DNA of 61,794 bases from an uncultured SAR86 cluster bacterium (lineage in GTDB: Bacteria > Pseudomonadota > Gammaproteobacteria > Magnimaribacterales > D2472), in contig CACEHH010000006.1 of NCBI GenBank assembly GCA_902559345.1, positions 1 through 61,794 of the forward strand. Reading direction: 5' to 3'. Of this stretch, positions 1 through 61,794 are shown piece after piece. The notes under the pieces are model-generated. The model was not told the DNA's origin, did no database searches, and worked only from the letters and a program-made list of their open reading frames with translations. A program made the translations under genes and the position numbers. How positions within the stretch are numbered: position 1 is the stretch's first letter; each line of letters begins with the position of its first letter.

Positions 1-5
1 TATAA

Positions 6-1097
6 AAGGTTGGAGTTGTTGGTATTAATGAGCTTAAGGAAAAAGCAAGAGCTTGTGGACTATGGAATTTATTTTTACCTGAAAGTGAATTTGGAGCCGG
101 TCTCACTAATTATGAATATGCTCATTTAGCTGAAGAGATGGGTAAATCTCATATTGCATCTGAGGCAATGAATTGTAGTGCGCCCGATACTGGAAATATG
201 GAAGTTATTGCAAGGTATGGAAATGAGCAACATCAAAAAGAATGGCTTCAACCTCTACTAGATGGAAAAATTAGATCGGCTTTTGGAATGACTGAGCCTG
301 GTACAGCTTCTTCAGATGCTACAAACATGCAAGCAACAGCAGTGCTAGACGGGGATGAGTATGTCATCAATGGTGAGAAATGGTGGACCTCAGGCGCTGG
401 AGATCCAAGATGTAAAATTATTATATTTATGTGTGTTACCAATCCAGATAATCCAAAACATCAAAGACATTCAATGATACTAGTGCCAATGGAAACTGAG
501 GGAGTTGAAATTAAGAAGATGATGCATGTATTTGGATATGATGATGCTCCACATGGTCATGCCCATATGAAATTTAATAATGTCAGAGTACCTAAAGAAA
601 ACTTACTTTTAGGTGAGGGCAGAGGTTTTGAGATAGCTCAAGGAAGATTGGGGCCTGGAAGGATTCATCATTGTATGAGGGCTATTGGTGTTGGAGAGAT
701 CGCACTAGAATTAATGTGTAAACGAGGCATTGACCCTAACAAAATTGCTTTTGGAAAAAATTTAGCAAATCTTGGAGCTAATTTTGATTATATTGCAGAG
801 TCCAGAATGGAGCTTAATGCTGCAAGACTTTTAACATTAGATGCTGCTATAAAGATGGACACTGTGGGTAATAAAGTCGCAGCCAGCGAGATAGCTCAAA
901 TAAAGGTTTATGTTCCTAATGTTGTATTAAAGATAATAGATAGAGCAATTCAAATTCATGGAGGAGAGGGTGTCTCACAACTAACCCCTTTAGCATCAAT
1001 GTATGCGCATATGAGGACACTTAGATTAGCTGATGGTCCAGATGAAGTTCATAGAAGAGCAGTTGCCAGATATGAGCTTGGCAAATATATGAGCTAG
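6..1097 (+). CDS. Acyl-CoA dehydrogenase, 5' end cut or disrupted
   Basis: FAD-dependent acyl-CoA dehydrogenase of the ACAD10/11-like type, which oxidises acyl-CoA to enoyl-CoA in beta-oxidation. Visible signatures are GLWNLFLPE near the N-terminal end of the readable frame, [12 protein letters not shown] (flavin/substrate region), IHGGEGVS, and the C-terminal [18 protein letters not shown]. Coding similarity runs upstream of the first ATG (138) back to about base 6, where the frame meets a TAA at 3-5. About 40 N-terminal residues of a normal protein are therefore missing. Either the window edge cuts the gene and the first bases are unreliable, or the gene is frameshifted. It is followed after 4 nt by the exonuclease I gene. 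Family assignment is secure; substrate chain length is unknown. Confidence 0.85.
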
Positions 1098-1101
1098 AGA
1101 T

Positions 1102-2499
1102 TTGTCTGATAACTTAATCTTTTACGACACAGAAACAACTGGAATTCATAAGGATTTTAGTCAGATAATTCAATGTGGCTCTATTCTTACAGATAGCTCA
1201 TTTATCGTTAAGGGAGAGCAAAATATTAGCAGTAGACCATTACCATGGATAATACCCCAACCAATGGCTATGCTTACTAATAAAAAAATAAATTCTTTTA
1301 CTTCTAACACGTCTCATTATCAAATGATGAAAGACATACAGCATCAATGGAAAGAGTGGTGCATTGAATTTCCATCTATATTTATTACTTATAACGGACA
1401 TGCCTTTGATGAAGAATTAATTAGAAGGCAATTTTGGTGTAACCTATTGGAGCCCTATATAACTAATACCAATCAAAATGGCAGATTAGATTTAATGTTG
1501 ATGATTCATAATATAGCTGCTTTTTTTTCAGATGAAATATCAATTCCTTTATTTGAAGATGGTCCTGCTCTAAGCATAAAACTAGAACATTTAGCAGATA
1601 AACATGGTATAGACGTAAGCGATGCTCATGATGCAATTTCAGATTGCAAATTTATGATTGGTTTATGCAAGGTCATAAAAGAGAAGATTCCAGATGTATT
1701 TGAATCTTTTTTAAATATATCTACTAAAGAGGGTATTAAAAATCTTCTATATTCTGATGAATTTCTTGCATTAGGTGAAGTATTTAGACGCCATCCTTTT
1801 AAATATCCTGTTGTTATTTGTGGTGCAGATAATTCAAGGCCTAATGAGATATGTTTTTTTGATTTAAGCTTTGATCCTGATGAAATCATTGATTTAGATT
1901 TCACTGAAATTAATAAAATGATTCAATCTGGATCAAGAGACTTACCATTAAAAAAATATAAAATTAATAAAACTATACCTATATGCTCAAGCAAACTTCT
2001 TACAAAAAATAATCACTTTGATATTACTCATGATGAGCTACAGAGGCGCGCTGATATCGTTAAATCTAATAAAGATTTTTTTACAAAAGTTTCACAAGCA
2101 ATGGAAGATAGGATTATGAATTTTCCAGAACCCAGCTATGTTGAAGGCACTATTTATTCTGGCGGATTTCCATCATACAGAGATCAAGATTTAATGAAAG
2201 AGTTCCATCTCTCAGACGATCCTGAGCAATTAATTAAAATTTCAAGAAATTTTGAAGATGAGCGCTTTCGTTTATTAGCTGAGCGAATCATATGTAATAA
2301 ATATCAAATAGATATTCCTCAAGATATAAAAGGTAGATATGACGAACTTATACATGAAAGAGTACAAACAGAAGGCAAATGGGGTTCTGTTGATAAAGCG
2401 CTTCAAGAGATTGATAAGTTACTAGATGAAAAACATGATCAAGAAGATATCAATATTCTAAATGCAACGAAAGAAAAACTATTATCTATGAAGAATTAA
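1102..2499 (+). CDS. sbcB: Exodeoxyribonuclease I
   Basis: Single-strand-specific 3'-5' DNA exonuclease acting in recombination and mismatch repair. The 465-residue length is close to the roughly 475 of the E. coli enzyme. DEDDh catalytic residues are visible: D9 and E11 in FYDTETTG, D103 in YNGHAFDEE, and H176/D181 in HDAISD. The C-terminal part contains the SH3-like and helical region (EGTIYSGGFPSYRDQDL), matching the family's 'YDGFFS' segment. The start chosen is TTG, because it lies just before the first catalytic strand and 4 nt after the preceding stop; no better ATG exists. It probably shares a transcript with the genes on both sides (2-nt gap downstream). Confidence 0.87.
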   Translation: MSDNLIFYDTETTGIHKDFSQIIQCGSILTDSSFIVKGEQNISSRPLPWIIPQPMAMLTNKKINSFTSNTSHYQMMKDIQHQWKEWCIEFPSIFITYNGHAFDEELIRRQFWCNLLEPYITNTNQNGRLDLMLMIHNIAAFFSDEISIPLFEDGPALSIKLEHLADKHGIDVSDAHDAISDCKFMIGLCKVIKEKIPDVFESFLNISTKEGIKNLLYSDEFLALGEVFRRHPFKYPVVICGADNSRPNEICFFDLSFDPDEIIDLDFTEINKMIQSGSRDLPLKKYKINKTIPICSSKLLTKNNHFDITHDELQRRADIVKSNKDFFTKVSQAMEDRIMNFPEPSYVEGTIYSGGFPSYRDQDLMKEFHLSDDPEQLIKISRNFEDERFRLLAERIICNKYQIDIPQDIKGRYDELIHERVQTEGKWGSVDKALQEIDKLLDEKHDQEDINILNATKEKLLSMKN

Positions 2500-2501
2500 A
2501 A

Positions 2502-3248
2502 ATGAAAAAATTGAATATCTATTTTTATCTATTTTTATTTATTAGTTCTGTAAATACTTCTCATATTAAAGCAGATGTGTATTTAGAAAATTTTAGTTTA
2601 GATGATGTTTTAAAAAATGGTAGAAGCTTAATGAGTCTTGATTATGGGCTTCATTATCTAGAGACTCAATCTAATGAGCAAAAAAAATTATTTATAGGTG
2701 TTCATGGAAGCAATAGCGAGGGGTATGAATGGATATATCCCCTTAAAACCATCGACTCAAATAAAACTTTTACAACTTTCTTTCGTTACAATGATGATTT
2801 TTGTCCTAACAGATCATATATAAAACTCAATAAAGAAATAAGCTCTTTATTAGATAATAACCAAAATATTAACGAAGTAGTTCTAATTGGTCATAGTTAT
2901 GGAGCGATGGTTGTTGCAATGTTTTCTGATAAATGGACAAGAGATATTCCACTATCAATTCATAGTGTAGCAGGGCCATTAACTGGTCCTATTTCTTCAT
3001 CTGCAAAATCAAGTTTTTTTAAAAATTTATGTGATTACTATCCACCTAATGCAATAAACAATAATGTTAATTTTTTTCAATGGAGAACAATAAAAGAATT
3101 AGATGGAGCTTTTAAAAATTTAGAATATGACCCCCAAGTAATTGAACTTCAAGGTAGTGAGGTTATTAGGTTGCCTGAAACCTACAACAATAGAAGATTG
3201 GGGCATAATTGGTCCTTAAGCTGGGTTGCTGATCATATAAATAAATAA
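2502..3248 (+). CDS. Exported alpha/beta-fold hydrolase
   Basis: A 248-residue protein with an N-terminal signal-like stretch (roughly residues 1-25, hydrophobic YFYLFLFISS). The serine-hydrolase nucleophile elbow is GHSYG (S132), an HG oxyanion-type motif lies at 68-69, and a late His in LGHNWS could complete the triad. This supports a periplasmic esterase, lipase or peptidase-like enzyme; the substrate cannot be read from sequence. It starts 2 nt after sbcB, so it is likely cotranscribed, and ends 5 nt before the opposing tRNA-Val gene. I do not recognise a named subfamily. Confidence 0.6.
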   Translation: MKKLNIYFYLFLFISSVNTSHIKADVYLENFSLDDVLKNGRSLMSLDYGLHYLETQSNEQKKLFIGVHGSNSEGYEWIYPLKTIDSNKTFTTFFRYNDDFCPNRSYIKLNKEISSLLDNNQNINEVVLIGHSYGAMVVAMFSDKWTRDIPLSIHSVAGPLTGPISSSAKSSFFKNLCDYYPPNAINNNVNFFQWRTIKELDGAFKNLEYDPQVIELQGSEVIRLPETYNNRRLGHNWSLSWVADHINK

Positions 3249-3253
3249 GATTA

Positions 3254-3330
3254 TGGTGGGCGAGGAGAGATTCGAACTCCCGACTTCCTGCGTGTCGAGC
3301 AGACACTCTAACCAGCTGAGTTACTCGCCC
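3254..3330 (-). tRNA. tRNA-Val(GAC)
   Basis: A 77-nt cloverleaf on the minus strand with an encoded CCA. The acceptor stem GGGCGAG/CTCGCCC is perfect, the D stem is ACTC/GAGT, the anticodon stem is TCTGC/GCAGG, and the T arm is GGGAG-TTCGAAT-CTCTC. The loop TCGACAC places GAC at 34-36, reading GUC/GUU valine codons. A73, A35 and C36 agree with valine identity. Position 33 is C instead of the nearly universal U. It faces the hydrolase gene, 5 bp away. Confidence 0.88.
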
Positions 3331-3344
3331 TGATGGAAGGATAA

Positions 3345-3366
3345 TTTTACACAAAATATTGTAAAA
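3345..3366. repeat. AT-rich inverted repeat, TTTTACA-N8-TGTAAAA
   Basis: A perfect 7-bp inverted repeat separated by 8 bases lies between tRNA-Val and the 3' end of the pseudoazurin gene. On the minus strand it could be a weak hairpin ending the pseudoazurin transcript, or an operator-like site just upstream of the tRNA. No T-run strong enough for a confident terminator follows. Confidence 0.4.
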
Positions 3367-3399
3367 GACTATAAATAAACTAGATAGCGGTAATTGTAT

Positions 3400-3840
3400 T
3401 TATAATTTTGATAAATAATCATCCAATCTAGTTTGATTCATTACGAATGTGTTTTTAAATGTTTGAGCTTTTAATTTCACTTCACTTAAATTAGATTGAT
3501 CATCACCAACCTCAATAACTCCAACCATTGCCATCATGGCGTGAGGAGTGCACTGATATCCATAAACTCCAGCAACATCAAATTTAATTTTTATGTCTCT
3601 GCTCAAATCACCAAACCACGCTGAGGCGTTTTCTGGAATCATTCCTGGTATAGATGCTGAATTATGAGCTGCATCAGTAGCTTTAAATGTGACTGTATCA
3701 CCAACATTAATTTTCAATACTGCTGGTTCAAAAACCATTATTCCAGATTCACCTTGATTAAGCATTTTTACTTCAAAGTTTTCGCTATGAATTTCAAGCT
3801 GAATAAAAAATAATGAAAGTGTAATTAAAATTTTATTCAT
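3400..3840 (-). CDS. Pseudoazurin (type 1 copper protein)
   Basis: A small periplasmic blue-copper electron carrier of 146 residues. A signal peptide covers about residues 1-19. The copper ligands are readable: H59 (DAAHNS), C97 and H100 (QCTPH) and M105 (AMMAM). The spacings are those of pseudoazurin (38 residues from the first His to Cys, then +3 and +8). In other bacteria pseudoazurin donates electrons to nitrite reductase, N2O reductase or cytochrome c peroxidase. No such partner is encoded here, so the redox partner is unknown. It is a single-gene unit, divergent from the serine hydrolase at 3982 across a 141-bp AT-rich spacer. Confidence 0.83.
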   Translation of the reverse strand: MNKILITLSLFFIQLEIHSENFEVKMLNQGESGIMVFEPAVLKINVGDTVTFKATDAAHNSASIPGMIPENASAWFGDLSRDIKIKFDVAGVYGYQCTPHAMMAMVGVIEVGDDQSNLSEVKLKAQTFKNTFVMNQTRLDDYLSKL

Positions 3841-3981
3841 AATAATGTAGAAAGTAGGTTAATTGTATTATTAATAATATTTATAATTAAATATCATTTA
3901 TTATTATATTATATAGGTATTGCTTATAAAATCAAAATGTATATATTAATCATATATTTAATTTAATAATCAAATAACCAA

Positions 3982-5184
3982 ATGACAATTTTTAATAAAA
4001 CTTATATAGTTCTTTTATCTTTTTTAATTTTACTTTTTTCTAAATCTATTTATGCATCTTACTTTCCTGAAATGGATTTATGGACAAAAGCATCTCCTGA
4101 AAATCAAAATATATCTTCTAAAAAAATAAATAGATTGTTAGATTTATCATTTACAGACAGTGCTACTCAAGCTGTAGTAGTAATTAAAGATGGAAAAATT
4201 ATTTCTGAAAGATATGCTGATGGATACAATGAATATTCTTATGGAACATCATGGTCTATGGCAAAAAGCTATTATGCAGCTTTAATAGGTATTTCAATTG
4301 ATAAAGGTGAAATTAATAGTTTAGATGACAAAGTTTCTATGTATTTAGATTATTTTAACGATGAAAGGTCTTCAATCACACTAAGAGATTTGCTTAACAT
4401 GTCTAGCGGTCTTGATTTTCCAAGTCATGAGCACGAAAAAATGTTTTTCCAAACAGATCATCTTGAATACGCAAAAAGTGTAGGCGTCGAAAAAAATGCA
4501 GGGATAAAATTTGAATACAATAATGTTAATTCTATGCTTTTAGGAGATATTCTTTTTCAAGCTACTGGGAAAAAAGCTGATAAATTATTAGAAGAAAGAT
4601 TGCTCGAACCCATTGGGATAACAAACTATAGACTATGGAAAGATGAAAATGGCAATGTGATGACATACTGTTGTGTTGATATGTCAGCAAGAGATTATTC
4701 AAAGATTGGCCTATTGTTTGCTAGAGGTGGTAATTGGGATGGAAGCCAAATTATTTCACAAGAATTTATTGATGAAACTTTTCAAACCGTATGGCAGACA
4801 CCAAGCAGGAATGGACATAAAAGATACTATTCATTACATTGGTGGGTCTCTAATTATGAAGAAGATTCTAAAATCTTTAATACTAGCGGTAAATTTGGAC
4901 AATTTACATTTGTAGATAGAGAAAACGACATAGTTATTACTAGAATAAGTAAATACACACAAGATGATTTTGGATCAACTCAAAAATGGGGGATTATGAA
5001 ATACCTCAAATGGGCTGGTGTTGAAAATGCTATTAAAATCGGAAGGGCTTTATTAGAAGTTGGTTCAATTGAAACAGGGTCTGATATTATTACGCCTTTT
5101 ACAGATGCAGAAGGTGAATCAAAAGAGTTTTATATAAAATATCAAGAAATTATTGAAGCAATTGCGGATCTTAGTCGTGATTAA
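3982..5184 (+). CDS. Beta-lactamase-family serine hydrolase (class C / esterase type)
   Basis: An exported 400-residue protein with a signal peptide over about residues 1-25 (LLSFLILLFSKSIYA). The SxxK motif is S92-M-A-K95 and the YxN motif is Y179-N-N181. A GKFGQF segment lies where the third box is expected. These are the hallmarks of the PBP/AmpC-like superfamily, which includes esterases, D-amino-acid peptidases and lactamases. True antibiotic hydrolysis is not indicated; an esterase or amidase acting in the periplasm is more likely. Its last 14 bp overlap the 3' end of the opposing small gene at 5171. Confidence 0.8.
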   Translation: MTIFNKTYIVLLSFLILLFSKSIYASYFPEMDLWTKASPENQNISSKKINRLLDLSFTDSATQAVVVIKDGKIISERYADGYNEYSYGTSWSMAKSYYAALIGISIDKGEINSLDDKVSMYLDYFNDERSSITLRDLLNMSSGLDFPSHEHEKMFFQTDHLEYAKSVGVEKNAGIKFEYNNVNSMLLGDILFQATGKKADKLLEERLLEPIGITNYRLWKDENGNVMTYCCVDMSARDYSKIGLLFARGGNWDGSQIISQEFIDETFQTVWQTPSRNGHKRYYSLHWWVSNYEEDSKIFNTSGKFGQFTFVDRENDIVITRISKYTQDDFGSTQKWGIMKYLKWAGVENAIKIGRALLEVGSIETGSDIITPFTDAEGESKEFYIKYQEIIEAIADLSRD

Positions 5185-5365
5185 TGCCTAACTCTTTAGC
5201 TTTTTTTAAATAGCTACTCATATCTTTTTTCCATTCTTCAAGGTAATAACCATCATTACCATGCTTATTTAAATATCTTAAAAATACTCTACCATCTTCA
5301 TCTTTATAGCCTGGTTTAAAAGGTTTTCCTGTTAATTTATTAGGTCTTTTGAATTGATCATCCAT
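5171..5365 (-). CDS. 64-residue conserved-looking hypothetical protein
   Basis: A small, soluble, charged protein with a KPFKPG..DEDGRVFLRY core and a helical, Lys-rich C-terminus. The start is taken as the ATG at 5365, which overlaps the upstream transporter's stop by one base (TAATG), a classic coupled start; an in-frame upstream Met at 5440 lies inside the transporter. The 'FKxGxxxEDGxVFxxY' pattern recalls short segments seen near HNH-like and other small marine proteins, but no catalytic residues are present and I do not assign a function. It is the last gene of the Hsp20-to-SLC13 minus-strand run. Confidence 0.6.
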   Translation of the reverse strand: MDDQFKRPNKLTGKPFKPGYKDEDGRVFLRYLNKHGNDGYYLEEWKKDMSSYLKKAKELGINHD

Positions 5366-7146
5366 TATGTCCAAACAAATAAAATCATAGGAACTGCCAC
5401 AAGAATAATTAAAAGATCTAAGGGTAGGCCCATTCTCCAATAATCAGTAAATTTATAGTTTCCTGGCCCCATTACAACAGTATTACATTGATGACCTATA
5501 GGTGTTAAGAATGCGGAGCTTGCTCCAATGGCAACAACCATCAAAAAAGCATTTGGATCATAATTAAGTTGCATAGCAATCCCGTAAGATATAGGAGCCA
5601 TAATAACTGCCGTAGCAGCATTATTAATAATATCTGTTATCCCCATGGTAACTATTAAAATAATTATTAAAATCCATGCCGGATGGAGATCAGATGTATA
5701 AAGAGAAATATTTTGAGCAATTAAATCACTTAAACCAGTGTTTACCATTGCCATTCCAATTGGAATCATTGCTGCTAACATAACTACAATTGGCCAATCA
5801 ATATCTCGATAAAAATTACTATCTAATATTTTAATTCTTGCAAAACATAAGACACATAATAAAAACGCAGTTGTTGGTGACAAGTAATCAAAAGAAACTA
5901 ATAAAATTGAACCAATAAATAAAATTAAACCTTTGAGCAATCTACTTCTGCTTGGAATAGTCTGAAGATCTCTCTGTCTTATTGGCATTAATCCCAAATG
6001 ATTAATTTTATTAGCAACATCCTCTTCATCAAGATCTCTTACACCCAGCAGCAAAACATCTCCTGCTTTAAAAGTTTCTCTAGTTAATCTAGTTCGATAT
6101 TTTGATCCCTTCCTCCATAATCCTAATAGATTTAGCTCTTCAAATGCCAACTTAAGAAAAAATTCATATTTTCTTCCAATTAATCTTGAACCAGGCGTAA
6201 TCATAACTTCAATTTCTTCAAGATCAGCCTCATTAAATGAATGCAACTCTTTAGGAATTGAAAAATTAAAAAGATTTAAGATATCTCCAATGTCATCTGG
6301 AGGGCTTTTGATAACTAAAATCTGCCCTTGTTTTATACGCATATTATTTTGTACTTTTTTAACAGAACCGGTTTCAGAAACAATACCAAGAATTTCTACA
6401 TCTTCACCGGCTTGTTTTTTAAATTTATAAAGCGTTAAACCAATAGCAGAACTACCTTCATTAACCATAACCTCAAATAAGTAGCCTTCAAGATTAATTA
6501 AAGGTCTATCATTTGACTTTTCTCGCAAAAAAATTAATTTTTTTCCAATGAATGAAATAAAAAGTATTCCCATAACTGTAATAACAATACCCACATATGA
6601 GAAGTCAAAGAAATTGAAACCGGCTCCAGTTTCATTTTCTAAGAAATCTGAAATAATTATGTTAGGAGGTGTTCCAATAAGTGTATTCATTCCACCTAAA
6701 ATACAGGCAAAAGCTAATGGCATTAAGAATTTTGAAGGATGCCAATCCATTTTTTGGCAAACGCTCAATGTTAAAGGCAAGAGAATTGCTAGCGCACCTA
6801 TATTATTTATAAAAGAAGATAAGGTAGCTGCAATCAACATTAAGATGATCAAAAATTGAATTTCAGTAAATGTTCTAATGCCTAGTAGCTTGCCTGATAA
6901 TGCAGACAATCCTGCATTTTTAAGACCTTGACTAATAATTAAAACGAGAGCTACAGTCATTACAGCTGGATTAGCAAATCCTTCTAGAGCGTCTCTTGGG
7001 TCAATTATTTCAAGATTATAAAAAGAGCTAATTGAAACTAATACAACAAGGGCGCCAACCGCTAAGGCATCATACCTATATTTTCCCCATATAAATAATC
7101 CTAATAAAATTATTATTGTTGAAGATAAAATTATTTGTTCGATCAT
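5365..7146 (-). CDS. SLC13/DASS-type transporter with two TrkA-C (RCK_C) domains
   Basis: A 593-residue inner-membrane protein. The N-terminal membrane half (about 1-205) carries NNIGALAILLPL and GTPPNIIISDF; the C-terminal half (about 410-593) carries DIINNAATAVIMAP and GHQCNTVVMGP. These are the paired ion/anion-binding hairpins of the sodium:anion symporter family. Between them lie two soluble TrkA-C-like modules (about 215-290 and 300-385) that may bind a ligand and gate transport. Relatives carry sulfate or dicarboxylates; the substrate here is unknown. It starts 6 nt after mscS and its stop overlaps the following small gene by 1 nt. Confidence 0.85.
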   Translation of the reverse strand: MIEQIILSSTIIILLGLFIWGKYRYDALAVGALVVLVSISSFYNLEIIDPRDALEGFANPAVMTVALVLIISQGLKNAGLSALSGKLLGIRTFTEIQFLIILMLIAATLSSFINNIGALAILLPLTLSVCQKMDWHPSKFLMPLAFACILGGMNTLIGTPPNIIISDFLENETGAGFNFFDFSYVGIVITVMGILFISFIGKKLIFLREKSNDRPLINLEGYLFEVMVNEGSSAIGLTLYKFKKQAGEDVEILGIVSETGSVKKVQNNMRIKQGQILVIKSPPDDIGDILNLFNFSIPKELHSFNEADLEEIEVMITPGSRLIGRKYEFFLKLAFEELNLLGLWRKGSKYRTRLTRETFKAGDVLLLGVRDLDEEDVANKINHLGLMPIRQRDLQTIPSRSRLLKGLILFIGSILLVSFDYLSPTTAFLLCVLCFARIKILDSNFYRDIDWPIVVMLAAMIPIGMAMVNTGLSDLIAQNISLYTSDLHPAWILIIILIVTMGITDIINNAATAVIMAPISYGIAMQLNYDPNAFLMVVAIGASSAFLTPIGHQCNTVVMGPGNYKFTDYWRMGLPLDLLIILVAVPMILFVWT

Positions 7147-7152
7147 TTATCA

Positions 7153-8241
7153 CTAATTTTTTGGCATTGATTCAACATAAAGAGATGTTGAGGGATATGC
7201 AAATTCAGAACCATTTTCTTTAACAATAGCCATTATTTTGAAAATCAATGTTTCCTTTAGTTTATTAAATGGTGCAAAACCCATTTTAGGAGCATAAGCT
7301 ACTATCAATATATCTATAGAACTAGCTCCCAACTCAACCACTCTAACTACAGGATCAAAATCACCATCACATAAAAAGCTTTCATCATCGATAATATATT
7401 GTTTTATTTGATTTCTAATAGATTCTAATTGCTTAACTGATGTTGAATAAATAAGATTTATTCTCCAATTTATTCTTCTATTATTCATTTCGCCATGATT
7501 AATAACCTTTACATCTGAAAGATCTTTATTAGGTATTGTCATTGGCGCTGAATCAAAAGTTCTAATGACGGTAGATCTAAAACCAATGGTTTCAACAATG
7601 CCATGAAGTTGACCAGATACTTCAATTCTATCTCCTGGTTGGAACCTATGCTCACCAATAATAAGTATTCCAGCAATTAAATTTTTAAAAAAGTCTTGTG
7701 CGCCAAGAGCAACAGCTACAGAGAATAATCCTAATCCAGCAACCAGTGGGCCAATTTGTATTCCAAAAATGTCTAGTATTATTGCTAGACCAATAACCCA
7801 AACAACGAATTTTAATGCTCTTTCAAGCCACATTTGCATAGAAGCAGTCAGCCATGAGCTTGTTGCCAACGCTTCAAAAATTGGTTTTATACTTCCAGCT
7901 AAGGCACTAAAAATTGTAAATATAACAAAAGATTTAACTATGTTTGTTGCGATGTCACCGATTAAGCCAGTTAGAGGAAGAATAAGGGTACAAATATATA
8001 TAGCTATCGTTATAGGTATAAGACCAACAGGCCTTCTTAGAGCATCAAGAATTTCATCATCAACTTTTGAGTCAGTTCTATCAGCAAGTCTTGAAAGCGA
8101 ATTGAGGATAACTGAAATAATAAACCCTCTGCATAAGAGTGCTATCAATATTACTAGCAGAGAAGAAATTATTGACCCGAGATCTATGCCAAAAAAACCT
8201 CTATTCCAAACATCATTAATTAAGCTTAAAAAATTTTCCAT
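7153..8241 (-). CDS. MscS-family mechanosensitive channel
   Basis: A 362-residue small-conductance mechanosensitive channel relative that releases solutes upon hypo-osmotic shock. Several N-terminal membrane helices (about 15-175) precede the pore-lining/beta-domain signature VAVALGAQDFFKNLIAGILI and FQPGDRIEVSGQLHGIVETIGFRSTVIRTFD, then the alpha/beta C-terminal cage (about 270-355). It is a compact member, without the large periplasmic extension of MscK. It sits directly upstream of the SLC13 transporter in the same orientation, so it is probably cotranscribed with it. Confidence 0.88.
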   Translation of the reverse strand: MENFLSLINDVWNRGFFGIDLGSIISSLLVILIALLCRGFIISVILNSLSRLADRTDSKVDDEILDALRRPVGLIPITIAIYICTLILPLTGLIGDIATNIVKSFVIFTIFSALAGSIKPIFEALATSSWLTASMQMWLERALKFVVWVIGLAIILDIFGIQIGPLVAGLGLFSVAVALGAQDFFKNLIAGILIIGEHRFQPGDRIEVSGQLHGIVETIGFRSTVIRTFDSAPMTIPNKDLSDVKVINHGEMNNRRINWRINLIYSTSVKQLESIRNQIKQYIIDDESFLCDGDFDPVVRVVELGASSIDILIVAYAPKMGFAPFNKLKETLIFKIMAIVKENGSEFAYPSTSLYVESMPKN

Positions 8242-8300
8242 ATTTAACCAATCTTTCCTATTTTATGTTTATTTATACCATTAAAGCAAAAAACCAAAGA

Positions 8301-9002
8301 TTATTTACTGACATTATCTTTAATAAAATATGGTAAATAAATAAGATAAAACATTGCTATAGCAAGGGGTGCAGTTTGTAATAGATGAAATGGAGGATCA
8401 AGCATACCATCCATCAAAGATGCGCCAGCTGGCTTTGCCATCAAATACCAGAAGTTTGCTGGCGCACCTAACAAAAGGTTGAGTAAATATACGATTGGTA
8501 ACAATATAAATAATGTTATTCCTACAACTTTAAGGATATCTTTTGCATAAGGCCTATTTCCTAAACTAACTGTAGCAAACATTATTCCAACCACAATCAT
8601 TCCATGACCCACCATAAAGAATATGTAATCTAAATCATGATAGGGTATATCAGGAGTTAATATTGCCATTGTTGCGCCAGCTAAACCCCAAAAAAATGCA
8701 CATAGATATAGAATTCTAGGCCCGCCCAAGAAAAACCATACTAAAAATATTTCAGACAAATCACACATATGAAGCGGAACAGTTTCTCTCCAATCATATG
8801 GATTTGTTAACAAGTAGAGATCTTTATAAGGTGAAATAATGACATGTGCCGCAATGATACAGGCCATAACTTTTTTCATTAACGATTTTTGTTGTTCTGA
8901 TTTATTTTTATAAAATTTAGGTAAAAATATTGAAACAATAATAATTATAGCGATCGTAATCAGGTGAACAGTTCCAAAAAGTTGAAATGGTGTACCAAAC
9001 AT
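8301..9002 (-). CDS. TP0381/YwaF-type integral membrane protein (TIGR02206-like)
   Basis: A 233-residue polytopic membrane protein with about seven helices. It shows the family-like pattern FGTVHLITIAIII at the N-terminus and DWRETVPLHMCDLSEIF in the middle (conserved H and PLH.C). Members of this family have no established biochemical role. It is part of the minus-strand run between the DsbD-like gene and mscS, with gaps of about 60 bp on each side. Confidence 0.7.
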   Translation of the reverse strand: MFGTPFQLFGTVHLITIAIIIIVSIFLPKFYKNKSEQQKSLMKKVMACIIAAHVIISPYKDLYLLTNPYDWRETVPLHMCDLSEIFLVWFFLGGPRILYLCAFFWGLAGATMAILTPDIPYHDLDYIFFMVGHGMIVVGIMFATVSLGNRPYAKDILKVVGITLFILLPIVYLLNLLLGAPANFWYLMAKPAGASLMDGMLDPPFHLLQTAPLAIAMFYLIYLPYFIKDNVSK

Positions 9003-9062
9003 ATTATTAATCCCTTTTATTTAATTTTCTCAGAATTGGATTATATTATTAATTTATTTACT

Positions 9063-11042
9063 TTAGAAATTATCTAGAAGTATTTGCTCTGTTAGTATTG
9101 ATGGCAAAATAAGTGGTTTTTCCATATTTGGCTTCCAATATATATATAAAGGCACACCATTTCTTCCATAAAGCTCTAGTGTTTGAAGAATTTCATCGTC
9201 CTTATTTGTCCAATCTGCAACGATATATCGTATATTATTATCTTTTAAATAATCTTTAATTTTTGGTCTTGAAAGGGCAATCTTGTCATTAGCTTGGCAA
9301 GTAATACACCATGCTGCAGTAAAATTAATTAAGTAGGCTTGATTTTCGTTTCTTAATTTTTCTTCAATCCCCAATTCCCATTTTGTATTTTGTGCATACC
9401 TTGAATCCGATAAGGTTGCGTCATTTGGATTATTATTAGATATTATTTGATAACTTTCGTAAACAATAGTAATTAAAATTAAAATCCAAGATATTAACCT
9501 TAAAGACTTACTTTTTAATTTGATTATTATCCATAATAATGACGCAATTATGAGCATCGTTAACAGAAGACCAATCAATAAATCAGTATTTGTTTGTAAG
9601 CTAAAGACCCATATTAACCATAATGATGTTGCAAACATTGGGAATGCAAAGAATTCTTTTAAGGTAACCATCCACTGACCTGGTTTTGGTAAAGACTTTA
9701 TCAAGCCTGGATAGATTGAAAGAATTAAATATGGAAGTGCAAAACCCAGACCAAGGGATGCAAATATTGGCAAGGTAGTATTTGAAGGTTGTATTAATGC
9801 ATATCCAAGTGCAGCACCCATAAATGGAGCCGTGCAGGGAGATGCAACAATAACAGCAAGGACTCCCGTTAAAAACGATCCACTCAAAGAGTTTGACCCA
9901 ACGCCGCCTAATTTAGTTAGTGATGATCCTATGTTTATATCAGTTAATAAGATAACTCCAATTAAGAACATCAATATACTCAATAGCCCAACAATAATTG
10001 GCGATTGGAGTTGAAAACCCCAACCCAAATATGTTCCAGCTTCTTTTAAAAATACTAGCAGAAGACCGATTGTTAAAAATGAGATCATAACGCCAAAACA
10101 AAAAGATAACGCATGTTGCCTTATTTTTAATTTTGATTCATTGCCGATAGATATAAAACTTAAAATTTTTAATGAAATTATAGGAAATACACAGGGCATT
10201 AAATTAAGAATTATTCCTCCCAAGAAAGCAAAAATTATTGCTTGAATAAATGTAATTGATGAATTATTTGATTTACTATCTTTAAGATCTGAATCTATTA
10301 AATAAGTTTCTTGATTAACAGATAAAACACCATCAATAGTTTTTTCTATTTTACTATTAGGATTTATTGGTACTTTTAAGAGCCAATTATTATCTTCTTT
10401 AATTAAGTTTTGAGCTTCAGCATGCGAAACAATATCTTGATTTTCAATATAGAAGTAAACGTTATTTATATTTTTATTGTATGAAAACCTAATCTCTAAA
10501 AAATTTTCATTTTTACTTATTAAAGTTGGAAGTGTTACGCTTGGAACACGACTTAACCACTCATTAAATTCTGGGGTCGTGCTAATTTCCCTAAGATTTG
10601 TTTTAATTAGTGCTTTCTCGGGAACACAAATGTCATCACAGATCAAGAAATCTACATCAGCCTCTATTTTATGACCTAAATACGAATCTTCTACCGTATT
10701 ATTATTAGGCGTTAATATGAATGGAAATATTACAAAATCTTTATAACCATAGGTCATTAAAGGCGGATAAGGGATTAGTTCAGGAGAAGGCCATAAAACA
10801 TCACTTATTTCAGAGGTACTTTCTCCATAAGACCATTTTACTTTTAGCGGCCCTCCAGAATCACCTGGATTTTTCCAGTATGTATGCCAATTTTCTTGCA
10901 TATCCATTTTTATTCCGATAACTAAATTGTTATCTATTATTGGACCTTTAACCAAAGAAACTTGAGCATGGCCTGTTTCTACTGGATTCGCATATATTTC
11001 AATAGATAATGCTAGCAATAAGAATAGTTTTAAATATTTCAT
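9063..11042 (-). CDS. DsbD/ScsB-type thiol:disulfide interchange protein
   Basis: A 659-residue inner-membrane electron shuttle that moves reducing power from cytoplasmic thioredoxin to periplasmic thiol proteins. It has a signal peptide (1-18), then an N-terminal periplasmic domain of the ScsB type (QENWHTYWKNPGDSGGP). A CcdA-like eight-helix membrane core (about 265-535) carries the redox cysteines in NLMPCVFPI and SPCTAPF. The C-terminal thioredoxin domain has FTAAWCITC (about 578-582). The N-terminal domain differs from classical DsbD, so ScsB-like is the better call. The likely client, a TlpA-like lipoprotein, is encoded at 23284. It is preceded by a strong stem-loop after the Hsp20 gene. 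Confidence 0.87.
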   Translation of the reverse strand: MKYLKLFLLLALSIEIYANPVETGHAQVSLVKGPIIDNNLVIGIKMDMQENWHTYWKNPGDSGGPLKVKWSYGESTSEISDVLWPSPELIPYPPLMTYGYKDFVIFPFILTPNNNTVEDSYLGHKIEADVDFLICDDICVPEKALIKTNLREISTTPEFNEWLSRVPSVTLPTLISKNENFLEIRFSYNKNINNVYFYIENQDIVSHAEAQNLIKEDNNWLLKVPINPNSKIEKTIDGVLSVNQETYLIDSDLKDSKSNNSSITFIQAIIFAFLGGIILNLMPCVFPIISLKILSFISIGNESKLKIRQHALSFCFGVMISFLTIGLLLVFLKEAGTYLGWGFQLQSPIIVGLLSILMFLIGVILLTDINIGSSLTKLGGVGSNSLSGSFLTGVLAVIVASPCTAPFMGAALGYALIQPSNTTLPIFASLGLGFALPYLILSIYPGLIKSLPKPGQWMVTLKEFFAFPMFATSLWLIWVFSLQTNTDLLIGLLLTMLIIASLLWIIIKLKSKSLRLISWILILITIVYESYQIISNNNPNDATLSDSRYAQNTKWELGIEEKLRNENQAYLINFTAAWCITCQANDKIALSRPKIKDYLKDNNIRYIVADWTNKDDEILQTLELYGRNGVPLYIYWKPNMEKPLILPSILTEQILLDNF

Positions 11043-11067
11043 TTTCTTATATTTTTATAAAGACATC

Positions 11068-11088
11068 TGGGGTGCATTATGCACCCCA
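11068..11088 (-). other. Strong stem-loop between Hsp20 and DsbD-like genes
   Basis: The sequence TGGGGTGCA-TTA-TGCACCCCA forms a perfect 9-bp stem with a 3-base loop, the most GC-rich hairpin nearby. On the minus strand it follows the Hsp20 stop, but only a broken T-rich stretch (CTTTAT) follows after several bases. It may be an attenuator, RNA 3'-end stabiliser or imperfect terminator rather than a canonical one. Confidence 0.55.
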
Positions 11089-11107
11089 ATCACCACTTTG
11101 TGGAGTT

Positions 11108-11560
11108 TTATTTATTTGAGATTCTTTTTGGTGATTTAATCTCAATCATTCTTGATTTTTTTTCATCAGGAATAATTTTTTCCAAACTTACAGTCAATAA
11201 ACCGTTCACAAGCTCAGCACCTTGAACAATTACATCTTCTGATAAAGTGAATTGTTGTTTAAATGCTCTTTGAGCAATTCCTTGATAAACAACCTTATTT
11301 TCACCATTAATAACTTCAGTTTTTGGTCCATCATAGCTAACTGATAAAACACCATCAGCTAGTTCAATTTGGATATCTTCTTTAGATAGACCAGCAACAG
11401 CAATTTCAATTGCAAAATGGTTACCATCTTTACTTATGTTATATGGTGGATAGCTTGATGATCGCTCGTTAGACTCTGAGAGTCTTTGCAATCTATCAAA
11501 CAAAGGTTCAAACCCTAATACACGAGTTGTGAAAAATGGATCAGTAAAATTAAGTATCAT
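11108..11560 (-). CDS. ibpA: Small heat-shock protein (Hsp20/IbpA family)
   Basis: An ATP-independent holdase chaperone of 150 residues, close to E. coli IbpA/B (137-142). The IbpA-type N-terminus (DPFFTTRVLGFEPLFDRLQRL) precedes the alpha-crystallin domain (about 40-135: FAIEIAVAGLSKEDIQIELADGVLSV, AFKQQFTLSEDV). The C-terminal RMIEIK carries an I-x-I-like tail. The start is secured by an excellent Shine-Dalgarno, AAGGAGG, 6 nt upstream, unusual among its neighbours. A TTGAAA element and a hairpin lie in the 195-bp upstream region, consistent with heat control. It is the first gene of the minus-strand run. Confidence 0.9.
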   Translation of the reverse strand: MILNFTDPFFTTRVLGFEPLFDRLQRLSESNERSSSYPPYNISKDGNHFAIEIAVAGLSKEDIQIELADGVLSVSYDGPKTEVINGENKVVYQGIAQRAFKQQFTLSEDVIVQGAELVNGLLTVSLEKIIPDEKKSRMIEIKSPKRISNK

Positions 11561-11566
11561 AATAGT

Positions 11567-11573
11567 CCTCCTT
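11567..11573 (-). promoter_or_regulatory. Strong Shine-Dalgarno of the Hsp20 gene
   Basis: AAGGAGG on the minus strand, 6 nt before the ATG at 11560. Most genes in this window have weak or no Shine-Dalgarno, so this full-length match stands out and suggests high translation when the leader is open. Confidence 0.8.
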
Positions 11574-11625
11574 AAAAGCGACTTTATTTAATTGTGTATC
11601 TTAAAAAGCATACACTTGTTAATGC

Positions 11626-11647
11626 AGTAATCCTTTATGGCATTACT
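11626..11647 (-). other. 5'-leader hairpin of the Hsp20 gene
   Basis: On the minus strand AGTAAT-G-CC-ATAAA-GG-ATTACT forms an 8-bp stem with a single bulged G and a five-base loop, between the candidate promoter and the Shine-Dalgarno. A bulged G in an ibpA leader recalls ROSE-type RNA thermometers, but this hairpin does not itself cover the Shine-Dalgarno, so the role is speculative. Confidence 0.4.
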
Positions 11648-11657
11648 ATCAATTAAT

Positions 11658-11685
11658 ATCTATAGTCGTTTTTATATTTTTCAAC
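11658..11685 (-). promoter_or_regulatory. Candidate heat-shock-type promoter of ibpA
   Basis: On the minus strand GTTGAAA (6 of 7 to the sigma-32 -35 CTTGAAA) is followed after 13 bases by CTATAGAT. The spacing fits sigma-32 (13-15). The -10 match to CCCCATNT is weak, and TATAGA also resembles a sigma-70 -10. A candidate only. Confidence 0.3.
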
Positions 11686-11755
11686 CTTTGTTAAAATAAA
11701 TTGATAAGATAAGTTTATCTAAGAACTTTTTATAAATATAAATGTCAAAAATAAT

Positions 11756-12163
11756 ATGAATATAAAATTATCTTTTTTAATATGTTTTTTAGTAGCATCT
11801 GATTTTATATATGCCAAAAATACAATAGATGATGTAGAAATTGGACAAATTTGGTCATTAGAAACAAGAAGCAATAAATTATCAGTTGGCAATAGTAAGG
11901 TTTTATATTTTTTTTCTAATGACGCTTACAATACATATCAAGCCAGAAGATTCTCTGATTGGGATCAGTTTTCTGTGATTGATGCTAAAAATTTAGTTAG
12001 ACTAAATACAGGAGATAAGATTGAGATTTTGAAATCAAAACATCACGAAAAAATATTTGAAGTAAAGCTTTTAGATGGATTCGAAAAAAATAGAATATAT
12101 TTCACAATTAAAGAAGATCTTTTAAATGATTTTAAATTAATGGGACAAAAAAATGAACAATAA
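11756..12163 (+). CDS. Exported hypothetical protein, 135 residues
   Basis: It has a clear signal peptide (about 1-20, ending IYA) followed by a small domain rich in beta strands. Its C-terminal half (RLNTGDKIEILKSKHHEKIFEVKLLDGFEKNRIYF) looks like an SH3-like or OB-type barrel. I do not recognise a family. It overlaps the next gene's start by 11 bp (12153-12163), so the two envelope proteins are probably translated from one message and may act together. Confidence 0.6.
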   Translation: MNIKLSFLICFLVASDFIYAKNTIDDVEIGQIWSLETRSNKLSVGNSKVLYFFSNDAYNTYQARRFSDWDQFSVIDAKNLVRLNTGDKIEILKSKHHEKIFEVKLLDGFEKNRIYFTIKEDLLNDFKLMGQKNEQ

Positions 12164-12614
12164 AAAATATTTACCAATTTTATTAACGATCTTTATATCT
12201 TCATGTATTAATACTTCGCTTGCTCCTGATGTTGTTAATAGATCTGATGCGCAAAAAGAACAATATGTAGTTTTTGGAACTATTTCAGACGTTACTAAGG
12301 TTACTATTGAAGGTGATAGAGAGGTTGGAGCCGCTGCTGGTCTCGCAATTGGGGGAGTTGTCGGAAAAAATGCTACTGATTCAGAGGTTGAATCCGATAT
12401 AGCCTCGGTTGTTGGCGGATTAATTGGTTCTAAAATTGGATCTGAAATAGGGTCTTCCGCTACAAAGAAGGATGGAGTTGAGTTATTAATCGAAACAGAC
12501 AAAGGAAGATTTGTATCAATAATTCAAGAGGTTAGTGACTTTGTATATACAAAAGGACAAAGAGTTAGGATCGTTAAAAGAAATGGTAAATCCAGAGTAA
12601 TCCCTTTTGAATAA
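12153..12614 (+). CDS. Glycine-zipper outer-membrane lipoprotein (SlyB-like)
   Basis: A 153-residue lipoprotein. The signal peptide ends in a lipobox ISSC (C at about residue 14). The central segment GAAAGLAIGGVVGK...VVGGLIGSKIGSEIG carries the paired GxxxG pattern of the glycine-zipper 2TM domain. A beta-rich C-terminal domain (VRIVKRNGKSRVIPFE) is typical of SlyB/Pcp-like proteins. It probably sits in the outer-membrane inner leaflet and supports envelope stability. The stop overlaps the recX start by 1 nt (TAATG). Confidence 0.75.
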   Translation: MNNKKYLPILLTIFISSCINTSLAPDVVNRSDAQKEQYVVFGTISDVTKVTIEGDREVGAAAGLAIGGVVGKNATDSEVESDIASVVGGLIGSKIGSEIGSSATKKDGVELLIETDKGRFVSIIQEVSDFVYTKGQRVRIVKRNGKSRVIPFE

Positions 12615-13066
12615 TGTCAGAGGATCTTCATAACCTCATTTACAACAAAGCTCTTGATTTAATATCTAGACGCGAGCATTCACAAAAAGAAATAAAAAAC
12701 AAGCTCCACATTAGATATGAAGATACTGAACTAATAGAATCCGTTATAAATAAATTAATATCTAATAATTTAGTAAATAATCATAGATTTGCAGAGTTAT
12801 ATGTATTAAATAGAAAAAGAAAAGGTTTTGGACCAAAGAAAATTTTTTATGAACTTCTTGATAAAGGCATTAATGATTCGATCTCTAATAAGATAATAGC
12901 TAATGAAGAAGATTGGGAAAGTGTGGCTATAAAAATTTTTAATAAAAAATTTAAAGATGGGCCTTCGAGCGATATTAAAACAAAGAATAAGCAAAAAGCA
13001 TTTCTTCAAAATAGAGGGTTTAGTTTTAAAGAAATTGAATCAGTTTTTGCTAATGACATGTTATGA
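12614..13066 (+). CDS. recX: Regulatory protein RecX
   Basis: RecX binds RecA and modulates filament growth. The 150-residue protein has the typical three-helix repeats: ALDLISRREHSQKEIKNKL (first), ESVINKLISNNLVNNHRFAELYVLNRKRKGFGPKKIFYEL (second), then a third with NKQKAFLQNRGFSFKEIESVF. The position is unusual: recX usually follows recA, but here it is coupled to a lipoprotein gene and lies 9 nt before dnaX. No recA is present in this window. Confidence 0.82.
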   Translation: MSEDLHNLIYNKALDLISRREHSQKEIKNKLHIRYEDTELIESVINKLISNNLVNNHRFAELYVLNRKRKGFGPKKIFYELLDKGINDSISNKIIANEEDWESVAIKIFNKKFKDGPSSDIKTKNKQKAFLQNRGFSFKEIESVFANDML

Positions 13067-13075
13067 TTCCTTGCT

Positions 13076-14653
13076 ATGTCTTATGAGGTTTTAGCAAGAA
13101 AATACAGACCCATTAACTTTGATGAGGTTGTTGGACAAGACCACGTGGTAAAAGCTTTGATTAATAGTATTGATCAAGAAAAAATTCATCAAGCATATAT
13201 CTTTTCAGGTACAAGAGGGGTAGGCAAGACAACAATTGCTAGAATCCTAGCAAAATGCTTGAACTGTGATAGCAGCCCTAAACCGACCTCAAAACCTTGT
13301 AATAAGTGTTCAAATACAAAGGAGATTACCGCTGGAAGGAGTGTTGATTTCTTAGAAATTGATGCTGCATCAAACACACAGGTTGAGAAGATCAGAGAAT
13401 TAATTGAAACTGTTGAATACAAGCCAGCAAAAGGACGATTTAAAATTTATCTTATTGATGAAGTTCATATGCTATCTACAGCAAGCTTTAATGCTCTTCT
13501 TAAAACATTAGAAGAACCACCCCCACATGTCATATTCATATTTGCAACTACTAATCCTGAAAAAATTCCTAAGACTGTTCAATCAAGATGCTTGCAGCTT
13601 AATTTAAAAACAGTTAATGAAGAATTACTATCCATTCATTTAAAAAAAGTTTTAGATAGTGAAGGCATTAGTTTTGATGAGGAAAGCATAAATTTAATTT
13701 CAAACTCTGCTAGCGGTTCTGTTAGGGATGCTCTTACACTGCTTGATCAAGCTATAGCTCATGGTAATGGGTTGTTAAATCAGGAGGATGTTAAAAATTT
13801 ATTAGGAACAATTGATGATTCTTTATTATATGATTTAATTAAATCAGTTATAGATGGAAATGGAAAAGAAGTCTTCGATATACTTCATAATATTGAAGAA
13901 CTTAATCCAGAATATGATGTAATTTTAAGAGATATTATTTCAATATTACATAAAATCTCTCTTCAACAAATTGTTGAAGGACACGATTCAGATTCTATAA
14001 TTGAACTCGCTTCATTAGTTGATAAAGAATTCTGTCAATTGTTATATGAGATAGCATTAAATGCATACTCAAAATTTTCTGTTCATCCAAGCCCTAAAGA
14101 AGCACTAGAAATCTGCTTGTTAAGAATGTTGACCTTTAATCCTTTGCAAAAACTTACTGACAATAATGAAGTTCAGAAAGAGAACGAAATAGAAAAAAAA
14201 AATTTAAATAAAAGTGAAAAAAACCTTTCTGAAAGAGTAGTAAATAAAAATCAATCAGAAAAAAAGCCGATCTTAACCTCTAATAACGAATGGATTATTT
14301 TTTTTAATTCATTAGAAATGAGTCCTTTTACAAGAAATTATTTTGGCAATATGTCTTTTAATTCTTTTAAAGACAATAATTTAATACTTAATGTTGATCC
14401 TAAGATTAGCGATATACCTGAAAATATATTTTTAGAATTTAAATCTATTGTAAGAGATGCGCTATCTGAAGAAATAAAAATATCAACAATAATTAGTGAT
14501 GTGATTGATTCTCCTTTGAGTAAAAAGGCTAACGAAGAAACAAAGAAACAAGAAGAAGCAAATTTATCTATAAATGATGATATTGATATTCAAAATTTTA
14601 TTAAGAAATTTGATGGAAAGATTAAATCAAATACTATAAAACCTAGTGAATAA
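13076..14653 (+). CDS. dnaX: DNA polymerase III subunit tau (and possibly gamma)
   Basis: The clamp-loader ATPase subunit of 525 residues. The start MSYEVLARKYRP is canonical. Walker A is GTRGVGKTT (45-53), the zinc-binding cysteines are C61, C64, C75 and C78, Walker B is LIDEVHMLS, and SRC sensor residues are present. Domains I-III end near residue 365. A charged, Lys/Asn-rich linker and a tau-specific C-terminal domain (about 400-525) follow. A run of ten A's at 14193-14202 sits at the start of the linker with early stops in both other frames, suggesting a shorter gamma product. No ybaB gene lies between this gene and recR. Confidence 0.93.
   Translation: MSYEVLARKYRPINFDEVVGQDHVVKALINSIDQEKIHQAYIFSGTRGVGKTTIARILAKCLNCDSSPKPTSKPCNKCSNTKEITAGRSVDFLEIDAASNTQVEKIRELIETVEYKPAKGRFKIYLIDEVHMLSTASFNALLKTLEEPPPHVIFIFATTNPEKIPKTVQSRCLQLNLKTVNEELLSIHLKKVLDSEGISFDEESINLISNSASGSVRDALTLLDQAIAHGNGLLNQEDVKNLLGTIDDSLLYDLIKSVIDGNGKEVFDILHNIEELNPEYDVILRDIISILHKISLQQIVEGHDSDSIIELASLVDKEFCQLLYEIALNAYSKFSVHPSPKEALEICLLRMLTFNPLQKLTDNNEVQKENEIEKKNLNKSEKNLSERVVNKNQSEKKPILTSNNEWIIFFNSLEMSPFTRNYFGNMSFNSFKDNNLILNVDPKISDIPENIFLEFKSIVRDALSEEIKISTIISDVIDSPLSKKANEETKKQEEANLSINDDIDIQNFIKKFDGKIKSNTIKPSE
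14193..14202 (+). other. A10 tract in dnaX, candidate frameshift/slippage site
   Basis: Ten consecutive A's encode E-K-K-N at codons 373-376. One base back, the -1 frame reads K-F-K and stops at 14209-14211. The +1 frame stops at 14205-14207. Slippage would give a protein of about 375 residues, ending where clamp-loader domain III ends. This resembles the E. coli (A AAA AAG ribosomal shift) and Thermus (A9 transcript slippage) gamma mechanisms. The sequence is certain; the function is inference. Confidence 0.5.
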
Positions 14654-14654
14654 A

Positions 14655-15251
14655 ATGAATAAAGATTTGGTTATAGAATTAATTAATGCCTTAACTATTC
14701 TTCCCGGTGTTGGCAAGAAATCAGCACAAAGAATGGCTTTATATCTTCTTGATCGTAACAAGGATGGTGCAAGTATCTTAGCTAATACACTTACGGAAGC
14801 TATTCAAAATATACAAAGATGTGAATCATGCAGAATGTTAACTTCAAAACGCTTATGTAATATTTGCTCAGATCAATCAAGAATTGCTAATAGTATTTGT
14901 GTAGTTGAAAGCCCATCAGATGTCTTAGCAATTGAATCAACAGGAGGTTTTAAAGGATCATATTTTGTGCTTCTAGGGAGACTTTCACCAATTGATGGTG
15001 TAGGGCCTAAGGAGCTGGGGATAAATGATTTATTAAAAAGAATAGATGATAATAAAATTAAAGAAGTGATATTAGCTACAAGCAGCACAGTTGAAGGAGA
15101 TGCGACAGCTATATATATCAAAGAACATGTTAAAAATGCTAAAGTTTCTAGGATTTCATATGGTATTCCCATAGGAGGAGAGTTAGAGTATGTTGATGGT
15201 ACAACTATTGCACGTGCTATAGAAGGGAGGGTTGAAATAAATGACTATTAA
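14655..15251 (+). CDS. recR: Recombination mediator RecR
   Basis: The RecFOR-pathway protein that helps load RecA at gaps; 198 residues, family about 200. It carries the helix-hairpin-helix ([17 protein letters not shown]), a Cys4 zinc finger ([16 protein letters not shown]) and a Toprim domain ([15 protein letters not shown]...[11 protein letters not shown]), and ends with [16 protein letters not shown]. The ATG at 14655, 1 nt after the dnaX stop, is preferred over a GTG at 14646 inside dnaX. The 3' end overlaps dcd by 11 bp. Confidence 0.93.
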
Positions 15252-15810
15252 GTCTGATAAGTGGATTCAAAGGATGTCAAAAAAGCATGACATGATAAAG
15301 CCTTTTTCGTCCAATCAAATTAGGGTTGATGACGAAGGCAATAAGTTAATTTCGTATGGTGTATCAAGTTATGGATATGATGTGAGATGCTCTAGCGAAT
15401 TCAAAGTATTTACAAATATCCATTCAGCAATTGTAGATCCAAAATCATTTGATGAAAAAAGTTTCGTAGATATTAATTCAGATATATGCGTAATACCACC
15501 AAATTCTTTTGCATTAGCTCGAACGGTTGAATATTTTAAAATTCCTAGAAACGTGCTAACCATTTGTCTAGGTAAATCTACATACGCGAGGTGTGGAATT
15601 ATAGTTAATGTTACTCCGTTAGAGCCTGAGTGGGAGGGGCATGTTACTTTAGAATTTTCAAATACTACAAATTTACCTGCAAAAATTTATGCTGGTGAAG
15701 GTGTTGCACAGATGTTATTTTTTGAGTCTGATGAAATTTGTGAAACTAGTTATAAAGATAGAGGAGGGAAATACCAAGGACAAACTGGGGTGACATTACC
15801 CAAAACTTAA
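15241..15810 (+). CDS. dcd: dCTP deaminase
   Basis: Converts dCTP to dUTP, feeding dTMP synthesis. At 189 residues it is near the 193 of E. coli Dcd. It begins [13 protein letters not shown], has SYGYDVR, and carries the active-site stretch [28 protein letters not shown] with the catalytic Glu. The end [14 protein letters not shown] matches the trimeric family's C-terminus. It overlaps recR upstream (11 bp) and the opposing DUF3108 gene downstream (15 bp). Confidence 0.94.
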
Positions 15811-16473
15811 TATTTCTAATAACTCTAAGGTATTTGTTCTATCAGGATTTTTGTCAATTATTTTTACAAACATAAAATCTAACTCTTCGGCTAAATAATA
15901 CTTAACTGTTCTATTGCTTTCGTTTCTATATCTTTCCAAGACTAAACAGTTATATTGTTCATTGTTTACAATACATTTTTCTTTATTTAATACTCTAAAA
16001 TTATATTTTTTATAATCGCCATTTTTAATATCTAGAATATTAAACTCAAACTTTTCAAAACCTTTTTTCATCAATATTCTAATCACTATTTGAGCATTTA
16101 AAGGATCAAATACTTCATCTAGTCGAACAAAATCAGAACTCCAAACAGTTTCTCCTGTAGATTCTATAATGTTTTTTTCTTTATTAAAATTAATAAACTG
16201 ATCCCTCTTTAAAAATTTTGGCCTAATTTTAATATCATATGTTTTTGGAATTAATTGATCGCCATTAATTTCAAATTTAGATAAAAAAAACATGCTTGCA
16301 AAGAGATTTGATGCTTTAAATTGCATTTCATATTCATTATTGATTCGTTTGAACTCCCTTATTCCAGTTATTGAAATCTCTTTAGAGTCAAATTTATATT
16401 TAGCCTCATATTCAGGCAACTCATTTGCATGAATGACAATTGACAGCATTGATATAAATAAGAATCTATACAT
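15796..16473 (-). CDS. DUF3108 domain-containing exported protein
   Basis: A 225-residue protein with a signal peptide (about 1-16), then the DUF3108 pattern of predicted beta strands ([62 protein letters not shown]). This periplasmic beta-barrel-like domain is commonly encoded next to purN-purM in gammaproteobacteria; its function is unknown. The start overlaps the purN stop by 8 bp, so it belongs to the purM-purN-DUF3108 operon. Confidence 0.78.
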
Positions 16474-17119
16474 TCATCTCAACAAAAAAACGTGATTGAA
16501 GATAATCATCTCGTTCTTTATATATAACTTTATTGTTTTTATCTAGATAAATATTATCTAAACACATTTCTTTTATTACCTTTGGAAGTAAATGATGTTC
16601 AATTGTATGTATTCTTTTAATTAGTTGATCCAATCTTTTATCACTTCCAATCTCGATAGATGCTTGAGCTATTAATGGTCCGGCATCTAATTGGGGAGTT
16701 ACAAAATGAATTGATATCCCATGTCTTTTATCATTATTTTTAAGAACCTGCTCATGTGTATTTAGTCCAGGATACAATGGAAGCAGAGAAGGGTGGAGGT
16801 TTATCATTTTATTTGCAAACCTATTTATTATTTTTTTTCCAAGTATTCTCATAAAACCTGCTAAAACTATAAGATCTGGTTTTAATTCACTTAAATAATT
16901 TTCAAGTTCATCATCAAATTTAATTCTACTATCAAAATCTTTATGATTAATTATTTTAGTTTTGATATTAAACTTATTAGATCTTTCAATCCCATAAGCA
17001 TCTGGGTTATTGGAAATAACGTTCACAATTTCTCCATTAATATACCCTGAATTACACGCATTAATAATTGCTTCTAGATTTGATCCATTACCAGAGATTA
17101 AGATAATTATTCTTTTCAT
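16466..17119 (-). CDS. purN: Phosphoribosylglycinamide formyltransferase
   Basis: Third step of de novo purine synthesis, transferring formyl from 10-formyl-THF to GAR. The protein has 217 residues (E. coli 212). Motifs are ISGNGSNLEAIINA (phosphate site), LAGFMRILG, MINLHPSLLPLYPG (catalytic Asn and His) and GISIHFVTPQLDAGPLIAQ (catalytic Asp). It lies 13 nt after purM and is coupled to the DUF3108 gene. FolD at 31610 supplies the folate cofactor branch. Confidence 0.94.
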   Translation of the reverse strand: MKRIIILISGNGSNLEAIINACNSGYINGEIVNVISNNPDAYGIERSNKFNIKTKIINHKDFDSRIKFDDELENYLSELKPDLIVLAGFMRILGKKIINRFANKMINLHPSLLPLYPGLNTHEQVLKNNDKRHGISIHFVTPQLDAGPLIAQASIEIGSDKRLDQLIKRIHTIEHHLLPKVIKEMCLDNIYLDKNNKVIYKERDDYLQSRFFVEMNV

Positions 17120-17132
17120 TGATAGTTAAAAT

Positions 17133-18164
17133 TTATATGAATAGTACAGAATCTTTCTTATGCTTTTTCTTCACTTCTCCAATAATGAAGTTTTTATATG
17201 ACATCGAAGATATTTTATCGGATATTTCTTCTGCATGAATGTCTTCAACAAAAATGACCATTCCAATTCCGCAATTAAATATTCTATACATATCCATCAT
17301 TGGAATATCACCTTCATTCATAATCCATTGAAAAATACTCGGAATTTCCCAAGAATTAGATCTAATCTCAATACATAAATCCTCCGGAATAGATCTTGGT
17401 AGGTTTTCTAATAGGCCTCCGCCAGTAATATGTGATATAGAATTAATTTTGAACTCATCTATTAGATTTAAAATTAATTTTGGATATAAAATTGTAGGTC
17501 TTAAAAGCTCCTCAGCAATTACTGATTTTTCATCATTAGTTATTTTAGATTCATTAAGTATCTTTCTTATTAATGAGAATCCATTTGAGTGAGGACCGCT
17601 CGATTCTATTCCTATAAGTACATTACCTTCACTTACGCTTTTTGTTTCTATGATTTTATCTTCATCAACACAACCAACTGAAAATCCAGCTAAATCAAAA
17701 TTATCATCAATATAATGACCAGGCATTTCTGCAGTTTCTCCACCTAACAAAGCACACCCAGATTCAATACAGGCATCTGATATGCTTTTTATAACTTGCG
17801 AAGCTTCATCTATATTTAATTTTGATGATGCATAATAGTCCAAAAAAAATAAAGGCTTTGCTCCAGAAACTATCAAATCATTTACACACATAGCTACAAG
17901 ATCTTGCCCAATACCTGAAAGGTTTTTATATTTTTGAGCTAAAGCAACCTTTGTCCCAACACCATCAGTGCATGCTACTAAAATTGGATTTGTAAATTCA
18001 TCACCAAGTTTATACATTCCAGCAAATCCACCAATATTATTTAAGACATTTCTAGTATGAGATGCTGATACGTCTTTCTTTATTTTTTTGATTAGACTAT
18101 CACCAGCATCTATATCAACCCCTGCAGATTTATAAGGATCATTTTCTATAATTTCTTTTGTCAT
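17133..18164 (-). CDS. purM: Phosphoribosylformylglycinamidine cyclo-ligase
   Basis: AIR synthetase, the ATP-dependent fifth step of purine synthesis. Length 343 residues matches the family (about 345). It shows YKSAGVDIDAGDSLIKKIK, GGFAGMYKL, TDGVGTKVALA, GGETAEMPGHY, SSGPHSNGFSLIRK and ITGGGLLENLPR. It is the first gene of the purM-purN-DUF3108 unit. Its start is only 14 bp from the divergent DUF2066 gene, leaving no room for separate promoters. Confidence 0.95.
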   Translation of the reverse strand: MTKEIIENDPYKSAGVDIDAGDSLIKKIKKDVSASHTRNVLNNIGGFAGMYKLGDEFTNPILVACTDGVGTKVALAQKYKNLSGIGQDLVAMCVNDLIVSGAKPLFFLDYYASSKLNIDEASQVIKSISDACIESGCALLGGETAEMPGHYIDDNFDLAGFSVGCVDEDKIIETKSVSEGNVLIGIESSGPHSNGFSLIRKILNESKITNDEKSVIAEELLRPTILYPKLILNLIDEFKINSISHITGGGLLENLPRSIPEDLCIEIRSNSWEIPSIFQWIMNEGDIPMMDMYRIFNCGIGMVIFVEDIHAEEISDKISSMSYKNFIIGEVKKKHKKDSVLFI

Positions 18165-18178
18165 TTAAAATACCTATT

Positions 18179-19213
18179 ATGATGATAGAAAGCCTAAGAT
18201 TTATTAAACATAGTATATTTTGCTTTATTATCTTTTCCAATACATCCTTTGGAAAGGACTTTGATGAACTTTTTATAATTTATGAACCTATTGAAAGTAC
18301 ATCAAAAATTGAGCAATCAATAAACAATTCATTTAATACTATGATTTATAGATTGAGTGGAAATCCTTCTCCATCAAATATATGGAAGATAATAAATGCT
18401 GGCAATTCAAGAAAAGATTTTATCAGCAGCTACTCTGTAAAGAATTTAGATAATAATAATTATTTACAAGTTCAATTCGATAAAGACCTTCTTATTAAAA
18501 AATTTAATGAATTATCAATTCCAGCTCTTGGTAATTCAAGACCAGTAATTTTATTTTTAATAAATATTGATTCGGGAACAGAAAAGCCATACCTGCTAAG
18601 AGAATCAGAGTCTAAATTAGAGCTAGACTCAATAGTAAAGAGTTCTCTAATGAATTTATCTAACTCTAGAGGTATCTTCTTGGAGCTTCCAGAGCTAGAT
18701 CTAGAAGACATGAACTCAGTTTTAAAATATCCAAATTTAATTAATACTAATAATTTAGCAAAATCTCAACATGATTCAACTAAGGTAGTTGAAATTAATA
18801 TTGCTAAAATAGGGCTTAATGAATGGTCTGTATATGGTGATATAAATTTTGAATATCAAGGCAATAATTTTAATGAACAATTCTTAAAAACGTTCAATAG
18901 TTTTCTTATTGAAGAGATAAATAAACTTTTAAAAATAAATCTTATAGATACTTCAAAAGAGACATCAATAAGTTTATCTTTAGCAAATATAGATGATTAT
19001 GATGACTATATTTCCTCAAGAGATTTTATAGAAGGAATGGTAGCTACAAAAAATATAAATATTTCAACCTTTGAATCAAATATAATCTTATATGAGGCAT
19101 CTATATATGGGAGTTTTAAAACATTTGTAAGCGGAATCAATGAAAGTAGTTTTGTAAGAATTACTGACGTATCGTTTGAAAATAAAACCCTTAAACTAGA
19201 TTATCTTAAATGA
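18179..19213 (+). CDS. DUF2066 domain-containing exported protein
   Basis: About 344 residues. A hydrophobic signal segment (HSIFCFIIFSNTSFG) supports a start at the ATGATG at 18179/18182 rather than an ATG at 18158 inside purM. The body matches the DUF2066 family, which typically sits beside purM in gammaproteobacteria (IYRLSGNPSPSNIWKIINAG, LIKKFNELSIPALGNSRPVILFLI). The function is unknown, presumably periplasmic. The last 4 bp overlap the following transferase (ATGA). Confidence 0.75.
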   Translation: MMIESLRFIKHSIFCFIIFSNTSFGKDFDELFIIYEPIESTSKIEQSINNSFNTMIYRLSGNPSPSNIWKIINAGNSRKDFISSYSVKNLDNNNYLQVQFDKDLLIKKFNELSIPALGNSRPVILFLINIDSGTEKPYLLRESESKLELDSIVKSSLMNLSNSRGIFLELPELDLEDMNSVLKYPNLINTNNLAKSQHDSTKVVEINIAKIGLNEWSVYGDINFEYQGNNFNEQFLKTFNSFLIEEINKLLKINLIDTSKETSISLSLANIDDYDDYISSRDFIEGMVATKNINISTFESNIILYEASIYGSFKTFVSGINESSFVRITDVSFENKTLKLDYLK

Positions 19214-19761
19214 GCAAATATTTTATTTTTATACCAAACCTTCTTTCATTTATAAGAATTGGTTTGGTATATCCAATTTTAAATAATATATATTTAGGCA
19301 ATTTTGAAGTTAGTATTGCTTTTTTTATAATTGCAGCTATTACAGATGCATTAGACGGATTCATTGCAAGAAAGATGAGCTGGCAAACTCAGCTTGGAAA
19401 AATACTTGATCCAGTTGCTGATAAATTACTACTATCAGGTACTATATTTATTCTTTGGCTAAATGAACTAATACCTTTCTATATTTTTTTTATATTTATC
19501 GGTAGAGATATAATAATTCTTTTGGGAGCATCAATTAAAATGACTTTAATACAGTCCGACACTCCTATGCCAAATCTTTTGGGTAAAACTACGACCATTC
19601 TTCAGTTAATCTATATAGCAATTATATTTTTTAAAAAAATTCTTACTCTTGATTTTTCTATATTAATTCTAGATATATTTATTATTATAATCACTATCTT
19701 AAGCTTAATTGTATATACATATAACTGGTTAAAAGACATTAAGATTTACCACAATGAGTAA
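19210..19761 (+). CDS. pgsA: CDP-alcohol phosphatidyltransferase (PgsA-like)
   Basis: An integral membrane enzyme of 183 residues, most likely making phosphatidylglycerol-phosphate from CDP-diacylglycerol and glycerol-3-phosphate. The family signature DG-x2-AR-x8-G-x3-D-x3-D is intact (DALDGFIARKMSWQTQLGK followed by ILDPVADKLL), and about five membrane helices follow. The substrate is inferred from size and the 'PNLLSFIRIGL' N-terminus. It overlaps DUF2066 by 4 bp and hda by 8 bp, a conserved gammaproteobacterial trio. Confidence 0.82.
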   Translation: MSKYFIFIPNLLSFIRIGLVYPILNNIYLGNFEVSIAFFIIAAITDALDGFIARKMSWQTQLGKILDPVADKLLLSGTIFILWLNELIPFYIFFIFIGRDIIILLGASIKMTLIQSDTPMPNLLGKTTTILQLIYIAIIFFKKILTLDFSILILDIFIIIITILSLIVYTYNWLKDIKIYHNE

Positions 19762-20431
19762 AACAAGACAGCTAACTTTTCCATGGAATAAGCCAAGTAA
19801 GGCTAGATTTAATCACTTCTTCTTTGAAGATGCTAACTTTGCAGCTAAAGATGCTCTATATGGCGAAGATGATTTATTTATTTATGGGCTAAATGGAACT
19901 GGAAAATCGTTTTTATTACAGTCTCTATGCAATCTTTATTCTGATAGAGATAAAACATCTTTATATATTCCAATTAGAGAAGTAAAAAATCTTGGATCAA
20001 ATTTTTTAGAGTCCTTAGAGAGCTTTGATTTAATATGTATAGACGATATTGATTTTATTCTTGATGATAGTGATTGGGAATTGTCACTTTTTAATTTAAT
20101 AAATAATTCTCTGATATCAAATTGTAGACTCATTTTTTCTTCGCATTTAAACCCTTCTGATATTAATTTTCAATTAAAGGATTTGATATCTAGGCTGAAA
20201 AAAACAGATCATATAGAAATATTTCCTGTTAGCATAAATAAACTTAGTGATGCCTTAAGGTTTGTTTCAAATATAAGATCAATAAAACTAGGTGATAATG
20301 AAATCAAATACATTTTGACACACTCAAAAAGAAACATGTCAGACCTAGTTAGTGTTTTAAATAAACTAGATGAATTATCAATACAACTTAAAAGAAAAAT
20401 TACTATTCCTTTAATAAAGCAAGTTATTTAG
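19754..20431 (+). CDS. hda: DnaA regulatory inactivator Hda
   Basis: An AAA+ DnaA paralogue (225 residues) that, with the sliding clamp, promotes DnaA-ATP hydrolysis to prevent re-initiation. A clamp-binding motif QLTFPW lies at residues 6-11, followed by the Walker A-like GLNGTGKSF and Walker B LICIDDIDFI. A short C-terminal lid with NMSDLVSVLNKLD completes the fold; the DNA-binding DnaA domain IV is absent, as expected. Its 3' end overlaps the opposing sppA by 8 bp. Confidence 0.9.
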   Translation: MSKTRQLTFPWNKPSKARFNHFFFEDANFAAKDALYGEDDLFIYGLNGTGKSFLLQSLCNLYSDRDKTSLYIPIREVKNLGSNFLESLESFDLICIDDIDFILDDSDWELSLFNLINNSLISNCRLIFSSHLNPSDINFQLKDLISRLKKTDHIEIFPVSINKLSDALRFVSNIRSIKLGDNEIKYILTHSKRNMSDLVSVLNKLDELSIQLKRKITIPLIKQVI

Positions 20432-22262
20432 TTGTAAGATACTCACATTCAAAACAATAGACAGCAACATTTATCTTTTTATCAGGATTAATAAACCCAT
20501 AATGAGTATCTAGAAACTTCATTAAAATCTGTCCCTGGTTATTAAGATCTATTTGTGCATCAAGATTTTTAAGAAGTTCTGAAATAAAAATATCTAAAGG
20601 ATCCATTTCTTTTGAATATGAAATAGTTTTAAAGTCATCTATACCAGCAATATTTGCAGCTGATTCAATAGCATCATTTAAGTCACCAATTTTGTCTACC
20701 AGCCCGAGTTGAAGGGCTTTTTCACCAGACCATATTCTTCCACCAGCGACAGATAAAATCTCCTTGTATGAAAGTTTTCTATTTTCTGCTACTTTGGTAA
20801 CGAATTTTTCATATGTATTATCAATACTAGCTTGAATTGAATTAGTTACATAATCAGGCATTGGAAGTCTCTCATCCCATTCACCTGCTTTTGTTGAACT
20901 AGTGCCATCAACTTGGATGCCAGCCCATTCATATATACCATCTAGAGTAGGAACAATTCCATATACTCCAATAGACCCTGTTAATGTTTCAGGTTTTGCC
21001 CATATTTCATCAGAATGAGTAGTTACCCACACCCCACCTGAAGCAGCTATATCACCCATAGATGCAATAATAGGTCTTCCTGATGATTTAAATTCATTTA
21101 GAGCATTTGTTATTAACTCACTTGCCCAAACGTCACCACCTGGACTATTAACCCTTAAAACCAAAGCTTTTACGGAATCATCTTTTATAGCATTTCTAAT
21201 ATTTTTTACGATTGTATCTGAGCCAGCTACATTAAATGATGCCTCACCGGTAACTATTGTTCCTTCAACATTAACGATTGCAATCAAGTTATTTGATTCG
21301 CTTTTTATTTCTTCTATAGTAGAAAGATAATCATAAATTGAAATTGAATCAGGAAGTTCATTTGGATTATCATCCATATTTGGAAATTCCTTATACATCC
21401 AAGCTCTTAAATCTTCTCTTGTGACTACCATGTCAACCAAACCTAAATTAAGAGCAATCTGTGCAGGTTCAGGAGTCTCTATACTAAGATCCCAAAGTGA
21501 ATCACCATAATTTTGTATAGTTCCTTCTGGTAAATTTCTTCCATCTTCCATCATTGCTGTCATTTTCAACCATAACGGATTAGCAAATTCATTCCATGCT
21601 AGCTTATCTTCTTCGGACATTGAATTTCGAGTATAAGGCTCAGGACCACTTTTAAAATCTCCAGCAACAAAAATATGGTAATTAAGATTTATATTTTCAT
21701 ATAAATCTTTATAAAATTCTCTTTTTCTTGAAAACCCAAAAGCAGAAACACTTCCATATTCGTTAACCATTATAGTATTAGCTTGAGAGCTAATTAAATA
21801 TGCATTGTTTCCAAAGTTTTCTGCATATGCAATGACTCTTTTGCCACTATCTCTGATATTTTTTACAGCATTAGCAATTTCAAATGCAGAAGAAAAAACC
21901 ATACCAAGTTCAGAAACATTGATATATACAGCAGAAAGAGAATCATCCTTTGCTGCATTATTTAAAACAGATAAAAGATCTTCAAGCTCATGCTGTTCAA
22001 CATCGCCCCCGCCAAGAAGCAAAGAATCAAAAGATGGTGTACCTATTACCTCAGAGTCAACTACAACACCTATGGGTTTGAACCATAAGATTTTATCTTG
22101 TTTATCTATTCCTTCTTCGGAAGAAAACATTGAACCAATTCCACCAAGTATGGAAAATGTAACGATAATTAACAATAATGCTGTAAATGTATTAAGTACT
22201 ATTTTTCTTGATAAGGTTAAAAACCTGTCTGCTTTAGACCATAATGATTGAGGTTTGCTCAT
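20424..22262 (-). CDS. sppA: Signal peptide peptidase SppA, 67-kDa type
   Basis: An inner-membrane serine protease that degrades cleaved signal peptides. The full-length double-domain form has 612 residues (E. coli 618). There is one N-terminal membrane helix (about 20-45). The catalytic Lys lies in VAGDFKSGPEPYTRNSM, and the catalytic Ser region is MGDIAASGGVWV preceded by VNSPGGDVWASE; ETLTGSIGVYG follows. The ATG at 22262 with GGAG 6-9 nt upstream is preferred over an in-frame TTG at 22274. It converges on hda. Confidence 0.92.
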   Translation of the reverse strand: MSKPQSLWSKADRFLTLSRKIVLNTFTALLLIIVTFSILGGIGSMFSSEEGIDKQDKILWFKPIGVVVDSEVIGTPSFDSLLLGGGDVEQHELEDLLSVLNNAAKDDSLSAVYINVSELGMVFSSAFEIANAVKNIRDSGKRVIAYAENFGNNAYLISSQANTIMVNEYGSVSAFGFSRKREFYKDLYENINLNYHIFVAGDFKSGPEPYTRNSMSEEDKLAWNEFANPLWLKMTAMMEDGRNLPEGTIQNYGDSLWDLSIETPEPAQIALNLGLVDMVVTREDLRAWMYKEFPNMDDNPNELPDSISIYDYLSTIEEIKSESNNLIAIVNVEGTIVTGEASFNVAGSDTIVKNIRNAIKDDSVKALVLRVNSPGGDVWASELITNALNEFKSSGRPIIASMGDIAASGGVWVTTHSDEIWAKPETLTGSIGVYGIVPTLDGIYEWAGIQVDGTSSTKAGEWDERLPMPDYVTNSIQASIDNTYEKFVTKVAENRKLSYKEILSVAGGRIWSGEKALQLGLVDKIGDLNDAIESAANIAGIDDFKTISYSKEMDPLDIFISELLKNLDAQIDLNNQGQILMKFLDTHYGFINPDKKINVAVYCFECEYLTTK

Positions 22263-22319
22263 AATTTTCTCCAAAAAGACTGTGATAATAAGTTATTAAT
22301 ATGACCATGTAAATCTTTA

Positions 22320-22658
22320 TTAGTTCATGTTCTTAATTGATTTAGGGCCATACATAATATGAATAAATAAAAAACATGTCCAAACTAATTCTAAAATATC
22401 TAACCAATATGCATTAGTGCCAAAAACTTTTAGTGAGGCATCTAAAAAATAAATTAATAAAAAGAAGCAGAACCATTGATAAGCTCTCACCATCAGTTTA
22501 TTTATAAAGTAGTAAAAAATTATTAATGGCATTATCCAAACTATAAATAATATTAATTCAATCCTTTCTTGAACAACATTTAAAAACTTGATTGTAAAAA
22601 ATGATATAAATAATGCATGGGTTATGAGTTTGTACTTTTCAATATTAAGGCTAAGCAT
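22320..22658 (-). CDS. DUF2069 small membrane protein
   Basis: 112 residues with four predicted transmembrane helices. The DUF2069-like C-terminus reads DILELVWTCFLFIHIMYGPKSI. Proteins of this family usually lie next to a wrbA-type gene, as here; the 8-bp overlap with wrbA supports cotranscription. The function is unknown. Confidence 0.7.
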   Translation of the reverse strand: MLSLNIEKYKLITHALFISFFTIKFLNVVQERIELILFIVWIMPLIIFYYFINKLMVRAYQWFCFFLLIYFLDASLKVFGTNAYWLDILELVWTCFLFIHIMYGPKSIKNMN

Positions 22659-23247
22659 TAATTTTATTTATTAGTTTTGCTATTCGAGCACCAGATTTTT
22701 TAGCAATATCATATTCATCTCTTGTAAGGTCATTAGAAGAATTAAAGTTTTCAACATGTGTTGCACCATATGGAGTTCCTCCAGATTTAGTTTTATTTAA
22801 TTCTTTAAATGAATAAGGAGCACCAGCAATAATCATTCCATGATGAAGCATATAAGTATGAAGGTTAAATAAAGTTATTTCTTGACCTCCATGCATAGAT
22901 CCAGTCGAAGTAAAGGCAATGCCAGGCTTATCCTCTAATGCATTAGTTGACCAGAGATCACCCGTAGAATCTAAAAAATGTTTTAATGGTGCTGCCATAG
23001 AGCCAAAGCGTGTTGGCGACCCTATTGCAAGTCCGGCACAATTAATTAAGTCATCTTTAGAGCAATATACTTCTCCTGATTCAGGAATATCTGAAATAAC
23101 CATTGCGTCATTTGGTGATATTTTAGGAACAGTTCTTAATCTTACATTTAAATTATTCTCTTCAGCACCATCTGCTATAGCATGCGCAAGATTTCTAACA
23201 GATCCAGATGCTGAATAAAACAAAATTAATAAAAAACTCTTTTCCAT
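22651..23247 (-). CDS. wrbA: WrbA-type NAD(P)H:quinone oxidoreductase
   Basis: A cytoplasmic FMN flavoprotein reducing quinones by two electrons, protecting against redox cycling. The start ATG at 23247 gives 198 residues, exactly the usual WrbA length. An in-frame upstream Met at 23304 would add a stretch with no family counterpart and overlap the divergent gene. The flavodoxin fold motifs are FYSASGSVRNLAHAIADGA (phosphate loop), GSPTRFGSMAAPLKHFLD and SMHGGQE. Its stop overlaps the DUF2069 gene. Confidence 0.88.
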   Translation of the reverse strand: MEKSFLLILFYSASGSVRNLAHAIADGAEENNLNVRLRTVPKISPNDAMVISDIPESGEVYCSKDDLINCAGLAIGSPTRFGSMAAPLKHFLDSTGDLWSTNALEDKPGIAFTSTGSMHGGQEITLFNLHTYMLHHGMIIAGAPYSFKELNKTKSGGTPYGATHVENFNSSNDLTRDEYDIAKKSGARIAKLINKINA

Positions 23248-23283
23248 ATTTACTTTTAAAGTATTAATTATATTATGTAGGCG

Positions 23284-23736
23284 ATGAAGATAAAGATTAT
23301 ACAACTTTTCTGCTTATTCATAATCCTAAGCTGCCAAAGAAATGATATTGAAGTATTTAATGGGCCTGATACCAGCTTGGATAAACTTAATGGAAACTGG
23401 GTTGTTATTAATTATTGGGCTGACTGGTGTGCGCCATGTATAAAGGAAATACCTGAATTAAATAATTTTGCTCAAGAAAATAAAGATCTTAAGGTCTACA
23501 CGTTTAATTTTGATTACCTTCAAGTAGATGATTTAGAACCAATAGCAAATAAATTTAATATAATGGTTCCATCTTTAGTTACACACCCAAGAGACATATG
23601 GGGTATTCAAACCCCACCTGCAGTACCTGCAACCTTTTTTATTAATCCTAATGGCCAATTAACACTTTCTTTATTTAGGCCTCAAACAAAGGATGATCTT
23701 AATAAAATTATTTCTGAGTTAAAGGAGACCTTCTAA
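23284..23736 (+). CDS. TlpA-like thioredoxin-fold lipoprotein
   Basis: A 150-residue periplasmic thioredoxin-like protein. A lipobox ILSC lies near residue 17 after a short hydrophobic segment. The redox motif is YWADWCAPC, followed by the cis-Pro region PAVPATFFINPNG. It is probably a membrane-anchored reductase kept reduced by the DsbD/ScsB-like protein at 9063, with a role in cytochrome c maturation or thiol repair (inference). Its start is 36 bp from wrbA, and its 3' end overlaps the opposing M23 peptidase gene by 18 bp. Confidence 0.8.
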   Translation: MKIKIIQLFCLFIILSCQRNDIEVFNGPDTSLDKLNGNWVVINYWADWCAPCIKEIPELNNFAQENKDLKVYTFNFDYLQVDDLEPIANKFNIMVPSLVTHPRDIWGIQTPPAVPATFFINPNGQLTLSLFRPQTKDDLNKIISELKETF

Positions 23737-24504
23737 AAACTTTTCTTCAATCAAAGATTCAGGATTGATTCTAGTTTTATTAAGGTATACAGTCCAGTGA
23801 AGATGTGGACCGGTTACTCTTCCACTTGAACCTACCTCACCTAATTTTTGCCCCTTTTCAATAAACTGATCATTTGTCACATCAATTTTTGAGAGATGAC
23901 TGTATGAAGATAACAAACCGTACCCATGATCTAAAATTATATATTTACCTGCATAAAAAAAATCTCCTATTAGGATTACTTTCCCATATTCAGGAGCAAT
24001 AATATCGGTGCCAGCAGGGGCTGCAATATCGAGAGAGAGATGTGGTGATCTTGGAGATCCGTTAATATATCTCTTTTTTCCATACCTGCTAGAAATAATA
24101 CCTTCAACAGGTTTTATAAAATTTAATTCAGGCCTATAGTTCGTGGTATGAGTATTTAAAGCTTTATTTATAATTTTAAATTCTTTTGAGGCTCTTATAG
24201 AATCTTCTTCACTTAGGTTAACCATAGAGGTATTCGTTATAGTAATTCTAGATTCACCAAAATCTTTCTTATTAATATTTATAACTTGCCCATTGAATTT
24301 AATTGATTGACCCTGTTTATCAAATGGAAGTGGGATTAATGCATAACTTGACCCTTGATTTTCGATGATTAAATATGTATCTATATTTTTATTTAGCTTT
24401 AGGGGATATAACTCACCTGGATCGCCTGATAATTCAGCAATTAAATTAGCTGAAGCCAATAGAATAATAAAAACATGTAAACATTTTTTCTTAATTTTTA
24501 ACAT
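23719..24504 (-). CDS. M23 (LytM) family metallopeptidase
   Basis: An exported 261-residue peptidoglycan endopeptidase or regulator. A signal peptide (about 1-23) is followed by a beta-rich domain (about 30-130). The LytM domain spans 130-250: ISSRYGKKRYINGSPRSPH, then LSLDIAAP (zinc His and Asp), and GPHLHWTVY (HxH, catalytic and zinc His). All metal and catalytic residues seem present, unlike degenerate EnvC/NlpD activators. It overlaps the xseA stop by 14 bp and is cotranscribed with it. Confidence 0.85.
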   Translation of the reverse strand: MLKIKKKCLHVFIILLASANLIAELSGDPGELYPLKLNKNIDTYLIIENQGSSYALIPLPFDKQGQSIKFNGQVININKKDFGESRITITNTSMVNLSEEDSIRASKEFKIINKALNTHTTNYRPELNFIKPVEGIISSRYGKKRYINGSPRSPHLSLDIAAPAGTDIIAPEYGKVILIGDFFYAGKYIILDHGYGLLSSYSHLSKIDVTNDQFIEKGQKLGEVGSSGRVTGPHLHWTVYLNKTRINPESLIEEKFLEGLL

Positions 24505-25855
24505 TTTTTACTTCTATATCTAAAGATCCTTTACTTAATCTTGCTTTAAGCTTTTCTCCTTTATCCGTTTCGCTTGATGATTTAAGCGCAAGACCTTTAT
24601 TGTTAATAATAATCGCATAACCTCTATCTAATATTGATAGCGGGCTTAAAATCTGGATATTCTTAGAAAGCCTTTCAATAATGTTACGTTTAGATTTTAA
24701 TTTTTCTTCAATACCTCTATTTAGACTTTTATAAACATTAATAACTTTTTCTTGAAGTATAGTTAGCTTAGATAGAGGACTTTTATTATTTACCATTGCT
24801 GCCATATTTTTCAGTTTATTCAATCTTTTTAACATTAAATTATTATGATTTTGACGCAGTCTTAAATCCATATTATCAAGCGTTTGTGATTTTTCTCTCA
24901 GTAATGTTAACGGGTTTTTAAGTTTTGATTTATTAAGATTTATAGACTGTCTAATATCTTCAAAAATATATTCAATACTTTTATGTAGCTTAGTATTATT
25001 GATGTTTAATTTATCACTAAGTTGATAAATAAATTCAGTTACTAATTCTGCTGAGGCTGTAGGAGTGGGAACTCTTATATCTGAAACAAAATCACATATT
25101 GTAAAATCAATCTCATGACCGACGCCAGATATTGTTGGGATGGGAAAAGAAAAAATTTCTCTAGCTAATTCTTCATTATTAAAGCACCACAAATCTTCTA
25201 TCGAACCCCCACCTCTAGATAAGATAACAACATCAACTTTGTTATTACTATTTAGCTCATTAAAATTAATTACTCTATTGAGAGCTTTAATAATTGACAC
25301 ATGTGCATTTTCACCTTGAACACTAGCTTCACTTAGAGAAATTTGAGCACTTGGAGCTCTTCTTTGAACAGTCGAAATAATATCTTGAAATGCAGCAGTT
25401 GAAGGCGAGGTGATAATTGCGATATGTTTAGGAGAAGAGGGTATCTCCATTTTTTTATTTTTATCAAACAATCCTTCATCATCAAGTTTTTTCCTTAAAG
25501 CCTCAAATTTTTGCATTAAATTACCTGAGCCTGCCGGCTCAATACTTTTAACAATTAATTGATAATCTCCTCTAGGCGCATAAATACTAACTTGTCCTTT
25601 TAATACGCATTGGTCTCCGTTTTCAGGAGAAAAATTTAATTTGATATTCTGATTTTTAAACATTGCACATCTAATTGCCCCATCTTCATCCTTGAGAGTA
25701 AAGTACATGTGTCCTGAAGCGGGCCTAGAAAGGTTTGAAATCTCTCCTATTACAGAAACATTATTAAAGGCATTTTCTAGAATATATTTTGCCGATTTGT
25801 TTAATTCACCTACAGAGATAATTTCTTCATTCTGAATTACAATATTCTCAGTCAT
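24491..25855 (-). CDS. xseA: Exodeoxyribonuclease VII large subunit
   Basis: Processive single-strand DNA exonuclease subunit, 454 residues (E. coli 456). It has an N-terminal OB fold (GEISNLSRPASGHMYFTLKDEDGAIRCAMF). The catalytic domain is about 130-320, with ITSPSTAAFQDIISTVQRRAP, VILSRGGGSIEDLWCFNNEELAR and GVGHEIDFTICDFVSDIRVPTPTASAE. A long coiled-coil C-terminus ends with LDRGYAII. The small subunit xseB is not in this window. The start is 17 bp from the divergent EamA gene. Confidence 0.94.
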   Translation of the reverse strand: MTENIVIQNEEIISVGELNKSAKYILENAFNNVSVIGEISNLSRPASGHMYFTLKDEDGAIRCAMFKNQNIKLNFSPENGDQCVLKGQVSIYAPRGDYQLIVKSIEPAGSGNLMQKFEALRKKLDDEGLFDKNKKMEIPSSPKHIAIITSPSTAAFQDIISTVQRRAPSAQISLSEASVQGENAHVSIIKALNRVINFNELNSNNKVDVVILSRGGGSIEDLWCFNNEELAREIFSFPIPTISGVGHEIDFTICDFVSDIRVPTPTASAELVTEFIYQLSDKLNINNTKLHKSIEYIFEDIRQSINLNKSKLKNPLTLLREKSQTLDNMDLRLRQNHNNLMLKRLNKLKNMAAMVNNKSPLSKLTILQEKVINVYKSLNRGIEEKLKSKRNIIERLSKNIQILSPLSILDRGYAIIINNKGLALKSSSETDKGEKLKARLSKGSLDIEVKNVKN

Positions 25856-25872
25856 GATTAAAGTATAACTTT

Positions 25873-26769
25873 ATGGAAAGTAATTTTCAGCGAACAAATT
25901 ATTTTATTCTTCTTGCATTTGGAGCAATGTTAATTGGCTTTGCTCCAATATTTGTTGAATTGAGTTCACTTTCACCCTTTGCTATAGGTTTTTATAGAAT
26001 GTTTTTAACGATTCCTTTTTTATTTGCCGTTAATTATGCAGTCAATAAAAGATTTAGTTTTAAAGTGAATAATAAAAGAACTATTCTATATGCAGCATTT
26101 GCATCTCTCGCATTCACTACTGACCTAACCTTATGGCACTTTAGTATGACAATTACGTCTATCTCTAATGCAACTATAATAGTTAATTCAGCTCCAATTT
26201 TTGTGGCAATTCTATCCTTTATAATATTTAAGGAAAAACTTTCAAAAGGATTTCTTCTTTCCTTTGTTATTACTTACGCAGGCATTATTGGACTTATTTA
26301 TTTCTCTAATAATTACATTAATGGAAAGGTTCTTGGAGATATTTTATGTCTTGTTGCTGCTTTTTTTTATGGCATATATCTTTTAATCATTGCAAAGCTT
26401 GGAAAAGAAAATTCTTTAAATATTATCTTTTATACAACTTTTTTTTGTTGTATCTTTTCTGTAATTCCTATGGTTGTTGGAGGCGGTATTATATTTCCAA
26501 CATCAAATACTGAATGGCTAAACCTAATATTACTAGCAATTTTATGTCAGCTTGGCGGTCAATACTTTATTACTCATGCCATAGGTAAAATATCTGCATC
26601 AAGTGGTTCAATTGGTTTATTAATGCAACCTATAACTGCAACGATACTTGCAGCCATTATATTTAATCAAATCCTTAATACTGCCCAAATTATATTTGTT
26701 TTTGTTGCTATGTTTGGCATATATTTAGCTAGAATCAATCTTTCAAATACACAACGCAATCAAACATAA
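25873..26769 (+). CDS. EamA/DMT-family transporter
   Basis: A 298-residue inner-membrane protein with ten predicted helices in two EamA repeats (about 10-140 and 155-290). Family hallmarks include FAPIFVELSSLSPFAIGFYRM, SNATIIVNSAPIFVAIL and a second-repeat GQYFITHAIGKISASSGSIGLLMQPITATILA. Members export or import amino acids, nucleotides or metabolites; the substrate is not predictable. It is followed 66 bp downstream by tRNA-Val(TAC), with no convincing terminator between. Confidence 0.85.
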   Translation: MESNFQRTNYFILLAFGAMLIGFAPIFVELSSLSPFAIGFYRMFLTIPFLFAVNYAVNKRFSFKVNNKRTILYAAFASLAFTTDLTLWHFSMTITSISNATIIVNSAPIFVAILSFIIFKEKLSKGFLLSFVITYAGIIGLIYFSNNYINGKVLGDILCLVAAFFYGIYLLIIAKLGKENSLNIIFYTTFFCCIFSVIPMVVGGGIIFPTSNTEWLNLILLAILCQLGGQYFITHAIGKISASSGSIGLLMQPITATILAAIIFNQILNTAQIIFVFVAMFGIYLARINLSNTQRNQT

Positions 26770-26835
26770 TAAACATGTTATTTTTTTTCTAATAATAGTA
26801 TTATTAGCACCCTTAATTGTAAATTAAGTAGAAAA

Positions 26836-26912
26836 GGGTGATTAGCTCAGTTTGGTAGAGCATCTCGTTTACACCGAGAGGGTCGGCAGTTCGAACCTGT
26901 CATCACCCACCA
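26836..26912 (+). tRNA. tRNA-Val(TAC)
   Basis: A 77-nt cloverleaf with encoded CCA. Acceptor GGGTGAT/ATCACCC, D stem GCTC/GAGC, anticodon arm TCTCG-TTTACAC-CGAGA with anticodon TAC, T arm GGCAG-TTCGAAC-CTGTC, discriminator A73. U33 is present here, unlike the other valine tRNA at 3254. U34 of this tRNA class is a known target of the TrhO hydroxylation pathway. It lies 47 bp upstream of tRNA-Asp. Confidence 0.96.
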
Positions 26913-26959
26913 TTTAGGTTGAACTTTTATATAGAATATATATGATGCTTCCTAAAAGT

Positions 26960-27034
26960 GGTCCGGTAGTTAAACGGTTATAATTCCGCCCTGTCACGGC
27001 GGCGTTCGGGGTTCGATTCCCCGTCGGACCGCCA
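26960..27034 (+). tRNA. tRNA-Asp(GTC)
   Basis: A 75-nt cloverleaf with encoded CCA. Acceptor GGTCCGG/TCGGACC (one G-T pair), anticodon arm CCGCC-CTGTCAC-GGCGG, T arm CGGGG-TTCGATT-CCCCG, discriminator G73. The DUF4149 gene starts only 7 nt after the CCA. Confidence 0.96.
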
Positions 27035-27041
27035 TTTATAT

Positions 27042-27464
27042 ATGAATACATTAGTCATTAGCTTATTAATCCTATGTTATGCACTAGCATTGGGGATAAT
27101 CTTTGCCCAGGCTCTTTTAACTGCGCCAGTAGTTTTTAAGGTTCTTGATAATCAAAATGCATCAAATTTTTTAAGAAAGATTTTTCCTAGATACTATTTA
27201 TTACTATTTTTAATAACCTTGCTTGCTTTATTAATTTCATATTTATGGTTTGAAAAGTTTGATATTTATATTGCAATAATAGCTGCAAGTTTCTGTTTAT
27301 TGGGGTATCTAATTATTCCTATAACAAATATTGCAAGAGACAGGGGTTGGGAGAGAATATTTAAGTGGCTTCATAATTTAAGCGTTTTCAATACATTAAT
27401 AGTTATGATTATTGCGATTATTCAAATATTTAGAGTTACAACCATGTCTGTGCCTATTACTTGA
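27042..27464 (+). CDS. DUF4149 (TMEM205-like) membrane protein
   Basis: 140 residues with four transmembrane helices and the DUF4149-like opening ALALGIIFAQALLTAPVVFKVLDNQNASNFLRKIFPRYY, seen in small bacterial membrane proteins of unknown role. The ATG lies 7 nt after the 3' CCA of tRNA-Asp, so no Shine-Dalgarno can exist between them. Either the message is tRNA-linked and initiates in a near-leaderless way, or the tRNA end serves as 5' leader. It lies 30 nt upstream of htpG. Confidence 0.72.
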   Translation: MNTLVISLLILCYALALGIIFAQALLTAPVVFKVLDNQNASNFLRKIFPRYYLLLFLITLLALLISYLWFEKFDIYIAIIAASFCLLGYLIIPITNIARDRGWERIFKWLHNLSVFNTLIVMIIAIIQIFRVTTMSVPIT

Positions 27465-27494
27465 ATTTTTAACTTTTATTACTACTAATTAAAT

Positions 27495-29321
27495 ATGAGC
27501 AAATCAAGATCTAGGATATTTCAAACTGAAACTAAGCAGTTATTGAAGCTAATGATTCATTCTTTGTACTCAAACAAAGAAATATTTATAAGAGAGCTTG
27601 TATCAAATGCTTCAGATGCTTTAGACAAACTTCGTTTTAAGTCTGTTGAAGATAAGTCATTAGCTAAATTAACAAAAAATCTTCAGATTGACGTAAAAGT
27701 TTTTAAAGAAGAAAACAAAATTACTATATCTGATAACGGAATAGGAATGAGCGAAGATGAGGTTATAGAAAATATAGGAACAATCGCAAGATCTGGAACT
27801 GCAAGTTTTTTAGAAAATATAACTGGGGATAAGAAGAAAGATTCAAATCTTATTGGGCAATTTGGTGTAGGTTTTTATTCTGTTTTTATGGTGGCTGAAA
27901 AAGTAGAGGTTATAACAAAGTCAGCACATAATCCTGATGGCGAAGGAACCTCTTGGGAAAGTAATGGCGAAGAAAAATATAGAATTAAAACTGTTCCTAA
28001 GGATGCGCATGGAACAGAAATAGTTATTCATCTTAACGATGACAATAAAGATTTTTGTGAACCTGGAAGAGTTAAATTTCTTTTAGAAAAATATTCTCAA
28101 TATATAAATTTTCCTCTTAATATAATTAATGATAACAATGAATCTACAAAAATTAATGAGGCTGAAGCTTTATGGCTTAAATCAAAAAGAACTATCAAAG
28201 ACCAAGAATATATAGATTTCTATAAATTCATAAGCTTTGATCAAAATGATCCTCTTGAGTGGATACATAATAAGGTAGAAGGTAAAAATGAATATACAAA
28301 TCTTTTATATATTCCTTCAAAACCACCATTTGATCTTTGGAATAGAGAATCTCCAAGAGGCCTTAAATTATATGTCCAAAGAGTATTCATTATGGATGAT
28401 GCATCTAGTTTTTTACCACTTTATTTAAGATTTATAAGAGGGATACTTGATACAAATGATCTTCCCTTAAATGTTTCAAGAGAAATACTTCAGAATCACC
28501 CTATGGTTGATTCGATAAAAAAGGCAATAACAAAAAGAATTCTTGATGCTCTTAAAAAATTAAAAAAAGATTCATTTGATAAATATAAAGAATTCTGGAA
28601 TCAATATGGTTTAGTCTTAAAAGAGGGTCCAGCTGAAGATATTGAAAACAAAGAGCTTATATCAGGCTTAATGATGTTTAATTCATCAAATCTTTCTAAT
28701 TCCGAAGAAGTTGTAACATTTGATGACTATATTAAAAATATGAAATCAGACCAAGAACAAATTTATTTTTGTGTTGCTGATACGCATGAAGCTGCTATAA
28801 ATTCACCTCATATCGAGAAATTAAAATCTAATGGAATTGAAGTTCTTCTCTTAACTGATCGCATAGATGAATGGTTGATGACAAGTATTTACGAATATAA
28901 AGGCAAGCAATTAGTTAATGTAGCAAAAGAAGAATTATCAAAAGAAACAGAAACCCCGGAATTAAATAATAAAGATAAAGATATACTAGAAAAAATAATG
29001 AAACATCTAGGTGATCGAGTTTCTGAGGTTGTAGTTAGTAAAAGATTGATTGACTCTGCATCATGTCTAATACTTCCTCAAAGTGAACCAGGAGCGCAAC
29101 TAAGAAAAATTCTAGAAGCATCAGGTCAAGATTTTGGTCAATCAAAACCTATATTTGAAATTAATACTCAACACAAATTAGTTAAAAAACTAAGAAACAT
29201 GAAAGGAAAACAATTTAGTTCATTTGTTGATTTTTTATATGATTATGCATTGATTGCAGAAGGAGGTTCACCTAAAGACCCTTCTAAATATTTAAGACAA
29301 TTAGATAAGTATTTAATTTAA
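27495..29321 (+). CDS. htpG: Molecular chaperone HtpG (Hsp90)
   Basis: A cytoplasmic ATP-dependent chaperone of 608 residues (E. coli 624). GHKL ATPase motifs are [26 protein letters not shown] and [12 protein letters not shown]. The middle domain carries [26 protein letters not shown] with the conserved arginine loop. The C-terminal dimerisation domain runs from about 500 and lacks the eukaryotic MEEVD tail, as expected. No clear sigma-32 promoter is seen in the 30 nt upstream, so it may be read from the preceding gene. It is followed 2 nt later by gpsA. Confidence 0.96.
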
Positions 29322-29323
29322 AT

Positions 29324-30334
29324 ATGAATACATCGAAAAAAGTTGTTGTTTTAGGTGGTGGTAGCTTTGGAACTGTTTTAGCAAATCTAGCTGCTTCAAG
29401 TGGTTACAAGGTTTCTTTGTGGGTTAGAGATTCTGATCAAGCACTAAGAATAAACTCTGAAGGCGCAAACAGTAGCTATCATCCAGAATTAAAATTATCT
29501 GAGAATATTCAAGCCTCTGATTCATTAGAAGAAGTAATGAATGATGCATCTATAGTTTTTATAGCAACCCCAGGTATTATTTTTGAACAAATTATAAACA
29601 GGATAAGTTCTTTAATAATTGATAATGCTTATATTGTTTCTTGCACAAAAAGCATTCTTGGAGACCCATTTAGGTCACTCTCAGATATCATTGGTAAAAA
29701 AATTAAAAACCCAATAGGAGTTTTAAGCGGACCAAATTTAGCAAAAGAAATTGCTGAAGAAAAAGTTGCTGGAACTGTGATAGCTAGCTTTGATAATGAT
29801 TTAATAGATTCTGTTAAGCAAATACTTTCTTCAAAAACATTTAAGATATATTCTAGCAATGATATACAAGGAGTTGAGTTAGCTGGCGCTTTAAAAAACA
29901 TATATGCAATTATTTGTGGTATGGCTGATTCACTAGGAGTGGGTGAAAATGCTATTGGTCTAATTTTAACTAGGAGCATGGCCGAGATGAGTCGTTTTGC
30001 TGTTGCTAAAGGAGCAAACCCAATTACATTCTTAGGTCTTTCAGGTATGGGAGATCTTGTAGCAACTTGTACGTCAAAACTCTCAAGAAATTACCAATTA
30101 GGTTATAACCTCGGACTAGGTATGAATCTTACAGAAGCAAAAGAAGCAATAGGTCAGGTTGCTGAGGGCATTAGGACATTGGAAGTAATAAAAAATGAAT
30201 CTGTAAAATTAAACATCAAGATGCCTCTGGTAGAATCTCTTTATGATATTATTCATGTGAAATCATCACCAGAATCATTAATTAACGATTTGATTAATAA
30301 TCCTCATGAAGTTGATGTAGAATTTACTTATTAG
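29324..30334 (+). CDS. gpsA: Glycerol-3-phosphate dehydrogenase [NAD(P)+]
   Basis: Makes sn-glycerol-3-phosphate from DHAP for phospholipid synthesis; 336 residues, the usual size. It has the Rossmann motif VVVLGGGSFGTVLANLAA, SGPNLAKEIAEE, the catalytic-Lys region GVELAGALKNIYAIICGM, and GLSGMGDLVATCTSKLSRNYQLG. Its product feeds the PgsA-like enzyme at 19210. It lies 2 nt after htpG and 3 nt before the DUF4389 gene, indicating one operon. Confidence 0.95.
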   Translation: MNTSKKVVVLGGGSFGTVLANLAASSGYKVSLWVRDSDQALRINSEGANSSYHPELKLSENIQASDSLEEVMNDASIVFIATPGIIFEQIINRISSLIIDNAYIVSCTKSILGDPFRSLSDIIGKKIKNPIGVLSGPNLAKEIAEEKVAGTVIASFDNDLIDSVKQILSSKTFKIYSSNDIQGVELAGALKNIYAIICGMADSLGVGENAIGLILTRSMAEMSRFAVAKGANPITFLGLSGMGDLVATCTSKLSRNYQLGYNLGLGMNLTEAKEAIGQVAEGIRTLEVIKNESVKLNIKMPLVESLYDIIHVKSSPESLINDLINNPHEVDVEFTY

Positions 30335-30337
30335 AAT

Positions 30338-30757
30338 ATGAACAAAATAAATAAAGAAGAATTATTAAAATCTAGTAAATGGATAAGATTCATTTTTATG
30401 ATTATTTATTCACTGTTAGCTAACTTTATAGTATTACCTGTCGTATTTGCTTTATCATTTATTCAGTTTATTTTTGTTCTTTTCACCTCCAAAGAGAATC
30501 AGTCCATATCAAATATCAGTGTTCATATAATTGAATTCTTTAATGATTCATTATCCTTTTTATTATTTTATACAGAAGAAAAACCCTTTCCTTTTAAAAA
30601 TACCGATAAAGAAGATGAAGTTATAGATGCTGAAGTCAGCGAAGATGTTTCAGAAGAAGCTACAGATGCAGAAATAAATAAAGATATATCAGAAGAGGCA
30701 TCCGATGTTGAATTAGATAAAACAGAGGATATTTCTCAAGAAAAAAACGACAGCTAG
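30338..30757 (+). CDS. DUF4389 membrane protein with acidic repeat tail
   Basis: 139 residues. The N-terminal part has two membrane helices (about 17-52) and the DUF4389-like WIRFIFMIIYSLLANFIVLPVVFALSFIQFIFVLFT followed by FLLFYTEEKPFPF. The tail from about residue 88 is strongly acidic and contains three 13-residue repeats (97-135). The family function is unknown. It is the last gene of the DUF4149-htpG-gpsA-DUF4389 run and ends 13 bp from the opposing folD. Confidence 0.68.
   Translation: MNKINKEELLKSSKWIRFIFMIIYSLLANFIVLPVVFALSFIQFIFVLFTSKENQSISNISVHIIEFFNDSLSFLLFYTEEKPFPFKNTDKEDEVIDAEVSEDVSEEATDAEINKDISEEASDVELDKTEDISQEKNDS
30626..30742 (+). repeat. Three 39-bp tandem repeats encoding 13-residue acidic units
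   Basis: In-frame units DAEVSEDVSEEAT, DAEINKDISEEAS and DVELDKTEDISQE occupy residues 97-135 of the DUF4389 protein. DNA identity between units has drifted, so the repeat is old or selected at protein level rather than a fresh slippage product. Confidence 0.75.
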
Positions 30758-30770
30758 TCTTTTATCAGAA

Positions 30771-31610
30771 TTACTTTACAGATTTTTCAGCAGATTGAAG
30801 TGTCTGAAGTATTAAAGTATTAATCGTCATTGGGCCAACACCTCCAGGAACAGGAGTATAAGCACTTGCAACTTCTTCGATATTGTCTAATTCAATATCT
30901 CCACATTTTTCTGGATGATATCCAGCATCTATGACGATTGCATTTTTCTTTATCCAATTTGTTTTTATAAACTTTGGTATGCCTACAGCCCCAACAATCA
31001 AATCTGCATTTTTAATAATAGCATCTAGGTTTTTAGTTCTTGAATGACAGATAGTTACTGTTGAATTTAAATTTAATAACATCATAGCCATTGGCTTTCC
31101 AAGAATAGGGCTCCTACCTACGACTACCGAATTTAAACCTTCCACATTTATTTTATAGTGCTCAATGAGTCTAATAATTCCAGCCGGTGTACAAGAACCA
31201 TATGCGTCAATTCCCATAGACATGTTACCAAAACCAAGACAAGTAACACCATCAACATCCTTATCGATATCAATTGCATCAAAACACAATCTTTCATCAA
31301 TTTGTGAAGGAACAGGATGCTGCAATAATATCCCATGAATATCATTGTCATTATTAAGATCTTTAATAGTTTTTAATAGTTCTTCAGTGGAAGTAGATTC
31401 AGGTAATTCTATTGCAATTGATTCCATTCCAACTCTAGAGCAAGTATTTCTTTTCATTTTTACGTAAGTTTCAGAAGCGGGATCATTTCCTACAAGCACT
31501 GTTGCTAAAGTAGGTCTAATGCCTTTTTCAGACAATACGCCAACTCTTTGCTTGATTGATTCTTCAGAAATTTTTGCTAGTTTATTTCCATCTAATATTA
31601 TTGCTGACAT
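30771..31610 (-). CDS. folD: Bifunctional methylenetetrahydrofolate dehydrogenase/cyclohydrolase
   Basis: Interconverts 5,10-methylene-THF and 10-formyl-THF, which supplies PurN. The protein has 279 residues (E. coli 288). It shows [21 protein letters not shown] with the catalytic Lys, [60 protein letters not shown] (NADP site) and the closing [15 protein letters not shown]. It is a single-gene minus-strand unit between DUF4389 and the tRNA-Pro locus. Confidence 0.96.
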
Positions 31611-31651
31611 GTTAATATTATCTCATTAAAGAATATTTATGCCTACGAAGA

Positions 31652-31680
31652 TTGCTTATTTTTTATATTAACTTTAATAT
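31652..31680 (+). promoter_or_regulatory. Candidate promoter of the tRNA-Pro/tRNA-Arg/trhO unit
   Basis: TTGCTT and TAATAT are separated by 17 bases and end 9 bases before the tRNA-Pro 5' end, about where a short-leader tRNA promoter should be. The -35 match is weak (TTG only). Placement is the main support. Confidence 0.4.
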
Positions 31681-31689
31681 TTGCATCCT

Positions 31690-31766
31690 CGGGGTATAGC
31701 GCAGTCTGGTAGCGCACTCGCTTTGGGAGCGAGTGGTCGTAAGTTCGAATCTTACTACCCCGACCA
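31690..31766 (+). tRNA. tRNA-Pro(TGG)
   Basis: A 77-nt cloverleaf with encoded CCA. Acceptor CGGGGTA/TACCCCG, D stem GCGC/GCGC, anticodon arm CTCGC-TTTGGGA-GCGAG with anticodon TGG, T arm GTAAG-TTCGAAT-CTTAC, discriminator A73. This tRNA is a known substrate class for U34 hydroxylation by TrhO, whose gene follows at 31858. Confidence 0.96.
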
Positions 31767-31767
31767 A

Positions 31768-31844
<77 letters not shown>

Positions 31845-31857
31845 ATTTTTAATTTAT

Positions 31858-32790
31858 ATGTATACAGTTGCCACCTTATATAAGTTCTCAAAAATTTTAG
31901 ACCCTTTTAAAATTCACAATGATATTCGTTTAAAGATGAAAAATTTGTCAATTTATGGAACTCTATTGGTTGGAGAGGAAGGAATTAATGGAACTATTTC
32001 TACAATCTCTGATGAGAATCTTAATAAAGCCATAGCTTTTATTAAACAATTAAAGGGTTTTGAAGATACTGACATAAAATACTCATCATCAGATAAAAAT
32101 CCTTTTGTGAGATTAAAAGTAAAGTTAAAAAAAGAAATTGTTACCATAGGTGATGAGTCTATAGATCCCACAAAAATAGTTGGCGAATACGTTGAACCAA
32201 AGGACTGGAATAATCTTATTGATCTTGAAGATACCATAATTATTGATACAAGGAATAAATATGAATATTCTATAGGTACATTTAAAGATTCTTTAAATCC
32301 TAAGACAACTAAGTTTAGAGAATTTCCAAAATGGATTAATAAACAAAAATTTACTTCTGAAGAAAAAAAGAATAAAAATATAGCTATGTTTTGTACCGGA
32401 GGCATTAGATGTGAAAAAGCATCATCCTTAATGAAGAAAGAAGGCTTTAAGAATGTTTATCATCTTAAAGGAGGCATCTTAAAATATTTAGAATCTATTC
32501 CAGAAAATCAAAGCAGGTGGAAAGGTGAATGTTTTGTATTCGATGACAGAGTTTCAGTTAAACATGATTTGTCAGAAGGAACATATGATATGTGTCATGG
32601 ATGCAGAATGCCAATAACAAACATCGATAAAGAATCTAAAAAATATATTCGTGGAGTTGCGTGCCCAAATTGCTTTGATAAAACTTCAGAAAAGCAAAAA
32701 TCAAGATATAAGAGCAGACAAAAACAAGTTGATTTAGCTAAAAAACGAAACCAAAAACATATAGGCCCTAAAGAAGAGGTATTTAATTAA
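31858..32790 (+). CDS. trhO: tRNA uridine(34) hydroxylase TrhO (YceA family)
   Basis: A rhodanese-domain enzyme that hydroxylates U34 to ho5U in tRNAs reading NNN four-fold boxes, on the way to cmo5U/mcmo5U. The chosen start ATG at 31858 gives 310 residues; a start at 31810 would lie inside tRNA-Arg. There is an N-terminal UPF0176 domain (LVGEEGINGTISTI) and a rhodanese domain (about 115-225) with the active Cys in MFCTGGIRCEKASS. A C-terminal Cys-rich part follows (CHGCRMPI, GVACPNCFDKTS). It is probably cotranscribed with tRNA-Pro and tRNA-Arg directly upstream. Confidence 0.9.
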   Translation: MYTVATLYKFSKILDPFKIHNDIRLKMKNLSIYGTLLVGEEGINGTISTISDENLNKAIAFIKQLKGFEDTDIKYSSSDKNPFVRLKVKLKKEIVTIGDESIDPTKIVGEYVEPKDWNNLIDLEDTIIIDTRNKYEYSIGTFKDSLNPKTTKFREFPKWINKQKFTSEEKKNKNIAMFCTGGIRCEKASSLMKKEGFKNVYHLKGGILKYLESIPENQSRWKGECFVFDDRVSVKHDLSEGTYDMCHGCRMPITNIDKESKKYIRGVACPNCFDKTSEKQKSRYKSRQKQVDLAKKRNQKHIGPKEEVFN

Positions 32791-32795
32791 ACATT

Positions 32796-33449
32796 ATGGA
32801 CTATCCTATTTTATATTCTTTTAAAAGATGTCCATATGCAATGAGAGCCAGAATGGCCTTACAACTTGCAAATATTAAATGTGAAATAAGAGAAGTAAGG
32901 TTAAATAACAAACCTGATCATATGATAGAAGTTTCTCCAAAAGGAACAGTGCCAGTTCTAATTATGAAAGATAAAATTATTGACGAAAGTATTGAAATAA
33001 TTAATTGGGTTATTAGTAAAGTTGATATTTTTAAAGGAAATTTAGAACAACATGAAAATGATTTAACAGACGAGCTCATTTCTATTTTTGATAATAAGTT
33101 TAAATATCATCTTGATCGGTATAAATATTCGACTAGATATAAAGATGCGAATCTAGAATTCCATCGAAATGAATGTCATAAGATTTTGAAATATCTAGAG
33201 AATTTAATATCTGATAAAAATTGTTTTTTTGGGGAGAAATTAAACAAATTAGATATTTCGATACTACCTTTCATTAGACAATATAGAATAGCTAATGAGA
33301 AATGGTTTGATTCTCTTAAAGATATTTTAAAAGTTCAGAAATGTCTTAATAACTTTTTAGAGTCAAAATTATTTATAGAGATAATGCATAGTTATAAGGT
33401 TTGGGAAGAGGGGTCTGATTTAGATTACTTTCCAGCAAAAAAACTATAA
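32796..33449 (+). CDS. Glutathione S-transferase family protein
   Basis: 217 residues. The N-terminal thioredoxin-fold domain (1-75) has a glutaredoxin-like FKRCPYAMRARMAL and the cis-Pro/glutathione site KGTVPVLIMKDKIIDESIEIINWV. The C-terminal part is an all-alpha GST domain. The CPYA motif suggests thiol-transferase (omega/GRX2-like) rather than classical conjugating activity (inference). It lies 5 nt after trhO, and its end overlaps the opposing dehydrogenase by 6 bp. Confidence 0.82.
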   Translation: MDYPILYSFKRCPYAMRARMALQLANIKCEIREVRLNNKPDHMIEVSPKGTVPVLIMKDKIIDESIEIINWVISKVDIFKGNLEQHENDLTDELISIFDNKFKYHLDRYKYSTRYKDANLEFHRNECHKILKYLENLISDKNCFFGEKLNKLDISILPFIRQYRIANEKWFDSLKDILKVQKCLNNFLESKLFIEIMHSYKVWEEGSDLDYFPAKKL

Positions 33450-34844
33450 ACCAATAAAATCATACGATAATGCTATTTTCTCTATAGCAACCTTAAATGC
33501 CGCAGTTCTAAAGTCAGGTATTTTCTCAGTCTCAAAAAATTCTTTTTTAACACTCTGAAATCCATCAATCATCATGTCATCTAAACCTGACCTGATTAAA
33601 TCTATTTCTTCTATCCCATCAAGAAAGTTAGTTTTATATTTTTTAGGCATTGATTTGCCTGTCATAGCCTCAATAGCTTCTATTAAATTATTAAGTTGAA
33701 TTTGATTTCTTCTTTTTTCAAGTCTACCAAATCTTATATGCCTAATATTTTTTACCCATTCAAAATAACTCACTGCTACACCGCCACCATTTGCAAGAAT
33801 ATCTGGAATAACAAATATTTTTTTTCTATTTAAAATTTGATTACCTTTATAACTAATAGGTCCATTTGCTGCTTCAACAATTAATTTAGCTGATATATCT
33901 TCAGCATTTTTTTCAGTAATTACATTTTCACGAGCTGCTGGAATTAAAATGTCACATTTTCTTTTTAGCAGTAGTGAAGAATCTTTTATAAAAGTTCCTT
34001 TAGAATAGTTTTCAAATGATTTATGTTTTGTAAAATATTTTTTAGCGTGTTCTGCATTTATGCCATCTTCATTGAAGATACCACCATTAAATTCAGAAAT
34101 GCCAATTAATTTAACATTATCATCTTCGGTAAGGAATTTTGATAAGTTATAACCAACATTTCCTAATCCTTGCAATATTAATGTCTTGGTAGATAAATTA
34201 TCATCAAGTCTTACTAATTTAAGCAGTTCTGGATTTCTAAAGAATTCTCTTACAATATATTGAACACCTCTTCCAGTAGCTTCCTCTCTTCCTACAAGAC
34301 CATTCTTGCTTGGAGGCTTTCCGGTAACACAAGCAGCTCCATTAATATCAGCAGGATGCATTTTTCTATACTCATCTGCAATCCAAGCCATTTCTCTTGA
34401 AGATGTTCCAATATCAGGAGCGGGTACATTTGTTGAAGGACTAATCAAATCTCGTTTTATTAATTCTTGCGCAAATCTTCTAGTGATTTTTTCTAATTCA
34501 CGCTTTTCCCATTTTGAAGGATCTATCTTTAGACCTCCTTTTGATCCACCATAAGGCACATTGATAATTGCACATTTATATGACATAAGGGCTGCAAGAG
34601 CTTCAACTTCTTCGGCATGAGTATCAATATCAAATCTAATACCACCTTTTGTTGGTTCCATATGTTCAGAATGTACAGAGCGCCAGCCCTCAAAGGTATA
34701 AATTTTTCCTCTTAGCCGAACACCAAAACGAACAGTATATGTTGAGTTACATGTAATTATTTTATTAGCCAGATCGTCAGATAGTTCTGAATATTTTAGA
34801 GCTTTGTTTACATACTTGGTGTTATCTGAAAGAAAACTATTCAT
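33444..34844 (-). CDS. gdhA: Glu/Leu/Phe/Val-family dehydrogenase, probably glutamate dehydrogenase
   Basis: A 466-residue amino-acid dehydrogenase linking 2-oxoglutarate and ammonia to glutamate. It has HMEPTKGGIRFD, the catalytic-Lys motif VPYGGSKGGLKIDP, NVPAPDIGTSSREMAWI, the cofactor-binding LILQGLGNVGYNLSKFL and the C-terminal VIPDILANGGGVAVSYFEWV. It resembles the approximately 420-residue hexameric type with a longer lid. Glutamate rather than a branched-chain substrate is inferred from overall similarity. It is a single-gene unit divergent from tRNA-His. Confidence 0.85.
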   Translation of the reverse strand: MNSFLSDNTKYVNKALKYSELSDDLANKIITCNSTYTVRFGVRLRGKIYTFEGWRSVHSEHMEPTKGGIRFDIDTHAEEVEALAALMSYKCAIINVPYGGSKGGLKIDPSKWEKRELEKITRRFAQELIKRDLISPSTNVPAPDIGTSSREMAWIADEYRKMHPADINGAACVTGKPPSKNGLVGREEATGRGVQYIVREFFRNPELLKLVRLDDNLSTKTLILQGLGNVGYNLSKFLTEDDNVKLIGISEFNGGIFNEDGINAEHAKKYFTKHKSFENYSKGTFIKDSSLLLKRKCDILIPAARENVITEKNAEDISAKLIVEAANGPISYKGNQILNRKKIFVIPDILANGGGVAVSYFEWVKNIRHIRFGRLEKRRNQIQLNNLIEAIEAMTGKSMPKKYKTNFLDGIEEIDLIRSGLDDMMIDGFQSVKKEFFETEKIPDFRTAAFKVAIEKIALSYDFIGL

Positions 34845-34912
34845 TATTTGCTCACCCCAATCAATAATAATATATCAACAATAAAAAAAATAGATAATAA
34901 TTTTTTTTAAAC

Positions 34913-34918
34913 TATAAT
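34913..34918 (+). promoter_or_regulatory. -10 element of the tRNA-His/tig unit
   Basis: A perfect TATAAT ends 12 bases before the tRNA-His 5' end. The region 17 bases further upstream is an A/T run with no clear TTGACA. This is probably the promoter for tRNA-His and, by read-through, tig. Confidence 0.5.
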
Positions 34919-34930
34919 AGCTGGTCTTAT

Positions 34931-35008
34931 GGCGGGCGTAGCTCAGTTGGTTAGAGCGCTGGATTGTGGCTCCGGAGGCCGTGGGTTCGAACCCCATCGC
35001 TCGCCCCA
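34931..35008 (+). tRNA. tRNA-His(GTG)
   Basis: 78 nt including the diagnostic extra G(-1) opposite C73 and an encoded CCA. Acceptor GCGGGCG/CGCTCGC, D stem GCTC/GAGC, anticodon arm CTGGA-TTGTGGC-TCCGG with anticodon GTG, T arm GTGGG-TTCGAAC-CCCAT. Trigger factor begins 17 nt downstream. Confidence 0.96.
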
Positions 35009-35025
35009 TTTATTAAGGTAAAGAA

Positions 35026-36327
35026 ATGAAAGTAACTGTTAAAAAATTAAAAGATTTAGAAAGAAAAATGACGATATCTATTCCTGTAGATGAATATGAG
35101 GTTAAATTTAACTCTAAAATAAAAAATATTAAAACTAAAGCTAAGATCGATGGTTTTAGAAAAGGCAATGTTCCAGATGATGTTTTAGAACAGAAATATG
35201 GACAATCTATCCATGCCGAGGTTATAAACGAATTAATTCAAGAGTCTTATCCAAAAGCTATATCTGAAAATAATATTAGACCAGCATCATCTCCACAGGT
35301 CTCAATAGATATGGAAGATCCGAAAAAACCCCTTACTTACTCAGCTACAATTGAGGTATTTCCAGAAATAAAACCAAAATTTTCAAGATGGAATAATTAT
35401 GAAGAGTTTAATATTGAAATTGAAGATACAGATATTGACAAAGCAATAGCTGACATTTTTAAAAGATATGGTGATTGGAAAGATGTTGATAGAGAGGCTA
35501 GACTTGATGATCAAGTTGTAATTGATTTTTTAGGTAAGATTGATGGAAATGAGTTTGAAGGAAATTCTGCTCAAGATTTTAAATTAATACTTGGCAGCAA
35601 ATCTATGATTCCAGGTTTTGAAGATAATATTATTGGTAAGAAACCTTCAAAATTTACAATCGATTGCACATTTCCTGATGATTATTTTAAAAAAGATCTG
35701 GCTGGAGTTAATGCTCAATTTGAAATAAATCTAAAGAATGTACAACAAATTATTGAAGCTAAAGCTGATAAAGGTTTATATGAAAAATTACAAATGGAAG
35801 TAAAGAATCAATCTGAATTTACTGAAGAAATAACTAAAAGAATGAAAAATGAAGTAGGGGTTCAAGAAAAAGAATTAACTAAAGAGTCTATTTATGAGAC
35901 CTTATTAAAAACCAATTCTTTCAAAGCTCCAAGAGCTACAGTAAATGAGCAGGCTGATTTAATGAGAAAGGACGCTTTAATGAGAATAGGCCATACTGAA
36001 GATAATGCAGGAGATGATTTATTTCCATTAGATACATTTCTAGAAAAAGCTGAAAAAAGAGTTAGGCTTGATCTGTTATTTGCCGAACTTATAAAATATT
36101 TTGAAATCAAAGTTGAAAAAAAACAAATAGATGATTTTATTGAAGAAGAGTCAAAAAGATATAAGGACCCAGAGCAATATAAAAAATGGATTTCAGGTCA
36201 ACCTCAACAACTTGAGCAATTTAAAATGGTTGTTTTAGAAGAGCAGTTAGTTGAAAAATTAGAAAATGTGCTTAAATCTAAGAAGAAAGTGATAAAATTT
36301 TCTGAACTTGCAAATAGACAGGTATAA
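35026..36327 (+). CDS. tig: Trigger factor
   Basis: A ribosome-associated chaperone and prolyl isomerase of 433 residues (E. coli 432). Its ribosome-binding loop is GFRKGNVPDDVLEQKYG (near residue 43), the FKBP-type PPIase domain spans about 155-240, and a helical C-terminal domain follows. An AAGG Shine-Dalgarno lies 7 nt before the ATG, inside the 17-nt gap after tRNA-His, so the two are likely one primary transcript. It heads the conserved tig-clpP-clpX-lon-hupB-ppiD block. Confidence 0.95.
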   Translation: MKVTVKKLKDLERKMTISIPVDEYEVKFNSKIKNIKTKAKIDGFRKGNVPDDVLEQKYGQSIHAEVINELIQESYPKAISENNIRPASSPQVSIDMEDPKKPLTYSATIEVFPEIKPKFSRWNNYEEFNIEIEDTDIDKAIADIFKRYGDWKDVDREARLDDQVVIDFLGKIDGNEFEGNSAQDFKLILGSKSMIPGFEDNIIGKKPSKFTIDCTFPDDYFKKDLAGVNAQFEINLKNVQQIIEAKADKGLYEKLQMEVKNQSEFTEEITKRMKNEVGVQEKELTKESIYETLLKTNSFKAPRATVNEQADLMRKDALMRIGHTEDNAGDDLFPLDTFLEKAEKRVRLDLLFAELIKYFEIKVEKKQIDDFIEEESKRYKDPEQYKKWISGQPQQLEQFKMVVLEEQLVEKLENVLKSKKKVIKFSELANRQV

Positions 36328-36330
36328 ATT

Positions 36331-36933
36331 ATGACAGATATAAATTCAGCTTTAATACCTATGGTAATTGAGCAAACTCCAAGAGGAGAAAGATCTTTTG
36401 ATATATATTCAAGACTATTAAAGGAAAGAGTTATATTTTTATCAGGCCCAATTGATGATTACATTTCAAATTTAGTCGTTGCGCAATTACTCTTCTTAGA
36501 ATCTGAAAATCCAGAAAAAGATATCTCTATATATATTAATTCACCAGGAGGAAGCATTTCAGCAGGATTGGCAATTTATGACACTATGCAGTTTGTAACA
36601 CCTTCAATATCTACCTTATGTATAGGGCAAGCAGCTAGCATGGGAGCATTATTACTTGCAGGCGGGGATAAGAAAAAAAGATTTGCACTTCCTAACTCTA
36701 GAATTATGATTCACCAACCTCTGGGTGGCTTTCAAGGACAAGCATCAGATTTTGAGATTCACGCTAAGGAAATACTCCATATGAAAAAAATAGTTAATGA
36801 GATTCTGGCAAAACATACTGGCCAAACAATCAAAAAAATTGAAAAGGATACTGATAGAGATAATTTTTTAGATGCTGAATCAGCTAAATTCTATGGAATT
36901 GTAGATAGTATACTTGAAGAGAGAGGTTCTTAA
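36331..36933 (+). CDS. clpP: ATP-dependent Clp protease proteolytic subunit
   Basis: The serine-protease barrel partner of ClpX; 200 residues (E. coli 207). Catalytic residues are the Ser in [14 protein letters not shown], the His in [15 protein letters not shown] and the Asp in [19 protein letters not shown]. The N-terminal [20 protein letters not shown] is the typical processed region. It lies 3 nt after tig and just upstream of clpX. Confidence 0.97.
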
Positions 36934-36934
36934 A

Positions 36935-38191
36935 TTGGCACAAGAAACTACATCTGACAAATTAAATTGTTCTTTTTGTGGAAAAGTACAGGACGAAGTA
37001 AAAAAATTAATAGCCGGACCAAGTGTTTATATTTGCAATGAGTGCGTTGATCTATGTAATGAGATAATTGAGGAAGAAATTAAGAGCGATGAAGATACTT
37101 CTCTTGAAGATCTTTTATCACCTTTAGAAATATTTTCACAGTTGGATGAATATGTAATAGGTCAAGAGAAAGCAAAAAAAGTTCTTTCTGTTGCGGTATA
37201 CAATCATTACAAAAGACTCAAACAAACTAAAACAAACGAGACTGTTGAATTGCAAAAAAGCAATGTGCTTTTATTAGGACCTACTGGTAGTGGTAAAACA
37301 TTATTAGCACAAACCTTAGCAAAAATCTTAAATGTCCCATTTACAATTGCAGATGCTACAACTCTAACAGAAGCTGGTTATGTAGGAGAGGACGTTGAAA
37401 ACATAATACAAAAACTTCTTCAGAAAGCAGACTATGATCCTGAAAAGGCAGAATTAGGCATAGTCTATATTGATGAAATTGATAAAATTGCTAGAAAATC
37501 TGATAACCCCTCAATTACACGCGATGTTTCAGGTGAGGGAGTTCAACAAGCATTGTTAAAGATAATAGAAGGAACAATTGCATCTATCCCACCACAAGGT
37601 GGTAGAAAGCATCCTAATCAAGAATTTATTCAAATAGATACTTCTAATATTTTATTTATATGTGGTGGTGCTTTCTCTGGTCTTGATAAGGTAATAAATC
37701 AAAGAACAAATAAAGTTGGTATTGGTTTTAGTGCTGATGTAGATATAAATTCTGATTTAAAAAATGATAATAACAATGTTGATAATCTTGAGCCAGAAGA
37801 TTTAGTCAAGTATGGGTTGATACCTGAATTTGTTGGTCGTTTGCCAGTCATTTCAAATCTTCATGAACTTGATGAAACCGCATTGGTAAGAATCCTTAAA
37901 GAACCAAAAAACGCTCTCGTTAACCAATATAAACACTTGTTTGAAATAGATGATGTTGAACTTTCATTTAGGGATGAGGCTTTAAAAGAGATTGCTAAAC
38001 AAGCCATTAAGAGAAAAACAGGAGCTAGAGGGCTTAGATCAATCATGGAAGAGATTCTTATGGAGACGATGTTTGGACTTCCAAACAATGATTTAGAAAA
38101 GGTAATTATCGATGAAAATACTGTTATATCTAAAAGCGATCCAATCAGACTATTAAAAACTAAATCCAAAAAAACATCTTCAGGTAATTGA
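36935..38191 (+). CDS. clpX: Clp protease ATP-binding subunit ClpX
   Basis: An AAA+ unfoldase delivering substrates to ClpP; 418 residues. An N-terminal zinc-binding domain (CSFCGK...CNECVDLC) precedes Walker [13 protein letters not shown], Walker [12 protein letters not shown] and the ClpP-docking IGF loop ([11 protein letters not shown]); [14 protein letters not shown] follows. The start is taken as the TTG at 36935 ([16 protein letters not shown]), 2 nt after the clpP stop, with GAGAGG about 9 nt upstream; another in-frame TTG at 36914 lies inside clpP. Confidence 0.95.
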
Positions 38192-38221
38192 TATTTATTC
38201 AACTAACCTTATATTAGGTTT

Positions 38222-40618
38222 ATGACTGATGTTAAATTCGACCTTCCATTAATACCTTTAAGAGATGTTGTAGTATTTCCAGGCATTGTTACGACTTTAT
38301 TTGTAGGACGCCCCAAATCAGTAGAAGCATTAAATGTTGCAATGTCTTCTAATAAAAAATTAGTTCTTGTAAGTCAAAAAAATGCTTCACAAGAAGATCC
38401 TGAGATTAAAGATTTATATGAATTTGGGTCTATAAGCAATTTACTTCAATTAATTAAATTGCCTGATGGGACTATGAAAGTATTGGTTGAGGGAGATAAG
38501 AGATGCTCAATTGAGAAAGTTATTGAGAATAACTCTTATACATTATCTAGAGTAATTGAAGCAGCTGATATTCCTTTAAAAGAAAATGAATCAAAAAATC
38601 TTACTAGATTAATTAAAGCAAAATTTGAAGATTATATTGGAGTAACAAAAAGAATACCCCCTGAAATAGTTTCAACTGTTGATTCACTTGATGACTTGTC
38701 TAGATTGATTGACACAATTACAGGGCATCTTCCTATTGAGACTGAAAAAAAACAACAAATTCTTGAGACTATTGATTTAAAAAATAGAGCAGAAAAAGTT
38801 TTAACTTTTATTGAATCTCAACTAGATGTTGTAGACGTCGAAAAGAAGGTTAGGGATAGAGTTAAAAAACAAATGGAAAAATCTCAAAGAGAATATTATC
38901 TTAATGAGCAAATTAAAGCAGCCCAAAAAGAGCTTGGCGAGATAGGCGAAGAAGGAGATGAATTAGAAAACTTAGAGAAGAAGATTCATAACGTAGGAAT
39001 GACAAAAGAAGCTTTAAAAAAAGCTACAAGTGAGTTAGCTAAGTTTAAACATATGGCACCTTCATCTGCTGAAGCATCAGTTGTTAGAACTTATTTGGAT
39101 TGTCTTGTAGATGTTCCATGGAAAAAGAAATCCAAAATTAAATCAGATATCAAGGCTTCTATGGAAATCCTAGAAGAAGATCATTATGGATTAGAAGAAG
39201 TAAAAGAGAGAATTGTTGAATATTTGGCTGTTCAAAAAAGGGTTAAAACAATGAAAGCCCCAGTTCTTTGTTTAGTAGGACCACCAGGTGTAGGAAAAAC
39301 TTCATTAGGCGAGTCAATAGCGCGCGCAACTAATAGAAAGTTTGCAAGAATGTCATTAGGTGGAGTTAGAGACGAGTCTGAAATAAGAGGACACAGAAGG
39401 ACATATATTGGATCAATGCCTGGTAAGATTATTCAAAAACTTTCAAAAGTTGGTGTTAAAAATCCATTATTTTTATTAGATGAAATTGATAAAATTGGAA
39501 TGGATCATCGTGGTGATCCAGCTTCAGCATTATTAGAGGTGCTTGATCCAGAGCAAAATAATACATTTAGCGATCATTACTTAGAAGTAGATTATGATTT
39601 ATCAGAAGTTATGTTTGTTTGTACTGCTAATAGTTTAAATATTCCTACTCCACTTCTAGACAGAATGGAAATTATTAGAATTCCTGGCTACATAGAAGAT
39701 GAAAAAATTAATATTGCTGATAAATATTTATTACCAAAACAAATGAAACGTAATGGTTTAAAAGAAAAAGAAATTAAGTTTAATAAAAATGTAATTCTTT
39801 CTTTAATAAGATATTACACTAGAGAAGCAGGTGTAAGAGGTCTTGAGAGACAAATCGCAAAGATTTTAAGAAAGGTAGTTAAAGAAAGATTAATCAATAA
39901 TGAATCAAAAACTAACACAACTATTATAAATAATAAAAATCTTGAAAACTATTCAGGAGTTAAGAAGTTTAAATATGGCATCGCAGAAAAGGATAATGCT
40001 GTTGGCCAAGTTACTGGTCTTGCTTGGACTGAGGTTGGTGGAGAACTTTTAACAATTGAAGCATCACACATCAATGGCAAAGGAAGAGTTATAAAGACCG
40101 GCTCATTGGGTGATGTTATGCAAGAATCTATTCAAGCAGCATTTACAGTTGTTAGATCTAGAGCTGAATCTCTTGGTATAAAACCAAATTTCTATGAAAA
40201 ATATGATGTACATATTCATGTTCCAGAGGGAGCTACACCAAAGGATGGCCCAAGTGCTGGTGGTGCAATGGCTATATCTTTAATATCAATATTTACAGGA
40301 ATACCTGTTAAAGCAGATACTGCAATGACTGGCGAAATAACTCTTAGAGGACAGATATTAAAAATAGGAGGTTTAAAAGAAAAACTCTTAGCTGCTAAAA
40401 GAGGTGGAATTAAGAATGTTATTATCCCAAAAGAAAATGAACCTGATCTAAAAGAAATTCCTAAACAAATTACTAAATCATTGAATATTATTCCTGTTGA
40501 ATGGATAGATGAAGTAATTTCTTCTGCTCTTATTGAAGAACCGACTCCTAATTCAAAAAAAATTAAAACTCAAAAAACAAAAAATTCTACAAAATCTGAA
40601 AATAAGCAGACTCACTAA
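38222..40618 (+). CDS. lon: ATP-dependent protease Lon
   Basis: A cytoplasmic quality-control protease of 798 residues (E. coli 784). The N-terminal LON substrate domain (LPLIPLRDVVVFPGIV) and a coiled-coil region precede the AAA+ module with GPPGVGKTSLGESIA and NPLFLLDEIDKIG. The C-terminal peptidase domain has the catalytic Ser in PKDGPSAGGAMA and the Lys in GQILKIGGLKEKLLAA. The last 30 residues are Lys/Thr-rich. It lies 30 nt after clpX. Confidence 0.97.
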   Translation: MTDVKFDLPLIPLRDVVVFPGIVTTLFVGRPKSVEALNVAMSSNKKLVLVSQKNASQEDPEIKDLYEFGSISNLLQLIKLPDGTMKVLVEGDKRCSIEKVIENNSYTLSRVIEAADIPLKENESKNLTRLIKAKFEDYIGVTKRIPPEIVSTVDSLDDLSRLIDTITGHLPIETEKKQQILETIDLKNRAEKVLTFIESQLDVVDVEKKVRDRVKKQMEKSQREYYLNEQIKAAQKELGEIGEEGDELENLEKKIHNVGMTKEALKKATSELAKFKHMAPSSAEASVVRTYLDCLVDVPWKKKSKIKSDIKASMEILEEDHYGLEEVKERIVEYLAVQKRVKTMKAPVLCLVGPPGVGKTSLGESIARATNRKFARMSLGGVRDESEIRGHRRTYIGSMPGKIIQKLSKVGVKNPLFLLDEIDKIGMDHRGDPASALLEVLDPEQNNTFSDHYLEVDYDLSEVMFVCTANSLNIPTPLLDRMEIIRIPGYIEDEKINIADKYLLPKQMKRNGLKEKEIKFNKNVILSLIRYYTREAGVRGLERQIAKILRKVVKERLINNESKTNTTIINNKNLENYSGVKKFKYGIAEKDNAVGQVTGLAWTEVGGELLTIEASHINGKGRVIKTGSLGDVMQESIQAAFTVVRSRAESLGIKPNFYEKYDVHIHVPEGATPKDGPSAGGAMAISLISIFTGIPVKADTAMTGEITLRGQILKIGGLKEKLLAAKRGGIKNVIIPKENEPDLKEIPKQITKSLNIIPVEWIDEVISSALIEEPTPNSKKIKTQKTKNSTKSENKQTH

Positions 40619-40632
40619 AACCCTTTATTTAC

Positions 40633-40662
40633 TTGACTTTTAGAGCTAAAAAGCTTTACATA
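40633..40662 (+). promoter_or_regulatory. Candidate promoter of the HU gene
   Basis: TTGACT and TACATA are separated by 18 bases in the 88-bp lon-hupB spacer, giving HU its own transcript with a leader of roughly 40 nt. An AAATAAA/TTTATTT inverted repeat follows in the leader. Confidence 0.5.
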
Positions 40663-40706
40663 GAGGGGTATTTATTAAATAAATTATCACAGAGGAGTAT
40701 TTAAAT

Positions 40707-40985
40707 ATGAATAAATCAGATTTAGTTGATGCGGTTGCAGGAAGTGCTGACATGTCAAAAGCAGAAGCAGGTAGAGCTGTTGAGGCTGTTTTGGATGGAA
40801 TTTCTGGCGCTTTAGGAAATGGTGACTCAGTTGCACTAGTAGGATTTGGAACATTTTCAGTAAGACATAGAGCTGCTAGAGATGGAAGAAACCCTCAAAC
40901 TGGAGCACCTATGCACATTCCAGCTACAAAAGTCCCAGGTTTCAAGGCTGGCAAAGGCCTTAAAGATACGGTTAAAAATAGTTAA
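40707..40985 (+). CDS. hupB: DNA-binding protein HU
   Basis: A histone-like nucleoid protein of 92 residues. It begins [30 protein letters not shown] and carries the DNA-binding arm [21 protein letters not shown] and the closing [11 protein letters not shown]. It is translated from a good Shine-Dalgarno (AGAGGAGT, about 10 nt spacing), followed by a canonical terminator, and preceded by its own candidate promoter. Codon choice is visibly more GC-rich (Ala, Gly) than in its neighbours, as expected of an abundant protein. The family member (HU-beta versus HU) is inferred from synteny with lon. Confidence 0.95.
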
Positions 40986-41000
40986 GAAAATATAACTTTT

Positions 41001-41029
41001 AAAAAGGGTGCTTACGCACCCTTTTTTTT
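41001..41029 (+). terminator. Intrinsic terminator after hupB
   Basis: AAAGGGTGC-TTAC-GCACCCTTT forms a stable stem followed by a run of T's: the clearest terminator in the window. It separates hupB from ppiD. Confidence 0.92.
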
Positions 41030-41048
41030 ATTCTATAATAACGCCACT

Positions 41049-42950
41049 ATGATGGAATCACTTAGAAATTTTCTTACAGGACCAAGATTAATTTTTGTAA
41101 TTTTAGTATGCGCACTTCCTTTTGTTTTTTTAGGAACATCTTCAATAGGCTCTGTTTTTAACGGACCTTCTATAACAATTAATGGAGAAGATATATCAGA
41201 GTTGGATTTACAAATAGCGCAAAACACAGCAGTTCAAAGATTTAAAAATATTTATGGTGATGAGTTTGATTTTGATTTACTTGATGAAGACATAAAACGC
41301 GAATCTATAAAACAAGAATTAATAGTTCAAAAAGTACTTCAATCTGGTGCAAAATCTATGGGCTTCTATAATAAGACCACTGAAGATAAAGTTAAAAAAG
41401 CTATAGTTCGAAACCCTCAATTTCAAGATAATGGAGTTTTTAATGAAAACATATTTGGAGCTCAAGTAAATTCTAATGGATATACCAAGGAGGTTTATAT
41501 AGATCTTTTAACCAAACTTGAAGCTTCTGAGTTATATAGAAGCTCCTTAAATTTATTTAACTTTGTTACTGAATATGAGCTTGTCGAACTTGCAACGTTG
41601 CTTGAAAAAAAATCAGATATTAAATATACAAAAATAAGTTTTGAAGGTTTAAAGAATGAATTAGTAAATACTTCAGAAGAGCTTATCGAATATTATAAAA
41701 ATAATGAGATTTTATTTTTTTCCGATGAAGAAAGAAGTTTTAAATATTTTGTTTTAGAACAATCAGATTATAAGAATAAAGTTGAAATTCCAGAAGGATA
41801 TTTAGAAAATGCTTATGAAAATTATATTCTAAATTTTGAAAGTTCTGCTCAAACTAGAATTTCACATATTATGATTGATAAAAATAATTATGATTCGACT
41901 GATTCTGCTTCTAAAGCTATTCAAGACGTAGAAGTATTATTAACTAATGGTAATAATTTTTCAGATGTAGCTAGTCAATATAGCGAAGATATTGTAACAA
42001 AAGATATTGGTGGCGATCTTGAATATTTTGATAAAGACATATTCCCCGCTCAATTTGAAGAAGCAATTAAAGATCTTAACTTAAATGAAATCACTGATAT
42101 TATTGAGTTAGAAGATACCTTTCATATTTTAAAAATTACAGAGATAAATAAACAAGAACCTTTATCAGAAGATCAAATAAAGGACGAGGTAATGAATGAA
42201 TTAATCGAAACTGAATCTTTAGCTTTAATGAACGACGACTTTAATCTTTTAGAAGATCTAATGTTTGATAATAATTCTGGAGAAATACAAGGACTGCTAT
42301 CTATAGAGGAAATCGCATCAAGTATTTCTAATAAAAAAGTATCGCAAACAAATGCCTTTACAAAATCTAACTATGATTTTTATATACCAGATAATGTAAT
42401 TAGGGATTATTTATTTTCAATTGATTCTAAAATAGATCAACCATATGCTATTGAATTAAGTGATAAATTAATAGTTATTTCAATTAATTCTATTTCAGAA
42501 CCATTTTTGATGTCTTATGAAAATGTAGTTGAAGATGTTGCTTATTTATTGTCTCAATCAAAAGCAGAAGAAAAGATTTTTCTTATGGAAGATGAGCTAA
42601 AATCTATTGAATCACAAGAAGACAAAGTTACATTTATAGATTCATATAATTATGTTACACAAGATGAGTTTGTTGATGTAAAAAGATATTCATCCCTTTT
42701 GCCCCAAGAAGTATTAAATATGATATTTGATAGCATGCCCAATACAACAATTAGTGTGAGTGCAAAAAATGGAGACATGTATTTAGTTGAAATTGTTAAA
42801 TTTAATCAACCCACAGAATCTGAAATGAATGAAGCGCTGGAACAATATAGCTCATTTGGTCAAGAGACTTTCGCATCTAAAATGACTGAAATTATTAATC
42901 AAGACGCATTTAAATCAGTTCGTACTAATTTCGATAATGTTATATTTTAG
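41049..42950 (+). CDS. ppiD: Periplasmic folding chaperone PpiD
   Basis: A membrane-anchored SurA-N/parvulin protein at the Sec translocon; 633 residues (E. coli 623). One N-terminal helix (about 14-33) follows MESLRNFLTGPRLIF. A SurA_N-like region (ITINGEDISELDLQIAQNTAVQRFK) precedes a parvulin domain (about 270-370: ISHIMIDK, FSDVASQYSEDIVTKDIGGDLEYF), then a helical tail. ATGATG offers two starts, 41049 or 41052. It sits in the expected place after hupB; the downstream ABC genes begin 10 nt after its stop. Confidence 0.88.
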   Translation: MMESLRNFLTGPRLIFVILVCALPFVFLGTSSIGSVFNGPSITINGEDISELDLQIAQNTAVQRFKNIYGDEFDFDLLDEDIKRESIKQELIVQKVLQSGAKSMGFYNKTTEDKVKKAIVRNPQFQDNGVFNENIFGAQVNSNGYTKEVYIDLLTKLEASELYRSSLNLFNFVTEYELVELATLLEKKSDIKYTKISFEGLKNELVNTSEELIEYYKNNEILFFSDEERSFKYFVLEQSDYKNKVEIPEGYLENAYENYILNFESSAQTRISHIMIDKNNYDSTDSASKAIQDVEVLLTNGNNFSDVASQYSEDIVTKDIGGDLEYFDKDIFPAQFEEAIKDLNLNEITDIIELEDTFHILKITEINKQEPLSEDQIKDEVMNELIETESLALMNDDFNLLEDLMFDNNSGEIQGLLSIEEIASSISNKKVSQTNAFTKSNYDFYIPDNVIRDYLFSIDSKIDQPYAIELSDKLIVISINSISEPFLMSYENVVEDVAYLLSQSKAEEKIFLMEDELKSIESQEDKVTFIDSYNYVTQDEFVDVKRYSSLLPQEVLNMIFDSMPNTTISVSAKNGDMYLVEIVKFNQPTESEMNEALEQYSSFGQETFASKMTEIINQDAFKSVRTNFDNVIF

Positions 42951-42960
42951 GAAGGGCCTT

Positions 42961-44661
42961 ATGTATAAAAAAATATTTTTAATTCCATTAACCTTAATTT
43001 TTTTCTATGGATGTTCAGAAAACGTCTCTCCAGTTGACTCTGCAATTGAATCTGGAATATTCCATTTTGGAAATGGATCTGAACCTCAGGGTATTGATCC
43101 TCATATTGTTACAGGTGTTCCTGAACATCATATTTTGATATCTCTATGCGAAGGGTTAACAATTGCAAACCCAAATGGTGGAGCTAATCTTCCTGGTGTT
43201 GCAGAATCTTGGACAATTAGCGAGGATGGTAAAGAGTACATCTTTTATTTAAATAAGAATGCAAAATGGTCTAATGGCGAAGTTATGACTGCTGATGATT
43301 TTGTTTGGTCTTGGATGAGAATACTTACTGCAAGCCTGGCCTCACAATACCCTGATATGCTCTACTATTTAGAAGGAGCTGAGGAATATCATAGATGGCT
43401 AAGCATAGAAGATATTAAATCCATGTTGGCAAAAGAAGAGGATCCTAAAGTCAGAGTCAATTTAGAAGAAGCTCTTTTAAACCATAAACCAAAACCTTCA
43501 TTTGATACTGTTGGGGTTAAAGCGATTGATGAACATACATTAAAAGTAAACCTAAAGAGTCCCACACCTTTTTTTCTTGGTCTATTAAGTCATTATAGTA
43601 CATGGCCTGTTCATAAGGAGACTGTATTAAAGTATGGAAAAATTGACGATAGGGATGGTAAATGGACTAGACCAGGCAATTTTGTTTGCAACGGACCATT
43701 TAAATTAAAAAATTGGGAACTTAACAGTAAAATTGTTGTAGAAAAAAATCCTCATTATTGGGATGCCTCGAAAGTCAAGTTGAACGAGATGCATTTTTAT
43801 CCAGTATCAAATGTGATGACTGAAGATAGAATGTTTAGGGCTGGCCAGCTTCATTTAACTTCAACATTACCATCTCAAAAATGTCCAATTTATATTGAAG
43901 AAAACAATCCTGATTTAAGAATTGATCCATATATGGGCCAGTATTTTTATCGTTTGAATATTAATAATCCAGCCTTGCAGGATGTAAGAGTTCGCAAGGC
44001 ATTAGCATATACAATCAACAGAAAGCTTTTAGTAGAAAAAGTTACAAAATGTGGACAAATACCAGCTTACTCATTTACTCCACCTGGTTCAAATGGATAT
44101 TATCCTGATACAGAAATACCTTTTGACCCTCAGTTGGCAAAACAGCTAATGACTGAAGCTGGATACTCTGATTCAAACCCTTTTCCAAAACTTGAAATTT
44201 TATTTAATACAAGTGAAGACCACAGAAAAATTGCTCTAGCAATTCAACAAATGTGGCAAGAAAGCTTAGGCATTGAAGTAGAATTAGTTAATCAAGATTG
44301 GAAAGTTTATCTTGGTAGGGAGATGGTTGGAGATTTTCAAGTTTCTAGAGCAGGATGGATAGGTGACTACGAAGATCCAAATACTTTTTTAGATTTGATG
44401 CGTCCAAATAGGGGCAATAATAAGACTGGCTGGGAAGATGCAGCCTATGACGAAATTATGCAAAAAGCAAACTCTACAAATAATCAAGAAGAAAGATATA
44501 AGCTATTAAACCAAGCTGAGAAAATACTTATTGATAATATGCCAATAATTCCTTTATATACTTACGTAAGAGCTTATCAATTATCTTCAGATGTTAAAGG
44601 ATATAATCCTCATATTTTAGACCACCACCATCCAAAATTTATTTACTTAGAAAGAGATTAA
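42961..44661 (+). CDS. oppA: Oligopeptide-type ABC transporter substrate-binding lipoprotein
   Basis: Family 5 extracellular solute-binding protein, 566 residues. The ATG at 42961 (Shine-Dalgarno GGAAGGG) gives a lipoprotein signal with lipobox FYGC (C18). Family motifs include GSEPQGIDPHIVTGVPEHHIL, AESWTISEDGKEYIFYLNKNAKWSNGE, DVRVRKALAYTINRKLLV and DWKVYLGREMVGDFQVSRAGWIGDYEDPNTFLDL. The last of these resembles peptide-binding OppA/MppA. The ligand is probably a peptide, possibly a murein peptide (inference). Two permease genes follow at 6 nt and 4-bp overlap, with no ATPase genes. Confidence 0.87.
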   Translation: MYKKIFLIPLTLIFFYGCSENVSPVDSAIESGIFHFGNGSEPQGIDPHIVTGVPEHHILISLCEGLTIANPNGGANLPGVAESWTISEDGKEYIFYLNKNAKWSNGEVMTADDFVWSWMRILTASLASQYPDMLYYLEGAEEYHRWLSIEDIKSMLAKEEDPKVRVNLEEALLNHKPKPSFDTVGVKAIDEHTLKVNLKSPTPFFLGLLSHYSTWPVHKETVLKYGKIDDRDGKWTRPGNFVCNGPFKLKNWELNSKIVVEKNPHYWDASKVKLNEMHFYPVSNVMTEDRMFRAGQLHLTSTLPSQKCPIYIEENNPDLRIDPYMGQYFYRLNINNPALQDVRVRKALAYTINRKLLVEKVTKCGQIPAYSFTPPGSNGYYPDTEIPFDPQLAKQLMTEAGYSDSNPFPKLEILFNTSEDHRKIALAIQQMWQESLGIEVELVNQDWKVYLGREMVGDFQVSRAGWIGDYEDPNTFLDLMRPNRGNNKTGWEDAAYDEIMQKANSTNNQEERYKLLNQAEKILIDNMPIIPLYTYVRAYQLSSDVKGYNPHILDHHHPKFIYLERD

Positions 44662-44667
44662 TTTCGC

Positions 44668-45591
44668 ATGCTAGCGATTTTTATTAAAAGAATATTATTA
44701 GTAATACCAGTTCTATTTGCAGTTGCAAGTATTACATTCTTTTTAATTAAATTAGCTCCTGGTGGGCCTTTTGATGCTGATAAAGCTGTATCACCTCAAG
44801 TTTTAAAAAATTTAAATGAAGCATATAACTTGGATGCTTCAAATTGGGAACAGTATGTGGATTATATGTCTAATCTTGCACAGGGAGATTTAGGACCCTC
44901 TTTTAGATTTCCAGGCAGATCTGTGACTGAGATGATTACCACAGGGCTTCCTGTTACTTTTGAATTAGCATTTTATGCAATATTAATTGCGCTTGTTATG
45001 GGAGTATTTTCAGGCGTTTTAGCAGCTCTAAAAAGAAATACATTTCTAGATTTTATTCCTATGGCCATAGCTATGATAGGCATATGTGTTCCAACATTTT
45101 TAATGGGACCATTATTGGTATTAATTTTTGGTATTAATTTAGAAATTCTTCCTGTTTCAGGTTGGGGGCAGTTACCTGGGGATAAAATTTTACCTTCTCT
45201 TACTCTTGGTTTTGCATATGCTGCATATATAGCAAGATTAAGCAGGGGTGGCATGTTAGAAGTATTAAATCAAGACTTTATAAGAACAGCTAGAGCAAAG
45301 GGCTTAACAGAAAAGATGGTGGTTATTAAACATGCCATGCAAGGAGGATTAATACCGGTTGTTTCTTTCTTAGGTCCTGCAATTGCTGGCCTTCTTGCAG
45401 GCTCTTTTGTAGTTGAAACAATTTTTCAGATTCCTGGACTAGGAAGGTTTTATGTTGAGGCAGCATTCAATAGAGACTATACAATGATTTTAGGCACAAC
45501 AATTTTCTTTTCAGCAATGATTGTTTTCTTTAATCTCTTATCAGATCTTGCTGCATTATGGTTAAACCCGAGATCAAGGGATGCATCATGA
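44668..45591 (+). CDS. oppB: ABC transporter permease, OppB type
   Basis: 307 residues with six membrane helices. The N-terminus IKRILLVIPVLFAVASITFFLIKLAPGGPFD is characteristic of DppB/OppB. The cytoplasmic EAA loop is DFIRTARAKGLTEKMVVIKHAMQGGLIPVV, and PGLGRFYVEAAFNRDYTM follows. It pairs with the OppC-like permease, which overlaps its stop by ATGA, and with the binding protein upstream. Confidence 0.9.
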   Translation: MLAIFIKRILLVIPVLFAVASITFFLIKLAPGGPFDADKAVSPQVLKNLNEAYNLDASNWEQYVDYMSNLAQGDLGPSFRFPGRSVTEMITTGLPVTFELAFYAILIALVMGVFSGVLAALKRNTFLDFIPMAIAMIGICVPTFLMGPLLVLIFGINLEILPVSGWGQLPGDKILPSLTLGFAYAAYIARLSRGGMLEVLNQDFIRTARAKGLTEKMVVIKHAMQGGLIPVVSFLGPAIAGLLAGSFVVETIFQIPGLGRFYVEAAFNRDYTMILGTTIFFSAMIVFFNLLSDLAALWLNPRSRDAS

Positions 45592-46436
45592 ATAATTCCC
45601 TTTGGTCAGATGCAATTTATAGACTTGCTCGAAATAAAGCAGCCATGCTAGGCGCTTTTATACTTATCTTATTAATAATTGCAGCTGTACTTGCGCCATG
45701 GATTTCACCCTATTCCTATTCATATCAGGATTTGAACCTTGGAGCGAGCCCTCCATCTGCAGATCATTTATTAGGTACTGATATCTTAGGTAGAGATTTA
45801 TTAAGTAGAATTTTATATGGAGCAAGAATTTCGCTATTAGTTGGTTTTGTTGCAACAGGTGTAGCTTTGGTTATTGGAGTTTCTTGGGGAATTATTGCAG
45901 GTTATTCAGGTGGTAAGGTTGATTCAATAATGATGAGAATCGTCGATGTTTTATATGGATTACCTTTTATCATATTTATTATTCTTTTAATGGTTATTTT
46001 TGGGAGAAACCTTTGGCTGCTATTTGGAGCCATTGGTGCTGTTGAATGGTTAACAATGGCTAGAATTGTAAGAGGGCAAGTAATTGGATTAAAAAATCAA
46101 GAATTTGTTATGGCTGCAAAAGCAATGGGAGTCTCCAATTTAGCCATGTTTAGGAGGCATTTATTACCGAATATATTAGGACCAATTGCAGTGTATGCAA
46201 CCCTAACAATTCCTCAAGTTATGCTTTTAGAAGGCTTTCTAAGCTTTTTAGGTCTAGGCATACAACCACCAATGAGTAGTTGGGGCACTTTAATAAAAGA
46301 TGGAGTAGAATCAATGGAAGAATACAGTTGGTTATTAATTTATCCTGGATTAACTTTTACGATAACTCTATTTGCACTGAACTTTTTTGGAGATGGGCTT
46401 AGAGATGCGCTTGATCCAAAGACTACTGATAATTAA
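45588..46436 (+). CDS. oppC: ABC transporter permease, OppC type
   Basis: 282 residues. The ATG at 45588 overlaps the oppB stop (ATGA) and gives MNNSLWSDAIYRLARNKAAMLGAF, the usual OppC N-terminus. It has GTDILGRDLLSRILYGARISLLVG, the EAA loop EFVMAAKAMGVSNLAMFRRHLLPNI and SFLGLGIQPPMSSWGTLI. It ends the locus and overlaps the opposing mltD by 4 bp. No oppD or oppF follows, so the energising ATPases must be encoded elsewhere. Confidence 0.9.
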   Translation: MNNSLWSDAIYRLARNKAAMLGAFILILLIIAAVLAPWISPYSYSYQDLNLGASPPSADHLLGTDILGRDLLSRILYGARISLLVGFVATGVALVIGVSWGIIAGYSGGKVDSIMMRIVDVLYGLPFIIFIILLMVIFGRNLWLLFGAIGAVEWLTMARIVRGQVIGLKNQEFVMAAKAMGVSNLAMFRRHLLPNILGPIAVYATLTIPQVMLLEGFLSFLGLGIQPPMSSWGTLIKDGVESMEEYSWLLIYPGLTFTITLFALNFFGDGLRDALDPKTTDN

Positions 46437-47911
46437 AAAGCCCTAATAGCTATCTTTATTATTTGACCTGGCATTAAAGTTTCATTATTAAACTCATTAA
46501 TCTCTATAATGCTTTTTATCGTTACATCAAATAAATCTGAGATTTTGTATAAATTATCCCCCTGTTTAACTGAGTAGAGTATTGTTCTTTTTTTTGATTC
46601 GATATTTCTATGGATATTCTTATTGCCAATAGTTAATTGTTGCCCTAATTGTAAGAAGGAATTTTCATTTATTGAATTCATTTTTGCTAGATCTGATACC
46701 TCAAGATTATAAGTTCTTGCAATATCCCACAATGTATCTCCCTCAGAAACAATATGCATTTCATAAGGTATAAAATTATTTGATTCTGTTTTACTTAATG
46801 GAATGAGAAGGGTTGTGCCAATTGATAGGGCATCAGTATTTAGATAGTTGATTTCTTTAATAATTTTTACTTCTGTATCATATTTATTTGCTAGCGCCCA
46901 AAGACTATCTCCTGATTCAACTATATGTGAAATCCAATTGATTTGATTTGCATCTCTAAATGGATTCTCAAGAGATTCAAATAAATAATACTTTTCAACT
47001 GGAATATAAAAAATACTTTGATCTTTTGGTGCAGAAGCCCATTTTGTATAACCGGCATTTAATTTATATAGTAGCTCAGGCTTAACATCTAAAAATTCAC
47101 TTAAAGTTAGAACTTCTACTTGGCCTCCAATAGAAATTTTTTGAACTATTGGCTCATTAGGTATTTCTGGAAGTTGAATATCATATTTATCAGGATTAAA
47201 AACTAATTCCCTTAATGCTATATATTTTGGGACATATTCTTTGGTCTGACTAGGTAAATTAAGAGACCAAAAATCTACTTCTAAACCGCGTCTTTTATTT
47301 TGATTAATTCTTCTTTCTAAAAGAGTAGGCCCTGCATTGTATGCTGCCAATGTTAGATAAATATCATTATCAAATCTTTCATATAAATACTTTAAATAAC
47401 TTACAGCAGCTTCAGTTGATCGGAAGGGGTCATGTCTGTCTTCATTCCACCATGTTTTATTAAGTTCAAACAATCTACCTGTTTTAGGCATAAACTGCCA
47501 CATTCCAACTGCTCCAGAAGAGGATATTGAAAAAGGGTCATAATTGCTCTCTATATATGGTATTAAAGATAATTCTAGAGGTAGTCCTTCTTTTTCAAGT
47601 TCGTTTATAACAAAATATAAAAAATAATATGAATCATTAAGATATTCTTTAAACTTATCAGTATCTTTTATATGTGTATTCATATAATAAAGAACTTGCT
47701 CATTGATGAGTTCATCATGGGTTGTTAAATTATTTGCTAATAAATAATCCCATATATTTTTGTATGTATCTGCAGAATTATCTGCAGGTATTTGATAATC
47801 TTCTTTGGGTAAAGGCGTGAATAGTTCTTTATCTTTTTCAACAATAGCTATTTGCTGACAACCAACTAGAATTAAAGAAATTAAAAATTTTATTAAAAAT
47901 TGTCTTTCCAT
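46433..47911 (-). CDS. mltD: Membrane-bound lytic murein transglycosylase D
   Basis: A peptidoglycan-cleaving lipoprotein of 492 residues with a lipobox LVGC (C18). The SLT catalytic domain (about 100-240) has the catalytic Glu E121 in LIPYIESNYDPFSISSSGAVGMWQFMPKTGR. Three C-terminal LysM domains follow (HIVESGDSLWALANKY, HIVSEGDTLWDIARTY, YSVKQGDNLYKISDLF), one more than the two found in E. coli MltD. Its start overlaps the gloB end by 19 bp, so gloB and mltD are one unit. Confidence 0.93.
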   Translation of the reverse strand: MERQFLIKFLISLILVGCQQIAIVEKDKELFTPLPKEDYQIPADNSADTYKNIWDYLLANNLTTHDELINEQVLYYMNTHIKDTDKFKEYLNDSYYFLYFVINELEKEGLPLELSLIPYIESNYDPFSISSSGAVGMWQFMPKTGRLFELNKTWWNEDRHDPFRSTEAAVSYLKYLYERFDNDIYLTLAAYNAGPTLLERRINQNKRRGLEVDFWSLNLPSQTKEYVPKYIALRELVFNPDKYDIQLPEIPNEPIVQKISIGGQVEVLTLSEFLDVKPELLYKLNAGYTKWASAPKDQSIFYIPVEKYYLFESLENPFRDANQINWISHIVESGDSLWALANKYDTEVKIIKEINYLNTDALSIGTTLLIPLSKTESNNFIPYEMHIVSEGDTLWDIARTYNLEVSDLAKMNSINENSFLQLGQQLTIGNKNIHRNIESKKRTILYSVKQGDNLYKISDLFDVTIKSIIEINEFNNETLMPGQIIKIAIRAF

Positions 47912-48657
47912 TTTCTTAATGCTGTAAAGGTATCAAACTCATTTCCTGAGATACTAAATTTAGAATTTATTTTATCTTTAATTTGCTTTTCATCACACCT
48001 TAAAAAAGGATTAACTTTAAACTCCTTTTCTAAATCAGATGGAAGAGTAGGAATATTTAAACCTATTAATTTAGAGACTTTTTGATATTCTTCTTTTAAG
48101 TCTTTATTTTCAGAATCAACCTCTAATGCAAATTTTAAATTTGATAATGTATATTCATGCCCACAATATATCTTAGTATGCAGAGGAAGTTTTGAGAGTT
48201 TTTTAATACTGTTAAACATTTGTTCAAAACTGCCTTCAAATACTCGTCCACAACCACCGGCAAAGAGAGTATCGCCGCAAAACAAAATTGGATTATTGTT
48301 ATTAAAACTATAAAAAGCAATATGATCTAAAGTATGGCCAGGAATTTCAATCACTTCAAAATCTATTCCTATTATATTTATATGATCTAAACCTTTAACT
48401 CTTTTATTTATTTCAGAAATATTATTTTTTGGACCATAGATATCTACTTCTCCTTTCTTTAATAAATTTACTATCCCGGATGTATGATCAAAGTGATGAT
48501 GTGTTACCAAAATACCTTTCAAATCTATCTTGTTTTCATCAATAAGGTTAATAATTTCTTTTGATTCACCAGGATCAATTACTATTGACCCTTCATTAGT
48601 TGTTACTAACCAAATATAATTATCTTGAAATGCTTTTATTGGTTCTACACTTAACAT
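47893..48657 (-). CDS. gloB: Hydroxyacylglutathione hydrolase (glyoxalase II)
   Basis: Hydrolyses S-lactoylglutathione in methylglyoxal detoxification; 254 residues (E. coli 251). The metallo-beta-lactamase motif is GILVTHHHFDHTSGIV, with GHTLDHIAFY, FCGDTLFAGGCGRVFEG (bridging Asp) and YCGHEYTLSNLKFAL. The C-terminal substrate domain ends FDTFTALRKWKDNF. It implies glutathione use in this organism. It is divergent from rnhA across 22 bp, a gammaproteobacterial arrangement. Confidence 0.94.
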   Translation of the reverse strand: MLSVEPIKAFQDNYIWLVTTNEGSIVIDPGESKEIINLIDENKIDLKGILVTHHHFDHTSGIVNLLKKGEVDIYGPKNNISEINKRVKGLDHINIIGIDFEVIEIPGHTLDHIAFYSFNNNNPILFCGDTLFAGGCGRVFEGSFEQMFNSIKKLSKLPLHTKIYCGHEYTLSNLKFALEVDSENKDLKEEYQKVSKLIGLNIPTLPSDLEKEFKVNPFLRCDEKQIKDKINSKFSISGNEFDTFTALRKWKDNF

Positions 48658-48679
48658 ATACGAATTCTAGTTTAATTTT

Positions 48680-49111
48680 ATGAAAACAGTAAATATTTAT
48701 ACAGATGGAGCATGTAGAGGCAATCCTGGCGACGGAGGTTGGGGTGTTTTGATAGAGTATGAAAAAATATCAAAAGAATATTTTGGTGGCCAAAGAAATA
48801 CTACAAATAATCAGATGGAATTAAAAGCCGCTATTGAAGGATTAAAAGCTTTAAAAGAGCCATGTATAGTTAATTTAACTACAGATTCAAAATATGTAAT
48901 GCAAGGTATAACATCATGGATAGATAATTGGAAAAAAAATAATTGGAAAAATGCTTCAAAGAAAGATGTTAAAAATAAAGAGTTATGGGTTGAATTAGAT
49001 AAATATGTCTCGAAACACAATGTACAATGGCATTGGGTAAAAGGTCACTCAGGACATACTAAAAATGAAATCGCAGACTTATTGGCAAATAAAGGAATAG
49101 ATAATATTTAA
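48680..49111 (+). CDS. rnhA: Ribonuclease HI
   Basis: Degrades RNA in RNA:DNA hybrids; 143 residues (E. coli 155). The catalytic residues are all visible: Asp in [15 protein letters not shown], Glu in [13 protein letters not shown], Asp in [11 protein letters not shown] and the final Asp in [12 protein letters not shown], with the basic handle [20 protein letters not shown]. It lies 1 nt upstream of dnaQ. Confidence 0.96.
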
Positions 49112-49112
49112 T

Positions 49113-49835
49113 ATGGCTAAGAAATATATTGTTCTTGATACAGAAACAACTGGGCTTGAGGTAATACAGGGCCATAGAGTAATCGAGATAGGAGCAGTTT
49201 TACTAAACGACAGAAAAAAATCTGAAGATCATTTTCAAACTTTTTTAAACCCATCTAGATCTATTGATGAGGAGGCTTCAAAAGTTCACGGAATAGTAAA
49301 TTCTGATTTAGAAGGAATGCCAAGTTTTGATGAAATAGCTGAAGCTTTTATTGAGTTTATAGAAGGCTCAACTTTAGTTATTCATAACGCTCCTTTTGAT
49401 TTAGGTTTTTTAAATAATGAACTTCAAATAGCATCAACTAGCTATCCTAGGATTGAAGATATATGTGAAGTAGAAGATTCATTAGTTATAGCTCGCGATA
49501 AATACCCAGGCCAGCGAAATTCTCTAGATGCTCTTGCCCAACGCTTTGATGTTACTGGTTACGATAGAACATTTCATGGCGCTCTTTTAGATGCAAATAT
49601 ACTAGCTGATGTATTTATGCAGCTTACTGGAGGGCAGAGTAAATTTGAGTTTATGACGAATGGAAATTCATACTCTGATAACAAATCTAATTCCTTGGAT
49701 TTTGATAAGAATCTCATTAAAGATTTAGTAAAAGTTAAAACATTGACTAAAGATGAGCTTGACCAAGAGGAATCTAAACTTTCTGCAATAGAAAAAAAAC
49801 ATAATAAAAAGCCTATATGGAGAAAATTTCAGTGA
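49113..49835 (+). CDS. dnaQ: DNA polymerase III epsilon subunit (proofreading exonuclease)
   Basis: The 3'-5' proofreading exonuclease of the replicase; 240 residues (E. coli 243). DEDDh motifs are VLDTETTGLE, VIHNAPFDLGFLNNEL and FHGALLDANILADVF. A Gln-rich hinge and a C-terminal polymerase-binding tail follow. The short insert QRNSLDALAQRFDV is typical. It begins 1 nt after rnhA and overlaps gltX. Confidence 0.96.
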   Translation: MAKKYIVLDTETTGLEVIQGHRVIEIGAVLLNDRKKSEDHFQTFLNPSRSIDEEASKVHGIVNSDLEGMPSFDEIAEAFIEFIEGSTLVIHNAPFDLGFLNNELQIASTSYPRIEDICEVEDSLVIARDKYPGQRNSLDALAQRFDVTGYDRTFHGALLDANILADVFMQLTGGQSKFEFMTNGNSYSDNKSNSLDFDKNLIKDLVKVKTLTKDELDQEESKLSAIEKKHNKKPIWRKFQ

Positions 49836-51226
49836 AAAAAGTTATTACTAGATTTGCTCCAAGCCCAACAGGAACATTACATATAGGTGGTGTTAGAACC
49901 GCACTTTTTAATTATGTTTATGCAAAACAAAACAATGGTCTTTTTTTAGTACGGATTGAAGATACTGATAGTGAGCGTTCTTCTAAGGAATTTGAAAAAA
50001 ATATATTAAATAATTTGCAATCTATCGGACTTAAACCAGATGAAAAACCTATAAATCAGTCTGAAAGAAATGAAATATATCAAAAAGCTGCACAACAAAT
50101 TATTGAATCAGGTAATGCTTATTGGTGTGATTGCTCGGCAGAAACATTAGATGAAATGCGTCGAGAGCAAACTGCGGCTGGTAAAAAGCCTATGTATGAT
50201 GGAAGGAGTAGAAATTTAGGCTTACAACAATCTGAAAAAACTGTATTAAGGTTAGCCACACCTTTAGATGGTGATATTGTTGTGAATGATCTCATTCGTG
50301 GCAAAGTCACATTTAAAAATAGTGAATTAGATGACCTTATTTTATTAAGAAGTGATGGAACCCCAACTTACCATTTATGCAATGTTGTGGATGACTTTGA
50401 ACAAAATGTTACAACTGTAATTAGAGGCGAGGATCACTTAAGTAATACACCAAGACAAATTCATATCCAAAATGCTCTAGGGTATCCTAAATTAGAATAT
50501 GCTCATCTACCATTGGTTCTTGGTGCAGACAAAAAAAGACTTTCAAAAAGGCATGCTGCAACAAGTTTAGAAGATTATAGAGATCAAGGGTATTTAGATT
50601 CTGCGATAATCAATACTTTATCAAGACTTGGCTGGTCTAAGGGTGAAAATGAGGTCTTTTACCTTGATGATTTAATTAAAGATTTTAATATAAACGAAGT
50701 TCAAAAAGCTGGAGCAATCTTTGATATAACAAAACTTGATTGGTTAAATTCGCAGCATTTATCAAATCTAAATCTTGATGAATTTAAAAATTATTTAGAA
50801 CCATTTCTTAAAAAACTTAATATAGATATTAAAAGTCATTCAAATGTTGATCTATTAATAGATTCAATGAAAACTTCAGAGAATACATTATCTGGTATTG
50901 CTAAATTATTAATCCCATATTACACAGATGAAATTTTGTATGATGATAATGCTATTGATAAGTTTTTTTCTGATGATAATAGTATTATTAAAGATATTAG
51001 AGACATGTTAATAACTATAGATGATTGGAATGAATTTAATTTGGATTCAGCATTAAGAAAATATCAAACCGATAATAATCTATCAGTTCCAAAAGTAAAC
51101 CAGCCTATAAGAATAGCTCTTACCGGCTCAACCAAATCACCCTCGTTGGGACTAACATTAACTATCTTCGGTAAAGATAAATCACTACAAAGGATTGAAA
51201 ACCTCATATCACATCTTAAAAACTAG
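49832..51226 (+). CDS. gltX: Glutamyl-tRNA synthetase
   Basis: Charges tRNA-Glu; 464 residues from a GTG start overlapping the dnaQ stop (GTGA), with TGGAGA about 9 nt upstream. An ATG at 49817 would add five residues. The HIGH-like motif is FAPSPTGTLHIGGVRTAL, the KMSKS-like motif is KKRLSKRHAATS, and YWCDCSAETLDEMR marks the stem-contact region. The C-terminal helical anticodon-binding domain runs from about 320 and includes PIRIALTGSTKSPSL. A glutaminyl- versus discriminating type cannot be decided here. Confidence 0.94.
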   Translation: MKKVITRFAPSPTGTLHIGGVRTALFNYVYAKQNNGLFLVRIEDTDSERSSKEFEKNILNNLQSIGLKPDEKPINQSERNEIYQKAAQQIIESGNAYWCDCSAETLDEMRREQTAAGKKPMYDGRSRNLGLQQSEKTVLRLATPLDGDIVVNDLIRGKVTFKNSELDDLILLRSDGTPTYHLCNVVDDFEQNVTTVIRGEDHLSNTPRQIHIQNALGYPKLEYAHLPLVLGADKKRLSKRHAATSLEDYRDQGYLDSAIINTLSRLGWSKGENEVFYLDDLIKDFNINEVQKAGAIFDITKLDWLNSQHLSNLNLDEFKNYLEPFLKKLNIDIKSHSNVDLLIDSMKTSENTLSGIAKLLIPYYTDEILYDDNAIDKFFSDDNSIIKDIRDMLITIDDWNEFNLDSALRKYQTDNNLSVPKVNQPIRIALTGSTKSPSLGLTLTIFGKDKSLQRIENLISHLKN

Positions 51227-51235
51227 TTTATAAAA

Positions 51236-51266
51236 TTGGACATAATCTCTTAGGAAAGCCTATAAT
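51236..51266 (+). promoter_or_regulatory. Candidate promoter of the TonB-dependent receptor gene
   Basis: A perfect TATAAT (51261-51266) is preceded by TTGGAC 19 bases upstream (18 from TGGACA). It lies about 37 bases before the receptor ATG, within the 76-bp spacer after gltX. The spacing is slightly long. Confidence 0.5.
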
Positions 51267-51302
51267 ATTGCGATATATACAAATTTCATTTGGGGGATAC
51301 AT

Positions 51303-54230
51303 ATGAAAAATATAAATTATTTACTTTCTATAATGTTATTGTTGCCTTTTGCAGCAATTGCACAAGATAGTTCTGATGATTCTGAAGAAAATGTTGAAGA
51401 AGTTGTTGTTGTAGGTTCGCAGATTAAAGGCGCATCTATTACTGGAGCTCTTCCTGTTACTGTAATTTCGTCTGAAGACATTGATCTTTTAGGTGTTGAA
51501 GATGGAACAGAATTATTAGAAAACATGACAGAACAAGGCCTTAACTATTTTACAGAGGCTGAATCTGATTCAGGTGGTGTTAACTCAGCTAGAGGTGACG
51601 TAGGTGCTTACAATATTAGAAATATGGGTGTTGGTAATACGTTAATACTTTTAAATGGAAGAAGACTTGTTAATAACGCAGGTTATCAAACTGAATTACT
51701 TGGTGGAGACTATGTTCCAACAATGAGTGTTAACTCAAATCTAATTCCAACAAGCGGCCTTGATCGTGTTGAGGTTCTAAAAGACGGAGCTTCTGCTATT
51801 TATGGTGCAGACGCAGTTGCTGGTGTTGTAAATAATGTTTTACAAAGTGATTTTGATGGATTTGAAATAGCTCTAAGAAATCAAGGTTATGATAACTTTA
51901 GTGCAGTAGATGACAGATTAACCCTCAAATGGGGTAAAGATATGAATGGCGGCAAGACAAATGTTTCTGTTATGTATGATTTTTATGACAGAGATGGCAT
52001 TGCTGCAGCTGAGGATCCAAGATGGGGTGATTCAGATCATAGAAAATGGATACCTGCTGACTCACTATGGGCAGGAGATACCTCATTTAGAAATCTTTAT
52101 TCAGGAAAGTGGGCTCAATTAGATATGCGGGGAAGAACTGATTATTCAGATAGCTCTGGTGAGATTCAAATTATCCCAATTGGAGATCCAAGATGCGCAA
52201 GATCTGATTCAAAAGATACTGGCTATGGTACATGTTTAGCAGTTGATACAACTACAATGGCTAATGGTGAATACTATATTAATCCAGGCCAATTTAGAGA
52301 TTACAGAGGTGAGTTAGAGAGAAGTAACTTATTTGTATTTGTGAATCATGAATTAGATGGCGGTACAGAATTTTTTGCAGAAATCGGTTCATACAATTCA
52401 GACTATATGAGACATAAAGAACCAGCAGGTGATTTTAGTACTGCACTTTTAAGCGTTGGGCCTGATAACTACTGGATGAATCAAATTGGTATGACTGCCG
52501 ATAACTCTTCTTCAAATAAGCAAGTAAGAATTGATAACTGGAGACCAGATATTGGACCAAGAATAATTAATGTAGAAAAAGAAACATATAGATATCTATT
52601 TGGTTTTAGAGGAACTACTGATTCAGGCTGGGATTGGGAAACAGCTGTTTTGCATTCCAAAGCTACATCAGAAGATTTAACTGAAAATAGATTATCAAAT
52701 TCTTTATTGCAAGCTGGTTTAAATGATTCTACACCAAATGCAATTAATATATTTTCTGCAGACGTTAAAACTGCTTTATCTCAAGCAATTGTTGATGTTT
52801 CAAGAAATGATACTAGTGAATTAAATTCATTTGATTTCAAAATGACAAATCCTGAAGTCTTTAATTTACCAGCTGGGCCTGTAGGTATGTTAGTTGGTTT
52901 TGAATATCGTTCTGAATCATACACAGATGATAGAGATCCTAGATTAGATGGATCAATTCAGTTTACTTCAAATGAGACTGGATTAGGATTCCCATTTGTT
53001 GGAGATGTTCTTGGATCAAGTCCAACGGTTGATACTTCAGCCAAAAGAGCAACAAATTCAGTTTTTGCTGAAATGATATTACCGATTTCAAGCAAAATGG
53101 AAGCACAAGTTGCTATGAGACATGAAGACCCTGATGATACTAAGTCATCTACAGTTTGGAAGGCAGCTTTGGGCTGGGAATTAACTGATGATGTTCTACT
53201 AAGAGGTTCAAAATCGACTTCATTTAGAGTTCCAAACCTTATACAGGCTAATCAGCTTTATGTTACAAGAAGTGGTAACGTTGATGATGCAGTTGGTGAG
53301 TATGTTGGAGCAAATGACCCACTAGATGATAGATATCAAATTCAAAGTTATAGAACTGGTAATCCAGATTTGCTTCCTGAGGAATCTGATAACACTTCAT
53401 GGGGATTTGTATGGACACCAAGTAATATTGAAGGTCTTACAATCACATGGGATGATTGGAGAATAGAAAAAGACAATACAATTGTTTTATTTGGTAGAAC
53501 CAACGCAATGGTGGCTGATCTTGTTGCTAGAATTAATTATGGTGCTGAAAATTGTGATGGTTATAGCAACCCTGCAATATTAAGAGATGATGGTGGATAT
53601 TCTGCAGCTGAAATAGCTAAGTTTACTGCAGCTGGAATTTGTCCTGCTGGAGAGGCTTTAAGTATATTTGATGAATATACTAATGCAGCTACAAGATCTA
53701 TTGCTGGTCAAGACATTGGTATTTATTATGATCTAACTACAGAAGTTGGTGATTTCAATATCACACTTAATCATTCTGAAACAACTGAATTTACCCAAAA
53801 GCCAACAAATGCTTATCAAGCATTGGTTGATGCTCAAGAATCTGGAGTAATACCTTTTGATATTACTTTTGCGGGTTTTGGTAATCTAGCTGGATTAGAT
53901 GGTAACTATGTTGAAAAAACTAGTCTTAAGTTTAACTATAGAGTTGGTGATTTAGGAGTCCAATTATCTGGACTTAAAAAAGGTGACTTCTATCAAAGTA
54001 GTGAAACTAGGTCTGATGGAACAAGATATGTTATACCAAGCATGACAACTATAAATGCATCAGTTTATTACTGGTTTAATGTTGGTGACAACAAAGCTAG
54101 AGTTAAATTTGCAGTTAAAAACATAGAAGATGAAAGAGCACCATTAGCTGATAGATTCTATGGTTTCTTTGCAGATGCTCATCAAGACTATGGTAGAAAC
54201 TTTTATCTTGATATAAAGGTTAAGTTTTAA
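51303..54230 (+). CDS. TonB-dependent outer-membrane receptor
   Basis: A 975-residue ligand-gated outer-membrane channel. The signal peptide covers about 1-20 (PFAAIAQ), and an acidic linker leads to a TonB-box-like EEVVVVGSQI. The plug domain (about 45-180: PVTVISSEDID, GAYNIRNMGVGNTLILLNGRRLVNN, LDRVEVLKDGASAIYGADAVAGVVN) precedes a 22-strand-type barrel ending in aromatic KVKF. The type resembles large oligomer or peptide receptors more than siderophore receptors; the ligand is unknown. It has its own promoter and terminator. Next to it lie an anion transporter, a gamma-glutamyltransferase and an M20 hydrolase. Confidence 0.93.
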   Translation: MKNINYLLSIMLLLPFAAIAQDSSDDSEENVEEVVVVGSQIKGASITGALPVTVISSEDIDLLGVEDGTELLENMTEQGLNYFTEAESDSGGVNSARGDVGAYNIRNMGVGNTLILLNGRRLVNNAGYQTELLGGDYVPTMSVNSNLIPTSGLDRVEVLKDGASAIYGADAVAGVVNNVLQSDFDGFEIALRNQGYDNFSAVDDRLTLKWGKDMNGGKTNVSVMYDFYDRDGIAAAEDPRWGDSDHRKWIPADSLWAGDTSFRNLYSGKWAQLDMRGRTDYSDSSGEIQIIPIGDPRCARSDSKDTGYGTCLAVDTTTMANGEYYINPGQFRDYRGELERSNLFVFVNHELDGGTEFFAEIGSYNSDYMRHKEPAGDFSTALLSVGPDNYWMNQIGMTADNSSSNKQVRIDNWRPDIGPRIINVEKETYRYLFGFRGTTDSGWDWETAVLHSKATSEDLTENRLSNSLLQAGLNDSTPNAINIFSADVKTALSQAIVDVSRNDTSELNSFDFKMTNPEVFNLPAGPVGMLVGFEYRSESYTDDRDPRLDGSIQFTSNETGLGFPFVGDVLGSSPTVDTSAKRATNSVFAEMILPISSKMEAQVAMRHEDPDDTKSSTVWKAALGWELTDDVLLRGSKSTSFRVPNLIQANQLYVTRSGNVDDAVGEYVGANDPLDDRYQIQSYRTGNPDLLPEESDNTSWGFVWTPSNIEGLTITWDDWRIEKDNTIVLFGRTNAMVADLVARINYGAENCDGYSNPAILRDDGGYSAAEIAKFTAAGICPAGEALSIFDEYTNAATRSIAGQDIGIYYDLTTEVGDFNITLNHSETTEFTQKPTNAYQALVDAQESGVIPFDITFAGFGNLAGLDGNYVEKTSLKFNYRVGDLGVQLSGLKKGDFYQSSETRSDGTRYVIPSMTTINASVYYWFNVGDNKARVKFAVKNIEDERAPLADRFYGFFADAHQDYGRNFYLDIKVKF

Positions 54231-54247
54231 TCAAATCAAAAATAATA

Positions 54248-54273
54248 AAGGGAGTTAATTACTCCCTTTTTTT
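54248..54273 (+). terminator. Intrinsic terminator after the TonB receptor gene
   Basis: A stem GGGAGT/ACTCCC with loop TAATT, flanked by A's and a run of seven T's. It makes the receptor a single-gene transcript, with the transporter starting 23 bp later. Confidence 0.88.
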
Positions 54274-54296
54274 ATGAAAAAATATTAGTATAAGAT

Positions 54297-55799
54297 ATGC
54301 CAGCATACAAAAATAAAGGTTTTTTTATAGGCTTGATAGTATTTATCTTGATAGTTGTATGTGGAATTAATGATTTCATACCAGCTAGCTTAAGTGCATT
54401 AGATGGTGAATCATTTGAAACTAATAAAGGTACTCAAGTTATAAACAGCCAATCTGCATGGTTTGTTTTTGCAGTACTAATTTTGATGGCCATCTGGTGG
54501 GCAACTGAAGCATTGCCTGTTGCTGTAACCTCTTTACTTCCTCTAGCATTATTTCCTTTATTAGATGTAGTCAATTTTCAATCTGCTGCTAATCCATATG
54601 CCAATAAAAATATATATTTATTTCTTGGAGGTTTTATATTAGCACTAGGTATAGAAAACTCTGGACTTCATAAAAGGATGGCTCTTCGAATGATAATTGC
54701 AATTGGATCAAGTGGTGCAAAATTAATTGGGGGCTTTATGCTTGTTGCAGCATTGGTAAGTATGTTTGTTATGAATACTTCTACAACTTTAATGTTACTA
54801 CCTATTGGTTTGGCTGTTTGTACTGTTATTGCCTCAACAATTCCAAATATAACAGAACAACAAAGAAAATATTTTGATACTGCTTTATTGATAGGCATTG
54901 CTTATGCAGCAACTATTGGTGGAATGTCAACGATTATAGGAACAGCACCAAATTTAGTTTTTGTAACATTTATGAGTGAACAATATGGAATTGAAATAGA
55001 TTTTTTAAGTTGGATGAAGTTAGGCGTGCCTGTAGCATTTGTAATGTTAATATCTGCATGGTTTATCCTAACAAAATTTGTTTTTCCAACAAACTTTATA
55101 GCAACATCAGAAACAAAATCAAAATTAAATCAAATGCTCTCAGATCTAGGGCCTTTAAATAAAGATGAGATCAAAATATCAATAATTTTTGGTTTTGCTG
55201 TTTTAGCATGGATGACAAGTAGAGTGATAAGAGATAATTTTGGAATTGGTATAGAGGATGCCGGAGTAGCAATTATAGTAGCAATATTGTTATTTATGAT
55301 TCCGTCTTCAATAAATAAAAACATGGATTTAATGCAATGGGATAAAACAACGAAATTGCCATGGGGTCTTCTAATACTTTTCGGCGGAGGACTATCTTTA
55401 GCTGCACAAGTTTCCAATACAGGTTTGGGTATATGGATAGGTCAAGGACTTACTGTATTAAAACTTGTCCATCCGATTATTCTTGTTTTAGCAATAGCAA
55501 CCATGATAATTTTTCTAACTGAAATGACCAGTAATGTTGCAACAACAAGTACATTTCTACCTGTTATTGGGGCTTTAGCAATTGCAATTGGTGTAGTTCC
55601 AGTTTCTCTAACAATTCCAGTCTGTCTTGCAGCCAGTTGTGCATTTATGTTACCTGTTGCCACACCTCCAAATGCAATTGTTTACGGTTCTGGAAAATTT
55701 ACTATTGCAACAATGATGAAAGCAGGATTTTTCTTAAATTTAGTTGGTATATTAGTAGTAACGTTATTTTCTTATTATCTTGCACCTGTGGTTTTTTAA
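54297..55799 (+). CDS. DASS/SLC13-family sodium:anion symporter
   Basis: A 500-residue inner-membrane carrier with about 11-12 helices. Duplicated family motifs are FVMNTSTTLMLLPIGLAV with GGMSTIIGTAPNLVFV, and TEMTSNVATTSTFLPVIGALA with MLPVATPPNAIVYGSG. The SNT/TNT-like pairs correspond to sodium and carboxylate sites, so a di- or tricarboxylate is the best guess; aspartate or glutamate-like anions are possible. Unlike the transporter at 5365 it has no TrkA-C insert. The gamma-glutamyltransferase gene follows its stop with no gap. Confidence 0.9.
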   Translation: MPAYKNKGFFIGLIVFILIVVCGINDFIPASLSALDGESFETNKGTQVINSQSAWFVFAVLILMAIWWATEALPVAVTSLLPLALFPLLDVVNFQSAANPYANKNIYLFLGGFILALGIENSGLHKRMALRMIIAIGSSGAKLIGGFMLVAALVSMFVMNTSTTLMLLPIGLAVCTVIASTIPNITEQQRKYFDTALLIGIAYAATIGGMSTIIGTAPNLVFVTFMSEQYGIEIDFLSWMKLGVPVAFVMLISAWFILTKFVFPTNFIATSETKSKLNQMLSDLGPLNKDEIKISIIFGFAVLAWMTSRVIRDNFGIGIEDAGVAIIVAILLFMIPSSINKNMDLMQWDKTTKLPWGLLILFGGGLSLAAQVSNTGLGIWIGQGLTVLKLVHPIILVLAIATMIIFLTEMTSNVATTSTFLPVIGALAIAIGVVPVSLTIPVCLAASCAFMLPVATPPNAIVYGSGKFTIATMMKAGFFLNLVGILVVTLFSYYLAPVVF

Positions 55800-57530
55800 A
55801 TGAAATTTCTTAGTTTATTAATTTTTATCTCATTTAGCACTTTTGCTCAACAAAGCTATATCGATTATGTTTCTCCTTATCATCCTGTTGTTGGGAAATC
55901 AGGTATGGTCGTATCTCAAAATAATCTTTCTTCAGATATAGGGATTGAAATATTAAATAAAGGAGGAAATGCAGTTGATGCTGCAGTAGCCGTTGGCTTT
56001 TCTTTAGCTATTACATTGCCTAGAGCTGGAAATCTTGGAGGTGGGGGATTCATGCTTGTTTACCTAAAAGAAAGAGATGAAATTTTCTACATTGATTATA
56101 GAAGTAAGTCTCCTTTGAATGCATCGATTGATAATATTTTTGATTTAAATGGAAAAACTATTAAGCCAAAAGATTTTACAAACGATATGTTTAATAAAAC
56201 AAGATATGGATATAAAGCACCAGCGATTCCTGGAACTGTAGCTGGTTTATTAGAGGCTCATGAAAATTTTGGTAAATTGCCTTTAGAAGAAGTCCTGGCT
56301 CCAGCAATAAGACAAGCAAGAGAGGGCATAACAGTTTCTTATGATCTTGAAAAAGCAATCGATGATACTCATCAATTAAAAAAAGACCCTGAATCATTAA
56401 AAATTTATTTTAAAGATGGAGTAGCTATCAAAGAAAATTCACTATTTAAAAGACCTGATTTAGAGAATACATTCCAACTAATAGCTTCTAACGGTAAAGA
56501 GGGCTTTTACGAAGGTGATATCGCAAAAGAAATAGTTAAATCAATGAATGAAAATGGTGGATTGTTTACATTAGAGGATCTTAAAAATTATAAACCACAA
56601 ATTAGTGAACCAATTGTTGCCTCATATAGAGGAAATTTAGTTTTTACTGCTGGGCCTCCATCAGGAGGAGGTATAACTCTTTTAACAGCTTTAAACATTC
56701 TTAGCGCTTTTGATTTAAAAAAGTTTAATAGCGATTCTGCTATTACATACCACCTTACCTCTGAGGCCTTAAGAAGAGGCCATAATAATAGATCTCATTT
56801 TGTGGGTGATCCTGATTATTTTGATGTTCCTGTAACTCAACTATTATCTAAAGAAAGAACTATGGAGCTTGCAAAAAGTATTGATATTAAAAAAGCTACA
56901 AAATCTACGGTGGTTAAACCTTTAGAGTTAATTAATGAAAGTCGTGATACAACACATTTTTCGATTATTGATAAAGAAGGTAATGCTGTATCAAACACAT
57001 ATACGCTTGGTTATTCTTTTGGCTCAGGGGTAACGATTCCTAACACAGGTATATTAATGAATAACCAAATGAATAACTTTGCTTACAGATATGGAGATAA
57101 AAACATTAGAGGTCGTTCAGCAAGTACAGGTAATAGATTTGAACCTGGAAAGAGTCCAATGAGCACAATGGCTCCAACTATGGTTTTTAATGAGGAGGGT
57201 AATCTTATATTGATAACAGGTTCACCAGGTGGATCTTTAATACCTGCTGCAATACTAAGAGTTATCACAGGAGTAATTGATTTTGATTTAGATATAGGTC
57301 AAGCAACAATGCTACCTAGAGTTCATAAAGATTGGCCAACTACTGGTATTTTATATGAGACAACATTAAATTCTGATGTTGTTAGAATTATTAATAAAAC
57401 TATTGGTCATAAAATGACGCCAGAACACACAATGGGTAGTACGCAAAGTATTCATATTATTAATGGCACTAACTATGGTTTTGCTGATCTTAGAAGACCA
57501 AATGCATCAGTATCAATTCAATCTAATTAA
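55800..57530 (+). CDS. ggt: Gamma-glutamyltransferase
   Basis: A periplasmic Ntn-hydrolase that splits gamma-glutamyl bonds in glutathione and related compounds; 576 residues (E. coli 580). It has a signal peptide (1-16) and GNAVDAAVAVGFSLAITLP and GNLGGGGFMLVY. The autoprocessing/nucleophile Thr is T384 in SRDTTHFSIIDKEGNAVSNTYTL, with GKSPMSTMAPTMVFNEEG and ITGSPGGSLIP in the small subunit. It directly abuts the DASS carrier, so released glutamate or the remaining anion could be imported by that carrier. The 3' end overlaps the opposing M20 gene by 8 bp. Confidence 0.94.
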   Translation: MKFLSLLIFISFSTFAQQSYIDYVSPYHPVVGKSGMVVSQNNLSSDIGIEILNKGGNAVDAAVAVGFSLAITLPRAGNLGGGGFMLVYLKERDEIFYIDYRSKSPLNASIDNIFDLNGKTIKPKDFTNDMFNKTRYGYKAPAIPGTVAGLLEAHENFGKLPLEEVLAPAIRQAREGITVSYDLEKAIDDTHQLKKDPESLKIYFKDGVAIKENSLFKRPDLENTFQLIASNGKEGFYEGDIAKEIVKSMNENGGLFTLEDLKNYKPQISEPIVASYRGNLVFTAGPPSGGGITLLTALNILSAFDLKKFNSDSAITYHLTSEALRRGHNNRSHFVGDPDYFDVPVTQLLSKERTMELAKSIDIKKATKSTVVKPLELINESRDTTHFSIIDKEGNAVSNTYTLGYSFGSGVTIPNTGILMNNQMNNFAYRYGDKNIRGRSASTGNRFEPGKSPMSTMAPTMVFNEEGNLILITGSPGGSLIPAAILRVITGVIDFDLDIGQATMLPRVHKDWPTTGILYETTLNSDVVRIINKTIGHKMTPEHTMGSTQSIHIINGTNYGFADLRRPNASVSIQSN

Positions 57531-58968
57531 CTTTTCTATAGTCTAACGGAGGTTTTCTATCTCCCAGCAAAGGCTTGTATTCAAAATCCTCACCAACACG
57601 TGATTTGAGTTCATTTTTTGAATCTTCAATAATCGATGGATTGGAAAAGATATCTGTAGCGCTTTTTGCTAAAGTTTTTGCTGCTAGTTCTGCACCTTTA
57701 AGTCCAATTGAGGTTCCTCCTGATGCTACTGCTTGCCAGGAGTGAGATGCAGTTCCTGGGACCCATGTAGCTGTCCTTAATCCAGCTGTTGGAACATTCC
57801 AACTAACATCTCCAACATCGGTAGATCCGTAGCCATGAGAGGTTTTAAAAGGTCTTACGTTTTCTTGAGATCCAATCTTAATATCAGGCTCGATAAAGGT
57901 TGAGTATATTTCCGAGGCATATTCATTTTCTTTATCGTCATATTTTATACCACCAAGATTATTTAAATTATTATGAACAATTTTTTGCAATGTATCATTT
58001 GGTAGCAATGAAAAGTTTCCATGCATTACTTCATAACTCATTTGAGTATCAGTGCCTAAAGCAGCTCCATTAGCAGTATTTACAACTCTCATAAATAAAT
58101 CTTCAACTATAGACATTTCTGGATGCCTTACGTAGTAATAAACTTCTGCAATGTCAGGAACAACATTTGGAGCAAGACCTCCTTTGGTTATAACGTAATG
58201 TATTCTTGATTCTTGTGGTATATGTTCTCTCATCATATTTACCATATGATTCATAGCCTCAACTCCATCAAGGGCTGATCTTCCTTGTTCTGGAGATCCT
58301 GCAGCATGTGCTGATATACCTCTAAAAGTAAATTTAGCTGATTTATTTGAATTAGATGTTCTTGAGTTTGCACTATTAGAGTCATCAGGATGCCAATGCA
58401 ATACAACATCAACATCATTAAATAAACCTTCTCTCACCATGTAAACTTTACCAGAACCTCCTTCTTCAGCTGGAGTTCCATAAAATCTTATAGTCCCAGG
58501 TACATTATTCTCAACAAGCCATTCTTTAATAGCTACAGCTGCCCAGGCTGAAGCAGCTCCAAATAGATGGTGACCGCAAGCATGTCCTGCACCTGTTTCA
58601 TTATTTTTAATTTCTTTAAATGGAGAAGTTGTTTGTGCCAGTCCAGGCAAAGCATCAAACTCACCAAGAATTCCAATGATTGGACCGCCATTATTAAATT
58701 CAGCAATAAAAGCAGTTGGTATGCCGCCCAATCCTTTGTTAATAACAAAACCCTCATCCTGAAGTGATTTTGCTAGTAAATTAGAACTTTGATCTTCTTG
58801 ATAACCTAATTCAGCATATTCCCATATTTCTAATGCAACATTTTCAAACTTTACCTTATGGTTTTCTATACTATTTAAAATATCATCACTAAAAATATTA
58901 TTAGTTAATAAAATTAAAACTAGTGCACTAATCGATTTTCTTTGAAATAAATTTTTCTTTTTACCCAT
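57523..58968 (-). CDS. Exported M20 amidohydrolase, AbgB-like
   Basis: A zinc peptidase/amidohydrolase of 481 residues. The metal-binding pattern is GEFDALPG (D104), GAGHACGHH (C131, H133), PAEEGGSGK (E168/E169) and VVLHWHPDD; HGYGSTDVGDVSWNVPTAG and PGTASHSWQAVASG near the C-terminus match p-aminobenzoyl-glutamate hydrolase subunit B (AbgB). Unlike cytoplasmic AbgB it begins with a signal-like segment (KSISALVLILLTNNIFSDD), implying periplasmic action. The ATG lies 49 bp inside the upstream thiolase-like gene. The substrate is probably an aminoacyl-glutamate or similar amide (inference). Confidence 0.84.
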   Translation of the reverse strand: MGKKKNLFQRKSISALVLILLTNNIFSDDILNSIENHKVKFENVALEIWEYAELGYQEDQSSNLLAKSLQDEGFVINKGLGGIPTAFIAEFNNGGPIIGILGEFDALPGLAQTTSPFKEIKNNETGAGHACGHHLFGAASAWAAVAIKEWLVENNVPGTIRFYGTPAEEGGSGKVYMVREGLFNDVDVVLHWHPDDSNSANSRTSNSNKSAKFTFRGISAHAAGSPEQGRSALDGVEAMNHMVNMMREHIPQESRIHYVITKGGLAPNVVPDIAEVYYYVRHPEMSIVEDLFMRVVNTANGAALGTDTQMSYEVMHGNFSLLPNDTLQKIVHNNLNNLGGIKYDDKENEYASEIYSTFIEPDIKIGSQENVRPFKTSHGYGSTDVGDVSWNVPTAGLRTATWVPGTASHSWQAVASGGTSIGLKGAELAAKTLAKSATDIFSNPSIIEDSKNELKSRVGEDFEYKPLLGDRKPPLDYRKVN

Positions 58969-60365
58969 TCTTCACTCTCCATAGATTTAATAATAGATTT
59001 ATCAGAAGAAGTAATCAATTTTCTTCCGCCATCTTCACAATCTATATATATTATTGCTTTAGGATTTTTATTATAAATTGTTGTATATCCAATTATCTTG
59101 CCATAACCTTCATTTATTGAGGAAATTTCAACTGGAACTTCATAACAACTGGCCTCATTAGTAAAATCTTTATGTAAAAATTCAATGATAGGGTTTTTTG
59201 CCCATAGCGCGAAGGACTGTTTGGTCATCATTCCAGACACACCAGTTACAATACCTATATTATTACTTTCTTCTCTAATTCTTGAAATCGTTTTAATTGT
59301 TGAGTGAATAACATAGCTATTTAATGGTCCCCCTGCGAATGACATACCGCCTGTTATTGTCATGTCTTTAGGTTTCTTCACATTAAGAAGCCTTGAAAAC
59401 ATCTGAACAGCAACTGGAAAACAACTATAGAGGTCAAAAATATTAGGTTTTATGTTATAAGAATCACATATTTGTAATATAAAATCTGATGCCATTTTCA
59501 TTCCATATGGCTCTATAAGGTTTGGTCTTTGAAGGGTTGCAACCATATGGTTGTTTTCACTTGAGGCAAGTGGATAGACTCTCTTTTCGGTTGGTATATT
59601 TAATTTATTAGCTATATCTTCTGAACAGATTATCAATGCGCATGATTGATTAACATTCCAACTACTACAATGTAATTTGTTATATGGAAATGCTTGTAAT
59701 GGATTTTCTTTACTTTGATTTAGGATTTGTTCAGCCTTTATAGGCTTGTCAATCCAAGATTCATTATTTTGAGAAGCTATTTTTGAAAACTCAGAATACA
59801 TTTCTGATATATTTTTATGATGAGTATCAAAATTGATATTTAATGAAGAGCGAAGGGCACTTTCTAAAACCCCATAATATCCAACAGCCATTAGCCCAAG
59901 AGCATTCTCTTCTATTTTTAGATGAAGGTCATCCTTTGCTTTTACATAATGATCAGGATTGTTAGTTAACTCTGTTTCAATATATTCTTTTTTTTCAATA
60001 TGACTTCTAATTAATTTATATCTAGCCTCTCCCCCAAGAATTAAGCCTGCACGTATCTCACCATTAAGAATTTTGTTACATGTTGAGTTAATTAAATTTT
60101 GTTGAAGAACACCTATCTTTGTAACACTTGTTTTGACATCTTTAATTTGATTATTTTCCGCAATCCATCTTGCTGGATCCCTATATCGCCAATATCCTTT
60201 AGGGACTTGTATCTCATCAATATAATTTTTAATTTCAGTTTTTGTTGAATCAGCTATTGCTTTTTTAAAGGCTTTATCCATAAGAATAAGCGCTTCGTCT
60301 AATTCGTCAAACCCACCTTTTTGTTGAATGGTTCCAATCCCAACTACAACCGGATTGTTTTTCAT
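58920..60365 (-). CDS. Thiolase-like acetyl-CoA acetyltransferase family protein
   Basis: 481 residues from the ATG at 60365; an in-frame Met at 60404 lies inside the methyltransferase gene. The thiolase fold is recognised by AGLILGGEA, the family-specific MTITGGMSFAGGPLNSYVIHS and FDLYSCFPVAVQMF. The usual N-terminal nucleophile context (N..C.SG) is not visible; that region reads GVLQQNLINSTCNKIL. It therefore belongs to the atypical SCP2/OB-tailed thiolase group, possibly acting in steroid or fatty-acid side-chain chemistry or non-catalytically. It ends with a short OB-like C-terminal domain and lies 4 nt after the methyltransferase. Confidence 0.75.
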   Translation of the reverse strand: MKNNPVVVGIGTIQQKGGFDELDEALILMDKAFKKAIADSTKTEIKNYIDEIQVPKGYWRYRDPARWIAENNQIKDVKTSVTKIGVLQQNLINSTCNKILNGEIRAGLILGGEARYKLIRSHIEKKEYIETELTNNPDHYVKAKDDLHLKIEENALGLMAVGYYGVLESALRSSLNINFDTHHKNISEMYSEFSKIASQNNESWIDKPIKAEQILNQSKENPLQAFPYNKLHCSSWNVNQSCALIICSEDIANKLNIPTEKRVYPLASSENNHMVATLQRPNLIEPYGMKMASDFILQICDSYNIKPNIFDLYSCFPVAVQMFSRLLNVKKPKDMTITGGMSFAGGPLNSYVIHSTIKTISRIREESNNIGIVTGVSGMMTKQSFALWAKNPIIEFLHKDFTNEASCYEVPVEISSINEGYGKIIGYTTIYNKNPKAIIYIDCEDGGRKLITSSDKSIIKSMESEEWVKRKIYFKENRLVH

Positions 60366-60369
60366 AGTC

Positions 60370-60993
60370 TTATATCGAAGCTGTACCCCAATAGTTGTAA
60401 CCAACTATCTTTGGAGTGCTTGGCAGATACATTTGTTCAAGATTATGAATTTTAAATCCTGAATCAGATAAAATATTAGGTATATCTCTATTTATGTTAC
60501 AACCACCAAATATCTTACTCCAAAGAGGATTAACTCTATTTTGCCATTTGGTTACTTTTAAGTCTGGTGCAATGCCATGTTCACAAAATTCTATAGTTGC
60601 ATCTGACTTCATCACTCTTTTAATTTCTTTAAGTGATTCTTTGAGCTCACTTATAGAACATAAAGTATATGTTATTAAGACAGTATCAATAGATTTAGAT
60701 TTTATTTTAATTTCTTCTGCGCCATTAATTAAGAAATCAATTTCTACGTCATAATGATTTGCATTTTTAAGCGCTAGATCACATAACTCTTCAGAAGGAT
60801 CAAGTCCATATATTTTATTAATGTTTGAAAGGTTGTAATAGGGAATATTTAAGCCTGAACCAATACCTATCTCTAAAACAGTTCCTGATGCATTAGGAAC
60901 AACTTTATTTCTTTGATAATTGATTGGTTTTGTTGAGCAACATGTATCTAATAATTTAGGTAGAACATATTTCTCATAAGCTTTTTTGATCAT
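60370..60993 (-). CDS. Class I SAM-dependent methyltransferase
   Basis: 207 residues. The SAM-binding motif I is [15 protein letters not shown], with acidic [12 protein letters not shown] after beta-2 and [27 protein letters not shown] as post-motif. The end [33 protein letters not shown] resembles the METTL7/UbiE-like group that methylates small thiols, quinones or lipids. The substrate is unknown. Its start overlaps the fabI stop by 4 bp (ATGA). Confidence 0.82.
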
Positions 60994-61778
60994 TCTTCTA
61001 AATAATCTAAGGGCATGGCAGCAATATTAAAACCTGCATCAACATATGTTATTTCTCCAGTAATTCCACTTGCATAATCGGAGCACAAGAATGCAGCAAC
61101 ATTACCAACTTCTTCTGCTGTAATAGTTCTTCCAAGAGGGGCTCTACTAGAATGTTGGCTTAACATTTTTCTAAAATTTTTAACTCCTGATGCAGCTAAA
61201 GTTTTAATTGGCCCAGCAGATATCGCATTAACCCTTATGTTATCTTTTCCCATTGAAGCGGCAAGAAATCTTGTATTAGCTTCTAAACTCGCTTTAGCAA
61301 GTCCCATTACATTGTAATTTGGAAGCGTTTGTGAAGATCCTAAATAAGTTAAAGTGAGAAGGGCAGAACCATCATTAAGCATCAATTTAGCTTCTTTCGC
61401 CATAGCAGTAAAACTATATGAGCTAATATCATGAGCTATTTTAAAACCTTCTCTATTAGTAACATCAACAAAATTACCCTCTAATTGATCTGCAGGAGCA
61501 TAACCTATTGAATGAACGAATCCATCAAACTTATCCCAGCTTTGCTTTAATACTTTAAAGGATGATTTGATTGATTCATCGCTTGCTACATCACATTCAA
61601 TTAGAATATTTGAACCAAATGAAGCAGCAATAGGCTCTAGATTTTTTAAAAGCCTTTCATTTTGGTAGGTAAATGCTAATTCCGCTCCTTCGCGATGCAT
61701 AGCAGCTGCTATTCCAGCTGCAATTGAATATTTATTTGCCAGTCCTGATATTAGAAATTTCTTATTTTTTAGTAGCAT
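60990..61778 (-). CDS. fabI: Enoyl-[acyl-carrier-protein] reductase FabI
   Basis: The NADH-dependent final reduction step of type II fatty-acid elongation; 262 residues (E. coli 262). It shows [32 protein letters not shown] (atypical SDR cofactor loop), [14 protein letters not shown], catalytic [24 protein letters not shown] (Tyr-x6-Lys) and [13 protein letters not shown]. It is the first gene of the fabI-methyltransferase-thiolase-M20 minus-strand unit, with only 16 bases of upstream sequence inside the window. Confidence 0.96.
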
Positions 61779-61794
61779 TTTGTATAAATAGTTA

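Follow-up and report, generated by a model that had tools for sequence, protein, structure and literature searches.

What could a SAR86 bacterium gain from joining an outer-membrane receptor and a carboxylate carrier to two hydrolases with export-type N-termini? The window, the whole stretch of DNA analysed, is 61,794 nucleotides long, and in its open reading frame list a TonB-dependent receptor (TBDT), a DASS carrier, a gamma-glutamyltransferase (GGT)-family enzyme and an exported AbgB-like M20 hydrolase are contiguous, as the first-pass annotation had placed them (Table 1). The DASS and GGT reading frames abut (0 bp), and GGT and M20 meet tail to tail with an 8 bp overlap. On the minus strand M20 lies downstream of fabI, a methyltransferase gene and a thiolase-like gene, and the earlier caution that it sits on the opposite strand in the fabI unit was correct as to strand and neighbours. 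Promoter-like sites in the region were fewer than in shuffled sequence (21 compared to a mean of 35.9), so the case for the putative promoter of the receptor gene is its position and near-consensus match. Terminator-like hairpins numbered 4 (shuffled mean 3.8), and the one between the receptor and DASS genes is a possible site of attenuation.

Table 1. Features of the locus and its surroundings in the window.
Feature	Position	Strand	Basis or detail
Peptide-importer-like ABC set, upstream of locus	42937-46436		
SLT transglycosylase with LysM domains, upstream of locus	46433-47911		
Putative sigma-70-like promoter, 5' of receptor gene	51237..51266	+	TGGACA-18-TATAAT, 11/12
TonB-dependent outer-membrane receptor, 975 aa	51303..54230	+	PF00593, PF07715 over cut-off
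Terminator-like hairpin between receptor and carrier genes	54247..54269	+	
DASS sodium-coupled carboxylate carrier, 500 aa	54297..55799	+	TIGR00785 over cut-off
GGT-family Ntn hydrolase, export-type, altered alpha-amino pocket, 576 aa	55800..57530	+	TIGR00066
T384 codon, nucleophile and small-subunit start	56949..56951	+	EcGGT T391
G404 codon	57009..57011	+	EcGGT N411 to Gly
N426 codon	57075..57077	+	EcGGT D433 to Asn
R437 codon	57108..57110	+	EcGGT lid-gate Y444 to Arg
AbgB-like M20D amidohydrolase, export-type, 481 aa	57523..58968	-	TIGR01891, AbgB identity, ligands, N-terminal extension
Thiolase-like gene (context), upstream of M20	58920..60404	-	49 bp overlap with M20 start

The first-pass proposal depended on the four genes occurring together in relatives, and they do, so they belong together. 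Among 107 genomes of the window's family (SAR86), the cluster GGT was found in 86, M20 in 71 and both in 69, and in 65 of these 69 the two lay on one contig within 6.5 kb. They were tail to tail in 40 of the 65 (spacing -2 to +14 bp) and co-directional in 25 (4.6-6.4 kb apart), with receptor and DASS filling the gap in the mapped loci of the latter order. The grouping exceeds chance, since genomes throughout the family show it, in one or other of two gene orders. The second order arises by inversion of the other genes while M20 stays with the fabI unit; the co-directional genomes weaken the opposite-strand caution, but as a product of inversion and not of a new gathering of genes. A DASS gene lay within 0.81 kb on the GGT strand in 79 of the 86 cluster-GGT genomes, and a receptor gene within 2.4 kb on that strand in 69. 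DASS is separable, lying 330 kb from GGT in G053 and on another contig in G001, G042 and G106. Eight mapped loci (L093, L114-L119, L121), from the 17 genomes with GGT and no M20 match, keep GGT and DASS without M20. GGT was nearby in four of the five M20 loci mapped in another SAR86 family, f3, and L103 and L105 have receptor and DASS as well as GGT near M20 in a different arrangement. Family f4 has a receptor-DASS-GGT block by gltX without M20 (L113, L120), and its M20 occupies six other loci (L107-L112) that lack GGT and DASS.

The M20 amidohydrolase scored 246.4 bits against TIGR01891 (cut-off 153.75); its identity is 40% (455 columns) to E. coli AbgB and 26% (313 columns) to AbgA. Its metal ligands (C131, H133, E168/E169, H193, H409), noted earlier from the window, were kept in all 130 aligned homologues bar one X at H133. 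A hydrophobic N-terminal extension absent from E. coli AbgB was present in 128 of the 130 (one exception is cut by the contig start and one falls just under threshold). The p-aminobenzoyl-glutamate hydrolase (PGH) of E. coli is cytoplasmic and depends on AbgA; M20 has the AbgB-type sequence and metal ligands of such an enzyme but, with this extension, is predicted to be exported. No AbgA partner was found among the genes adjoining the locus, and the AbgA matches listed for loci L122-L201 land on the M20 gene itself. The available part of PMC5082436 describes E. coli PGH as an AbgA/AbgB heterotetramer.

The GGT-family enzyme scored 472.6 bits against TIGR00066 (cut-off 357.85). Its T384 aligns with T391 of E. 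coli GGT (EcGGT), in agreement with the intact nucleophile reported at first pass, and EcGGT positions 391, 409, 483 and 484 (catalytic Thr, second Thr, oxyanion glycines) are conserved. Of the three residues that bind the free alpha-amino group, however, two are altered (E. coli N411G, D433N), and the ligand pair for a free alpha-amino group is accordingly missing. Gly411 and Asn433 occur in 103 of 103 aligned SAR86 rows that are at least 42.7% identical to the window GGT and comprise 74 different small subunits, and the aromatic lid gate at 444 is absent in 101 of these and present in 2. Standard GGT requires a free alpha-amino group on its substrate and is for that reason unable to open folyl- or pABA-polyglutamates. 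With this pocket altered, the cluster enzyme probably does not act as a standard GGT that strips off free gamma-glutamyl groups, the role first given to it; judged from its residues it is no ordinary GGT and probably acts on something else. The accessible portion of a review (PMC8062742) names 411 and 433 as alpha-amino ligands and 444 as the lid gate, and gives Asn at 433, which the cluster GGT has, as the mark of class IV cephalosporin acylases. In the same text the D433N variant of EcGGT gains glutaryl-7-ACA acylase activity, enhanced 50-fold in D433N/Y444A/G484A. A GGT variant acting as a glutaryl amidase worked slowly on the majority of alpha-amino acids joined to a glutaryl group (PMC11421214, available part), rates that make an amino acid less likely as the gamma-linked partner. 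The signal peptide of the GGT was judged by eye; of the signal peptides earlier assigned to both enzymes, that of M20 is matched by its conserved hydrophobic extension.

The receptor contains TonB barrel and plug domains, and its predicted model (pLDDT 73) has its top fold matches, 10-14% identical, among receptors for siderophores, B12 and other ligands. DASS scored 285.5 bits against TIGR00785 (cut-off 198.6). Its best solved relatives were NaCT (259 bits) and NaDC1 (254), followed by NaDC3 (219), VcINDY-type NadC (up to 217) and SLC13A1 (213).

The combination of M20 and receptor recurs outside SAR86, often with a carrier. A TBDT lies close upstream at 9 of 66 non-SAR86 M20 loci; no such receptor was detected at the other 57, where receptors unlike the queries could escape. 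Among these operons are ones that also encode AbgT, a Na+:dicarboxylate symporter, DcuC or a TAXI binding protein. The gene order is TBDT-M20-N-formylglutamate amidohydrolase-AbgT in an Opitutaceae locus (L191), the same with DcuC in place of AbgT in L176, and TBDT-M20-Na+:dicarboxylate symporter in L243 and L244. In L173, L179, L194 and L242 no carrier could be recognised next to M20. L240 reads TBDT-GGT-TAXI binding protein-M20-creatininase, and its altered GGT (G411, T433, K444) may share a common origin with the SAR86 GGT (AU p 0.48).

The reading we favour, to which we give slightly less than an even chance, is that the locus is a scavenging unit for N-blocked glutamate compounds, combining receptor import, cutting by the GGT-like and M20 enzymes, and DASS uptake. 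The substrate class would be R-CO-NH-Glu, often carrying a gamma-amide. The TonB receptor would carry into the periplasm a compound whose size or scarcity puts it beyond the reach of porins. There the GGT-family enzyme, its pocket no longer gripping a free alpha-amino group and its lid gate open, would hydrolyse the gamma-amide of a glutamate whose amino group is blocked or absent (N-acyl-Glu-gamma-X or glutaryl-X). The exported M20 would probably act next, hydrolysing the N-acyl bond to glutamate and an acyl acid, and DASS would import the resulting di- or tricarboxylate. Folate-derived pABA-(gamma-Glu)n would be a leading candidate substrate, as a C/N source and not for folate synthesis. The first-pass proposal is partly supported: the linkage of the genes and the M20/TBDT/carrier operons elsewhere bear out the grouping, but removal of gamma-glutamyl groups by a standard GGT is unlikely. 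More tentatively, and with clearly lower probability, SAR86 may have a natural GGT-family N-acyl-gamma-glutamyl/glutaryl amidase, of a sort at present annotated as a glutathione enzyme, that partners the exported AbgB-like hydrolase in an acylglutamate pathway supplied through the TonB receptor, with versions of the module, using interchangeable carriers, in other Gammaproteobacteria, Sphingomonadaceae and Verrucomicrobiota.

Pinning the natural substrate to pABA-glutamates or folyl-polyglutamates, the folate-fragment unit of the first-pass annotation, seems unlikely. The AbgB-like enzyme points that way, an N-blocked gamma-glutamyl chain would suit the altered GGT pocket, and the L191 operon holds both AbgT and N-formylglutamate amidohydrolase. 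FolP and FolC, however, exceeded their cut-offs in 0 of the 107 family genomes, so pABA salvage for folate synthesis by the locus is unlikely and freed pABA cannot feed it; neither AbgT nor any other known folate carrier is encoded among the locus genes, and folic acid is cut weakly by E. coli PGH (PMC5082436, available part).

Somewhat less probable again is the scavenging of glutathione or gamma-glutamyl peptides, in which GGT would remove glutamate, the hydrolase would split the remainder, and sulfur and glutamate would be used. The enzyme does belong to the GGT family, D433N EcGGT loses transpeptidation yet keeps 82% of its hydrolysis of ordinary gamma-glutamyl donors (PMC8062742), and a SAR86 comparison, in its available part, takes ggt and pepB to lead from glutathione to cysteine and to supply sulfur (PMC11582366). 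M20, however, belongs to the AbgB type, and a range of dipeptides was not cut by E. coli PGH (PMC5082436). The pocket is altered in every close SAR86 row, while 78 of the 107 family genomes have a canonical paralogue (E 1e-150), a type that kept N411, D433 and the aromatic 444 in 17 of 17 rows (38-42% identity to the window GGT).

We regard it as improbable that the locus handles peptidoglycan or other gamma-linked peptide fragments (L-Ala-gamma-D-Glu-X), taken apart in the periplasm by a group of peptidases. The gamma-D-Glu of peptidoglycan is N-acylated, an S51 peptidase adjoins M20 in four of the five mapped f3 loci, and an exported M14 carboxypeptidase lies between receptor and M20 in L173, L179 and L194. 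The transglycosylase and ABC set upstream would also fit, but gltX, dnaQ, rnhA and gloB separate them from the locus, and where the block has flipped relative to gltX they have not moved with it; the N-formylglutamate amidohydrolase, AbgT and dicarboxylate carriers of other operons suggest free acyl-glutamates instead. Least probable is that M20 is a chance neighbour serving the fabI-methyltransferase-thiolase unit beside a separate receptor-DASS-GGT system, as its overlap with the thiolase-like gene, its staying with fabI on inversion and its separation in f4 might suggest, since M20 still adjoins the block in relatives that have lost the thiolase-like gene (L079, L085, L088) and accompanies GGT and receptor in L103, L105 and L240 with no fabI match in the stretch.

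SAR86 ranks with the most abundant bacteria of the surface ocean, with many details of its life unknown (PMC11582366, available part). The split between a canonical and a pocket-altered, cluster-bound GGT allows the glutathione reading to be tested for each gene separately; it also suggests that acylated glutamates are a class of dissolved organic nitrogen that has gone unrecognised. The receptor-M20-carrier operons on Novosphingobium and Sphingobium plasmids provide cultured hosts for a substrate search, and the FolP and FolC result points to a probable need for folate across the family, which matters for attempts to culture SAR86.

Compared to E. coli abgR-abgABT, the SAR86 locus shares the AbgB-like hydrolase and, in some genera, a LysR gene transcribed divergently from that of the receptor (assigned by Pfam in L062 and L087) as abgR is from its operon, although this LysR has only 25% identity to AbgR over 141 columns. 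It differs in the export-type N-terminus of M20, the lack of a nearby AbgA, the added TonB receptor and GGT-family enzyme, and a DASS carrier in place of AbgT, which itself appears in the Opitutaceae relative. The carrier is full length like the DASS/SLC13 proteins (NaCT, NaDC, VcINDY), but its genomic partners are in our judgement unusual. With canonical EcGGT the cluster GGT shares the nucleophile Thr, the oxyanion Gly-Gly, 39% identity and, in all SAR86 rows except two, an Arg114 equivalent; it differs at the alpha-amino ligands and lid gate. With class IV acylases and D433N-type variants, as far as PMC8062742 describes them, it shares family membership and the Asn for EcGGT D433, but the SAR86 form is natural and clade-wide, adds N411G and a lost lid gate, and sits within an uptake locus, where its acylase role is predicted.

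The receptor, the sodium-coupled carboxylate carrier (DASS), the gamma-glutamyltransferase (GGT) and the exported AbgB-like M20 amidohydrolase that the first-pass annotation had placed at the locus were all found as described. The contig that forms the window belongs to a 0.92 Mb assembly, 72% complete. The receptor, DASS and GGT genes are co-directional, with gaps of 66 bp (receptor/DASS) and 0 bp (DASS/GGT). M20 lies on the opposite strand, overlapping the 3' end of the GGT gene, and it is indeed part of the fabI unit, where it comes last, after fabI, the methyltransferase and the thiolase-like gene. A pattern scan against shuffles put a near-consensus promoter upstream of the receptor gene, with a terminator-like hairpin downstream, which is weak evidence because neither class exceeded the shuffled counts. 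The receptor was modelled with a pLDDT of 73, and a fold search with this model returned only receptors of a generic kind, for siderophores, B12 and others, at 10–14% identity, with no clue to the ligand.

Features of the locus, of related loci and of receptor-linked M20 operons outside SAR86
Feature	Sequence	Position	Strand	Remark
TonB-dependent receptor	window	51303-54230	+	
DASS carrier	window	54297-55799	+	
GGT	window	55800-57530	+	
M20	window	57523-58968	-	
M20 start, including signal-like N-terminus	window	58920-58968		overlaps thiolase-like gene end by 49 bp; in L085, a locus without thiolase-like gene, M20 length is unchanged
Peptide-importer-like ABC genes	window	42937-46436	+	upstream of gltX
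SLT transglycosylase with LysM domains	window	46433-47911	-	upstream of gltX
tRNA-Arg(CCG)	window	22063-22153	-	by ARAGORN, unconfirmed by Rfam; overlaps long ORF
S51 peptidase	L105 (SAR86 family f3)	8332-9027		adjoining M20
S51 peptidase	L102 (SAR86 family f3)	3450-4151		adjoining M20
M20 copy	G202:C1	96131-97531		one internal TGA
GGT copy	G198:C7	9688-11367		one internal TAA
Receptor, M20, N-formylglutamate amidohydrolase, AbgT (605 bits)	L191 (Opitutaceae)			last two overlap by 4 bp
Receptor, M20, N-formylglutamate amidohydrolase, DcuC carrier	L176 (Opitutaceae)			
Receptor, M20, Na+:dicarboxylate symporter	L243, L244 (Novosphingobium, Sphingobium plasmids)			
Receptor, M20, GGDEF-EAL gene	L242			
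Receptor, M14 carboxypeptidase, M20	L173, L179, L194			
Receptor, altered GGT, TAXI binding protein, M20, creatininase-family protein, histidine kinase, sigma-54 regulator	L240 (gammaproteobacterium)			

The comparison of synteny across relatives proposed in the first-pass annotation was made in 107 genomes of the window's SAR86 family, mostly incomplete, each searched with every protein of the locus. GGT of the cluster type was present in 86 genomes (three of them with fragments, and leaving aside weaker GGT matches in G013, G016, G079, G089 and G105), M20 in 71 (one a 67-residue end fragment), DASS in 87 (E 1e-60) and the receptor in 81 (E 1e-100). Cluster GGT and M20 were both present in 69 genomes, on the same contig in 65 and on separate contigs in four. 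Forty of the same-contig pairs lie tail to tail at -2 to +14 bp and 25 run in the same direction, 4.6–6.4 kb apart. M20 occurred without cluster GGT in two genomes (G016 and G018, the latter with its M20 310 bp from a contig end) and cluster GGT without M20 in 17. The resulting table (69/2/17/19) gives a Fisher P of 2e-9, inflated by the kinship of the genomes and by contig gaps, since neighbours get lost together. Of the 86 cluster-GGT genomes, 79 have DASS on the same strand as GGT and no more than 0.81 kb from it; it is 330 kb away in G053, on another contig in G001, G042 and G106, and without a match in three. A receptor gene on the GGT strand and no more than 2.4 kb away is present in 69 of the 86 and one on another contig in seven, with none found at E 1e-100 in 10. 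One cluster GGT (L090, in G087) is split into two ORFs, perhaps by a frameshift or an assembly error.

Two gene orders were found in a map of 40 loci selected by their matches. Genera g1, g6 and g9 display gltX, receptor, DASS and GGT, followed, facing back, by M20, the thiolase-like gene, the methyltransferase and fabI, with the same order lacking DASS in g2 and g8. Genus g3 displays fabI, thiolase-like gene, M20, receptor, DASS and GGT, then gltX facing back, as do g5 and g7 without fabI in the mapped stretch. The two orders differ by one inversion, in which the receptor-DASS-GGT block has flipped while its flanks stayed in place, and therefore are not independent gatherings of M20. The methyltransferase and thiolase-like gene are variably present, and some genera carry an exported-looking hydrolase without a Pfam match between receptor and DASS, an EthD protein following GGT, or a LysR regulator read divergently from the receptor gene. 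Orthology of this LysR with AbgR was discarded as evidence (just 25% identity over 141 columns). Receptor genes seem to have been swapped between SAR86 lineages, because the receptor of L081 (G061) and L082 (G076) is 93% identical to that of the window, far above their DASS (66%), GGT (73%) and GltX (74%). The opposite pattern was seen in L099 (GGT 81%, DASS 86%, receptor 40%).

In a second SAR86 family, f3, GGT was nearby in four of five mapped M20 loci; L103 and L105 also contain the receptor, DASS and two GGTs, one per pocket type, and L106 has no GGT, DASS or receptor by M20. An S51 peptidase adjoins M20 in four of the five (L102, L104, L105 and L106, not L103), and some of these loci have beta-lactamase-like and SDR genes close by. 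In family f4 the receptor-DASS-GGT block sits beside gltX without M20 (L113, L120), and M20 is located elsewhere, without GGT or DASS, in 6/6 mapped loci; in four of the six a different, distant receptor gene occurs some kb off. For the association of M20 with the block, the f3 loci are stronger evidence than the two-order inversion and the f4 loci weaker.

The cluster GGT appears to have lost its hold on a free alpha-amino group. Alignment of 122 GGT rows from SAR86 and neighbours with the E. coli enzyme (EcGGT, whose numbering is used) revealed that the window GGT retains R114, T391, T409, Q430, S462 and the oxyanion glycines, with N411 changed to Gly, D432 and D433 to Asn, Y444 to Arg and S463 to Thr. 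Rows were ranked by their percent identity with the window GGT, independently of these residues, as a definition of types by 411/433 would be circular. Gly411 and Asn433 were present in 103/103 rows at least 42.7% identical to the window GGT (window included; some rows repeat a gene from overlapping loci; 74 distinct small subunits), with an aromatic residue left at 444 in two; the G053 rows (L056, L079) additionally have K114, T462 and N463. All 17 paralogue rows at 38–42% identity, two of them from f3 clusters, keep Asn411 and Asp433 together with an aromatic residue at 444 and carry Glu430, and two rows below 31% (L150, L161) are of neither type. According to a review (PMC8062742), the matching residues of B. 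subtilis GGT bind the alpha-amino group of bound glutamate, N411 and Y444 form the EcGGT gate, Asn at 433 is found in class IV cephalosporin acylases, and EcGGT D433N abolished transpeptidation, kept 82% of hydrolysis and gained glutaryl-7-ACA acylase activity. A 2024 paper (PMC11421214) repeats the D433N result and employs a GGT variant in the role of glutaryl amidase; most glutaryl conjugates of alpha-amino acids were cleaved slowly by that enzyme. A canonical second GGT was detected in 78/107 family genomes (E 1e-150), with N411 and D433 in the 15 fetched (e.g., L203–L217); the search did not find it in the genome of the window. The two GGT types are not separated in the passages of PMC11582366 that place ggt in a glutathione route of SAR86.

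Ten non-SAR86 GGT loci passed E 1e-130 in a sample of 369 Gammaproteobacteria, eight with N411 and D433 and two without, both in G340. One of the latter (G411, T433, K444) is inside the M20 operon L240, and the other (M411, N433, F444; L239 on G340:C42) is outside it, with no receptor or M20 match beside it. A convergent pocket change in L240 was not upheld, as the AU test does not reject its joining the SAR86 clade (P = 0.48).

Sequence comparison identified M20 as AbgB-like, its solved relatives being HmrA, Xaa-Arg dipeptidase, YxeP, aminobenzoyl-glutamate utilization protein, acyl-glutamine aminoacylase and IAA-amino acid hydrolase. Among the best 80 of 96 matches, the closest were mostly SAR86 cluster bacteria (up to 87% identity), followed at about 51–60% by Bacteroidota, Gemmatimonadota, Verrucomicrobiota and other Gammaproteobacteria; relatives on sphingomonad plasmids are 53–55% identical. 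We scanned 66 non-SAR86 M20 loci for receptor, GGT and carrier, with composition by Pfam. A same-strand receptor lies less than 200 bp upstream of M20 in five (L176, L191, L242, L243, L244) and within 3.4 kb upstream in nine (adding L173, L179, L194, L240); the other 57 had no such receptor with the queries used, which could miss Bacteroidota SusC-type receptors. With the same limit to the queries used, the Ketogulonicigenium, Hymenobacter and Massilia plasmid records had no receptor, GGT or carrier match beside M20. Two downstream genes of L240, considered as a TRAP permease, proved by Pfam to be the histidine kinase and sigma-54 regulator. In a quick tree of M20, with the f4 loci, L106 and L161 scored as unlinked, the receptor-linked state required six changes against a mean of 18 in shuffles, at least five of them imposed by branches with good support, and the link was therefore gained or lost several times.

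N-acylated glutamate would be a common thread of several M20 operons, given the N-formylglutamate amidohydrolase (two loci), AbgT (one), the AbgB-like M20 itself and the organic-acid carriers or binding proteins, joined in SAR86 and L240 by a GGT-family enzyme with a lost alpha-amino grip. This theme and the altered GGT led us to propose an order of steps in which the receptor would take in a compound, the GGT-family enzyme would cleave the gamma-amide of an N-blocked glutamate, M20 would strip the N-acyl group, and the resulting acid would be taken up. We put the chance that the locus is such a putative scavenging unit for N-blocked glutamate compounds at slightly under even. Peptidoglycan or other gamma-linked peptide fragments are an unlikely substrate by comparison, suggested by the SLT transglycosylase and peptide-importer-like ABC set upstream of gltX in the window and by the M14 and S51 peptidases alongside M20 in other loci.

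Folate breakdown products (p-aminobenzoyl-glutamate with a gamma-linked tail) fit the chemistry proposed for N-blocked glutamate scavenging. FolP (DHPS, TIGR01496) and FolC (TIGR01499) were over cut-off in 0/107 genomes, with 12/14 and 11/14 controls passing, respectively. On this evidence the family appears to rely on an external folate supply, and folate auxotrophy is likely. Ten weak FolP matches lie in frames of 813–1246 aa, which we take to be MetH, and most FolC matches, among the matches listed, lie in frames of about 400–520 aa, presumably Mur ligases. PabB also had no match over cut-off in the family genomes, yet only 4/14 controls passed, which makes this a weak test. By the FolP and FolC results, folate synthesis is an unlikely use of the locus products, and p-aminobenzoate salvage for it was rejected as implausible. 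The medium that yielded the cultured SAR86 isolate contained folic acid and 4-aminobenzoic acid (PMC11582366).

Among the listings and passages searched for a TonB-linked AbgB or AbgT system, for GGT in SAR86 or for a SAR86 folate requirement, none described this locus. The cluster GGT differs from canonical GGT in the alpha-amino ligands of its pocket. The p-aminobenzoyl-glutamate hydrolase of E. coli (AbgA/AbgB) is cytoplasmic, and M20 differs from it in predicted location and has no AbgA nearby. The locus would work like a GGT-family amidase combined with AbgB, and we class it as a putative variant of these known systems by its GGT pocket and the predicted location of M20.
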